Positions 1-64,000 of a DNA stretch of 64,000 nt are shown in pieces. The notes below the pieces were generated by a model. That model was not told the origin of the DNA. It searched no databases and saw only the letters and a list, made by a program, of their open reading frames with translations. Made by a program: the position numbers and the translations under genes. The DNA is taken from the NCBI GenBank assembly GCA_008508345.1, contig QNGE01003686.1:1-64000 (forward strand), written 5' to 3'. Position 1 is the first letter of the stretch. Every line of letters starts with the position of its first letter. The DNA comes from Paragonimus westermani. Lineage: Eukaryota > Platyhelminthes > Trematoda > Plagiorchiida > Troglotrematidae.

Positions 1-3000
1 GTAGTTACACAACAGCGTATGACAAAGCAACCAATCATATGCATGATTTGGCAAGTGTTAACACATGTCAATCGATCAATTTGGTGGGGCGGAGCAAAGC
101 CGCTGGTAATGAATGTGAAATAGTTCGCCCGTCAGGTCACTAAGGTTGTGTCACCGAGTGACAGTGGCCAAAACGACTAAACATTTGTTGCCATGACAAA
201 ATAAAAAGTTAGCAGGACGTAAAATCAAACAAAGCTTGTAGACGGTAACTGAAGGACATGGTTCCTGTGTTTTTGTATCCCGTAGGGAGGATAGGCAGCC
301 AGTGGAGTGGCTGGTGTATTGTAACGTGTTGTCTAAGTACAAGAGACTGTCACTTACAAGCGTCGGCTCAAACTGGAATTAAGAAACTGAATCAGTATAT
401 GTATAGAAAGCCACGAATGAACGATCTGTGTATGATAGACAAACAGTTGATTCCCAGTACGGTCACCAAGCAGCTCATTGTATGCAATTCCGATGTACTT
501 TCCTTTTATATGTAACTTCCGCGGTTGGCATTTGAAGTCCGACTAAAAAGTGCAACCCAAATCAGTTGGTGGTGACACAGGGAGGCGAGACACGTTTACA
601 GGAGACTTGTGTTGTATTGAACACGATGTATGCATTCGTATCGAGCGAACTGTTGTACATTGTAGATAGAAATCATTCAGAATGTGAAACTATGTACCAT
701 AACCTGTAGATCTATTTGCTGGTAACTAATGACGCACTAAGTACTGATGAAGTAGGACGATCACTTGGTCAATATCCGAGTTAGCAGCACGTACACACGC
801 ACACATCAGTGTGGGTGGTCAACACACTGTGGATCCGGGGTTACAACAGACACGGTATGGGTCGTTGACACGATGAAAGCACTGGAAATATTTCCTGCAT
901 CACTTACCAAACAAGGACGTACATCAGTCGAACTCTGAAACAAGACGATGACTGTCAAATGTTGCGCAAGATGAATGTCACAAGTTGTACAACTGGGTAC
1001 ACTAGGTTCGGTGTTGGACCCGTTAGGTCTGAGTAGAAAGGTCACCATGGTAATCGTGAATCTATCCCAAGTGAAGTGGAAATTGATGAACTTGTCAAAT
1101 AGTTTGCGGCAGATTCCGCTATCCCACTGATTTTCCTGAAAGTGTAGACAAACACTGAGTTTGACACATGTACGTCCTCCACAACTATCCTTCATTGTTC
1201 ACACGTTGTTCACAAGTGAAAACCTATTCGGCCTATCAAGCTGTGTGAGATCCTGAGGAATTTAACACGTCAGATGATTTTTATTCGTGAGCCAGCGACT
1301 GATATAAAGTGTGCACAGGATGTGCGCTACACCCATTGAAGAGGACTTCCATGTTTTGCACATTTACCCTGGCTGCCGCTTTAGAGGTCCGAGGAATGTC
1401 TAACAGTGACGAATGTTGTGAGTCGCAGCTTTCACCCCAGTTGGAAATGACAACAAACATGATGGCTTATTATTCGCCATATTGGGGATCATTTGGTGGC
1501 GAGTGTAACAGACGACGGTTGCGTTCTCTCGTTGACAACCTGAAGTGATGCAGTGACATCTCTGGTATTGTTGTAATGTGTCGTTTTCTCTTGGAAGGTT
1601 CTCATGCAGAAAGTACTTGCCAAATTTTCTTACTGTTAGTGTTCATTCAACGAATTCACGGACAGGTGATCTACGTAAACTTCAGTGGTGTGTATAGCGG
1701 AGCTGATACCATTTTAGATTTTAAAGCTGCTCACCCAGCTTTATCGGAGCAGTACGCGTATATTTCTTGCACATCCTGTTACTTAGTTCAGCATGTTGTT
1801 TTCTGATAACAAAACAAATCAGCTGTACTTGCTCGTAACTTGTCATGTGTTCTTCCTTGCGCCAAGATGATATCACCAGGACTACCTTTTCCAGTTCATT
1901 ACAGTGATGTCGGCTGTTTAACCAGTCATCTGAGTTAAATATTTTCCACGCATTCAAGACAAGTAAAATCAATGCTCTATCCATGAGGCGAACGTGTTTG
2001 TGTCTACACCGTTTAAGTGATCACCAAGGGCAACTGGACTTCAGGCAATAACTGACTAAAATGAACAACAAGACTGTTTCATTCCGCTTTTGTATCGACC
2101 TTTATCAGACCATTCCTTGTCAATCCAGGAAACACTGCTTCCGAAGTCGACGGCGCAAATCCTGTTCATCACAGACGCTTTGCTTGCTTCTTTGAAACTG
2201 ACCGACTGGGACGGGAACACAACCAAAGTTACTTGTACAACTAGTGAAATCAGTTATACTTTGCTGTTGCTATGCGTTCAGTTGCTGTGATGGTATTATA
2301 ATGTCCCCTCAAGTCACGAACGATCAATGAATATGAACTGTATCATACGAGAACGTCATGTGTATTGTCTCGTTCACCCAGAGTCACCACACTTACCATA
2401 GACTGAACTCCAGTTGTCCCCAAGGGCGTGTGCAGTTCAGTTAAGGTCTGTTTAAATAGCTCACTTCGTTCGAAGTGTGTGAATTAATAGACTCACACAT
2501 AACAGGTTCCTTAGTCTTCTCACAACCAATAGGATCTGGAACAGGCCTGTGTTCATATTATATAGTTGTTAAATCTGACGATTACTTACAAATAACTCAT
2601 TCACATCCATAATTTGTACCACATATTTTCCCAAATCTCTCTGGACACTTCGAAGGAATGGTTTCAGGCCATTAGCAAAATAAGACGTAAATTCAACAGA
2701 AAGCCAAACGGTATGACGATGTGGAATGGCCATTGTCCACAGGTACTTCGGCTGGACTTTCGTCTGCAGTACCGTCATTACCAACGTGATAGTGTGACGG
2801 AGTATCACACATGCTTCCCCACAACTCTTTAAATGTGGACGCTTATGACCAACAAATGGCGGTTTCCAGTCTCTCATAGAATCCCCAGCTCAACCATTTA
2901 AACAGCGATGCTTAGCCGTTCCAAACAAATCTAACATCTGCTATTCATTTAATCAAACTTTCAGTTGTAAAAATGCATTGGATTACCAGTGATGAACACA

Positions 3001-3248
3001 ATAGGCTTTTTTTCGTTAGTGAACACTAGGTGAATCGTAAATTCACCTACAAAAATCGTGAACGTTTCGAATATGTCCATTACGATAATGAGAATAAAGA
3101 CATATAGGCGAACATGTTCTCGATAATTCATCCTCAGACCGGTACAATTATATGAGGAGTTAGTAGTGTTAGATCGAGATATCAATCAGACTTATTACTG
3201 AGAAACTAAGTCACTAACCAGTCAATGGGCGATGGCTTGATTGGTCGA
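1..3248. other. No recognisable gene
   Basis: Short open frames occur here, the longest 129 codons at 806-1195 on the minus strand, but none shows a domain, a splice pattern or codon regularity I could support. The region is probably intergenic, downstream of Nrg. Confidence 0.5.
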
Positions 3249-4757
3249 TTACGTAACGCTTGTCCATTGGTTTGACCGCACAGGCTGCTTATCGATCCGA
3301 TGGATTTGTGGCCACTGTAGGAGCAGCGTCTGAACAAACCGTTTTCGATGAGATAATATGGAGTCAATCAGCTTGATTCCGATAGCCTCGGCAGTACAAA
3401 GTGTTCGAATCTGGACAGCCTTTGAAAGGTTGTCTGGTACGCGATAAACCACTTTGAAGACTTCATCAATTTTCACCTGATGCCTGCTTTCGATCAGATG
3501 AAGGAAGATAACACTGTTGGCCGATCGTGATTCTCCGTGACCAAGCCATGGTAGATGGTGTTCTCGGATTCGTTTCGTAGGCCGTCTTGACGTTCGACTA
3601 ATATAAACTGATCCACAGTAACAAGTGAATGAGTAGACACACACAGATGACGTCTGAACGGTCAGGCTATCTTTGTTGTAAAACCTGAGAAGTGTGGATG
3701 TGGAGAACTGAATACGGAGTTCAGCGGTACTGTAGGTCTGGTTGAGCCTATTTGTCAGCCATTCTGCTGCACTGTTACCTTTGAACGGGATTCGAATAAG
3801 CACGGGTTTCTTTTTCACGTCATGTATTTCAGGTTTAGATAGTATTCTGATCATGCTTCTGGCGATAAATCGTTCCTGGTAGCCGTTATCATGAAATGTG
3901 TTCATTATGAATTTGAGTTCATTTTCTAACGTATCCGCTGAACAGATTTTGTATGCTTTATCACTCAGGCACCGCACCAGATACCTCTTCTGTTTTAGGG
4001 TTACAAAACCGTGAAAGTTTGTGTACTGACCTGTCCATCTACTCTTGCGATGAACTTTACGTTGAACAGTTCCGTCTATTCGTCGATGTAAACGAACATC
4101 TAGGAAAGACATCTCGTTTTCAGTCTCCTCCTCGAATGTAAACTTAACTGACTGGTGGGCGCGATTGAATGTATCGAGTACTGTATACATATTAGTGTCC
4201 GAACTGGCTACGATAAATATATTGTCTACGTATCGGCGGTATTGACTGAAATGGTTGATGGCCGATTGAAGCGCGTGACGTTCAAGCTTTCCCATGAATA
4301 TATCGGCCAGGAGAGGTCCGAGCGGGAATTCCATTGCTGCGCCATCCGTCAGTCGATACAGCATACCGTTGAACATCAGTTGTACACTGGAAGTGCAACG
4401 GAACTGAAGCTGTTTCAATTTTAATGGTGGTAACCCAATATCGATTCCGGTGTCAGACACGTAGTCACAGATAAAACTGACAGTTTCTGGCAGCAGTAAG
4501 TTTGTGAATAACGACACTAGGTCCAACGAGCATCGTTTCTGTGAAGTCATGTTAACGTTTTATATGCAACCAACAAATTCAAACGTATCACGTACACTGA
4601 ATGAGGCAGTTGCTTTTCGGATGGGTTCCAGTAATTTCATTAGGCACTTCGCCGTTGAGTCGTAAGACGAATTCATGATATCAAGTATTGGACAAACCGG
4701 TATACCAGGTGTGTGCAATTTTGGTAGTTCATAGAGACGGTGTATAGTAGAACCCTG
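3249..4757 (-). pseudogene. Penelope-like element fragment: reverse transcriptase plus GIY-YIG region
   Basis: The minus-strand frame begins with STIHRLYELPKLHTPGIPVC and PILDIMNSSYDSTAKCLM, then a stop at 4560-4562. It then runs open for over 400 codons: SLDLVSLFTN (motif A), AMEFPLGPLLADIFM, YRRYVDNIF (motif C), NEMSFLDVRL, IPFKGNSAAEW and CVYSFTCYCGSVYISRTSRR...KRIREHH, a diverged GIY-YIG endonuclease region. This order is diagnostic of Penelope-like retroelements. Motif C has YVDN where YxDD is needed for catalysis, the GIY-YIG region has YISR for the usual YIGR, and the 5' part is missing. A dead, 5'-truncated copy. Confidence 0.9.
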
Positions 4758-4789
4758 TAAAAAAAACTCTGTGAGGAATCGTGAAGACT

Positions 4790-7700
4790 AAACCAAGCAA
4801 ATCTGAATGGGAATTAGTCACTACCAGTTCTCATTACTTCTACAAGCGGAGTATGGTAATCAGCTTGTACTCATAGTAAACCAAAGTGCATTTTCGAAGC
4901 AAAATAACGGGATGCGTTTGAAAGTTAGAATGGATTTTTGATGCGTGAATAAAAGTCAACAACTATTATAAGTACCCAACAAGCTATACCAGGTAAACAT
5001 TTCAGTTTGTAAAATCCCTGATATCCAGATTACCAACCATTAGTCTGAACACTTTTGGGTCGCAATCTGTATTACCGTACTGTCTTCGAAAAAGAATTCA
5101 CGCTGCGGCAACACAAATCCCTCACTTCAAGCGTAATCAACAGGATATTAACGTTTAAAATTAGCATTCCAAATACGTTTGAGTATCTGATTAGTTCATA
5201 CCCAGCAACTGGTGATGGTTGAAGCGAAGAACTCTCCGCAGAAGCAACAGATGTGCATGAATAGTTTGGTCGAAAAATGCGGCCAGTCTGCTAAGATGTT
5301 TGTCATCTCTGCGCAATGGAACAGGTAAAACTAATCAGAGCCATACTGTGCGTTTGCCTCCTAAGGCCTGATGATCTAGCTCATGATCTGTGTGTGTTGT
5401 TCTACAAATTTAATGTTTCGTATCCCAACTGATCACTTGCACAGTCTTTTGTCACCCATTGGACTGTTTCCGCCTCGTAGTGTGTTTACACGTATCCATG
5501 TTCACCTTTACTCAGCGGAGCCTAGCGATTGCTAATTTCCTTTCTTGTTTTAGAACATCAGTTTGGATTGGTGAGATGTCGGTTATAGGTATCGAAAACA
5601 ATATCAGAGGGAATGAACGTAGAACAGATTGAAAATACTCAATTAAATTCTAAAGACCTTTTTTGTTGGTCAGTCTACTGGAATCTATGGGCAACGTACC
5701 TAATGGGGATTACAGTTTCGTGAAGCATGACGAAGAATGACGGGATTGGACAGTCTGATTCCGTTTCTGTCAATCAAACTTCCTAGACGTTCAAATTTGC
5801 GTACCAAGAATGGGCACGATTCGGTGTTCATGGCAGCAATCATCCTGCCAAAACAACGCAAAGGCTGAAGAAGACGTTATCAACGTCCACGTGATATGCC
5901 TCCATTCCAGAAGTGCTTATCAAATTGTCATTTGTTGCCACTTAAAAAGTAAGCGTTAACCTATTTGTATCAGAATTCGAGGTGATAGTGTCGTAAGAAG
6001 AATGAAGTACTGGTTGTCTTCGATTGTGATGACGGTTCATCTAGAGGAACTCATAAGTACGCATTCCATGAGTCGATATTGGGAAGCATACTCCAAAACC
6101 ATTCGGTATGTCTTCAGTTGTGTCGGAAGTATTAGTGCGTTGTGACTGTCATGAATTTTGGTTTACGAAGATAATCACAATGAACTCACGGAGATGTACT
6201 AACAGCATGAGAGCAAGAGGAGTCCGAGCTAATTAGTCAAGTTCAATTGCACCGTTTGTTAACTGAACTATTCAGGGCTTTGTAGTGGTACCATATAAAC
6301 CGTAGGGCCTGATTGTACCATTAACTAATATGGGTTTATTTTTCATATCAAATGCAATAACCTAAGAGTTCTGAACACATCTAGCTTGGAAGCATGGTGA
6401 AATGGAATCATTTTGATGGGAGGAGGGAAGAATTAGGTGTCAGAAGGAAGACGTAGCAATGCGTATTTCTGGAAAAATTTTACCCAAGAATAAATGACTA
6501 AGATCACTGATAAAGAAATGCGCATCCATGTAACAGACAGTTCAGAGTCCATGGCGCGTCGAATAGAAGCAGAAATCTTTTGGAAATAATAATCTCGAAA
6601 GCAATTCAACTCTCATATTAGAAAACCACAGAGTCCACATCATCTGGGCCTAGTATAAAATGGTGTCCTTTTCAAAATTTTTGAAAGCAAAAGCATCCAC
6701 AGAAAGCGAAGAGGAATCAAAGCTGTCAGAAGTACAGTTCACTTATTTATCACAAAGATAACATAACATGCTTTTCAGAAATTTGGCAACCATCTGGAGT
6801 AGGGTCAGTCCTTCCACAATTATGACAAACGAATGTATGCTGTAAGCAGAGTATTCTGGAGTGTAGTTTAGCAAGCGAGAAATAAATTTCCGGTTATTCT
6901 TTATAGGTTAGACTGTTAGTTTGACAAGTTCATGAGAGTCTACAGAAAACATCAGGTGGGTCAATTGTAGGCGTTTTGTTACGTCGAAAATTCCGTCTTC
7001 AAAGTTTCATCCTCTGCAGCAACCAGCATGAAGACCTGGAACTTTTCTCAGGGAGTTCTTGCAAGCTGAGGAGTTGGGGTTCGGTGCAACAACACATTTC
7101 CGTGCAATTTAATATGGTTAACACTGAAAACTAATCAGTCACTATCAAATCTGCAACTGATCTTGGAAGTGAAATCTGATGGCTTGCGTTTGAAGTTCAA
7201 CAAAATAATCACGACTCTCCCTGTAGAATACCATGTTGATTCATGTTCGTCCAGTTTCAATATATATGAGTTGATGAAAAATGTCTGATTTCACATACAT
7301 CAAACCTGAAATGCGGGATTTCTCATCATGGGATATTTTTTCCCAACCGTACGAAGAAATCATTTCAATTTATGTCATTGTCGCATCCAAGGTTTTCAAA
7401 TGATCATATTCAACCTCGGGAGCAGACGACTTGCTAAACAATGAGTCAAGATCGAGCAAATCGATGTTGGGCTTTTAAGTGCGGCATGGTATCATATGAT
7501 AGTTTTAACAGCAGAACACGAAATGCGCAATGCAGCTGGGTTTATCAAGTTTGCCCGAGAAATAATTTGAACTAGAATGCAAACACGAATCACAACATGT
7601 GTGTGTGTGTTTGGTTGGGCAGTCGAGTGCTGCCAGTACTATACTACCCAAAAGTTAAGACGTAACGGTTTTGTTGTGTTTAGTTTACTCGTGATCACAA

Positions 7701-8340
7701 CGGTTGTCCTATGTGAGAGTAGGCTGAATGCTTCCGCGCCTGTTGAATAGTTCACGGAGAGGAGCAAAGAATGCTCTATCGCTGTACAACTTATTCCCGT
7801 TAGACCGCCTTCAAAGCAAAATTTCCGAGGTATTATGATAACTCAATAAGGTTTTCGTTGCTCATAACTGCCGTCGATCGCAGACGGCGTATTACGGATT
7901 TAATAGCCAAACCACTCAATTAAGTGCACAGATTATTTTTAAACGGGTGAAGCTGCTAAGGTAGGCGTAGCCAGTTAGAAGCTTTAAGCCCATAGCCTTT
8001 GTCAAATATAAACAATGGACTTGCACAGACTATGCTACAAATGTTAATCGACTAGTAATACTGTCCATCATCATCACCAGAGATAGCGATACATCAGTGG
8101 TTCTCATTGATACTTAACTGCCACACAACCATAGATAAAAAAGTAAACCCTGGGCGGGAAAAGAAAAGAAAAGAGAAAGGTAGGGAAATGGATCTATCTG
8201 TTAATAATGGCTAATCTTCTATTTAAACATTTAATATAAAGGTGCCTACAACTTGTAGACAAACAACTCAACCATAAAGGAAAGTTAGACGCCATCAGCA
8301 AAACAGCTTACTTGCGAAATTCACTGCCCCGCATTATTAA
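4790..8340. other. No gene seen
   Basis: No open frame of 60 codons or more was found on either strand in this stretch, and I recognise no repeat family apart from a short GT run near 7600. Probably decayed non-coding DNA between the two retroelement relics. Confidence 0.5.
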
Positions 8341-8346
8341 ACTCAC

Positions 8347-9553
8347 TTACCTCAAAGACAGCTCGGCTAAACAACAACATTCATACCACTGAGCCCTATT
8401 AGCTGCCATCTCATCTAACGCCTTTAGCCACTGACTCTGTGAGTCACGAAGTCTCCAGCCTAGAAGACGAACCAGACTTACAGTGGTCAGCCTCTTGGTG
8501 AACGACTGCATTTCTGCGCGCCAGGTCATCTTTCGTCCATCTTGCATCTTATACCGTTGGACAAAGATTGTTCGGTGTGATGGACAACTAGATGATACCC
8601 TCATCATATGACCCGGCCATTTGAGTCTGTGAAAGTGAGGGAATTGAACAAGATAACTTGTTTGACAGCCACTACCAAAGACCAGCTTTCGTTGTTCACT
8701 TGTTGATGCCATCAAGCAGACGTCGGTGATTAGTTACCTGGAGACAGTTCACGTGTTCAACCCTGACCTGTCAGGTTTTGCGTTCGTGCAGTGATACAGC
8801 CCTTATTGTCGCCATTAATATGCGACCCATCAGATTCAGAGGGGTACTCCTCTGTCATCAGAGGTGTCTCAGGTTAACAGACACTGTTCTAGTCTTAGAA
8901 CTGCGCACTTCTGTTTCCTTCTGTAAACCTCAATCACCGCCGCTGATGCGGTTTTCCAAGCACACGAACCAGTCAACAACCTCCATGTTGTCAAGCAACA
9001 ACACCTTGTCATCAACGTGATCGAGGTCAGTCCGCATTTCACCAGGTAGAGCGACCACGTCAGTCAAAGTCAATGCTCCATTATATCGTCCGTCACAAAA
9101 TCGAACACAAATGATGGAAGTGGGCAGCCTTGACGTAGGCCGCTGCTGGTGCTGACACTGTCAGATAGTTCATCACAAACTCCAACCTGAGCTGAGGTAT
9201 GGGAACAAAGCGCTGATAGGATGTTCACATACATGGTCGGTACACCCTTGTGTTGAAGCGATATTAAAATTGTAGATCGATCCACCGAATGTAATCGAGA
9301 GATACGGCAGATGTCGGCCGGCGGTACACATGACTCTGATCCAGGATTCGGCGAGGAAGACAATGTGACCAATAGATCCTCGACCAGGGCGATATCTTGT
9401 CTGTTCTTCCCTAATATCTGCCTCTCGAGCTGCCGTGAGTCGACGAAGTATAATGGATGCCATAACCTTAGTAATGACTGGAATCAAGCTAGTTCCTTTA
9501 TGGTCTTCACAAGAGTCCCGGAATCAGTCCTTGAACACAGGAACCATTATTAA
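8347..9553 (-). pseudogene. Broken LINE (non-LTR retrotransposon), RT and C-terminal region
   Basis: Several minus-strand frames read as one decayed non-LTR reverse transcriptase. In order they are KVMASIILRRLTAAREADIR then EEQTRYRPGRG (9490-9390), HSVDRSTILISLQHKGVPTM ... SSGLRQGCPLPSFVFDFV (9290-9075), and LDHVDDKVLLLDNMEVVDWF (about 9020-8960), where HVDD replaces the catalytic YADD. A tail HRLKWPGHM ... WLKALDEMAANRAQW (8640-8380) matches the C-terminal words of trematode LINEs. Frameshifts and stops separate the pieces. The clade (CR1-like or RTE-like) cannot be fixed by eye. Confidence 0.82.
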
Positions 9554-9559
9554 GTGACT

Positions 9560-12550
9560 TCACTGATAGTGATAAGCAATACGTTAGCAGAGTTAAACAC
9601 AGACAGATTCAGACAGCGCCATAGCCAACAACTCTCCTCCAATTCCATAGAGCCCTAAGAAAACTGGACTACAGACTTCAAGGGGAATGTCAAAAAGAAT
9701 TATGTTGACGGACGTTTCGTGAATCACGTCGAATTCTTTATTCGGATAATGCCTTAGTAATTCGCTTCACTAAGACTGTTTACAGGTATTTGAAAGGGTT
9801 ATAATCAAATCGCTGGTATGTATTTTTTAGCAGGCATTCGCAAATAAACCGGGTGATCGCTATTGCGCTTCTCTGAAACGAAGTTGCATCCCGAACATCC
9901 GAGGATACATCAGGATACTGACAAACAAGTGGCTACAGACAATGTTTTCACCGTGTAAACCACTTTGCGGCCTGTGTTTAGTTTTATTAGACCAAAGGGT
10001 AACACTTGGAGTGGACAAAGCAAGTGTTCACTTGAGTGAACCCATCTCAGTTAGCACAAATAGAACAGTTCGATGGTGCAGGCAATTTAAAAATAATGTC
10101 AAATATTGTGTGATTGAATTAAATAGGTGAATTCATATTAGTTTTAGCTAGAATATGCTAAGACTTTGAGCCTTACGACCTAACTGTTGCGAGGNTTCTA
10201 AATACGCGTTAGTCAGTTCCTACTTACTTAGACATCATCGTTAATAAGAATGGGGCAACGATATGCTACGTCTCACTTTGTGTGCACTTGGCCATCGTGA
10301 ATAAACTACTTGAGACAGTTGTGGTAGCATATGTTATCCCAAAATAATCACCAAAAGTATATTCAGACATACGAGCATTCTTGTCTGTGAATGGTAATCT
10401 GAAGCGTGAAAGATCAGCTTGAGAACACGTGTGACTAAACAACAGAATTATACTTGACTGCGTGATCATGATGAGCTTTGCTGAATTGGTCTAATCCAGC
10501 GCAGAGACTCCACCATCTACTGTGTAGACTGCACATCAGTCTGGATGATTCAGTTGTAATCGGTAGATCCAAGCAGCTTATGGTCATTTACAAAAAGGAG
10601 ACTTTTATCCACAAGTCCGAATTGAACTTCAGAATTTTCCTGTGAGAGGCAAGAGTCCCCCATTTCTTTCCAATTCAAAGCATTTGCAGACTGACGTTGA
10701 GGTTGGTGATCAGTCGTTCTTGAGGTAGACATGATGTGACAATTCCGACCAGTAAATGTGATTGCAATTCTGCTTGATTCAACTGCACGCTGAAATAGCC
10801 ACTCACTGTGTCACGTGCTACTTGCAGATGAGGCTGGAAATCACATTTCAGTAGGTTTTCTGTCTACTGTCTCATCCGGTACAATAAAGGTACAAAAAAG
10901 TGAGCCGGAAAACATTCATTGTTCATTCATCAACCACTATATGCTGAAAAAAACGGCTGATCTAGATGAATCATCAACTATTTTGAAGTGACCGTCAAGC
11001 TAGCATTGAGTTGCTGTCTCTTTTGTAAGCAATCCAGACGTCATACATCGTTAAAAAGGGCATTGCAAAATGGTATACTCATATTTCAGGGGAACATGTC
11101 TTCTCCTAACCATTAATGAACGTTTCATTTACTCCAGTTGAAGATTAAGTTTTAGCAATTTGTTTCCTGCTTATGCAACACAACTAGCACCATGTTTTAA
11201 GTATGACGGAGTTGCGATGAAGTAAGAACTGAAGTAAACTCTATTATACGTTGGTCACAAACGCGTTTTTTTCGTTACTTTCTCCAACGGTTACGCTTCC
11301 CTTTCTCATAGGCTGCAATTGGTTGACCGTTCGCAGTTGACCAGTGAGCAAGCAAGTATCCACCATCTGGCACTTAGCCATTGACCATAAATTCCGTTCT
11401 TCGGCGTTTGCTTTACTGATGCGACCCAAAACAGTCGAATCAATTGTCCACCAAATCGCTGTTGGTCAATGAGTTGATGTTTATACAAAGATCTTTCTCA
11501 GCCCCTTTTTGGAGCCTTTGAGGATATTTGTTGCCCCATAACCCAACAACGAAGGACTCATCACTCTCATTAGTGAGAATAGAAGGCACAATAGCAAAGG
11601 AAAAGACGTCTGGTGATCCTGACGAGCACAACCCAGAATGCTGGTTGATAAGACTTAAACTTATAATCCTATGATAGTGTAACAACCATACACTAGTTTT
11701 CGGGTCGTGGGTTCGATTTTCCGACGTAAAGTTTGCCAGTGAGACCTGAGAACTGGGAAGCAACTGTCCAACAGTCCACCAATCATCACTGGGTCCACCT
11801 GTATACTTCTTCAATTTATCTTATAGGTGTGAAACACCGCTGAGAACAAAACGGTTTGAAGCCAAATTCCGATCTCAACGAGGCAGCAGTTCTGTAACTC
11901 TCAAGAGGTTGACTAATCAAAACCCGGATACAGCCAAGATGGACGCGACAAAATTTCCGTCAGCAAATAAAGTGCATAAACATTTTGATTGTTTTTACTC
12001 CGAACAGAATAAATCACTCAAAAAGTTGGGTGATGATGGCCTTCTACCATTTTCCAGCTTTTGGGATACATTGTTTGATGAACTTCTTATCTGGTTTTTG
12101 ATCCCCCAATGGGCTATTCCTTGTTTAATATTTTCACCGTCTTTATTTCCAACGTAAGCCTGACCAATGAAGACCCTTTAGCTCATATTTCTAAGCGGTA
12201 ATGAATTTGATTTATCACTGATCAGCCATCCATCTAATCGGCATTGCCATATGGGACTAAAAAGGTCTTCACTTACACACCTCCCAGTGTTATAACTTCC
12301 AGTTTACCAGGAAAGCACAAGTGGTACATTGCAAGCCATTTAAGGTGAGTGCTAAGCGCAAGCGCCGAAAGGCCTCGGTCACTGTCACAGGCTAATCGGA
12401 AACAAATGCCGCCAACCGTGCATGTCCATCGGATATGGGGAAACGCTTGTTGTTAAGACTCCACTGTTGGAAGGAAAATCCTCATTTCTGGCAACCAATA
12501 TTCAAGTACCAAAAGCGACCGAAGAGGAAGAAAAAGTGGCGTAAATGGGA
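9560..12550. other. No recognisable gene
   Basis: Only short frames without similarity are present. An N occurs at 10195. A B-box-like GGGTTCGATTTTCC at 11709-11722 may mark an old tRNA-derived repeat, but no matching A box is convincing. Confidence 0.4.
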
Positions 12551-12557
12551 GGCATTA

Positions 12558-13243
12558 GGCGATCGACCGGGACCTTTGTTTCACAGAAAATTCTGGGTCA
12601 GTACCAAAGAAACTGTCACTTCTAAGATAACGAAAACGTTTGTGTAAATCCCTTTATTTCACTTTTGACAATGCCTATTGGGCGGATTGTACGCGATTGA
12701 AATGGAGTACATCATCGAAGTAAAAACCCGGTAACAAAATCTGGAGTCCAGACCAGGGGACTCGCCCAGCAGGCATGCCACCTAACCGAGTCAGAGGAGC
12801 GAACGGGTATAACACAACGGAAACAACAATTACATCAATTAGCTGTGAGTAGGGTGAGGATGTAGGCGCTGTTACCCATCCTTCTCNGGCGATCGACCGG
12901 GACCTTTGTTTCACAGAAAATTCTGGGTCTGTACCACAGAAACTGCCACTTCTAAGATAACGAAAACGTTTGTGTAAATCCATTTATTTCACTTTTGACA
13001 TTGTCTATTGAGCGGATTGTACTCGATTGAAATGGAGTACATCACCGAAGTAGGAACCCGGTAACAAAATCTGGAGTCCGGACCACGGGACTCGCCCAGC
13101 AGGCATGCCACCTAACCGAGTCAGTGGAGCGAACAGGTATAACACAACGGAAACAACAACTACATCAATTAGCTGTGAGTAGGGCGATGATGTAGGCGCA
13201 CTTCCAGTGAATTCACTGTTACCCATGCTCCTCTTGCTGTTTT
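12558..13243. repeat. Direct tandem duplication, ~330-bp unit, about 94% identical
   Basis: Copy 1 (12558-12886) and copy 2 (12888-13243) start with the same GGCGATCGACCGGGACCTTT and stay collinear. I counted about 18 substitutions. Copy 2 has an extra ~17 nt near its end (about 13199-13216). A single N at 12887 sits exactly at the joint. The minus-strand frame SPYSQLIDV...RLGGMPAGRVPWSGLQ is kept in both copies but matches no domain known to me. Probably part of a dispersed repeat; its class is unknown. Confidence 0.9.
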
Positions 13244-13886
13244 GGACACCACAAATCACTAGTGACCATGCACGTCTCTGTAATCGCTTCAGAGCGTGAG
13301 AGGCAATGCTGGAATGGGAGTCACTATGTGCCCCTGAGCTCTAACGGACTGTGCCATCACGATAGTTTTTCACCAAACGATAGATAATAAAAGGCTGAAT
13401 TCATCAGCGAAACAGATTTACAAATCATCAAAAGGCGATTAAAAAACGAACAATTTTTGCAAAGAGTCAGAAGCAAATTATGCTGTATTTTTAGATTCGT
13501 TGCGTTATTTGTAGACCCTCAAGTGACGTATGATGGCCATATTGTCGAAACAATTAGCGTCGGTTAAGACCTGTCAGTTCTGTGGCTTCAGTATTGGGCT
13601 TTGTCGTCCCAATTCCGGTCAACTTGTCTTATTTGACCATTTTATCAGTGATGAAGGCAACTTATTTCACCATGGAAATCAATACTGAGAACTCGTTCAA
13701 AAATGTTGTCCAAATCGATGTACTTTGTCCTCTAGAAATCGACTTCATTCTGAAAAACGATACATTCAGGATTCGAAGGCCATTTGGTTTGGGTCGGCAC
13801 AAAGCATTCGCGTCATATGAGTTTTGCTTAGATGATTACGAACTAGGTTAGCATGTTGACACATGTGAGTACCAATCGAAGTGAGC

Positions 13887-13907
13887 GGGGCGGGGCGGGG
13901 TAAGGGG
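13887..13907 (+). other. G-quadruplex-capable G-run cluster
   Basis: Four runs of GGGG with spacers C, C and TAA occur within 21 nt (GGGGCGGGGCGGGGTAAGGGG). This satisfies the usual four-run, short-loop quadruplex pattern. It stands out in otherwise AT-leaning DNA; no gene start is recognisable beside it. Confidence 0.8.
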
Positions 13908-15300
13908 CGCAACGCACTCCACACAAATATCCTGTTTGGTCACAAATTGAATTCTCTAGAACTGTACAGAATGTAACCGTAGATGCTTCATCCAGACTGG
14001 ACGCAATCGAAATTAATGTCTAGGCGGCAGACAGAACTTTTGTCAGGATTTGTGGATTCTTAAAAAGTAAGGCACGTTCTCGAAGACGAATTATGTTTTT
14101 CGACGTTTCTTCCTCAACATGCGTTTTGTATCAAAGGTCGACCTAGTACTAATTTCAAAGCACGCAAGGACAGCACAATTAACTAACTGCAATGCAACAA
14201 ACCCGTTATTTTCTGGATTGGTGTCACATGTCCTCAACACGACGAAGCTGTCTGGAATTTGGCGAGATATCAATTGACATTTTCTATGTTACGATGATGG
14301 TGGCAAAGCGCAGAAAACGGGCACAGTGCTTAAATCGTTGGCATTTCATACTGACCCGGCAAGAACTGTAAAGTCTTCTTCTTCAACACTCAGGTAAATC
14401 CATCGCAGTTGGAGGGCGTATAAACGGTTTTCAAAACACCCTGTCTACAACCTGTGGCAATGTTACCAAAGTATCATTTAAGATGTTTCAGGTGAGTTGT
14501 AGAGCAACATATGTAAGAAGCTATCTGACTACATTCGAAGTGGCACAGCAACCGCAATGGATTTGAAACAACGTGGGTCTAGTCTCTGTTAGGTGAAATT
14601 ATGTGCTTCCAGAGAAGAAAAATAACTACCGGTAACATGACGGAATTATACAGACTAACATACCTGTTCCCGCTGATTCCACTGGCGAACTGCATTTCGG
14701 AACAGTCTCTCCCACTGAGAGTAACACCTCTTGAACATATCCCCAGAACTGAAGCTTACGAGGTGTACCGGTGCAGACTGTGATATTGAAACTGACTTAA
14801 CTCTGATCAACCAGGAACTGGCAGACAAAAATCACAGACCACACTAACAGAGCTTTGCTGTTGACAAGGGTCTGTTAATTTCTGTACCCCTCGCAAAGGA
14901 ATTACTGCAGGTCGTCTATATTTGTATGTTTCCTCAGTGCCAGGATTGTCTAACGATTGTTCATCGGTACTTGGAATTTTAAACAAAATCAAGACGAACA
15001 CCCTGAGCATTTTGTCTAAAGCAGAACACCAAACAATCACTTGATTTACACAGTATCTCAAAAGAGGCATGAAAAAGGTTTACACTGATTCAGCGTGTCC
15101 CGACAGACATTTATAAAATCATGGTTTATAACCTTGTTTGATGCTTGATGATCTGGCGCACACACAATATCAAACGGGTAAGGAGAAAATAGACTGTGAC
15201 GAGGTATTTCGCTCAATCATGTGAACAGAGTGCAAAGCATTGAAACTCGGAAAACGATGGCTGATTCCTTGTTTTTGGCTACAAATCTAGATGTAAATTT

Positions 15301-15375
15301 GACATCACCCATAACTGATCGCAGTCGTCGCATTCTCATAGACTTCCCAGTCGGTCTTTCTTGAAAAGAAACATT
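15301..15375 (-). mobile_element. SINE 3' fragment (15.3 kb)
   Basis: The minus strand reads GACTGGGAAGTCTATGAGAA-TGCGACGACTGCGATCAG, the family tail, preceded by TTTCTTTTCAAGAAAGACC. A plus-oriented piece TATAAAACCAAAATACCTTC at 15392-15411 looks like the end of another copy. Confidence 0.6.
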
Positions 15376-15734
15376 ATTGGTGTCTAATTTGTATAAAACC
15401 AAAATACCTTCTACTCATCAATACTCAAAATATTCTAGAGGGATGAAACTATGAAGTTTTTGGATATTCTCACGAAGCGCCGGAGCAGCAGCTCCGTACC
15501 ACAGCCCATTAACCGGAAACACTGACTGGGCAGTGACTGAAATTACACAGTTTTGTGTCGATCCAGTACGAGCGTAGTCTGGTGAGACAAACCTTTTGGA
15601 GAGAAACAATGGTCAAAGATACGTCATTGTTGAAAACCACGTCCAAATAAAATGGCTGTCCGTCGGCATTTGTGGAGAAATTCCACAAATAAGGGCAAAC
15701 TGCGTAATGTGTCCAACAGCTCCCAAACTGAATG

Positions 15735-15920
15735 TCTACCCCTCGTTTGCCTTACAAGGGTAATGACTTTACTACTCTGTTTAAAACCCGTCTCATGGTG
15801 GTTATAGGGCGCACGTTTTATGCAGCCCAGCTGGTCACGATGTTCACCACCATCCGAAACCTAACACCACAACTGAAAAAAACTCTACCACTTAATCTTG
15901 CATCATTTATGAATTCTCAT
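15735..15920 (+). pseudogene. Small Penelope-type relic (pre-GIY-YIG linker)
   Basis: The frame reads RLPYKGNDFTTLFKTRLMVV then RTFYAAQLVTMFTT. This has the spacing and words of the linker before the GIY-YIG domain in Penelope-like elements; compare IPFKGNSAAEWLTNRLNQTY in the copy at 3.2-4.8 kb. The GIY-YIG core that should follow is not recognisable. Differences from the other copy suggest a separate family. Confidence 0.55.
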
Positions 15921-16544
15921 GTGAACAGCAGTCACGCAATCATGAAGACTACAATGTTGGATTCGAGTCAAGATGTTACAAGTCACAAGGAACCGGTCAT
16001 CGATCGCTTGACACCTGTTGATAAGTCGACTCCGAGTGAACCTGGAGAATAGCTTTCGGGTATGTTACGCAACAAAAATCGAAGTTTCTTCCGGTTCGCG
16101 GGGGCGGTAGCAATGAACAACTGAAAGCCACTCCTTTGCATGCAGAAAGACTTATGCGTCAGCGCCAGATTGCCCTGGTAACTGATGAGCATGGATGTAT
16201 GCGTGTGCGTTTCTGTCTGTGGGTGTTGATTTTGTTGTTTAGGTTCACAATGTCCACTGGACATTGCTATATAAACTCGCAGACTGCGGTATGTACCCGA
16301 TGAAATGCAGCGAAATACATTGTGCAGACAGATGTTCCTGCCTTCTCTGTTCAGAACAAAATATCGCCCACGAATTTAATGATTTCTGTTGATTCAGCTT
16401 GAAGAAAAGTCCTAGTCGAGGGGCCATCGACTGTGGCTGACAATACAGTTACTGTGTCCTCTTCGGGCTAATAAGCAACCTGGGCGCAACTTACCAGCAA
16501 ATTTGGCTGAGTGCTTACAAATGATGATACCATCTTGCCCCTTG

Positions 16545-16770
16545 TGAAGCGCAGTTTTGAACACGGTTGCCTCATGTAAAGTGTGACCAGGGCTCTAGTC
16601 CCGGACATGGCAAAGATATGTACTACTGACGCCCTCCAACAGGAGTGAAACTCGAGTTTCATGCCTCTTTTCGGAAAAGGGCTTACTGGAAAGTCTACGG
16701 GATTGCAATGAATGCAACCGATTGAGTCATGTTCAACTTACATAAAACCAAAATCCCCTACTACTCACCA
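16545..16770 (+). mobile_element. tRNA-derived SINE with hammerhead-like core (copy at 16.5 kb)
   Basis: The tRNA-like head (GCGCAGTTTTGAACACGGTT, then a degenerate B box CTCTAGTCCC) is followed by TACTACTGACGCCCTCCAAC-AGGAGTGAAACTCGAGTTTC (hammerhead-type core, 16620-16660). The shared tail GACTGGAAAGTCTATGGGAATGC, mutated here, comes next, and then TAAAACCAAAATCCCCTACT. Layout and core recall the SM-alpha retroposons of schistosomes. Sequence upstream (16400-16540, AAGTCCTAGTCG...) is shared with the 29.4-kb copy and may belong to the unit. Confidence 0.75.
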
Positions 16771-18761
16771 GAAATCCGGATATAACAAATAACTATTCAA
16801 GTAAATGCTACCCAGTCATAAGTGGAACTTGCTGTATTTTGCAACATCTGTACATGATAATTGTATAAACTATTGCTTTCAGTAAGTCTCATTCAACGTT
16901 TACAGTTACACAAACACATGTTGGGTTGTATAAAACACCCGAAAAAGATCACTTAGACTGTTACAAGCTTGAGACGATGAGAGGGAAGATAGTTACATTG
17001 CTGGGTGTAAAAACGGTCTAGAATCTGACCATCAAACGGTGAATCAGTGTCACATCGGAACCTCCACAGCAGGTCATTTCACCAGACTTGTGTGATCCGT
17101 AGGTGCGCGCAAAAATACTCCTGCAAGCGTCCTACCTTTTATGTCCATTTATCCAAGACTTACTCGATATTCGGGCAAGCACGAACTACGCGATAATCAA
17201 AGGTAGACTTAATGAAGAGAATGCTTACAAATTCCCACGCATCCCTTTCGATGTACCACTCCTACAAAACTGCTATAATCTCCGTTGTCTAGAACTTCTT
17301 ATGGGCTCTTCGTCTCATTCAGAGTTTTCTATATACTTCACCCACTTCACAGATAACTGCAAACGTCTGCAGTGCAAAACTGAGGACCACTATTCGCAAA
17401 TTTGTGAGGTGAATTAGCTGCATAGATTGAGTAAGCATATGCTGCAGTAGTGCTTGTTAAAACGGTGGCTGTGAGAGAAGGAAATAAGGCGTTATGCAGG
17501 GCATTTTGAACAACACATAACCTACAAAAGTTCACTGGGCGATTTCTATCACAGATTTTCTCTTTAGCGTAAGCTGCATATTGCCATTTCACTTGTTGTG
17601 TGTTATGTGGCTGAATTCTTACAAAACGTCGTCCTTCAGGAAACAAAGTTCAGCAAATATACCGTCAAGAAGAGGAAAACTTCAATCTCAAGTGGTTAAC
17701 AAAAATTTAAAGGACCGAAAGATGATTTTGATCTTCACCGCTGTTATGTGTTAGCAACTGACGACAACATACAAACTGGTATTACCATCTTGCAAAACCG
17801 GTTTTCTGATTTCACTCTTCAAAGAGATTATTTGTTCTTCAGTATTCACCATCTGGCGACTAAGAAGACAATTTCCGTCACATTAGTTACTAAGCGAGAA
17901 GAATTAAGCGGAGGTGTCTTTCATAGGTAGTAAATATTTTTGACCCAAAATCTCGTCGATTACAGAGAGGATGTGGCTCATGTACTTCTGGCAGAAATCG
18001 CTGCACTCAAAGACCTCACAGCGTATCATTCGTTCTGGCATTGTCGTGGAAATACTTTGGACACTCTAGTCCTGAATGCCTAATCCCAAATCTGAAAGAG
18101 GCATGTTGAGTGACAATTAGTATTAATCACATGATGATCTCATCGGGTAAACATTTAGGCTGCGTGCCGGCGGAGATAGCCAATGGTTTATAGAACTGAC
18201 ATTTTAGTGCAGAGTGAGCAAACATCGAGGGAAAATATCTCCCCACATTCAACATTCAATCATTCATTGAGGTTGACGGGCAGAGCAGTCTTCTAACCAG
18301 TGGTTGGCTATATCTCTTCGTTTGGCTTCTAGAGGCCCTAATAACTGTATTGTCAATGAATGCTATGCAGAGGTGTTCAAAACAAGAATCCGTAACAGCG
18401 TCGACACTTCTGTGTGAACCTTCTGTAGACCGGAGGTATCGATCACTGACATCGCGCGTCCTGTCCTTGACCTCACGTTTGAAGTCGAGTAAGATGGACC
18501 AAACATTCTTCCCAAAGGTAACCTTGAATCGTTATAAGCGTGACTCATTTCAGAGAGGTGAATACAGGGATGACAGCTGCGCTTATCCACTCTTTGACTG
18601 CGTCTAAGCTAAGTAAGGGGGCTTGACACGAAAGTATATACCGATGCTAAGATCGATAGTTAATCGGCTTTCTTATAGCAGAATCTTGCAGATAATGCCT
18701 ATCTTGGATCTCACTGGAGTCGACTTTCGAACTTTCCACCAGCCTTGTCACTAACACAAAT

Positions 18762-19208
18762 ATGACATACCATGGCCACCACGGGGGCAACCAGAATTCA
18801 GTTACACAATCAAGAGCTATGCACCTGGAGGAAGCATGTTCAGGCTCTGATTTTGTTCTGGGTCCCAGTTACACATTTGAAGCCCTGGTGGTCAGCCCAG
18901 ACACCCAATTAAGCCCCCATTCAACTGTGTGGGCAGAAAATCTTTACGAGTTTGCTCGCTCAGTGACTACTAGCACACCTTGTTGTCGTCTAACTAGTCA
19001 GATGGTGACCAAGTACAAATTGGCCAACAAACACATCCTGTACTTTATATCTGTTTGTTGTCAAACGTGGAACTTAAGAATTCTCGTTTCCATTTTATCA
19101 GGATTCGGAGAAGGGTCGATGGTGTTCCAGACAGAAATGACAGTTGTAGTCATACAGTCCACCAAACTATGTAGAGTCAACGAAGCAAAGTTTTTCCTTT
19201 GTTATTGA
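18762..19208 (+). other. Unassigned 148-codon open frame
   Basis: This is the longest open frame outside Nrg and the retroelements. It has no signal peptide, domain or motif I can name, no upstream gene structure and no exon partners. It could be chance or the remains of an uncharacterised repeat. Confidence 0.2.
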
Positions 19209-19604
19209 TTTGAGGTTTCGGTAGGTCACTATTAAACTGTTCATTTCTAAAATCCCTCTGTAATGGAATTTCAAATGATATCCATGTATTCTTCTGCGCC
19301 GATAATCTCCAGATTTACACTGTTGTCAAAAATTTGGAAGGCTTTGCGTTTCTCGGCCACTTTTATCGTCTTAAAATGGCTGTTCCATACATATTATTGT
19401 AGATAATTACAATTTCTCATGCTTACGTTTAGGGATAAAAGTAATCGAGGATCGCAGTTCAGAATTCGGTCAACTTTGGGCTGTTTTCAGTCCGGCAATT
19501 TATTCTCCCTGCTCACACGTCTGACCAAATATTTACGAGTGTGACCGAATCCATACATACACCACAGAAGAAAGCCGAATTCTTACCAAAAGCTTAAATA
19601 CTGA

Positions 19605-19665
19605 GAGGCTCTGACGGGAGTGAAACTCGAGTACATCGTTTCTTTTCGAAGCAACTGGAAAGATG
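19605..19665 (+). mobile_element. SINE core fragment (19.6 kb)
   Basis: The segment GCTCTGACGGGAGTGAAACT-CGAGTACATCG then TTCTTTTCGAAGCAACTGGAA is the 3' half of the hammerhead-like core plus the start of the tail. It has no tRNA head. Confidence 0.55.
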
Positions 19666-20901
19666 CCCTTCCATATATCTATCCCACCTTCTAACTGTTC
19701 GATATAAAATAAAACTTTCACGTCATTGTAAACTTCGTACTGATGCTTCAATAAAAAAAACGGTTGCATCTGCCAGTTTTCGTTTTCTAACGGTTTTTCT
19801 CACATTGTTGAAGGAAACAAACTGCTTTAAACCACAGTATTGTCTGTATATAACAGAATTATTCGCTGATAAATCAATGCACACAGTGAATTCTATTCAA
19901 CGTGTCTGACTGTGAAACATACACCGTTGTCCGTCGACATTTCTGTTGGTAGTACGAAATTAATTGACCTATTGCTCACCTTGTACGTTTCGTTATGACG
20001 AACGCAAATGTATTCTTTAGAAGCTCAGGTTACGATAAAACAATATTCCAGAACCAGAAAATAGTTCGTTGTGTCTATCTAATCCTTTCAAAGACGTTCA
20101 TTACGGTGGTGCTGTACTACATTATGCCACATCAAAGATCGAGTTGATTATCTCTATATGAATCGAATTGAGTATCAAACTTTAAAGCAAGCAGCATTCT
20201 GGGGAATTTTGACTGGTACTTGACCACCAGACTTTCTTCTCAGGGTTCACCGATAAGTCTTATTCTAGTGAGTATTACGGAAGGCATGGTACTCACGAAG
20301 TGATCCATTTGTGAGTAGTCCGAAATTTGAATGTATTCGAACCCGCAGAGAGGGTAATATGCCTTTACGCGGCATATTCAGTCCACCATGTGAGCTGCGA
20401 AATCATTCCGGGTTCCTGAAAAACTTCACATTAGGACTTCATTGTTCAACCATCCCGTTGTGTTTGGCATACGTCAAGTCATTGTTCTGTTTGAACTCAG
20501 TAAAAATGTCAAGCTGACAGCGTTAAGTGTAGTGGGGACATGGAACGCTTATCAGGCTTGTCAAACTCACTGTCAACTCTCGGGAACGAGCAACCGTTGG
20601 ATTTGACCTAATCCACTTTTTGACAACAGTGGCAAGACTGCGAGCTACCGATTAGCTCTCATCCACAGGACGATCTTACTATAATACGGTATCAGTTGCT
20701 CTTCGAGAAGCTGGTCGAGTTGACATTAGTTGTTTCGGCCGACGAGTTTTTGAATGTGTTCCGCCGAAACATTCGAGGCAAACACGCAAATACACAGTAT
20801 TTTATAAACTGGTAAAGGGTGAGGGCTACAATGAACAATATGATCTCCGTTATGTGAGAGGGAATGTCCATTCAGCGTAAGTGTTCATCGAGTCGGTCGG
20901 T

Positions 20902-21191
20902 TCATATAATTGTCGGATCGCCCGAGACGTGAGAATTAGCAGAGGAGTCCATCGGAGACGGGGCTCTTGGTACTGACCTGTAACCTCGAGGTGGCATTCG
21001 CGACTCACGACTTGGTGCTGGCCGACGGTGTGTGTAAGATAAATCGGAGGCCAGCTCGCTTTCACGTGGTGAGATGGAATAGTCCAATTCCATTTCTGCT
21101 TCTTCTTCGTTTGATCTCAAAGATGTGTCTGGAAAATCTCGTTCGTCCACCAAATCCGCATCGTCGTCCAAACGTCTTACATTGTTACGCC
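20902..21191 (-). CDS. Nrg: Nrg exon 21: terminal coding exon, PDZ-ligand-like C-terminus
   Basis: Acceptor TTTATGCAG|GGCGTA, phase 1 in; stop TGA at 20902-20904. The exon encodes GRNNVRRLDDDADLVDERDF, an acidic NEEEAEMELDYS, an R/P/S-rich region and a C-terminus GDPTII. T-I-I fits the class I PDZ ligand pattern S/T-x-hydrophobic; long fly neuroglian also ends in such a motif (TYV). A possible alternative donor ACAG|GTCAGT lies at 20977-20978, so another C-terminus is conceivable. Confidence 0.82.
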
Positions 21192-24100
21192 CTGCATAAA
21201 AAATGCAATTTGCGGGAGTATGCACCATATCTCTACTGGACAACATGTTAGACTTGCATGACACCACGGATGTAATGGCGTAACTAAGTAAATGAGATGT
21301 AAACAAAGTAGAATGCGACAAAAGAAGCAACAGGCTAGAGCCGGAGCCGAGAAAATTTGTCGAATTTTAAAAGAAGAGTAAATGTTATTAGTGTTCGCGC
21401 TTCTGATAATCAAAATCCGTCACTACCCTTGGAAGATTGAAGGAAGTCGGCAGCGTATATTTCTGCAAATGATTGGCTTTGAGGTCGTCAGTTATACATA
21501 GCACAACCGCCACCAAATCCCTTTCCCTGGTGTCAGGGCATCATGAAAGTTGCCTATAATCAATTGCAGGTGTTGATTCTGGCCAGAATCAATGGAAATT
21601 ACTTTCAGATCACTACAGGTGAAATTGAGAGTGAATTGGTAAGGAGTCCACCGGGAAGCTCGAGCCATCAAGCCTCCATACCAGGCCCAGCAACTCCACC
21701 GTTCGGCTACCAATCCACGATCAGTGGCCTGCACAATGTCAATCTCAACTACTGTTGTACCTATACTCCAGTGATCAAGCTATCGTACTGTGGGTCCTTT
21801 ATATATATATATATCCACATGTAGTGATTACATTAAATACTGACCGAACATTTCTCACACTGTTACACGTAACACTCGGAATTGTTACTAAGGGCTCCAG
21901 TTGGAAATATCTCCTTTTTGGTTGTTTTTTACAGCCTCATTGAGTTGCTTACGCCGCCACACTATTGGCTGATACTTGCTGGCGATTGAATCCCGTGCTC
22001 AGAGTTCACTTGGTTGTAAGTTGTACAATTTACTAACCATTACTTTTTCATGTACATAACCATTTTTGACCGAATAAATCCTCAATACTCTGTCTTGTTC
22101 TGTCAGGAATCAAGAGTTTTACAGCCGCTCCGATAGATAGCGTATAGCCGTGAGTCTTGACTGCCTACAGAACGGGTAGCCACTTACAGATTAAACAACA
22201 TTAGAGGAAGAAGTATGACTAGAGGGCACCGGAAGAAACTTGGTCGTTTGACCGGCACAGTGAAATCGCAAAACAACCGTACGTACTGTAAACCCTCGGT
22301 GTACCGTCGAGTGTAACTGAATAAGGCCAAGTGGTATTTACAAACAGTGACAGGTGACCGTCAGTTCCGCACACTGTTTGCAAGAGCCGCCAGACTAGCA
22401 TGACTTAGTCACTTTCTGTCATATGAGCAGCACATTGTATCTTGGTGTCACCTGAACGCACAACGAATAAACTCGTTAGCTGCGACAACCCCGTAAGCTT
22501 AAATGCCTGTTGTCGGTGTTTAGGTGTGATATCTTACCCAAGGTCTCACGAAATGGGCAAATAGTCTATATATTAATATGTAGTAGGGGATTTTGGTTCC
22601 CATACAAAATGATCATCACCACAACTGATCGCAATTGTCGCATCCCACAGACTTTCTAGTCGGCCCCTTTCGAAAAGAAGCGTTAGACTCGGGTTTTATT
22701 CCTGTTAGAGCTCATCAATAGTGCTTATCCTTGCCGCGGCCTGGACTAGAACCCCAGCCATGCTTTCACGAAGCAATCGTGTTGACCACTGCGCTATAGG
22801 CCTCACATTAAGTGTAGCCGGAATTCCAGCCCCGGTGGTGCCGAAGACAAACACTACTGATGAGCTCCAACAAGAGTGAAATTCAAGTTTAATGTTTCTT
22901 ATCGAAGAAGGCCGACTGGAAAATCTATGGGAATGTGACAGCTGCGATCAAGTTATATTAATCCTACATGTGCATCTCTTCGTCCCCTCACATGACCGGT
23001 AGCGACAAGGTGACGCACCCGATAGACTTGACAGTTCGTTGGTGGCAAGCTGAAAGAAAACAGCACATTTAGTTGCGCTTAGAGTGGATTTGATTACCTT
23101 ATAGCACATGTGTACGATGTTTAGTCTGTTAAGCGCATAAACGAAAAACCCACGCTGAGATCAAACTTTGTACCCCATAGTAGTCTGTTTTTGCGCGAGA
23201 GCTAGGGCGTGAAAAATAACCCAATCGAGCACAGAATATGGCCACGTAATGAATGATGAATGGCAACTAAGTACTGATGGAAAGGCACTTAGAATACACA
23301 AGACAAATTGTGTAAATTACCGAAATATTCCACTCGTAATTTTGTATATCATTATTCTCATACAGTCTGATGCCCAGCGAGGAACCAATAGAGCGTCAAC
23401 TTTTTTAAATAGACTACACACATCGATTCTGTTAGAAAGAGGTTGAGTGCAGTTATATGAACACTTGTGGAAACAGCACCGTATGACGTCTGGAAACTGT
23501 TGTTGCCTAACTGATTGGCTTACGGATAAACCTTCTCAGCTCTGAAGTGTGTCACTTTTATATGACGCGCTTGCATCCGCGCGACGGTGCCATAACAAAT
23601 TCAATTTGCAGGAACTCATCCAAATTGATCTCCTCTCTTTACAATAATCGGTCTGTAAGAGACAGAAGCATGTAGCTCGCTTGTACTTGTTCCCATCTGC
23701 GTAGTAAGTCTCATGACCATATCTGGTTGTACTGCTTGGGGAAGGCCTGAAATGGACTTGACACAACCATTTCGTGACTGGGGTGAGTGTTAAAAGCACG
23801 AGAGAGAAATAAAGTTGTTCGATACACAACAGTTCTCAGTTGAAGGAATGAAGTAACTTTACAGCATTCCACATCCATCTCAACCACTTACTATTCATTG
23901 GATGACAGACTATAAAGTGGAACCTTTATACGAGATACCCAGATGGATCTCTTCTGCGTACCGGGCATGCACTGCCTCCTTCAACAATGTTCTGTTGTGG
24001 ATTCTAAAGACACTTTGCAAATTATTCGAACCTAACTCTTAAGGACTATACTATCTTAATGAGTATACCATTCAGGTTTATGGAACAGTGGTGCTTTGCT

Positions 24101-27100
24101 TATGAACTTGCTTATTCGGGAGAAACACGCAGAGAAGAGATCAAAGGTAGGAGATGCTATCCATTTGTTTCACACATGGACACAGTTTCCATGAATACGT
24201 ACCGTTCAGCATAAAAGTATACCGAAAAGTCGAAATAGTGTAATGCTCCACCAATCACTGCTCCTATTACTGAGTCCGGAAGATGTAGAAGAGCATTGTA
24301 GAGTAGCGGTAATCAAGTGGCGTTTAGCTAAGGAAGTATAGTAACCCTTCTTCATAAAGAGATAACTGACGGAAACAGCCAGCTGTCATCCCTACGGATA
24401 CAAGGTGTCTGAGAGCAAAGTGGTTTGATGATCGTTGCTAAACATTGAAGAGTAGTACTCGCGGACAGGTAACAGAGGAGTGTAGTGCAAATCAGTGTCA
24501 TTCTTAAATTCGCACACATCCGTACTGAGTAGGTGATACCAATTCAGTCAACCGTCGAAACATTCACTGAATTCATTGTTTGATTAATACGAGGCAACTG
24601 AATTGTGTTTAGTGATTAAACCATTTGTGCTTTCTATGCTTCGTAAAACCGGAGCATATTCCGAAAGCATCATCAGATTGGCCGACTTCTACCGTTCCCA
24701 TTTAGAATTCAATGGTATTTGCGACTGAGGGTTATCTGGTCCATCATGTACGATGGAACGAATACCACATGAGGAAAAAAGAACGTGGAAGATTTATGGA
24801 CGATGTTTCCTTAATTCATACGCGGTTTTATAGCCTAGAGATAGTTAGAGTTCGTGAGTCAGGCAATACCACGTGTGTACAAACAACTTTCAATGAACCA
24901 TAGATAGAATGAAAAAAGACGGTAACCAAATGTTCTAGTCCCTTACCTCGTGCCACAGGCTCGTCAAAATCACTCATCCCACCCTCTGCTTCACTGGGTG
25001 ACCAGTGTTCTTGATCGGATTCAATAGGTTCAGAGAACCGATTAGGTTGGATCTGTTCCACTCCTCGGTATTCGGGCTGTGAGGGTGGGTAGGCAGGTTG
25101 CCCGGGCAACAACGATCCGGTCACTTCGTCTACGTTCATTGGCTGAGCATATTCTGGACTACAAAAATTAGACAAGTTCAGTCACCTTTGCTCTGACATA
25201 AGTTGTCGATTATATTTGACATCAAAACGCCTTAAAGAACATCAACGAAGTAACTGCTACAACGTGAGCAGGGGGCATTAAGAAAATATTTGTGAAGTAT
25301 ACGGTATCGCTAGGGGGGACTATTCTATTTTACATATAAGACTTTTCTTACACATTCTGTTGGTTCTCGGTGCATGGATCAAATCGACTGACTGAATACC
25401 GAACAACTAGAACGATAACATTCACCATTACTCTCATTGCTTCCAGGTCTCAGTAACCCACAAACAGCAAAGAATCAGGAACTTGGATTTGAAGTTCAAA
25501 TGAACCAAGAGTTTCCCTGCAAATAAACTGATCAATGGCACTTATGCTCGGTATGTTTCTAATAATTTTTCAGCAAAATCTAAGTATCCTGTTTCCTGTG
25601 TTTACAGGAGTTCCAGTGAACTTTGTGCGTTTGTCGTCTATTCGCGCGCATCGAATCTTTCTGTACGCGATTTTAAGTCGACATTTTCTGGGTTCATCTT
25701 ACTTGGATGGACAGGACAGTTTTGTCCACTAGCCCAATGATATCCTATTGCATGTGACTTCCTTGCTAAAAAAACTGGCAGGCTTGACAATACAGCATGG
25801 ACACAATGAGCAATAAAGCCTGAAACGATGAGATCGAGGGTTGTCTAGATCCGTAACAAGTGTTGTTAACTTGAGACAGATTAGTACTCGACAAAACATT
25901 TCAATAGGTTCAAACAATGAGAATCAGCCAATGGAAGTAACATTCTGAGTCAACCATTCATTACGTATAGTCAATAGGATAAATACAATAAGGATTATCA
26001 CTGCTCTATACACATATGAAGGTCAACAAGCTAGTTGACCGTAATGAGATGCTGTACGTTAAAACGTTTTACCATGTCAGACAGTGGAGCGGTAGCGCTT
26101 AGTACAGTCATCCCTGATCTGACAGCAAAGATGATCTTTGTATAAAGATGTTGGCTAATTTAATTTCATAAAACTGTTCACACTTTTCGACAACCAGTTG
26201 CATCTCTACTAACCCACTGTTAGTTGCAAGTCATTCAACATGTGTTTAAAGTGTAATATGCTGTCTTCTACAAAGGAAAAATACAATTATCACTAAAGCT
26301 TATTCGTATGTGCTGTTTCACTTCCGCCTGTTCATGGTGGTTCGATGAATTCATAGGGCTTTCTTCAAAAGACAGCCTTTCAGATGGGAACGTGTTACAC
26401 AATGGCTTGTTTATTCGGATCGATGAAGCACAGTAATCTGTACAGCAGTGGAAAATAACTGTGGATAATCGTCTGTGAGACATCTATGATTCGATTACTA
26501 TTGTGGAAAGGTGAGACTGGCACTGAGCGAGGTAACCTTACAAGTCCGGGATCGTTGACGGCGGTGGTGCTACCCTAGACTGTAACACTTGTTTAGACGC
26601 GTCGTGATCTCTAGGTCTGCCGGATCATTGAACTAACTGAATATGTGTGATTGCCTGGGTCAGTCATCTGTAACCATCTATCGGTAACTGCCAGTTTTGG
26701 ACGGGAAATGTAGTTAGATATGGGTAGTGCTGTCAGTGCTCCGCGTTTAGTTAACCCGCATTTGAATAACAGCAACAGTGTTACTTAGGCAGCAGGCTCG
26801 ATTGCCGTTTCGTTCGTCTTCGTCAGTCACATAAACGAGCACACGCGCAAGCAAACATTATTCGGTCTTATGGGAGAGTGAGATGCGTGGCCTGTTCTAA
26901 CATTTAAATTTCTTGGACCTCAGATTACATGCAAGGGTTAATCAACAAACAAGTGGGGTGGGCATAAGGCAACCTATCAGTTCACGTTAGACTCTTCCTA
27001 GCAGATTAAAATCGAGGATGCCGTGAACACAGTAGGAGGGTGGGGGGCATAACAGAAAGTATATACAGAAGGGAAGAAGAGACAACACCACTAACAATGG

Positions 27101-30100
27101 GTCCTCGTGCGGCAGACTACCACCTGCTGCTGAGGTGTTTTGGCAGCGCCCAAGAGAAAGTTAAAACGCCTTTGCTCACAATGTCACAAGAGCAGGGAGG
27201 GTCTTCGTGTGAAACATTGTGTGACCCAATTAGAGCAAGGGTTTCGTTATGGCACTTTTAACAAAGTGAACCCATGCCAGTGTGTGTTGCGAGAATCGCG
27301 TTTTCAGTGTCCTTATCTGACGGCTTATGTACTGAATTCCGCACGTACAGGTAAATTCGTAAATGATGGTTGATTTGACGAGCGTCGAGTTGGGGCATAC
27401 AACTTATGGGTGTAGTACAATGAACTTGGTCGGTGCATATGTGCTATTCAATGCTGATCGAAGTATTTGTCTTATGAAGAATGGTTTGTCATCACGTTTG
27501 AAGGATGAGGGATACACTTCTCGGCTTCACTGATACCGATAGGATGGGTGATCGGACGCGGATTGATGCCAGATGTTTATCGGTAAAACGCACAAGACAA
27601 CCAATTTGAGCTATAATCTGCGAGATACGGTTGAGCATTTGAGGTAGACTACTACGTCACTAACTCTGTGACATAATGCTCGAATGAATGGTGACTTTTA
27701 TACGTAACTAGTACAAAACTTCACAAATGCAATGTGATCAGCCGATGTGTTTTTCATCGTCAAACTCAATGGCCTGGACTTCTAACAATGTCAACTGATT
27801 ATCCAAATTCATTTCAGTAGCGAACTGAATAATGAGATGAGAGTTGTTGAAATATGTGCAAGCAGAATCAGTCTTTCAAATTACATATGTATGGTCCGGC
27901 AGCTGATAGTTTGCGTTTTCCTCACAGGTGACCATGAAATTATCAGTCGGCTTAGAAACAATGAGACTACTAACCACAAACACATTATCCAACTAGTATC
28001 AGAATTGTCTAGTGAATAAAACCTGTACATTGCCACAACCTATCTACTGTTCTCGAGTATTAAAACCTGTTAAATATTCACATATATCCATAGAAGAGAG
28101 TCACGATTGTCAAATTACTGAAGTAGGAGACTGAACGGATGTTTGTTTAGTGTTCGTTAGTCATTCTTATATATTCCCGTCTTCAGTCTGATGAAACAGT
28201 TGCCTGTCTTAAATGGTATGCATTAAGCTTGCAGTTTACATTGATATTGTGTCCCACTGTAGTCAGAAGTTACACTTTGGAATTCAAAAATTTCCACCAT
28301 CACAGCTTTTCTTCATTTCTTCAAGCTGCGCTAGTATCACACGGGATTTACCGATTTATCCAGACTGGCAACAGCTTGAATTTTGATATGGGATTTAAAT
28401 GGTTTCAACGACTTCTACTTACCTGGTTGTTAGCGGTTGAACGTCAGGGCCAACAGATTTTTTCTGGACTAAAACACAGTAAGATAGATGATTAATTATT
28501 ATTATTATGCATTCTTTGCGTTAATCAGCAGAATGCACGTGACCAAACTCGTGAATGATGAAGTCTTTCAGGAACATTTGTTGTGACACAGCTCAAGGTA
28601 AACAGCAATTTATCAGCCGTCCTGAAGCATTTGTCAATAAGTGACGTTGCCGCATTCTTCAAAAAATCTAACAGAAAGCAAATGGCGGATTCGCAACAAA
28701 ATGCAGAGGACGGTCACTCAAAATACTGGATCGCGCAACCTTCTCTGAACCTGGGCAAGACCACGTCATAATAGTCTGATCACCCTTGGATTTGCGACCA
28801 GATAACTGGCTGGTTGACGTTCGATCAGCAAGCGTGGAATAATGAAATACGCGGTAGGCCACAGTCACTTTCCTGCTAACCGGATGTTCCATGTGACCCA
28901 GGTCAAACAGAACGACTTCATTTTAGCCGTTTCGTTAAATAACAGTGTAGTAGTTAACAGGGATAGAGGTAAAGTAAGGTCCACTTGATCCAAAGAGTGG
29001 TATGATGTACAGATCAGCTGACACGCTTTGTGCTAGAAACCTTAGTTTCAAAACACACCACAAAGTTGGTTTGAAACCAAACGGGAAAACGTATGTTCGT
29101 CACCGTTTTGCAGTCTACCTTAGTTCATAGTTCACTGGGCAACATGGAATGGGATGGTTAATGCATCAGCAGAATGAACAATGCGTCAGAGACCAGCCCC
29201 ATCGAGAACGGCACTACGGTTTAGCGACCCTTTCTGAAGGGGACTGACTGAAAAGTCCATAGGAATGCAACAGCCCTAAGCAGTTGTCAGTGACGTTCAA
29301 TTTGTACAGAACAAGAAAACCCACGTTACTCACTAACAATCAAAATATCACCTATGTTAGTGAGTTCCGTGATTTTAACCAGAAAAGAAGTCCTAGTCGT
29401 GGGGACATCAGTTAGCATGAACAGAACAGTTGAAATGTCTTTCGAGGCGATCGGACAGCCTGTGACAGTTCAGTCCTGCCTAATGTGAGGCCACTGATGC
29501 CGCGGTCAGCCGGGTTGCCTCACTAAAACGTGCCCGGAATTCTAGCCCGGACCGTTCTTAGGATACGTACCATTGACGAGCTCTGGTGAGAGCGAAACTC
29601 GAATGGGGCTGACTGGAAAGTTTATGGGAGTGCGAAAGTTACGATCAGTTGTGGGCGTCTTTCGAGTCATACCAGTCAACATTTCCGAATACTTACCGAT
29701 GGTCAGACAAACATTATTTGGGTCAATCAGATCAACTGCATCAACGACTTACTTGAGATCAGGCGTCGTCTACGAATAAGGATTAAGAAGATCAGCAGTG
29801 CGATAAACGCGATCAGAAACATGCACACAATGATGAACCATGTCCCACTCGCACCAGCCAAACTGCCCGGACCGGGACCACCGAGTGTGTGCACGAGGCG
29901 TTCGGCACTTGCTGTGGACAACTGCGCTCCATTCGTGGCAACCATACGCACCTCGTAAGATGTATCTATGGGGGAGAATATTAGAGATAAATCGACAACA
30001 AATGCTCCGGGCTTACTCACCTGAGGTCAGACCCTCCACAATGATGGTACGGTTGCTGAATGTGCTAGCCGAATCAATCCAAAGCACCACACCGGGCTGA

Positions 30101-33100
30101 CGATATTGTGCAAAGAACACCGTTCCAGGAATTCCGCGCTGACTGGGTTCGTACAGCACGGTAAAGTTGGTCAAACCCACCGCTGTCACAACAAAGTTTG
30201 GTGCGTTGGGAGCTTTTCACAGAGGAGTGTTCAGGAGTCGCGGCATTAAGAGAGGTTTAGGGCAAAAGAGGGAACAGGCGTAAAAAGTTAAATTGAACCT
30301 GTACCGGAGATAGACAGCTAATTCAACTATTGCGAGTTTCGCTTACCTACGTCACTGGGCGCAGTGGTCAGATCAATGAAATTGTCTACTCCGGTTCCTG
30401 CTGAGGTCATAGGCCAAACGGTGATTCGATAAGTTGTATTCGGTCGCAGACTGGTTAACCGTTGTCCCGTTGCCGTTCCGTTCATAAGGGCAGGGTAGCG
30501 GAAACCGAATCCCATTTTCAAACCTTGTACTGAACGAAAATGTGAGATAATAGCCCATGTGAAAACTATGTGGACACCTGCAGTTATTCGAGTCGTGACA
30601 TCAATTTGGGTGCATTTCAACATCCCTACAAAGCGACTAGCTGTGAACAGAATAGTGCGAAAGTCAGTAAGGCCGTGTCAGTCTCCGTTCGCTCATTCGT
30701 GTGCACACACACAACTAGCATAGAGGCATGCACAGTTGACATCAAGATGGACCAATGCAATGTCAAGTGGTCAGCGTTTTTACGTTGTTAGTTACTCAAC
30801 GGTTAATTAAGTAAGTCACAGCAGTGTTCTAGTCAACAGCCTGCCGATAAGGCTGCCGCCATGATGTGCAGATTTGCCGTCTCATATGTTCCGTACTGTA
30901 CTTGACCTGGTCACTGTCAGTTCAATCTTCTCGAAGCGATTGTCCAACCTGTTTGCCTCATTTTGAACTGTCGTTTGTTGGGTCGGCCTATTGAACGGTA
31001 GGAATCAAGTTGATCACAGTGCGCAGTTGCTTGCAAGTGTGGTCTATCAGTGAACTGACGGAATATCCATCCAAAAATAATTCAGATTTGGACCCCCCAT
31101 TGTGGGATTGAGTGCGTGAAGAATCATTCTAAACAAAGGCATTACAGTGTGAAACTGGCGAACAAAGTATGGTTATCTGGTAAAAGAGTCGGACTGTAAG
31201 TCGCGAAACCCTAGCGGAAGTGAGATGTATTTAGTTTGGGGGTGCTTAGAAGTAGAATCACATGCAACATGTGTGAGGTTTTAATTTGAACAGTTCATTT
31301 TCAAGGTGTAGGGGTACAGTTAGGATTGCGTTAGAATTTTCCCACTGGTATCAACCAAGATATGCATTACGAATGGGTGTCTCGTAACGTCTGTGGTGTT
31401 TAAATCTATTTTGTTGCCGGTTCGAACACCGTTGGTTAGAATAAGTCAACAGGATGTAAATAATGCGATGTTTTCCGTGGTAGCACTAACAATTCCTTCT
31501 TACTGATGGCATATATGTCCCAGATTCGGGATCTGTGAAATTAACCAATACAGGGTATAATGATCTTAATCGAATCAGGAGCATGGTTTGATAGTGTGAG
31601 TCACGCGTCACACGATGCACATTTGAGCCAACGTATCAGAAACGGCAAATTCTTGCAATTTATGTGCCATCGTTCCAAACGTATACAAAGTACTTTTCAT
31701 ATATGAGTCAAATGCCCCGAAGGAGCCTTGAATAAATGCCACACGAATGTGAAAACCCATCTGTTGGAGGAATTTGTGTGATGGTGGGCGAGTGAAAGTC
31801 ATTTTATCCAGAACGATGGGACATAACGATATTTTGAAGAAGAGGCAACCCCAGGAACGGAGAAAGGTGGACATACATCGAACTATTTCGTGAAAACCGC
31901 ATTTTTCATTTTCAATATGACTGGCGTTCATTGTGTAAACATATCGCCAACGAAGGTTACACCGTCTTTGAATATAAGGATATTGGGCTCAGAAAGGATT
32001 TGGCCTTGAGGACACGGAGTTGTAGGACTGACGAGAAGCTCTCTTTCCTCAAGTGACGAACTAGTAATGTAACTTCAATGTTGGTTCCTTCGTATCTTTC
32101 ACAGTGCGTAAGAGGGTACGACTGGAAAGTGTGAAACAGTTCTACATCACTGGAACCACAACTGCAGTTTAAATCATCCGTTGACTTTGAGCGGCCACTG
32201 ATAGGACAAATTTTCGTGCGCAACTCGCTAACTATAAGTTGCATCGTTCTGATGTGTAGGTGGGAAAGGTCTCGGGAAGGGGCTTCTGTAACCAGTTACG
32301 CAACGTGGTTGTCGTAGGAGAATGACGCATGAGGCACCGTTGTGTATGTTGCACAAGACTTCATCTCATGCTAAGTTTGCTTTTTTCGATCAAAATACTC
32401 AGCTCGGCTGCAGAGATCGATGCGACAGCAAGGAGGCGATATAGCTAGGGTGAAGGGTTGCGTACAGCCAACTGTGGAATAATCTTTCCTGACTATCAAT
32501 GTTTGTCGTTACCAGATGTTCGTTTCAGAAGCTTATAAGATTGAGGGTCGAGACGGCTGGAGCTAATGTCGGAGTGAAAAAAAGCAGTGAATGTTACATT
32601 TAGCGGTCTATTTACGGAATAAAGCGTCTTTTTTGGACAGTGTTGAGATACAGATGGTGGCTTAATCAATGTCACGGATGAGTTCGCACGATTTCAATTC
32701 TTTGCTGGGGTTTCAGAGATGTTACTTTTGCCTACGCAGCATTTCTGATGTGTCGGCTGCTGCAGTTGTTCACACATTTTGTTTCCACACAGACAAAAAA
32801 CAAACCTTGAACACCGAGACAAAGCTACACTGGACGGAAGTCATGATCTAAAGGAACCAGAGAGATGGACAAGAAAATAAGACATGAGAATGATGATTAT
32901 CAAGACAGCCGCAATGTCAACACAAACTACGTTTGAACACATAGGAGGAATTGCGAAGTTGCATAGAATCAGTCTCAGCAAACTGGAGGATACGTTTCCG
33001 CTTGCTCCGAAAGTCGAATTGAACGAAGGGAGGCAAATTAACTAAAAGTGAACACCAAAATCAGTTGCTCATGTCTACGGGTAAGGCTCCCACCTTAGAT

Positions 33101-36100
33101 GTATGGATATGGCACTGTTTGATTCTGTGTGTATCGGGTAGGTCAACTGAAAGCACACAGAATCTGACAAACCGACTGGTTCACTTCGCACTCATTGTAA
33201 ACACTGGCGCTGAAAATTTGGCCCTGTGAGTTTATTTTCTTTGATAGCACTGAAACCGTCGCAGCAAACGTGCATCAAGATGTGAAGGTGTTGAGTTTGT
33301 AGTGTTTCGGCCAAATCTTTGTTTCATCTCTAGTGCTACATTTGTTATATTTCAAGTGGATCCTCAAGCACCTCCTCCACACATCCTAACTCACAGTCAG
33401 ACGTATGTCCCATTAATCGAATTCCACATTCATCTGACCCTCTATGTCTTGCAACAAAAAGCCACGATCGATGGCCAGTTACTCAAAAAAGATATTACAA
33501 ATCGTCTGTTGAAATTGATGTAGGAAACGGAAACATGTTCCACAGAAAGTCCGATTCGAAGTGAATGTGTTTAATAAGATCAAGACTGGTTAGTTCATTG
33601 GTCAAGGCGAAGTTCAGACTAAATTGATGTAATGGGCTCAGGTAATCCCGATCCACTGTAACAGAGATCAGGCGTGGTGTCCCGTAGCCGACGGAAGTCC
33701 CCATTGTAAATATTTTCCAGTTGGCAATAATATACAGTAAGCGCGCCTAACGCTGTTTGGGATATCATGAATTTTTCAGACCTCGGATTGGATCAGTTTT
33801 GAGAAAACACTGGGCTGAAAAGTTGGGGACTCACATAAAGACAGTGTGTGTGGTTCCTTTTTCCCTGTACTTTTTTTATGTCGGTTACTTTTCATAAGTT
33901 TCGTGTTTCCGACTGCAAGAAAGAACTATATGCAGCCTTTTACTACGGTTCGGGGCCTCCAAAGATCGGTAATCCTGTGCCATGAACTGCCTACATGAAG
34001 CATGCTAATAACGTTAATTCCCACTATCACCCGACATTACATGCGCCTGTAGCTGTCCAATGAGACAAACAGAGATGGCTTATTCGATTGATCACACAGG
34101 TACTTCTCTGGTGTGGCGCTGCGTCACGGAAGCCGGCGAACTAACACCAAACGATGAAGACCACCAAGTACACACATGTGGGTGACATGTCAACAAAAGT
34201 GCGGAGAAATACGCGTAGTATGTCTGTCGCTGGTAAGTGTTGTTATGTGTGGGACAACTATCTGTGGACAAAAACATGATCATACAGGCTGAACACATGT
34301 AGACATTTTGTAGCCTAGTGAACCCTCAAGAGGGACAGAGAGGTGACAAGAAATTGCCAGCTGTCATATTATGAGAAGATCGGTTTCACTGTCTCATTTG
34401 GAAACAGCAGGTTCCAGCGTTCATTCCGTTTCTAAATAAAATAAATCAGCGCATCCATTTTCTATTAGTGAGGCTGGATTAGTTAAGCTAATGTATCCAA
34501 AGCGATTACATCCGAAGTGCGGAGTTCATTTGGAGTATGTGGAGCGTATAACGCAGACGGGTTTGAGGTGGTGTCCATGTAACTCAACTAGCTCGTCTCA
34601 ACCTGAAGCGACTCAGAAGTATAGTGCATTCATGTGAATTCTAGGAAACCTTTCATACATCATAAAAAGCTAGATTCGTACATTTGCTGGTCCTCAAGGT
34701 CAACATTAGATGAAGTACATTGAGTTGGCATCAGAGAGCAACCGAAATGAACAGCGGTCGATTCATAATTGAGGTCTTTTAACTAGCACGATTTTTTAAA
34801 AGTGTATCCTCGGCACCAGTCGGTTTCGTTGAAAATACTGGTGGACACCCCATTCAGTTTTAGGAAGCCTAAAATCAGTACACAGGTAAAGGCGATTTCA
34901 AAGTTACGTGAACCTGCTTGCGCTTAAAACTGAGTTAAAGATGTTGGGGGTTATGGGAGAAAAAGAGCGAACGGACAAGGGAATGCTGTAACAATGCCAA
35001 CGAAATCCAAACTCATTTGACTTCCTCTTATGAAGATATCAATCTCCATCGACCGGGCGGTTGGTGAACTTGTTCTTGCCGTTTCCGCTTCTCGGTCAGA
35101 AAGTCAAAAATGCGTAACCAGAAAAACTAGACTACAACTAGGAAGGATAGATCTTATCGGGTTTGGTAAATCGCATGCACTTAGCTTTCCCCGGCGAAAC
35201 GGATGGTGACTCGGATATATCACTATGAAATATGTTACAATACATCCAGTGTTCTTGTACTTTGATCGGTTCAATTCTCTAGGGTTTAGAAAACTAGTTC
35301 TTTGCTCCTCCCATATACAGTACATATTGGAAAAGCTGAGATAAGTAAAAACTTACGTTCCTTCGCCTCGAATTCGTAACCAGTCACCCTGCCATTTGGT
35401 TCTGATGGAGGTGTCCAGATGATGTCAGCATAAGTAACACTGACAGCCACTGCTTGTAGATTTGCCACCGGCCCGGGTGTGTCCTCCATAGTTGTTACAG
35501 TGACTGCCGGACTAACAAAACACAGACAAAACGAGAAGAGAGGAAAATCACATGGCTGTTAACCCAGATATCCCCGACATGGTGCCGATAATTCAGAAAG
35601 AAAGTTGCCCACCGTAAAGTGGGGCGTGATGCATTGTTCATTTACTTGTAAACAGATAGTGCACTCCGTCAGATTACCGTCAGTGGATGCTTATCCCATA
35701 ACAAAACGGTTACAAATTGATTTGAAATTGTGTGTCCTGTGTTGCACTTGGGACAAAATAAGGCAAGCTGCGATACCTAAATCTTAACCCAAGATAAAAC
35801 GATCGCAATAGAGGTGTTAACATATCCGACCGTAACGGGACAAATATATTAACGAATTACGAGGAGAGAATTTGTTAACCAGTTCAATCCTTTCTAACGT
35901 TGAGTCTCAAGGGGTGCCTAGACACTTCCATAACAGGATCAGATGAAACCAACAGCGGAGAACGTTAAAATCTTGTAGGGTGTAAGGGCTTCTTTAGTCA
36001 TTGCCTGTTTGGCTGACGTATTCGATACCATCATCGGATATGAGTAATGGTTGAATAAATGTAAAGGCCACTTGAGTAGTTGCAGTGTGTCTAAAAGCGT

Positions 36101-39100
36101 GGAACAAAACATCTCGTAACTTTGTCTAATCTTTCACTTACGATGAGGAACTTTTTTTGGACCAGGTGAACTAGCAACAAACTTTGGAGTATTTAAGGCG
36201 TCAGTAGTGAGTAACATGATTAGCTCAGGTAATTTGTTATACACAGGCAGGTAACATGTTGCTAGTCGCATTTTACTCATATCGATTGTGTTATTGATCT
36301 ATAGTCCAATTGAGCATAATACTCAGCATACACTGTCCAGTTAAACAGAGCAATGACGTACAGAGTGTTCGTAGGGAAATTGATTGAGTGATGAGTGAAC
36401 GGCATTCAACGAGAGCATTCACAGGCGATCATTGCCACGAAGCAGGTGCACTCACGTGATCGTGCAGGGTATTGAGCGTGAGGACCGTGTCGGTTTTGTG
36501 TCACATTTTAGTCGGTAAAACAATGCCAGCTGACCCTGCGCGGTAGTTTTATCCGCTAGTGCTCACGCGCATATGTGATGTATGCCAGCTGAGCGCCAGA
36601 AACGGTCTTGTTCATTTTTGCCCAAGGGCGCAGAACAAGACACGTGGAAGGCCCGAACGAAATGAAGTCAATATAGCATATCAAATAGGAGAAATAAAAG
36701 CATCAAATAAATGTGTAAGAGATGAAAAGAGGAAATGTGGCTTTGATCCGTTGAAAAATCAGTCTATTCGTCAGTCAATATAAGCCAACTAGATCAATCC
36801 ACGACCAGGTACCATATGTTAGATAGGACGGAACCGTCGATTCTATTTACGACCTGGTGAAGTATGATGGTTTCAATGATTTCCACGATCATGTGGTCTT
36901 ATGGAACTCTGAACACTCATTCAATCACTTTAATACTGACAAGTTCAGTTGCACGGCCTCTGTCTGAGGCATGATCGATACTGGCGAAATCACTGGTCAT
37001 GACCTGGTATACAAGTTAATTTGGGGGTGATTCCGTAGTACGTCCTTCGATTTTCTTTCGTTTTATCCTCATTCCTATCGCAGTCCGTCCAACATGTAGT
37101 CACGAATGGCTCTTGCAATATATTTTCTATATGCAGCTGTTAGTTTTCTCACCAGTCGGGAGATCCGTAGATTGCACTATAAAAATTCCTTTCACAAGAT
37201 TTCAGCGTTTCGCATTATTTTAATACAAAATACGGACAACCGGGAGCGTGTTTGAAGCTGATGGAGCAGTGTGAAGAACAAAACAACGATTCAGATGGGA
37301 TGGAGGGCATGTGTTCCAAGCAAGAAGGTAAATGGATCTACTCGTCCTTGACAAGATCCATGAGTCGACTCAAACACAATTACGTACTACCGATCACAGT
37401 CAGTATTTTCATTTGATTAAGGCTAGAAAACCACCAGTATCTTTGGATTCGTACCAAACGACATTACAGTCGTCTCGCCATTGACGTGGAGGTGCAGGAT
37501 CACTTCTCCCCAGTCACGCAAACAGTACATACTTGATAAAAGCCAACTAAATCGGAGAGAGAAAGTTGATGACGATTTCATATCAACACTGTTCTATCTT
37601 TGAGTGTATTCAGAATGGTAAACACTTCAAACAACCAAGACACAGCGAGATAAGGTTAAGGTGGGTGCACCTGAAAGCATCATCCTTATGTACCACAAAA
37701 TATTCTTGGGAATGGCACTCACCCCATTGGACCAGCAAACCGCGTGTTTAATATTCTTAGCCAAATTCGAACAGTCGATGCACCTGGCACACCAACCAGT
37801 GTGTAATTTATAGTTTGCCCTAACGTAAATTTTGGCTGTGGCGGTCCACCCATCAGATTCTCGAAGGGAATTTGTGCCTGGCGTGCTTGTCGGGTCATGG
37901 TGGCTTGGTACGCTTCACCGACCACCGAGGGGGATTGTGCTGCTCTAGGGAACAAACCTGCACCAGGACAGGAAATATTGCCTTTTGGATAGAATCTACA
38001 GACGGAAGATAACGAATGTTTCACTGGGTCGACCGTTATGTTATAACGCTCATAAAATGAGCGCCATTGGTAAGATTGTTGTGGTGGGTACTTCAGATGT
38101 CGTTGGTCTACCGCATACTCGTCGGAATCTATGTCATCTTCGTGTATCGGCTGGTCAGCAAAATGTTGACTACTATACGTCTCATCTGAAACAGAACGGC
38201 GCCGACGACTGTACAAGACGGGAGTAGACGGTATTCGTAGAATAAGATCCTGTTTGAAAGGAAGGGAGAATAAATCGTGCATTTAAAATTTAGTAAATGA
38301 AACAATTATGTTTTTACTAATTAGGCACACGAAAAAAACATACCGATGTTCTCTGTCGTCAAATAACCCACATCCTATGACCAGGATACAGTATAACGTT
38401 GAATTGACTAGGAAAAAGATATATGATATGATTTACGCTCGAGAAAATTTCATTGCACCTCTGCTGATGCATATTACAGACGGCTTAAACGTACAAAATG
38501 CCAAATCACAAAACTCACGAAAAGGCCAAGGTTTAAAACCAGTGGAGATGCAGTGAACCTATGTCACGTCACTCCGTATTATTCACATTTGCAACAGGAA
38601 GTGGTTATTACACATCAATGTATACAGATACTTGTGTTGAATATTTTCAAGTTGAACATCACGCTCATTTGATTGCAGCCTTCGCATTCAGATAGACTTT
38701 CCAGCCAGCCTCTTTCGAAAACAAGCACTACACTCGAGTTTCGCTCTCATTATAGCTCGTCAGTAGTGGATATCCTTGCCACGACTGGGATTTAAACTCC
38801 GGTCACGCTTTCATGAGGCAACCATGTTGACCACTGCGCCATTTACTTCTCGTTAGGCACGACAGAATTATCAAATCTGAACGCTCAACCACTTTCGCTT
38901 GTGAGCAATGATCACTTAAATATTTACTACTTGCAAAACTTCACAGTAGTCAAGAGTGTGAACCTATTACCTTAGTACTAGATGGCGGACCACCCAGCGC
39001 ACGTGGTCGATGGGAAAATATGATGTGCTAGCAACTAATCAGGCTGTCATGCAAAATTAGGAAGTATGTGTAAAATACCTGAAACCGGAACTGTGCTTCA

Positions 39101-42100
39101 CATTGTGCAGTATCCAGTGTGGCATTACACCACTCGATTCTATAGCCTCGGAAGTATCCGTTCACTTGAGGCAGTTCAGCTGCCGAAATGGCCTGCCATC
39201 GCAGAACTGCACCACGGGGAGTGGCATTGACTACAGTTGGAACAGGAGGGGTGATGGTTGGCACGGCTTCACCCGAATAGCCCAAGGCAACAGTTGGCTG
39301 AGCGGTGCTTACACCCTTCTCATTTCTACTTTGGATGGTGACCTGGAAGAAATAAGTTAAACCGAAGAGTTGTGGCTTTTAGAAACGAATAAAATGCATG
39401 TAATTAATAGCCTCCAGTTACAAAAGGGAACGTGCATAAAAAGTGAATGTGAGCGCCTAGGGAACTATGCGCATGTGGAACGGAGTCACAAAATAATATG
39501 ACAACGTTCTTCACACCTACCCGGAATTGCTTGAAGGTTTCGATTTCGTAAACTTGAACACCGACCCTGAACGAAGTGAGTGTGATCAAATCGGTTCGCC
39601 AGTCACCAATCACAGTATTGTTCACGGCTGTTCTTGGTATAATATCGCAGTTCAGACAGGTAATTGTAAGTATGTAGCCAAGGTTGCTTCCGTAATGCTC
39701 TATATAGGGTAAGGTCTGTTTTTCGGATACATAAAAATAAGGGGCAGTGATTAACATAACATCTTACTGACTGGTTTATAAAGAAATTTAGTCCTTTGGA
39801 ATCCTAGGACCTTTGTTCATTTAAAGCACGTGTGAGGGGCAGAGATTTCACAAATAAAATGTCAGGTATAAACCAAATTATACTGTACGTGTTTTCCAGT
39901 ACACTGCAATCAGTTGCACTGCGTTATGTGACCGGTACGGGAAGGCAGTTATCCAGAAATATTACCAGATTCAATTCTAACCACTCTTATTTAGACAAAA
40001 AAGTATGCGTTCTGAACAATCATGTTATTCAGTTACACCAATTTCAGTAAGAACTCATCTGAGTTGCTGCACTACTTGGAATAAGGGACTTCAAATAGCC
40101 TTGGAAGTCGTGCTCGAATTAAAATTTCCTAAGCAGGCAATAAGGAGAAGACCTGGTACTAGTAGCAGTAAGCACTTCGTATTCATGAGATGAGAATCCG
40201 AACTTATGGATGTACAACAGTATTAGAGAGATCACAGCATTTCATTCGCTGATCCTATTGACACATATAAAATCACAAACTGTAAGTTAATTGGTGCAAT
40301 ACGGAACAAACATGTTGGGGAATAACGGAAGGCGTAACATTGAGAAGGTTAGTGCAGTCTTGATGCAGCATATTTGACGCGACGTTTGGAGTGGCCTTCT
40401 GTCCCACCTTCTGTTGTGTCGGGGGTTGGATAAGCGGTAAATCGAGTAGTTTTTCAGCGCAGTTACCTTATTCAAAGAAACAAGACATACTGAAAATTCG
40501 CCGTCATCGAGGCTCAATGGGGATAAACGGTCACATGAACAGATGACAGATGACGAGAATTCGACACTGGGCTGCTGTAATCTAACAGTTTCGTATCAAT
40601 GGCAGGAACATGACAGCGTCCACAAATAAAAGCCAAGTCGAAGCACATCGAGTCAAGATATGTTTTCTTATATAGCCTGGGAGTAAAATTCAGTTTGACC
40701 CCACATACATTTGCATTTTGGGAAAAACAACTGCACACGCGTTACTGGCTAACCTTTACAATCCATTATTGAATCAGTGGTTTAGAATTATCAGGAAATT
40801 AATTGATTTGTGTAGGAAACAGAGAGGGAGATAGAAGGCTTAAGCGTTGTTGTCTCCGCTTTGTTCATAGAACTAAATTCGTCGAACGATTAAAACAGGA
40901 ATTAGTTAAGGGATAGCTGGAGAAAAATTGAAAGACACGTTGGCAAACAAAGAAACGCGTGTAGACCTAGCTAACGACGGGTACACGAGTTTAGAAAGAT
41001 AAACATTAAAAGGATGACCGGACCGATGTGACGAGTTCAAACAAAAGGCACTGACAGACGTAAAAAGAACGAATAATTTGATTGCAGTATGATGTGTTGT
41101 TGAAACCATTCGAATTCACCAGTGAGAATGCTAGCGTTGTAAGTAAACTTGTCACAACTTTAATTCATAGCTGCAATCCTCCCACTGTTTCACCTTCAAA
41201 TCTTTACTTCGTATTTGTGGAGAGAAAAAAGTTGTATCGCGTTATCTGCATTGTCACTAAATTTCACGATGTACTGAATTGACTTTGGTATTTATCGGAC
41301 AATCAACTTCATCAATAACTATACGACAAATTGGACGTGTCGTCAATCGAAATACCATGTGAGTGATTAACCCGTCGGATAGTTAAACAGTCTCAATCAT
41401 ACTGAAGGGTTGTATGGGTAGAAATCCAGACAGGATTGATTTAAGTCTGGAAAAAAGGGTTTTATCGTTTATTAGTGATGTGAACAGATCATAAACAACG
41501 TCATTTAGGACGTGTTGTTACATTAACTGATTAGAAAAATAATGATACTACTCACTTTCCAAAAGTAACAACAAGATGCTCGTAAATATTTAGAAGTGTT
41601 GAATGAAAAGGACCGACTTCGCATTAACTGACAAGCCCACGAAGAACACAATGTAAGTTAAGGGACGAGAATACACAAAATGATGAACAGTTAGCCAACT
41701 CTTAACGGTTGATATGGTAGGTTAAGAAGGCTCTCAGAGGGATGACTTGAAACACTTCACAAGGTTCGTGTATAAAATAAAGTTCAGATGTACTACAACT
41801 AGTAGCCTGTTATTTACCTACTGATACGAACTTTGTATTATTGTAGTAAGCGAACGCGGTGATGTTAGAAACACACTTTAGCTTATGCGTGATCTCCTTA
41901 TGGTCTCCCACTGTTTTACAAAAAGATATTTTGTGTAAATGCAGAATAAGAAATATATCCGATAAACTTAACACAATGCTAATCGATCTAGTCATAGCTA
42001 GATAATTGATGCACAGTTGGTGAAAAAAATCGTATGGGATACCCTAATGGAACGGGTAGCTCAAAAGCCAAATAATGGTGAAAAGAAACGAAGACGTACA

Positions 42101-45100
42101 TTGTGCCAAATTCTAAGTTTCTGATTACGTAATGTTGATTTATTTGGGAGATAATAGGTGCACACATGGAATGCATATTTTGATGCGTATGAAAATGGTA
42201 CACACGTTAACGACGCTTAGATTATTAAACTACCAGCGAACAGATTATTTTTTAAGCCGTGAACAATCTGTTTAACCAGCACTTAGAAAAACCGGGAACC
42301 GCCATCGAGTGTATCGCCTTTTGTGTGGAACAAGCGATAAAAGATTCTTAAGACATTAGGCATAAGAATAGTTTTCAAATCATTCATTACGTACGCACAG
42401 TGAAAATCCGATAATTTGCAGACGATCACCAAATACAGCTCAAAACAATGTAATACAACTTAGAGCATCTGGTGAAAGAATAACAAACACGAAAAAACAG
42501 AAAGAAAGCGATATTCAGCTTCTGCATAGTAAATTATTGATTACGGTCTACGTGTCCATGTGGGTTCTATGAGATCAGTGGAAGTGGGGCGAAATCGACT
42601 GTCAACCATACTTCATGATGTTCATATTACTCGTACAGGTGTCCTCAAGTTGTTTTGGTATCAGTCTTGTCGAAGGTCTTCTTACTGACTAGGAAACTGA
42701 CCATGCTCTCGACCAACAAAATAGGAGCGTTGAATCAACTCATCCACTCACCGTCCATCGGATAATCAAATTGTTACGCAGCGAGCCGTACACGTACAAC
42801 TCCGACGGATTGATTGCCGGCACTCGGGGTGGAATACCGCATTCAGTCTGTGTGGGCGCGCTGGGTAAAGAGATGCCAACGCGGTTTCGTGTACGGATGC
42901 GAAATTGGTAGAGGATCGACGGACGAAGAATGACCTATGAGCGAAAATTAAGAATGAAATGAAAACGCTCCGATACTTTTAGAAAACCATGACATTCGCA
43001 AACATCCTCTTGTAACAAGATCCGTCTCTAAACCAAAGTATATGGAAGTACAACTTTACGAAGGGATGTTGCCGAGTATTGATCGACGATTCTAATGCAA
43101 CTTAGTATCTCATAGTAGAAATGTGCAACGGCTCAACTCACTAATTTCTAATAAAACACCGACCCAACTCAATTGATAAGGCCCATTTTGGACGACTAAT
43201 GTTGTTAACAGTAATTTGTGCCTTGAAAAAAGGTGAGCATAATACGAAATGGCGGACTAAATTCAGTCGGAGTTGCTGGTTGATGTGACTATCTTAGTCA
43301 CCAGAAGCAGGCGCAGTCAATTTGACTAACAATTGTTGTTCAGTCGTACTAGCGACGGAAAAACACCAGAGCAGTTCACGGCCTTCTGTCGAAATACTAT
43401 CGGATGGCGTGTTTCACGTTTAATCGACTGTATTATCCTGCTCGTTTGTATTTGTCTGTACCGTTCACGTAACCTACTGTGTTTTCTATCGTCCTGTTCT
43501 CTCACTTGGCGGTAAATCCTGCGATACGACACAAGCGGTCATGTGTACGCCCATACCATATACCCCTCCACTTAAATGCCTTGTTCGCTGTGTGACACAG
43601 AGCAAACATGAATTGCCTGCATGCAGTCTTAAGGAATGTCGAGTGGAGCGTTTACACAGAAAATAAAGGAAACAACCTGCTGAGAATAGCGCCGCATTTG
43701 TAAACCGGTAGAGCTAACTTTGGGGATGAACTACTACGACGCCAACTAAGTGAGGCAAACCATAAACTAACCTGGAAACAAAACAGAGAGAAAAAGAAAT
43801 CACATGGTAAACGCTAATATCCAAAGTTTAACTGATGAGCTCATTTCGTTTATTGAGAACTAAGAGTATGGTTGGAAAGCTATGTGTAGTGAACTCGATT
43901 ACTGCAGAGGTGTATGCACAGTTCGCGTTTTCGGTGGGTCCCAAAAAGAAATAGATCGGATCTCGGTTAAATCTTTATTGCATAATCCGTCGACTGAATG
44001 TGGCTGTCTTCAGAAATTACTAACACGCACAAAATCGTTTCCTATTATCTTCAAAACAACAGCCATCAGAAACTGTTTCACAATATCCACAAACAGCAAC
44101 GTTGTACGGGTTAGAACTAACTTTGATAGAAGTGCTTTGAACCAATCCTGTGTAGTTGAAAATTTCGGCCGGATACCAGGTGTCACGTTCATACTGAGTC
44201 GAGTACTCCACGATATACTCCATGATTGGGGCGTAGTTATCAGAACCGGGATACCACGATACAAGTGCTAATTCCTCGTTAATAAATTCAACGCAGTTGA
44301 CTTGAACGTGGATTGCTTGTTCAGGTCGCCCTTTTGGATAGACAGGAGTTTTCACAGAACAACATTGAGTGAATTGCACAGACGATTAATAACACGTGGA
44401 TTAATCACCGTACGTGAAACTCAAAATGAGATTGAAGCAAAATTCCAATTACAGGTGACTGGAAGCTTTGTAGATTACACTCGACGACTCTCTTTAATGG
44501 TGGATTAATACGGGCACGTTCTTCCCACAATTATTACTAATTGTCCCGGAAACACCAATAATCAATTTTATAAAATGTAGGCTCAGTAATGGCGACATTG
44601 TTTAGTGTTTGCGGTGAAGACAAGAATTTCGAATCAATACAGTTGCTACTCAATTTAGTTCAGTAGCGGCTTTTTTGGATTAAAAATATACATACAGACA
44701 ATACTGCAATATATGCAAAGATTATAAAGCTTGATGACGAAATGCATGAGTTACGTAGAACAAAGTGTCAGATATTAGCAAGGTTCGTCAACTATGCACA
44801 GCAGAATACAGTCAAGGAAGTCGAAATCTCCCAAAGCTGACGACACATAGTAGCTAATATCTTAAACTGCAAACTAAACAATATTAAAGAAAATCATGTT
44901 TTTGTGATGAACGTTCTGTTTTTTTCAATCGGAAGTGTGCATAAATTTCAAACAGGTGGAATAACAGTGTGCAGCCTAAGAAAAATCAAATCACTCAACA
45001 TTCCGGATCACATAAAATAGCCTCACCTTGTACTAATAGCGCAGCAGAAGCTACTGCGTAATCCAAACCATTGCTAGCGTTGCATCGATACTGCCCAGTA

Positions 45101-48100
45101 TCACGGGGTTGTGCGCCGCTTAGGACCAGCGAGTAGTCAAACCAGACTTTCTGTATTCGTGGTGTGATTTCTGGCACAATCAAATTGTCATCTTTATACC
45201 AAGTAATGCGTAGATTGTCCAGTTCCATCGGATCGGTCTCCGCAGTGCACACAAACTTAACCACTTGGTTCTCATATACTTGTGTATCGATCGGGGCCAG
45301 AACAATGCTCGTACGACGACGGACCAACAAGCGTCCTGAAGCTTTACGGCTACCGAATGGATTGGTGGCAGTGCATTCGTACACACCAGAATCAGTAGTA
45401 GCAACAGACTGGGAAAACAAGATTTGGTATCAGAGATAGTGTTAGAAATTCCAACGAACAAACCAAGAGATTTTCCAATGAACAGACGAATAACCTGGTG
45501 AATTTGTCATTTAATTATCGAAAGGCAATGATAGAAAATCGAGGATTCGAAGTTAAGTGTTGAAATTCTGATATGAAATAGAAGATTTTGGATTCCTTAA
45601 CCAAATCAGGTTTAAGGAAGGATAGTCATGAGTGCAGAGCATGGGATTGCCTGGTTAAATAGCAGTACGTCGCATAATCTTTACACCGTCATTCACAGCC
45701 CCTGCTCCGTGTAAACCAGCTCATCAGAAATGTCATTGTGATTGCTTTGCGTAAACTAGTACTCCCACGGGTAAGGTCACACACGTATGTACACCTGAAG
45801 ACACAAACTCAGTTTCAACGTATAACCAATTGCAAAGCAAGATGCGACTCGAAACGTGTCTTTATGTAGCAAGTAAAGCAATAGCAGAACTAGTGCCCAC
45901 AGATAATTCTTACCGAGATAAGGAGATCTCCTGTCGGCAAGCTTTGATAACGACCACCGTTGATTGGTCGACCGTCTTTGGTCCAGGAGATCACGGCCTT
46001 GGGTGCAGAGAAAGTCTGACAAAATAATGTAACCTGATGCCCATCCACTACACGATGATTTGACTGGGGTGGTTTGATGAAATATGGCGGCTCGCGCATG
46101 ACATTCACATAGGCATTCACAAAGTCGTAGCCAAACGCATTGGATGCATTGCATTGTATGACCGCAGTGTCTTTGATAGTCAAATTGTACAGCAACATCA
46201 TCTTTTGGGGAACAAAACGTAATGAAGTGCCGATCAGTCGGTCAGATTGAAACAGTTAACTCAATGAACACGCAATGGTTAGTGATTTGAATAGCACACA
46301 AAATAATGATGGTCCGAAGGAGTGTCGCAGTACACTAGGAGGTAGTGTACTTTGTGTTCAAGCCAAAATAACACCGCCAAAATAAACCACTCAAAAGTAA
46401 TCTTGTGAAACAATGAAAATATGTTCCATATTAACCTATTGGTAAGGGAAGCATTAGGGAGATACATGAACAGCTCCCCAGAAGTCGGAAACTATATATG
46501 AGCGTGATGCAGAAAATGGGTTTTAGAAAGCTGTGCCTATCTGATGAAACGGTGTTGGGGACCATTTTGTGGCTCGATAGAGAGAGAGAGATGACCAACT
46601 CAGAACCAACAAAGTTTACGCTTGATCGTGCACAACTTCTCGCAGGCTCCATAATCACTGTACTATCAGGTATCTAAGAGTGGTAAGTTGTCAGCTGTTC
46701 ATTCCTTTGCACACTAAGCAAAAGTTGCTATCAATAACAGTTTAACTATAGCCTTATTCAAACTAATGGGCGATCTCATAGTTTACAGCGCTCCCGTTCA
46801 CCATGACCTGACCTGGTCTAAATAGACATGTGGAGCGTTACAAATGAAATAAACTATCGATTGGTCACAAGTTGTCCTGAACTCATGAATGTTCAGTCGG
46901 TCCCAAACATATTCCAAACAATGGTAACAGACCCTCCTTGTACTAATATTATTCATTCCATCTCAAATTTAATTGTCCAAATTTCTCCTGGCTATTCGAT
47001 TGGATCCTCGGCAACTTCTATCGATCTAGTCGCGAATTTGCAGCATGTAATCACTGGTCTAGAATTCTTGAGGTTCATATGACAAAACTGAATGTTACAC
47101 TACCATGTCACGGTGTCTAGAAAATCACTGCGTTGACACTAGCAATACGCTGACTTCGCATACCGTTATCCCTGCCCACTTTTGCTGCAGTAATGGGTCC
47201 GAAACAATCATACTACGCCTGTCCATATCTGAACAACACTATTGACCTCAGTCCATTGCAATTACAATTCGGCATGATCAGGAAGCAATGCTACCTAAAG
47301 GAATGATATCATTTGTATTGTTGTATACCGGATTGATATTGCCAGAAGTGGCACATCATAGAGCACCCCGTAAACTGCAATCGATCGGGAAATATTTGGT
47401 ACCTAGCGAGTAAACGAGGTCACTTAACTAGGACAGTGGTTCGGTGTTACAGCCAAGAAAACAGTGCGAGTCAAGTACCAAGGTGCACACACACGAGGCG
47501 CCTCACGACAAATTTTTAACTATGATACTATTCTTAGCTCAGGTTGGGATGTTCGCCGAACTTGGTATTTAGGTTGCAAACGTTTCATCACCAAACGAAG
47601 TGACGCCATCAGTGTGTAAGGATTTCAGCGCTCAAACACTCACGCAGTGATGATGAGAACCCGTTTGGTGATGAAGCACTTGCCATCTAAATGCCAAGCC
47701 CGGTGAACATCCCAACATCTATGATTCTGACAGGCCGTGAACAAGATAGGTTATATTTCATGAAAAGTATGTTCTAACTTAGCTACTGGAAACAATTGCC
47801 CCAGACTCGAGTTTACCTTTTGCTGAAGCTCAGCAGTACTGCGTAGACTTATTGCAACAGATCCTTGTTCTGATGAGACAATCGCTGACCGCGGCAACGC
47901 TGGCTCCACATTAGACAGTAAAATCGTCTCCTCGAAAAACTCAATCACATAAGCTTGTGAATAATGCTCAGTATATCCGAATGCGGAAGCCGCCTTAAAA
48001 TGTGTGCTGCACAATTTATATCAACCAACTTGTTAGAATGATAGGGTAAAAAAAACAGACTTCGACTGTGAACTTCTTGAATAAGCAAAGTATTATTGTT

Positions 48101-51100
48101 AGCTGGACATCTAGACTCTTTTCAGGCTGTCTACGCAACGGAGTCCTGGCAGAACTGTTAAATTTGGTGTTGAATGTCAGTTGATGCTTTCTAATCCAGT
48201 AAAAGTACCGTCCAAGTCAAACAAGGATTTGTCTGAGCGATTTGACTCGCCGTCCTAACTTACGATAAAAACCTCTGACTTGTGCGAATTGGAATCACTC
48301 AGTGCACAACTCAACGAGGATCCACAGTAAGTTTCAGTGCTCAATGACCAGTCACATGTTAGGTAACTTCAATTTTGTGTGGATTGTTTACAGCTTTTTT
48401 TAACTTATAACCACTTATTGATGTATCGGTGAACCCCTGAACAAATATTACTTGCCGAACGTAGAGAAGCGTTGGAAATAAGCCAAAAATTTACACAATG
48501 TATTAAATACGAAGGACGGAAATATATATATACGCGTATTACAGCCGTGAAAATAATAATACAATCACTCAACTGGTTGTTTACTCGACACCAGCAAATT
48601 CCACACGTTAGTCTGCTCATTTTCATAACTATTTAGCAACAGCTAGCACCGATAAAAGGGTCGACTCCGCTCGGCTTCGAAAATTCACTATGTGAAGACA
48701 CGGGAGAGTCATTTGACAAAAGACCATATTGCAGAAAACGTTTTAAAAATTTATGGGTTTTATTGAGCAACAGTTTAAATGTGGAGAACAAGTTTCACTA
48801 TCGTCTATGAATGTGGAACCATCTATGCTCTGCACAACTGCTCTCGTGTAGTTAGTGCCGAAATCGCAATTCTGTTCTTGTCCGCCTTCACCCCATTCGG
48901 AACAGTACGGTTTTAGTACTCTGCTTTCTAAACTATTGTAGGCGTTACACGTACATACCCAGTCAGGGAGCTTAGTTTGGTTCTAGCAACGGAAAATAGC
49001 CCGTTGAGCGTGGTTGGTTAGGGCAATGATGTTGAATGCAGTCATGTCTTCCGCAGTCTGCAGAGCAGTTGAGACGCTAAGCGGGAGTAATAAGATAAGA
49101 TTAAACTAAGCCCTCTCTTAAAAAGGAGTCACGAACACTGACTGTGTACCTTGACAGAGGATAGTTCACGGCCGACAGTTGTTGGCTAATCAAATTTATC
49201 AGCCAAATTCTATCATTTGCGTGTGTTAGTCTTAGAACTGGGTATGAGTTGGCAATCCGCCACTCCTAAGAGCCATTTACTGCCGTCATAAAAGATCTCT
49301 TAATAGGGAACTTCCGCGGCGGTAAGAATTCCAAGGTGGTACTATTCATCACTTGATGTCTGGAGGTCAACAATATTGCATCAATATTAAAGAGTTTAGT
49401 CTTGTTGTTTCAGGCCCTATATATGCAGCAACCAAATCGACTAACGCGCAAGATCGTTATCGAGTGGCCTAGTAAATCTGGAAGAATGAAAGTGATGTAA
49501 TACTTACATTTCCGCGTAGAATTTTACGCACACCATCAACATATGACGATGGGTCTTGTCCGTTTACGGTCCAACGAATCTGTGGGGCAGGAATACCGCT
49601 TGCGTTGCACTTGAAAATCACAGAACCGTTTACCGGTACAGTCACATCCTCCGGCTTTTCTGTGAAAGTAGGTGGTACTGAAATAGACAATCGTAGGCCA
49701 GGAGTAAGAAACAGCTGGGAACGAGAGCGTCTAGCTTATCGCAGCAAGTTAAAGCAATAATCTTTCAAAACCAGACTGACAAATAGTGAGTTTCTCGGAC
49801 GTACCTCACTATCAACACTTTGATAGATTTTGCAATTTACCGCAGAATAAAGAGATACACTATTTGGGCCTTGGCTATATTTTGAGTCCACAATGTAGTA
49901 TTCTTCCCTGGCGAAGTTGAGGAGTTAGTGCCATTAGATCATACACATTTTAATTTGAGACTTCCCTTGTGTCTCAGCACTCGCTCACCGCGATGTCAAT
50001 TTAGGTAGTTACTAGTCTGCAATGCTCTGTAACCAGATAACAAATAGGACCAAGTATGAGTCCGTGGGAGATCGTCGTTGTTGTCCGAAATCTCGTAAAA
50101 ACAAATCAGAATGAGAATTAACAATGTACGCTCACTATTCGCTAATGATCCTTTACACAGGACGCAATGCACCTGGTGTCTCATGATTGGATGTTCGGTA
50201 TCTGGATGTATCAGCTACTTTAACGGTTACTGGATTCAAGGCAATTATTTGCTTATTTGTTGTTATGGAAACATTAGCTAACCTTATTTTGTTTTGTGGT
50301 AGATGTGGGGAAGTGTGTATCATAGAGACGAATCAACAATTAGCATACCGGACTTGACTTGGTTGTTGGAAGCACTAGCGTCCAACGCGCAAATGTTTTT
50401 CATGTAGAGAACAGCTGATTCGGTGTTTCCTAGTGTACGTGTGCTATATTCGTTAAAAGTTTGACCGTGGCTATGTCTAGAAAAGACACCTATCGCTTCA
50501 CTTCTACCTCAGTGGAAGCGATGCTTCTAAGAAAAGGGTGCCTTTTTTAGGTGACATTCTCAATACGAATGTGCCGTTGACACATTTTTGACGTACGAAT
50601 ATAACCTTGCAAGCAAATTGCGATCACTCCCTACTGGCTTTTATGACAACTATGGTTCCCAAGATTAACTCAGTAACACATAAGCTAATGATCTCAAAAA
50701 CGTGGGGCGAAAAGTACAACAAATCAAGCACACAAACGTAGTCCACAGGGTTATTGAAGAAAAAATTGTCACAGCTAGTCGAGTGTCCAGTCAGCAACGG
50801 CTGTAATCGGTAGGCATAAAATGAGACCGTGGCGATTATAGCCAATAAATCTGGGGCTACCTTTTGTTCACGAGCACCGGTGTTGTCCGTCAGGACTTAT
50901 CCAGTTCCAGAAGAATCTTGATTATCACATACCTGGAACAGCAACTTAGCCAGAATTCGTTTCTATTCTAACTAGCAGTCAATTCAGCCACGAAGGCTAA
51001 CTTTAGGAATGCGATTATTTTAGCATGATCAGCAGCAGTTGGTTGGAATGCTCCTTAACAATAGAGTACATCAACGTTTCAGGCGAAAGCGAATTTGTAT

Positions 51101-54100
51101 GAACATTTCTTTTCTACGGACGAATTCCCTTCAAACGACATACTAGCTGAAGTCTAGTTCATATATGCTTGCTTTTAGTAAACAAGCTTTTCTGTTGAGC
51201 ATTAAAGCCATCCCCATTAGTGCGTTAAGGATTCTGTGTTGAAATTTTGAACTCGACAGTAAGAAAGTAAAGGGTTCATCTAACAAAAAGAAACAGTCAC
51301 ATTTAATTTGCGCGTTTTGTGTTGGTCGTTTTGATCGGACAAACGATGTTAATAGTTTCGCCTATTCCGAACGAGACAAGCGATCAAAACTGAGCAGACA
51401 GCATCTGACTCAGCGCATCGTGAATTACTGAACAGCGGGCTTTGCTGGTTTGCTTATTTGATAAGAACTTGACAGTTAGTAAGGATTTCTCTGAATCTCA
51501 CGTCCAGACGATTTTGATAACACGGGTAAACTTTGGGATGTAACGTGGGAGCGAACCGCTTTGTGGGAAAAGTTCCATTATTTCGTTAACGTATAATGGT
51601 TCTCACGTATGCAGATGTATTCGAAAGTAGCCAAAACTGGTACATGGTGACTTCACTAAACGAACTGGATTGCAGGTGGTTGCTTGTGGGTTGCATGCTT
51701 TATGAAGCGCGGCCTTACGTAAGACTTATAAGTCTGGTTATGAGAGACAGATATGGTACACAGAGATAGATATGGTATTAAAAAGGAATTCCGTGGATCA
51801 AAAGAGTATACTTGGGTTTTTACGAGTACACTTCAGGGAAAATTATGTGAAGATTTTGTCTATGACAGTTATTAGTCGACTGTTAGATGGTTGTTGCATA
51901 ATTATCAAGGGGTTTTGCCAAACGCCTGTTAGCATAGATTTGCACAGAAATTTGGATTTTCACGATAGTTTGTTTGCCGAATTATAGACTATCATTCAAC
52001 TTGGAACGCCACCCGCCGAAATAATATGACAAGTTGCAACGCGTTCTGCGTGAGGTCAATGTAATGTTTAGTGAAAGGAACGAACACACGCTTTTCTGTA
52101 ACAAATAACCACGACCCTAGTCTCTTTATATTGATGTATCACAACCATTCATAGATAGTAAAATGAGACTCCCAAAGACTATCATTCTAGGCGTCACATA
52201 AGTGAACATGCCACAAAGTGGAATAAGAGTTTTACAGAATTCAACTTTCCTCCCCATATTATCCAACAACACACAAGGACGATGAGATCTTTTATTTCTA
52301 CTGCCCATCCGGAGGTTAATCAAGCTAGTCGCAGTCAAGTCATGCGTTTTTAAACTACAGCAACTCTTCTTGTATACTTTCCAACTACAACTTTCGTTTT
52401 TATTGAACACGTTATTTTTATTTCGTCATGGAAAGCTGGCAAGTGTCGATAGGACAGCCAACGAAATGCCCACCCGACTAGTGAGGTATCTGTAAGCTCA
52501 ATTTGCACGTTCACCTTTCGGTGTGAAAGTTGTGCAGCACTGATATGTGAGAGTATCCTGCGATTTAAGCTACACAAAAGACTCAAGTTTACATACGATG
52601 ATCGTGCATAAATTTGTTGAACTTCGTTTTATTTCAACACCACTGCATGGTTGTATGAGGCCGCTTGCTCAGACTATTTCGTTTTATTGCAGCGAATTTT
52701 TGTGTACATGAGCGGTTTTGCTAGGAAGTAATGGTTGTATCTTTCGACAGTTACATACAGATCGGAAGTAGCCTGAATCTGGATCCTTACAAGCGAAGTG
52801 CGAGAGGTTATTGTCTACTAGTGCAAGGAACTGGACTATCAGGCAACCGACCGATGTGTTTCGCGAATCCAGGTGAACGAAAGTGAAATATGAAGGGAGG
52901 AGCTTACAACGATAACAATCGTAAGGAATTTCTTCGATGTCTGTCAGATTGATTGGAAATCAATTTGCAAATCTCAGCAATTATTTTTATGTGTCACACT
53001 AACCTGGGAAGTATGCTTACTGAGAAATCACTTATTAGAAGAAAATTATTGAGACTAACGTCCTAGTAACCTAAAGCAAAGTAAACTCGATCGAAAACGT
53101 CCGGATCATGGTGAAGATAACAGTCGGAAGTCACGTTAGTAAACAGACTTACTAAGGATGCACTGAACCAAGAGAATTGGAGAATACGGGCCATGGAAAA
53201 ATTGATCACTTTTGGTATTTACAACATCTCACCACATAGCAGTGCTAGCTCTATGCGCCACGTCGAACGTTGTAGTATGCCGGTGATGAAATTTGAAACT
53301 GTGAAGTCACATTCGTGAACAAATAAGTTCTTGGCAAATGAGCGATACGCTATTCAAGACAACCACAAATCAAGGTGTAGCTTCTATTAACTGGAAACTA
53401 TTGCTGATGAGTTGTCTATAAATTCGGCACTAATTAGTTGGGCACTTAGGAAAAAACGGACAAAAATTGAGCATTAACAATGGATGAGTGCAAAACCAAA
53501 AACTGAATATCGTGTTGAGATCGGGCAACTGGCAAGCGATGGTGAAAGTACAAGTATGACGGGGAACCACCCTGTTAGTATCGCATATTTTTAAGTTCCC
53601 TCTGATCCTTGCCCTTCGGAATACCTTGTCCCACCACTGAGAATCTCAGTTCGCTTGAAGGCACCTGTTTCCTACACTAATTCCGCAAGACATAACATTG
53701 TACGTAGATAAATGTCAACACAGCTCTATTGAAGCCGGTAGATACAATGAAACAATGTGTTAACTGTAAGATATCCGCACCAAATTTAGTGCGAATGAAG
53801 TTGAACAGTTTGGGCGTCGTGTTTAACATGTTGTTGATAAACATATTGGGAATAACACAACGTTACGAGCCAGTTGTAATACTCTACCTTTCAACCACCT
53901 CGGGTGGCCTTCTTCAGGAGTGTTGTAATCGAAATCACATTCGATTTCGATTACAACACTCCTGAGGAAGGCCACCCGAGGTGGTTGAAACGTAGAGTAT
54001 TACAACTGGCTCGTAACGTTGTGTTACTCCCAATCTGTTTATCAATGTGTGTGTGGTTTGAAATTCCGCAGTAGTAGGCCATGGCCTACGTCATGAGTTT

Positions 54101-57100
54101 GGGGTGTTACTGAACGAAGTTTCTATTAATTTGCTCCCTAGTAACCTGAATAACTAATAGAAGGCGTCCACACATTTATATAGGAGGTCAATCTAATATT
54201 ATTGATGGCATCCCTTGATAACATTGCTGTCATCCTTCGAACCCCAAATGACGTGGCAAAAACGCATGAGTTCGGCTACGATGCGTAACCAATAAAACAA
54301 AAATATCAGTAAATATGAACAACTTGCGAAATGTAAAGGACGTTTTAGTTGGTGTGTAATTTGTGAGATAGCCACTCAACAACTTAGGTGATAAAGTTCA
54401 TAGTGATTGTAGGTACCGGTGTTTATAAATGATTCCTGAGCGCGTAGCTTTGATGGAAGAGTTAAGCACAATGTCCGGAGCCTACCAACACCCCCGTTTT
54501 GTCCCGATGATGAAAATACACTTGGAGTATCTAGTTGACATCCAATACTACCACAAAACAAGGGAATGAAATGGAATCTCGTTAAGTAGAGTGAAGGAAG
54601 CAATTAAAACTCAATCCGTTGCCATGTTCAGGTCATTCCTGACACACAGTAAAAGCTGTTATATGTGTTGTTTTAGTTAAGTTCATCTTACTCCTATGAA
54701 AATATGACATCGTTATTAATTGTCACGTTATCGTATAAAACAGAGTTCAGCTTTATTGCAAAATCGTATGTGCATGGTTATATTCGTTATGTTCACAGCG
54801 ACGTTGCTCCAGACGCAAGTTGAAGTTTGCCTTTCTGGCTCACACCGATGCGCACTTAACCAGTAACAAATTTTAGGGTTCAGCGGATATGGCGAAAATA
54901 AGCGGTGAGCCACATATAATCTCGCATGATACACTTAACCTGTTTCCCAGGATAGCTCCTTGTAGCGACCGTTGTTGATTCAGACACTAGTTACCCAACA
55001 AACGCAATAAGTGTTTAATCACATTGCTGGAAAAGCAGCTGACAACGTTTCTAGAAAGAGGTGAAAAATACTGGTGAACCTAAACTTGGCGCCATATAGT
55101 TTATGAATACTGTTACATGTCACATCATCTGGACCAGAAAGCACCAAAACAAAAATGAGTAGCGGTGGGTAGAGCAGAAGGAAATACAAAGTTTTAAGTA
55201 ATCACTTCCATTAATTTGAGAATACAAGGGAAGGTCATTCGTTCATGAGTTTTCGCTCTTCGAAATTATAAAAGAAAGGACCTTTTCAGCCCTCATCTGG
55301 TGAATTTGACCAACAACTTGACTGGAAGATACTTCAAGGGTACCAATGCAAAAAGACTACGATGCATGTCCAGGAACTGAGCGAAATGCGGAAATAGGAA
55401 GTGATCGACAGGACAGGAAGTAAACACGATGTAACATATATTTTTGAATACGTTTGGGACTGACTGAAGATTCATAGTCTTAGAACAGTTCGTAAACAAT
55501 CGGTAAGTTGGTTTATTGGTGACGTTTCACGTCTACCCTGCCTCGAATACAGCTAAATTGGTAAGTGGTTTTTCTGATCTGAAAAAGTTTCTGTGTCAGA
55601 AGTGAAGCGTCATCAATAAACCAAAGTGCCGATTGTTTACAGGTTGTTTTAAAATTCTCACGCAACACTGTTAGTAATGAGTAACCAGTGAGCTGACTGT
55701 ATCAGTCAAATTTGGTCACAGTAGAACAGATCTTTTTCTTGAGAGGCACCATAAAATAGGCTTTTTGTACACTCCTGGACAAAAAGGATCAATGTGGTTC
55801 CCGAAACACAGAACAAACATACGTCGATATCTTTGAAGGTATCGGTTGTATGTCTGCGAGTTTCGGGACTGGTACGAAAGTAATTGTGTCCGCCGGTCAA
55901 GCAAGTTCATGAAATAATGAAACTGCTTTTTGTGAGCAAATCGCAATCCTTAAGCAGTCAACTGAACCGATAGGATTAGTTGTTTGAAAAGTTGTGAGGA
56001 GCCGGGTCACGAGTTCACTTTTGATCTTGTTATGATTGGGTAAAGCTATTAACTCCCCAAGTAACTTGTACTGCTTGATCAGCCAAAGTAACCAAAGCAA
56101 ACTGCCTCAATGAAAACGGATAAGGAAAGAGACGTGGTTCGGTTAGATGAGAAGAACTGGAAGAATGTACGGATTATCTCCCAGAGATATCAACTTTATG
56201 TCATCAGCTCAACCTTTTGTCAACGAGTTAACAGTGAATTGGCAAACCAGAAGGCGAAAACGCAGTACATACATATCAGACAATCCTCTTGTGTCTTTCT
56301 AACACCAATTATCTCGTGTATCTTTATAACTATTACGCTTCACATGAATCAAAAAATTGGCTTATTCAGGTTATTGAAAGGGAGTGCAAACTGATGCTGT
56401 TTAGCATAAACTATTTTTGAGATAATTGAAATTCCAGAGAAAAGCTTGGACTTCGTTTGAGTTACCTTGAACAAGAACGGTGTATTGTGAGTTAACAGTT
56501 GTGAGAGTCTGTTCATTTGAGCCTTGACAACGATATTCTCCTGCAGCCTCCAGTGTGACCGGATTGATTTCGAGCATCGTTCCCAAATTTTTAACCACTA
56601 CATTCGGTAGCTGGATGGAAATGACATTATAAAATTCTAAATGAGCTTGTATAAAGGAAAATTCAAACCAACAGTTTCATCTGACTGCTCAAGGATAAAA
56701 GGTTCGGTGGGGATGAAGTGCGCTTGAAAGAATGACAAAGAATACGAAAATAGGTGTCCAATAATGTTCAATTTTCCAGATAAGTAGGGTAATCATACAC
56801 ATTGTGCATCTCGCAAAATGAAATTAACCGGTGGTAGCTTCACTGGATGTAAAAAGACTCACAAAATCTCTTATCATTGTCAGAATATCAATGGTTAACA
56901 CCGACGCCTACTTGCAACGCGACCAGAATAAAAGCAAAAACGAGCTCCAGTTTAAAGACCAAAGGAAAGCAATGAGGCTTCATACATACAGGTCTTATTT
57001 CTAAACTCGAACAGTTAGCTGTACTATCCGTCCCACCTTGAAAACAGAAACAGTGAGTGGCAGGCGGAGGTGAGATGACGCCTGCAGTATAGCTTCCTTG

Positions 57101-60100
57101 CAACTTACCTTGTTCCACTTCATTTATTGCCCCCCCCTTTACGGACAGCTCGGTCAAACCCGACTAGCCTCCACAAGTTGCACAGGTTACTAGACGTAGA
57201 CTGTGTGAGACAAAAAAGTCCCAGTATGGAAAGTGAACCGAACCTGTTATGGTCGAGTTACAGGTAACCGTTTTCGATTCTGTGCACTAGGTCACCATTT
57301 TGTCACCACGAACCTCACGCTAGTCGCATCTGTATGTAAAACGAGCAGAGTGGGGAGCAGCGGCAGTCATCTTTGGCCCGTGGCTCAACCACCTTAAGGT
57401 ATGCATCGATGCAGACTAAATGAATGAATCCGTTTTTCCCACATTACCAGGTCTCAACAATCTAGTGCCATCAGTGGATATTCGTGTGTTATTGGTGTCA
57501 ATCTACACAGCATTGAAGAAAGTCTGCATCCTCAAAGTTGAGCAAACACGTTTCGCAACCGTGTGGTACCATCGGTGTCACAACTGTACTATATGTTCAA
57601 GCAACGTCTACCCGTCATTACAGATCACTTGGATTTGCCAAGACTACCCTAGTCTTGTAGATACAGTATTTGGTTTCATACCCTATACACCTACTTCTAC
57701 TGAGTCGGCCGCTAAACACCTGAGCTGATTAACAACCTTCATAGACTTACCGTTTATCAAAAGATCCAGGAAGCTACTGCTTAGTTTAAGAAGCAATCAG
57801 CATTCTTAAGATGCAAGGCACATTTTAACATGTTTGGCAAGAAGAACGTTGATGTAAAACTATGCATTATTGTCGGCACAGCCAGGATTGGTTGACCTTT
57901 CACCAGGCATGAAATCTATGCAGATATACTGTGAGTGCCGTAAAGGTTCCTCGTTACTCGGGTCAAACCCATCTTGACGTGCTTCGCTCTTGGTTTGTAA
58001 TTTGTCGAACGGATCTTGGTACGTTTTAACTCGAACTGAGGTGTATGAAAAGAGGGTCGTTCGTGTGATCAGATCAAGTCAAGAAACATGGAATTCAAAG
58101 TGACATTATCGTGATACAATCAGTAATATTAAGAGAAAAATGGTTTGAAACGCCTGATTAATCAACATGACCTAGAGTTGATCAGAGCTTCCACATTCTT
58201 ATAGGTCTTCTAGCCAGGTCTTTTTCGAATGAAACAGTTGGCTCAAGATTTGCTCATCTAAAGGCTCGTCAGTAGCACGCACCCTTGCCAGGGCCGAGCT
58301 GTGAACTCCGGCCACGCTTTCACAAAGCAACCGTGTTAATCACTATGTCATTGCAGATTGCAAACAACCACGAGTGATGTTCAACTTATGACACTTGTTG
58401 AGCTAAAAATAGAACTGTAAAACCTTGGAAGTAATGATACACAAAAATATAAATATAAAGGTTGTGACACTCTTAGTCGTTAAAAGCATTCCAGCAGGAT
58501 AAACTCAAGAATACTCAAAATTCAATCTAGGTAAGGGGTCACTATAAAATTGTAGTGCTAAAGAGTCGAACGTAACTAATGAACGAGAAAAAAATTTATT
58601 GTGGGTGAGTGATAAGTACAGGGCTGCTTCAAATACATCATGTTTTATAATTTTCAGTTCATTCTGATGTAACCGACCGACGGACTCAGAATGTTCACAT
58701 CCACTGAACACAGCTTCAGCCGCTCATCGCTGAATTGCTGTAATGACTCCATGAAAATTCCTTCAAATTCACACAGCCGAAACAACTTTTGCTCCTATCT
58801 GTGCTCATCAAGTAAAGACAAAAGTTTAGATGTTATTCGGGCATTTCTTGTTACGAATCGAAGAAGTCATCCGAAACAGGGGCGATAAAATTAACTGCCA
58901 TATTATTCCAATGTTGCATTACTTACACCAATTGGTTCTTTGCCATCTTTGAACCAAGTGTACTGAGGCTCCGGAAATCCACTGTAGATACACTTCAGAC
59001 GTAGCACATCACCGACCACGGTGACTTCTGTTCTCGGTGTTCTGTATAATGTTGTCAACTTGTAGTTTGTCTTTAGTCAAACAAAAAGGGGAACAAACCA
59101 CTAACGTAAAAATGATAGGGATGAAAACTAAACCAGCTGAGTTCTCATAGTACAGTACTGAAGAATCACGTTTCTAAGGTTTATATGAGGTTAGCAAAGA
59201 TATTTCAAATGTTGGTCAGCAACCCTGTATGCGGCTTAAAAATGTATCATCTTTGAAACTTCCTATATTGACCACCAACGGTTTCACCGAGCAGCCAGGA
59301 GTCTGTTCACTGTCGGTTGAGTTCACATTCGAGTATGTTTAAGCACGCAAAAAGCGCTAGGCATCCGTGTTAATTTTCTTAATATGCCTTATGGTGGATG
59401 GAACGAAACTCTAAGACCGGTGGTGCTGTTTATGAAGTGAAACCTTTAACAAACCATTATTGTTATATCAATCGAAGCTTCACATACGAGTTTCTGTGCC
59501 GGCGATACAATCGGTCACTATCCTTTCTTCTTTGACCGTAATCTGCACTTGAGGACCGTTTCAAATGTGAGGTTTTCGTCGAACATCTACAACCCAATCT
59601 AGAATTTATTGGTTAGCAACGGTCAGTAACAAATCAACCACAACATGCGTCTAACGCGATAAAAACACCTTTTGCATAAGAAAATCTGTATAGTATAGGG
59701 AGGCAAAAATGCAACACATCACTTCTTCTCTGTGCACTTACTTGTTGACCATAAACTTGCAGCCTGTACGATGGACCGTTCTTCTGATGCCTCAAAACCT
59801 CGTTGTTCGCGACACAAGTATACAGTGTGTTATGATCTTCTTGAATCACAGCAGCGATGTAGAGGTAGCCTTAAATTGTAAGGGCAAATACAGGATAAAA
59901 GCAAGTTGATGGCTTCGATGCAAACATAAGTACGAACAAGATTACGCACTGTACTGTAAGGTGGTGGGCACATACAGTTCTATAAGTTCCTAGTGAACAA
60001 ATCAAAGCAAATTCCAAGAAATGCTGCTCCACGCCGTACTTAACCAGAAATACAGACATCAAAACAAATGTTTCCGTTAACGTATTTTCGCATTATAATA

Positions 60101-63100
60101 AAGAAAGTAGTTCGCGCAGTTTTTCGAATCAATATTTTGTATCTTTTGCAAGTGACACATCCTGCTGTTTTCTGAGTTACAACCATTCAAGCGTGCTAGC
60201 TCGTCTCCACCTATGTCCAAAAACAGCTAGTGTTGATAACCCAATAATCCTGATAGTTCAGCTTTATACGACAAAGAAACCGTAGGTTTAGTCCTCCATC
60301 TTTATGTAAATAGTTTTCAGGAATTTGTCTGTCTGTCGTTGTGTTTGTGTTCCCTTTACAGTCTGGTTACGTGTACGTGTTCATCCAAAATATTTGTAAT
60401 GTTCCTCTGAAAGACACTGTACAATTTATGTCTACTTGGAGTTCTGTCAAAAAAAGATATATTATTTGGAAGACTACATATTGCGATAATTGATTTACGG
60501 CTGGAAGCGCTTATCCACCGGTCATCTGAACAACTGTGATAGTCATGGGATATAAGGTGATTTGCTGTTGTCCCATTTCTTCAGTCGGATTTGATCAACT
60601 TCAAGTGAGCAGTTTGAGTTGCTTACAGATACAGTTGACAGTAACACAATCATTTTTCATATCATACGAAACGTCTGATTTTGTGATTGCAACAACCGTC
60701 TACGTTGTATGGGAATCAAAGTAGCTCCTACAAGGGGCTTACAAACACTGCTGTGAGGGCTGTCTGCAAATAAACTTACCATTGATATCAGTTGCTCTTC
60801 TGTTAGTCTCTTTGATGTATTGTATCTGCGCGTTCTTTTCCGTTTGCCAGGTGACAACTGGAGGAGGATACCCGAGAGGCACATTGCATGGTAGTTGTAC
60901 TGGCTCTCCGTACTGTGCCACAACAATTTTGGTAGCGTACTGGTCAAAATTTCCCAGTTCTGCAAAGACAAAAGTGCACTGATGTGAGAGTGACAATGTC
61001 AGTTAATTGAACTATAAGAAGGTACGCAACAAAATCTAGCAACAAAGTACACGACTACAATATACAGTGGTATGTTAAGATGGACGGATTTGAAGGTTTA
61101 AAAGCAAATTAGAAAACTGATTCGTTGCGACTAACTTAACCAGGCTACATATCGGCACTTTATTTCAAATCATTACTCCAAATTTTTCAGTGTTAAAAGG
61201 TTCACCAGACAAACTCCTTTGATCCAAACTATTCATAAGTGTATTAACACACTTTGTATAATGAGAGACAGAGTTCGCGCACACTAAAATTAATTCGAAG
61301 TAATTGTAACACCACAAAGCAGTAGATCATCTTTCCCTTCAGAAACAAGACGGAAATTACGGATTAAAAATGAACAGGAGTTTAGTGCAAAAGTGGTCGT
61401 TTTTAAATAATTTCCTCCATTCCCGGAATATCGTTATTTGTCTTGAACAGAGACAGACCATTGTCTGCTGCGTGCTACTTTTATGGGTAAATATGTCTAG
61501 TGCAAAAGTCTACACATTCAAATTTGGGCGAAAACACTTCTCCCTCCAAAAAGCCACCTTCCCAGTGAGGTCACTTTGGGATTCGCCGAATCAGCGGTTA
61601 AGACAGGTCCTTCCAAGGAGATCGCCTCAACAAAGGATCTATTCTCATGGCCGTGAACTCAGCACACTGTACGCAAACCAGCCTCTTTGACAGTGCTGTC
61701 ACAGTGACCTATTGCGCGGAACACGGATGTACCTTTCAAAAAGTTTGCACATGTTCCACCTAATAAGACCAAACGTTTCGATGTCTTGTTTAAACTGATA
61801 AATAGTGAGTAAATAACACTCGTTCAGTGCATTCATGGTCTGATGTGTTGAGTAAACACGTACGGTTGATAATCCTGCCAATGCAACCATTCGGTAAGCG
61901 TCACCGTAGCTCAGAGGCGCTCACTCAATCACCTATGAATACCCCTTATGGTAAATAAAGTGAGGAAGTAATATTTTTGGTTAAGGTGCTGCCACCGTAA
62001 GTGAGTGATGCTGGATTGAGCTAGCGTCAGCTATCTGAAGAGTGTGACGTCGGCAGTAAGCACGCTCACAAACTCATTTGCAACAAGTGTAGCAACTTTG
62101 TCACTGATGAGCGTGACAGTATCATTTGAAAACCCCTGAATAACTTTGCGATTAATATTGCCGTTCAGCAGTTTTTAATTTGGCTGACCTGTGAACATTT
62201 TGGTTTTATGTCTAATGTTGTACAAACAGAGGCTGTGCGACTGCTGATAAAAGGCTTCAAAGCACCTCTAATAGGTGGATGCGGTAGGTAACTAATAGAG
62301 AGAGATATATGTGGTGCTGACAGTCGTAGCATAACTCGACCTTATGGGTGCAATAGAATGGATGGCATATAACTAGACACATCTTGGAAACTTGTGTTTA
62401 TAAACTGTGGCATCCAAACCTTGTAAGAACATGTGCCTTTCATGTCACAGCTTTTACAGTCTAGTTTGTAGTATAGCTGGATCCCAGAGGTAACTTCGAT
62501 AGAGAAATTTGAGTGGACCTGTTCCGTCAACAAATTTCCCAAAACCAACTATCGTTTCTCTCACAAGAATCATCTCGATGTAGTCCGCGGACTTTTCCTC
62601 CCAAGTTACCATCCATCCGACACCAACCCTCAGTTCTCAATATCAAGTATTTTAAACTCACAGCAGGCAGAATCCATCCAACGTTGTCATCCGTATTAGT
62701 CACCTACAGTAGACTCGATCGTTGATACAGTGATTTACACTGCTTATAGAATGTTTAACGCATTCAGTCGTATTTAAAGCTGGAATATGAGCATATCGCT
62801 GTTATCGCATTCACACCTGAACGCATCCATCATTGCAAATCGAACAACATGTGACTACTGTGACCGAGTCGGCATACTAACTTAACGGATATATAGCTGA
62901 CTGCTTGATGTAACAGAATGTTTGCCGCCACTATCCGTGAACTGGGTTGTCCGCATCTTCACGTCATCAGCAGTTGGCCTTTCAACGGTCAAGTAGGTCG
63001 ATGACGCTGTTTTAGGTGTACCGTATTTTGACATTTCTAGTTTATGACAGTTATATTACGGATTGTTTGTGTGATTCACACCTGGGAAAAACGACTTGGT

Positions 63101-64000
63101 TTGTCGTGCACTAAATTAAGGTAAGAGTAATTAAGCGCTAAGTAAGCCTATTCGCGGGTCATAAGTATTAGTGAGGACAGGTCAAAGTGGATTAACACTT
63201 TACATGTTATCCCGCAGAGAACAGGCTACGAATACCTTGGAAACGCAGAATGCATGCGGGATGTTTGAAAAAATTAACTCACCGATTTGGAAAACATGCA
63301 CAATCAGAGTATTGACCTAAATCCGGACTAATAGTTCAGTGCTCAGCGTAAACAACGTAAATGAGGTGTTAATTAACAAGTCACGATAGCAATGGCTTAT
63401 AAGCAATTGCGGTCGGTATGCATCCACTGTATATTTATAGTGAGGTCAGTAATACATTTGAAAAGTTCAATACTTATAAACTGGAGATACGTGATTATAA
63501 CGGACGTTTCAAGTGGGTGAATGTCTACTGAATAGACCGCAGAAATTTGCACGAGCAACCAAATCGCCGGGGTGGAAGACATCAATAATTTGTAAATTTG
63601 AGTTGGAGTGAATAATTTAAATTTTGTCGAACTGTTACCTGCTCTTTTAACATTGATTGTGTTTGACTGGGCCACTCCGAATTGATTCTCAGCGATACAC
63701 TGGTATATTCCATCGTCATCTGTGCCTGGTCGTGCAATAACAAGAGTACCCTGATCAGGCCACTTTGTATAACGGCCTGTATTGGCAGCCCAGTTGAACA
63801 CTTTCCCATTTTTATACCACACATATCTAAAAGTATGTATTCATAAGATTATATTCACTTGGGTGATGGTGAACCGATCGCGACGCAGGGAAGTAAAATG
63901 GCTTCCCCTGGTATGAAAACAGCGTTTCTGGGAGGTAGCTGAGTAAAAGACGGAGGAAACGTCACTGCAGATATAAGAGCTAGGAACGTCTCACCTGAAA
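20902..64000 (-). CDS. Nrg: Neuroglian/L1CAM-type cell adhesion molecule, spliced gene (5' end outside window)
   Basis: This gene encodes a type I membrane protein of the L1 family, which mediates homophilic neural adhesion and links to the cytoskeleton. Twenty-one exons on the minus strand keep one frame from 63964 to a stop at 20902-20904. They give six Ig domains (two cysteines in each), five FnIII domains, a membrane helix and a cytoplasmic tail of about 195 residues, about 1,460 residues in view. Domain count and order match fly neuroglian, and characteristic stretches align: KNGK in Ig1, GGRY in Ig5, and EYAQP in the tail where fly has EYSQP. Introns run from 32 nt to about 7 kb. Odd points are a large insert in FnIII-3 and no visible FIGQY motif. 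Contactin and Dscam are excluded by the TM/tail and by the 6+5 layout respectively. Exon edges are read by eye. Confidence 0.93.
21803..21817. repeat. Short (TA)n microsatellite
   Basis: An uninterrupted run of about seven TA dinucleotides. It lies just upstream, in gene orientation, of the last Nrg exon, within the preceding intron. Confidence 0.85.
22581..22800 (-). mobile_element. tRNA-derived SINE with hammerhead-like core (minus copy at 22.7 kb)
   Basis: On the minus strand it reads GCGCAGTGGTCAACACGATT (A-box region), a degenerate B box, AAGGATAAGCACTATTGATG-AG, a degenerate stem II, then CCCGAGTCTAACGC and the tail GCGATCAGTTGTGG. This copy keeps a GUC cleavage-type triplet before TAACGC, which can partly pair with GCACTA. 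The core itself is mutated (TTGATGAG; AAAAC for GAAAC). It lies in the Nrg intron between exons 20 and 21. Confidence 0.75.
22811..22955 (+). mobile_element. tRNA-derived SINE (plus copy at 22.85 kb, 5' truncated)
   Basis: It begins in the B-box region (CCGGAATTCCAGCCCC) and continues with ACACTACTGATGAGCTCCAA-CAAGAGTGAAATTCAAG, a recognisable core with stem II CTC/GAG, and the tail CCGACTGGAAAATCTATGGG. It lies head to head with the minus copy at 22581-22800, forming an imperfect inverted pair. Confidence 0.72.
24947..25158 (-). CDS. Nrg: Nrg exon 20: cytoplasmic tail
   Basis: Acceptor TTTTTGTAG|TCCAGA and donor CACGAG|GTAAGG, phase 2 in and 1 out. PEYAQPMNVDEVTGSLLPGQ resembles the fly tail words HEYSQPLD. 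A proline-rich part and an acidic IESDQEHWSPSEAEGGMSDF follow, roughly where fly has ESDTDSMAEYGD. The expected FIGQY ankyrin-binding core is not recognisable after it. Confidence 0.88.
25352..25391 (-). CDS. Nrg: Nrg exon 19 (tentative 40-nt mini-exon, juxtamembrane tail)
   Basis: Exon 18 leaves in phase 1 and exon 20 enters in phase 2, so a segment of length 1 mod 3 must lie between them. Here a good acceptor (GGTATTCAG|TCAGTC) and donor (AATGT|GTAAGA) bound exactly 40 nt, open in the needed frame, giving ISRFDPCTENQQN. This sits where neuroglian has its juxtamembrane K/R-Y-x-V segment, but similarity is weak. Another small exon in the 4.5-kb gap could be the real one. Confidence 0.5.
29170..29340 (+). 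mobile_element. SINE 3' portion (tail-only copy at 29.2 kb)
   Basis: CCTTTCTGAAGGGGACTGAC-TGAAAAGTCCATAGGAATGC and then AAGAAAACCC...TACTCAC match the tail of the 16.5- and 22.7-kb copies. No clear tRNA head remains. It is followed in the same orientation by the copy at 29485, suggesting a head-to-tail arrangement. Confidence 0.55.
29485..29660 (+). mobile_element. tRNA-derived SINE with the best hammerhead-like core (29.5 kb)
   Basis: The head is degenerate (GGTCAGCCGGGTTGCCTCAC; CCGGAATTCTAGCCC). At 29572-29600 it has TTGACGAG, a stem GCTCT-GGTG-AGAGC, then GAAAC and TCGA, so stem II is five perfect base pairs and the GAAAC box is intact. The part 3' of the core is deleted straight into GGGGCTGACTGGAAAGTTTA. 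It lies about 90 bp downstream of the Nrg exon 18 donor, antisense to the gene. Confidence 0.72.
29753..29965 (-). CDS. Nrg: Nrg exon 18: end of FnIII-5, transmembrane helix, stop-transfer
   Basis: Acceptor CCCATAG|ATACAT and donor CTCAA|GTAAGT, phase 1 on both sides. TSYEVRMVATNG closes FnIII-5. A short G/S/A-rich stem follows, then the hydrophobic run WFIIVCMFLIAFIALLIFLI and a basic stop-transfer stretch LIRRRR. This is a typical type I membrane topology, with the tail inside the cell. Confidence 0.95.
30021..30212 (-). CDS. Nrg: Nrg exon 17: most of FnIII-5
   Basis: Acceptor GAAAAG|CTCCCA and donor CTCAG|GTGAGT, phase 1 on both sides. It translates APNAPNFVVTAVG ... FTVLYEPSQRGIPGTVFFAQY ... 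VVLWIDSAS ... TIIVEGL. The pattern matches the membrane-proximal FnIII domain of neuroglian. The intron to the next exon is 55 nt. Confidence 0.9.
30347..30529 (-). CDS. Nrg: Nrg exon 16: second half of FnIII-4
   Basis: Acceptor TCGTTCAG|TACAAG and donor GTAG|GTAAGC, phase 1 on both sides. The sequence includes TGQRLTSLRPNTTYRITVWP then MTSAGTG and TTAPSD. This is the L-x-P-x-T-x-Y-x-I-x-V motif that ends an FnIII domain. Confidence 0.93.
31608..32244 (-). other. Two adjacent unassigned minus-strand frames in an Nrg intron
   Basis: Frames of 95 codons (31957-32244) and 107 codons (31608-31931) lie almost end to end on the same strand, in the intron between Nrg exons 15 and 16. No domain is recognisable. 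They may be a broken processed copy of some gene or chance frames. Confidence 0.2.
35357..35511 (-). CDS. Nrg: Nrg exon 15: end of FnIII-3 and start of FnIII-4
   Basis: Acceptor TTTGTTAG|TCCGGC and donor GGAAC|GTAAGT, phase 2 in and 1 out. PAVTVTTMEDTPGPVANLQAV is the FnIII-3/4 linker. IIWTPPSEPNGRVTGYEFEAKE is the classic W-x-P-P...N-G-x-I/V-T-G-Y FnIII signature, which opens FnIII-4. Confidence 0.93.
37723..38249 (-). CDS. Nrg: Nrg exon 14: FnIII-3 with large RRRR-S insert
   Basis: Acceptor TTCAAACAG|GATCTT and donor ATGGG|GTGAGT, phase 0 in and 2 out, 527 nt. The last ~35 residues (INYTLVGVPG...IWLRILNTRFAGP) are the ordinary FnIII-3 E-G strands. The ~130 residues before them have no counterpart in the fly protein as I know it. 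The insert starts VLYSRRRRSVSDE (RRRR at 38196-38207), then an acidic run HEDDIDSDEY, two cysteines (SVCRF, ISCPG), NIT and NIS glycosylation sites and a Q/P-rich part. RRRR-S fits a furin-type R-x-R/K-R site; L1-family proteins in vertebrates are proteolysed within FnIII-3. There is no internal GT-AG pair that obviously removes the insert. Confidence 0.9.
38650..38860 (-). mobile_element. tRNA-derived SINE with hammerhead-like core (38.7 kb)
   Basis: On the minus strand it reads TGGCGCAGTGGTCAACATGG (good A box), GGAGTTTAAATCCCAG (B box), ATCCACTACTGACGAG, a partial stem II, GCGAAACTCGAGTGTAGTGC and a tail GGCTGGAAAGTCTATC. CACTA before the core and TAGTG after it are complementary, which gives stem I of a type I hammerhead; the nucleotide at the cleavage position is G here, which would not cleave. 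It lies in the intron between Nrg exons 13 and 14. Confidence 0.78.
39079..39342 (-). CDS. Nrg: Nrg exon 13: end of FnIII-2 and start of FnIII-3
   Basis: Acceptor CTTCCAG|GTCACC and donor TTTCAG|GTATTT, 88 codons, phase 0 on both sides. VTIQSRNEKGVSTAQPTVALGYSGE closes FnIII-2; the word GYSGE is identical in fly neuroglian. FnIII-3 begins with PTVVNATPRGAVLRWQAI and FRGYRIEWCNATLD. Confidence 0.92.
39521..39715 (-). CDS. Nrg: Nrg exon 12: middle of FnIII-2
   Basis: Acceptor AAAACAG|ACCTTA and donor TTCCGG|GTAGGT, 65 codons, phase 0 on both sides. TLPYIEHYGSNLGYILTITC aligns with the fly stretch PEIEHNAPNFHYYV. It ends in YEIETFKQFR, which continues as VTIQSRNEKG in the next exon. Confidence 0.88.
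42752..42934 (-). CDS. Nrg: Nrg exon 11: end of FnIII-1 and start of FnIII-2
   Basis: Acceptor CTCATAG|GTCATT and donor TGGACG|GTGAGT, phase 0 on both sides. VILRPSILYQFRIRTRNRVGIS is the FnIII-1 F-G hairpin with its Y-x-F-R-I-R motif. PRVPAINPSELYVYG then LRNNLIIRWT begins FnIII-2. There is no ATG in the exon; domain logic and splice sites support it. Confidence 0.9.
44122..44330 (-). CDS. Nrg: Nrg exon 10: first part of FnIII-1
   Basis: Acceptor TCCAAAAG|GGCGAC and donor ATCAAA|GTTAGT, phase 1 in and 0 out. It translates as GRPEQAIHVQVNCVEF ... LALVSWYPGSDNYAPIMEYIVEYS ... DTWYPAEI, with the FnIII core tryptophan and the Y-x-V-E-Y strand. The open frame runs past the donor, but the phase-0 join to 42934 restores the missing F-G strands. 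Confidence 0.88.
45027..45408 (-). CDS. Nrg: Nrg exon 9: end of Ig5 and all of Ig6
   Basis: Acceptor TTCCCAG|TCTGTT and donor TACAAG|GTGAGG, phase 0 in and 1 out. TTDSGVYECTATNPFG closes Ig5. Ig6 follows, with VVKFVCTAETD, ITWYKDD and DTGQYRCNASNGLDYA, and ends ALLVQ. Six Ig domains are thereby complete, each with a cysteine pair. Confidence 0.94.
45914..46201 (-). CDS. Nrg: Nrg exon 8: end of Ig4 and start of Ig5
   Basis: Acceptor CCAAAAG|ATGATG and donor ATCTCG|GTAAGA, phase 0 on both sides (96 codons). Ig4 closes with DTAVIQCNASNAFGY. The linker EPPYF leads into Ig5 with VTLFC, SWTKDG and GGRYQSLPTGDLLIS. The GGRY...GDL block is shared with Ig5 of fly neuroglian. Confidence 0.93.
47543..47716. 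repeat. Second inverted repeat with hammerhead-like units
   Basis: Left arm 47543-47597 and right arm about 47661-47715 are reverse complements at about 46 of 55 positions, with weaker pairing continuing inward. On the minus strand the left unit reads CTGATGG (47607-47613), stem II CGTCAC/GTGATG around TTCGTTTG, then GAAACGTTTGC. The plus-strand unit in the right arm is more degraded (GTGATGATGAGAACCCGTTT-GGTGATGAAGCAC). This is another Penelope-type terminal-repeat style sequence, unlike the 53.8-kb one in primary sequence. It lies between Nrg exons 7 and 8. Confidence 0.7.
49508..49677 (-). CDS. Nrg: Nrg exon 7: first part of Ig4
   Basis: Acceptor TATTTCAG|TACCAC and donor GGAAAT|GTAAGT. 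The sequence VPPTFTEKPEDVTVPVNGSVIF, then KCNASGIPAPQIRWTVNG, gives the Ig4 strands A to C with cysteine and tryptophan. Exit is in phase 0, which joins directly to the exon at 46201. Confidence 0.92.
53877..53926 (-). ncRNA. Hammerhead-like ribozyme, left arm (mutated)
   Basis: This is the mirror copy of the unit in the right arm. On the minus strand it reads CTGAAGA, the same stem II, then GAAAG where the right arm has GAAAC. The C-to-G change breaks the short stem III, so this copy is less likely to be active. Confidence 0.55.
53953..54002 (+). ncRNA. Hammerhead-like ribozyme, type I, right arm
   Basis: AACACTC is followed by CTGAGGA (53962-53968), stem II GGCCACC-CGA-GGTGGTT, GAAAC (53987-53991), then GTA and GAGTATT. 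GAGTATT pairs with AACACTC (stem I, one mismatch). ACGT after GAA is self-complementary, as in ribozymes with a very short stem III that act as dimers. All core bases CUGANGA and GAAA are intact, with GUA as the cleavage triplet. Activity is not shown. Confidence 0.65.
56466..56610 (-). CDS. Nrg: Nrg exon 6: second half of Ig3
   Basis: Acceptor CATCCAG|CTACCG and donor TTCAAG|GTAACT. It encodes LPNVVVKNLGTMLEINPVTL then EAAGEYRCQGSNEQ and a closing strand YTVLVQ. It is phase 0 in and phase 1 out. The next intron is about 6.8 kb and contains the 53.8-kb palindrome. Confidence 0.9.
58170..58356 (-). mobile_element. tRNA-derived SINE (58.2 kb), core 3' half degraded
   Basis: On the minus strand it reads AACACGGTTGCTTTGTGAAA, GGAGTTCACAGCTCGGCCC (B-box region), GTGCTACTGACGAG, then a diverged stem and no intact GAAAC, and a tail CTGGCTAGAAGACCTATAAG. 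It belongs to the same family as the other copies and sits in the Nrg intron between exons 5 and 6. Confidence 0.68.
58927..59058 (-). CDS. Nrg: Nrg exon 5: first half of Ig3
   Basis: Acceptor CTACAAG|TTG and donor TTGGT|GTAAGT, phases 0 and 0. The translation LTTLYRTPRTEVTVVGDVL...LRLKCIYSGFPEPQYTWFKDGK is a textbook Ig B-C strand pair with cysteine and tryptophan. It contains no ATG, so its identity rests on domain similarity and phase. Confidence 0.9.
59742..59869 (-). CDS. Nrg: Nrg exon 4: second half of Ig2
   Basis: Acceptor TTTAAG|GC and donor CAACAA|GTAAGT. The exon encodes GYLYIAAVIQEDHNTLYTCVANNEVL and the last strand SYRLQVYG, giving the second cysteine of Ig2. It enters in phase 1 and leaves in phase 0, matching both neighbours. 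Confidence 0.92.
60780..60959 (-). CDS. Nrg: Nrg exon 3: first half of Ig2
   Basis: Acceptor TTTGCAG|AACTGG and donor AATG|GTAAGT, phases 1 and 1. The product AELGNFDQYATKIVVAQ...GEPVQLPCNVPLGYPPPVVTW starts exactly where the Ig1-Ig2 linker AELNAF occurs in fly neuroglian. It contributes the first cysteine and the tryptophan of Ig2. Confidence 0.92.
63639..63826 (-). CDS. Nrg: Nrg exon 2: C-terminal half of Ig1
   Basis: Acceptor TTTTAG|A and donor GCAG|GTAACA. The translation runs YVWYKNGKVFNW ... GTLVIARP ... DDGIYQCIAENQFG and carries the Ig tryptophan, the second cysteine and the D-x-G-x-Y-x-C motif. Fly neuroglian Ig1 reads almost the same way (WIKNGKKFDW, GTLVI, GHYQCFASNEFG), which is the strongest single clue to gene identity. 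The intron before it (63827-63858) is only 32 nt. Confidence 0.93.
63859..64000 (-). CDS. Nrg: Nrg exon 1 in window: N-terminal half of Ig1
   Basis: Reading the minus strand, the frame TFPPSFTQLPP...ILLPCVAIGSPSPK is the start of Ig1 with its first cysteine. It ends at a donor CAA|GTGAAT (phase 2) before an in-frame TGA. The 5' side is ambiguous. An AG acceptor at 63965-63966 would follow a 30-nt intron (GTGAGA...CTGCAG, 63965-63994) and an exon ending TTTCAG. Alternatively the frame simply stays open to the window edge through ETFLALISAV, which looks like the end of a signal peptide. Either way Ig1 begins here. Confidence 0.8.

Follow-up and report, generated by a model that had tools for sequence, protein, structure and literature searches.

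We report that a 64,000-nucleotide stretch of the Paragonimus westermani genome (contig QNGE01003686.1, positions 1 to 64,000; referred to as the window) contains a neuroglian gene on the minus strand whose introns harbour several palindromes. The gene was recognised through 19 stretches with 83-100% identity (above 90% for 16 of them) to a P. westermani protein from which we took the UniRef label neuroglian, in agreement with the neural adhesion gene (Nrg) proposed in the initial annotation. In a palindrome scan four loci scored well above the maximum of 26 seen in one shuffled window: P1 (53834-54045; score 180), which is the strongest palindrome of the window, an inverted pair of SINE-like copies at 22626-22950 (87), P2 (47543-47716; 65) and P4 (55492-55640; 56). 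P1 and P4 lie in the same neuroglian intron (49685-56466) and P2 in the next one (46202-49498), and the mutual similarity of the arms of P1, P2 and P4 is no greater than that of shuffled sequences.

P1 is composed of a left arm of 103 nt (53834-53936, minus strand), a 6-nt centre (53937-53942) and a right arm of 103 nt (53943-54045, plus strand) with four mismatches between the arms, which is close to the approximately 102-nt arms and about four mismatches around a 6-nt centre described previously. The left arm is joined to a tail of approximately 69 nt (53765-53833, minus strand), which matches the one-sided tail of the genomic copies and forms the 3' end of the element; the left arm is hence the tail-joined arm in the sense orientation of the element, while the right arm is a short inverted arm without a tail and the centre is a junction that varies among copies. 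A candidate target-site duplication, CAATGTGT, is present on the tail side (53753-53760) and on the far side (54043-54050, taking in the last 3 nt of the arm); it is only 8 bp long, adjoins a TG repeat and is uncertain. Transcribed as a whole, P1 is predicted to fold into a long hairpin (-180.8 kcal/mol vs -13.5 for the isolated right-arm unit), as had been anticipated. Searching the letters of the P1 arm and core as words in the literature matched one paper, which was unrelated.

The window also carries other mobile sequences. Six SINE-like copies with an internal type I hammerhead are present at 16502-16771, 22561-22834, 22801-23008, 29422-29701, 38601-38899 and 58143-58395; they have a tRNA-like head as judged by eye (ARAGORN predicted no tRNA) and are similar in kind to schistosome Sm-alpha. 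Two of these copies stand head to head at 22626-22950, with the hammerhead of the right copy facing outward. A 330-bp unit is repeated 1.9 times at 12558-13199. The remnant of a Penelope-like element (PLE) reverse transcriptase at 3249-4754 (minus strand) is 43-50% identical to proteins named from flatworms, and its C-terminus carries what we take to be a GIY-YIG-like motif; further PLE remnants are found at about 15.4, 18.2 and 27.5 kb. The initial statement that no reverse transcriptase sequence is near thus needs to be amended, in that this remnant lies within the window approximately 49 kb from P1. Homology between the P1 arm and the flanks of the window's own PLE remnants was no greater than for shuffles. 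At 3064-3137 (minus strand), approximately 110 nt downstream of the PLE reading frame, CTGAGGA and GAAAC boxes occur 62 nt apart, with no convincing stem II.

In both P1 arms, read outward from the centre, CTGANGA is followed by an extra A, a stem II of 7 bp with a loop of 3 nt, and GAAA; a 4-bp stem I is retained in both. The P1 core equals the standard hammerhead core plus one nucleotide, with CUGANGA, stem II, GAAA and stem I present in type I order. The right-arm unit (53958-53998, plus strand; identified with the strict descriptor given below and from the sequence) comprises stem I (53958-53961/53995-53998), CTGAGGA (53962-53968), the extra A (53969), stem II (53970-53976/53980-53986), GAAA (53987-53990) and CGTA (53991-53994), and cleavage is predicted after 53994. 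The left-arm unit (53885-53917, minus strand; strict descriptor) reads CTGAAGA ... GAAAGGTA and has GGTA after GAAA, so that it lacks the ACGU present in the right arm. On the neuroglian strand the sense hammerhead is this left-arm unit, in which GAAAG replaces GAAAC, and the better right-arm unit is consequently antisense to the gene.

For the hammerhead searches we used a strict descriptor (core, stem II, helix III position and a stem I of at least 3 bp) and a loose descriptor (core and stem II), both composed once the P1 geometry had been seen. With the strict descriptor the two highest scores in the window were those of the right (28) and left (25) arms of P1, followed by the right arm of P4 with 15, which equals the best of 40 dinucleotide shuffles; the P4 unit alone is for this reason unconvincing. 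This unit (55579-55611, plus strand) has two core changes and shares with those of both P1 arms the 4-bp stem I, one extra nucleotide, the 7-bp stem II and the 3-nt loop. With the loose descriptor 13 matches in the window scored at least 8 vs 1.92 expected from 12 shuffles, and five of the 13 fall inside the four palindromes, which span approximately 1.3% of the window. The units of P1 (both arms), P2 (left arm; 47582-47612, minus strand) and P4 (right arm) all face outward from the centre. The strict scores of the two P1 arms sustain the claim that each carries CUGANGA, a 7-bp stem II and GAAA in hammerhead order; the additional claim of a stem I and ACGU in the right arm also holds, and is extended here by the stem I of the left arm.

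No hammerhead was detected in P1 when the window and regions of it were searched against Rfam, and none in the right arm alone at E-values up to 10; the left arm was searched only inside larger stretches. The initial annotation had suggested an Rfam scan and regarded the lack of a covariance-model hit above threshold as refuting a ribozyme, and read literally the outcome goes against it. The Rfam miss may, however, be due to the typical absence of helix III from PLE hammerheads, since published ones usually lack it (extracts from PMC7761336 and PMC6155905). The SINE-like copies in the window gave Rfam matches below the cut-offs, i.e. Hammerhead_1 with 25.6 bits (cut-off 34; 38725-38769, minus strand) and Hammerhead_HH9 with 24.4 bits (cut-off 52; 22846-22906). 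Our data support the view that the P1 arms bear the layout of a PLE-type minimal hammerhead.

The host genome (823 Mb in 9701 contigs) was searched with P1, and the best 40 of 1732 first-look candidates, i.e. those closest to the query, were scored. All 40, one of which is the P1 locus, have essentially the whole palindrome, and the 39 other copies are 89-95% identical to P1. The unit of this family is approximately 281 bp and consists of the short inverted arm, the sense arm and a one-sided tail: beyond the palindrome, the copies share one flank and diverge in the other. The tail was tested in 38 copies (37 loci and P1), with L009 omitted because its flank is masked and L025 (G000:C2042:4200-6200) set aside as a 181-bp tandem array, a local repeat of part of one palindrome copy. 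The tail, about 69-71 nt long, was recognised in P1 and in 35 of the other 37; the two below the cut-off were L036, with a shortened tail, and L017, in which the P1-family palindrome is followed by what reads as the tail of a second family (see below), implying that arms and tails recombine. Target-site duplications scored at least 9 in 23 of 36 copies and in none of 36 controls with swapped flanks (control maximum 8), and they vary in length, mostly between 10 and 15 bp. Contrary to the earlier suggestion that only a ribozyme palindrome is left here, the palindrome is thus the normal form of a many-copy family having a tail and target-site duplications. Conservation among the family members is not higher in the hammerhead columns than in the outer arm (0.962 vs 0.965). 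No open reading frame runs through the approximately 281-bp element or its tail; the lack of reverse transcriptase and GIY-YIG coding is expected for a non-autonomous derivative, which is not itself a full PLE. With respect to relatives beyond the host, pattern searches gave no match in IMG/VR, a PLE alignment gave none in IMG/VR or GTDB contigs, and plasmids and phages likewise had no match.

P2 is an older member of another many-copy palindrome family. The copy in the window is decayed and its own tail was not recognised, and the best 40 of 796 first-look candidates in the genome were scored, from which 15 copies were cut out as loci. These have a palindrome and a one-sided AC-rich tail, and 14 of the 15 show duplications of 9-15 bp (no swapped control was used for this family). 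The majority sequence of the core has an exact CTGATGA and GAAACGTT, with the GAAAC box exact, and the extra nucleotide before stem II is common to P1, P4 and this second family. The majority sequence contains a 41-codon frame that begins within the core and is open as far as the end of the tail, which resembles the Anolis PLE; we could tie no PLE protein to this frame. One locus, L070, considered as a longer reading frame behind the tail was rejected as its frame soon stops and it reads as another inserted copy. P4, which has unequal inner ends, appears to belong to a small family: among the 95 first-look candidates, the best 40 were scored and were mostly one-arm matches.

In the genome we noted 28681 first-look candidates for PLE reverse transcriptases; 62 were scored and many have open frames of at least 800 codons, and PLEs look abundant and partly recent in this fluke. 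We examined 15 PLE loci and 20 upstream stretches and found no autonomous PLE carrying the P1 arm, the matches there being inserted family copies; the case for mobilisation of the P1 family by PLEs therefore rests on layout. In the 75 nt preceding the PLE N-terminal motif, CTGANGA was present at two of seven loci (background 0.034 per 75 nt), with no good stem II. One PLE copy (L087, reverse complement, 3372-3481) has 36-bp head-to-head repeats directly before the N-terminal coding region, and at L088 and L095 inverted repeats of approximately 60-75 nt lie upstream, with the 3' end of another PLE between them. According to PMC11167929, the protein of the Anolis PLE cleaves and extends both strands, its "tail" being the sequence between its two start sites, and the hammerhead sits at the start of the reading frame; the authors conclude that unprocessed RNA is the dominant template in vitro, and their RNA-seq has no ends at the cleavage site. 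Rotifer PLEs most often have head-to-head inverted repeats with palindromic junctions, for which the authors favour self-priming on an antisense template (extracts from PMC3846280).

The relationship between the two arms was analysed in 37 copies (L009 and L017 omitted) over 94 mirrored pairs (the 12 innermost omitted), giving 3447 cells. Both arms were changed in 43 cells, 40 of them in a complementary manner, and a single arm in 160; when arms were re-paired between copies (500 trials), complementary changes averaged 4.6 with a maximum of 16. Of the mirrored changes 31 are distinct, and 27 of these are private, each being limited to a single copy; one or more mirrored changes occur in 22 of the 37 copies. 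Specifically, L034 has four private mirrored changes and L028 three, both with zero single-arm changes; L012, L023 and L043 also have no single-arm changes, and their mirrored changes are common to other copies. Mirrored and single changes correlate negatively, possibly as a result of selecting query-like copies. For the second family the mirrored-change test was not significant (6 of 6 complementary; null mean 2.7, maximum 7).

While the outer ends of the P1-family copies are fixed their centres vary, with 22 distinct centres among the 25 of 39 copies that have intact anchors. Across the 39 copies the inner ends form 25 combinations, one junction being common to five copies; the longer arm is the left in 17, the right in 17 and neither in five, and the junctions comprise 20 overlaps, 3 blunt joints and 16 fillers. 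One asymmetric centre occurs both ways relative to the tail (five copies vs two), and the short arm ends at a constant point ahead of the tail. In the second family an identical centre is shared by four of the 15 copies. Given that mirrored changes are mostly private and that inner ends vary while outer ends are fixed, the arms of the P1 family probably form anew at insertion, and the changes and centres are most simply accounted for by a single template per insertion and a fresh junction.

We therefore favour, with reasonable though far from full confidence, the interpretation that P1 is one copy of a many-copy, approximately 281-bp non-autonomous retroelement that is moved in trans by PLEs and whose palindrome is remade at each insertion. 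The template would be an RNA that begins approximately 20 nt before the hammerhead core and extends to the tail. A PLE-type enzyme would nick both target strands and prime reverse transcription on each of them, starting at the end of the tail on one strand and at the border between arm and tail on the other, and two cDNAs with slightly different 5' end points would be joined head to head into a new palindrome. A long side with the tail and a short side without it, as found, would be expected from two start sites, one on each strand. Less surely, the hammerhead might first cut some template RNAs; copies made from these would be short, with a longer arm that terminates at the cleavage site.

Other routes to the same structures have to be weighed. 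The whole palindrome could be copied as one RNA, with gene conversion between arms producing the mirrored changes, and cruciform cutting with end joining producing the varied centres. Long perfect palindromes are unstable, arm-to-arm conversion with repair of the centre could give the same changes and centres, some main-family centres recur, and the second family has its four identical centres and a non-significant mirrored excess. The three or four private mirrored changes of L028 and L034 with no single-arm change are difficult to reconcile with this route, as is the asymmetric centre found in both orientations to the tail, although arm inversion could also produce the latter; we regard the route as unlikely, though not negligible. 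We give the same low rating to fold-back self-priming of one cDNA as the origin of the head-to-head form in place of priming on both target strands. A single template would here too explain the mirrored changes, overlaps occur at 20 of 39 junctions and self-priming on an antisense template has been argued for rotifer PLEs (PMC3846280, in extracts); fold-back would not, however, by itself fix the end of the short arm ahead of the tail, and either arm may be the longer (17 vs 17). A MITE-like DNA transposon, with terminal inverted repeats spanning the whole element and an accidental likeness to the hammerhead, would also be short, many-copy and palindromic and would have no Rfam hammerhead. Its duplications should not vary in length as here (mostly 10-15 bp), the tail lies outside the inverted repeat and on one side only, and palindromes with unrelated arms have the same core and outward orientation, which leaves this explanation very improbable. 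The initial annotation had considered arms that prove to be DNA transposon ends as refuting its reading, and the clear, variable duplications together with the one-sided tail instead point to target-primed retrotransposition for the P1 family. Finally, P1 might be a microRNA or hairpin-RNA precursor gene, as sub-threshold matches on both strands to MIR5998 (64.8 bits, cut-off 180) and MIR2934 (56.4 bits, cut-off 100) could indicate; such matches are expected from a long hairpin, the curated cut-off was not attained by any Rfam family in the whole window and many copies similar to this locus exist, and we give this idea hardly any credence.

With respect to cleavage, a short palindrome, L090, is accompanied by the complete tail and by a duplication around AGAAAGAATAAA. 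Using it as query, the best 40 of 693 first-look candidates were scored and 12 other loci matching across the centre were taken, giving 13 short copies with L090. Their longer arm ends at arm position 60 in four, 63 in seven and at 55 and 39 in one each, and the predicted cleavage is just before position 61; hence in 11 of 13, a sample chosen through L090, it ends within 2 nt of the predicted site, while the end of the shorter arm is variable. The end positions are imprecise owing to junction overlaps of as much as 7 nt, the near-palindrome GTATTAC is present at the pile-up, and some short copies share a junction and are thus perhaps not independent. These ends hint that the short copies come from hammerhead-cleaved templates, which we treat as a lead and not as proof. 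As a tentative proposal, which we hold to be possible but the less probable outcome, the minimal hammerhead would cut element RNA at the predicted site in the fluke germ line, and intact and cut RNAs would both serve as templates primed on both target strands. Somewhat better placed, if still short of an even chance, is that the copies retain the core only as an inactive relic, cleavage being abolished by the extra nucleotide before stem II and by the G-U closing pair, and that the pile-up of ends reflects a microhomology hot spot or shared descent. In agreement with a relic, P1, P4 and the second family all have the extra nucleotide, the Rfam match is missing, and the short copies show the overlaps, GTATTAC and shared junctions; the exact core in two families with unrelated arms does not, nor does the fact that the pile-up point is reached by either arm with different partner ends.

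PLE hammerheads, head-to-head repeats and non-autonomous hammerhead elements are already known, and PLE minimal hammerheads were reportedly the subject of a study by Lunse et al. in 2017. The P1 family shares with the pseudo-LTRs of Adineta vaga PLEs the head-to-head arrangement, the palindromic junction, the optional tail of one repeat and short target-site duplications; the extracts of PMC3846280 describe the Adineta vaga repeats as flanking a reading frame or captured sequence or standing solo, whereas in the P1 family the junction and tail are themselves the many-copy unit, with no reading frame. As in the PLE minimal hammerheads (PMC7761336, PMC6155905; extracts), the P1 core has no real helix III and is located at the element start; P1 would differ by the extra nucleotide before stem II, a G-U closing pair and opposed instead of tandem copies. 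Metazoan retrozymes are likewise short hammerhead retroelements that are non-autonomous and proposed to be moved by PLEs, but the extracts of PMC7229834 describe tandem, mostly canonical type I hammerheads and circular RNA, while the P1 family has palindromic single insertions with opposed units. The Sm-alpha-type SINEs of schistosomes are also high-copy hammerhead retroelements of flukes; they are SINE-like, and in the portions of the literature available they are not described as palindromic. In the open-literature listings and extracts searched, with the two key PLE hammerhead papers outside their scope, we found no description of a many-copy family made of a hammerhead palindrome and a tail, nor of the mirrored-change and junction evidence.

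A many-copy family in which outer ends recur, junctions vary and mirrored changes are private provides a natural record of insertion products. Counting in a census of all copies could separate priming on both strands, fold-back and post-insertion repair, and mapping of inner ends could test cleavage in vivo. If the tentative proposal of a hammerhead active in the germ line is true, each head-to-head palindrome would preserve, as a fossil, the joining of two cDNAs primed separately at one insertion, and ribozyme cleavage in vivo would be recorded in the short copies.
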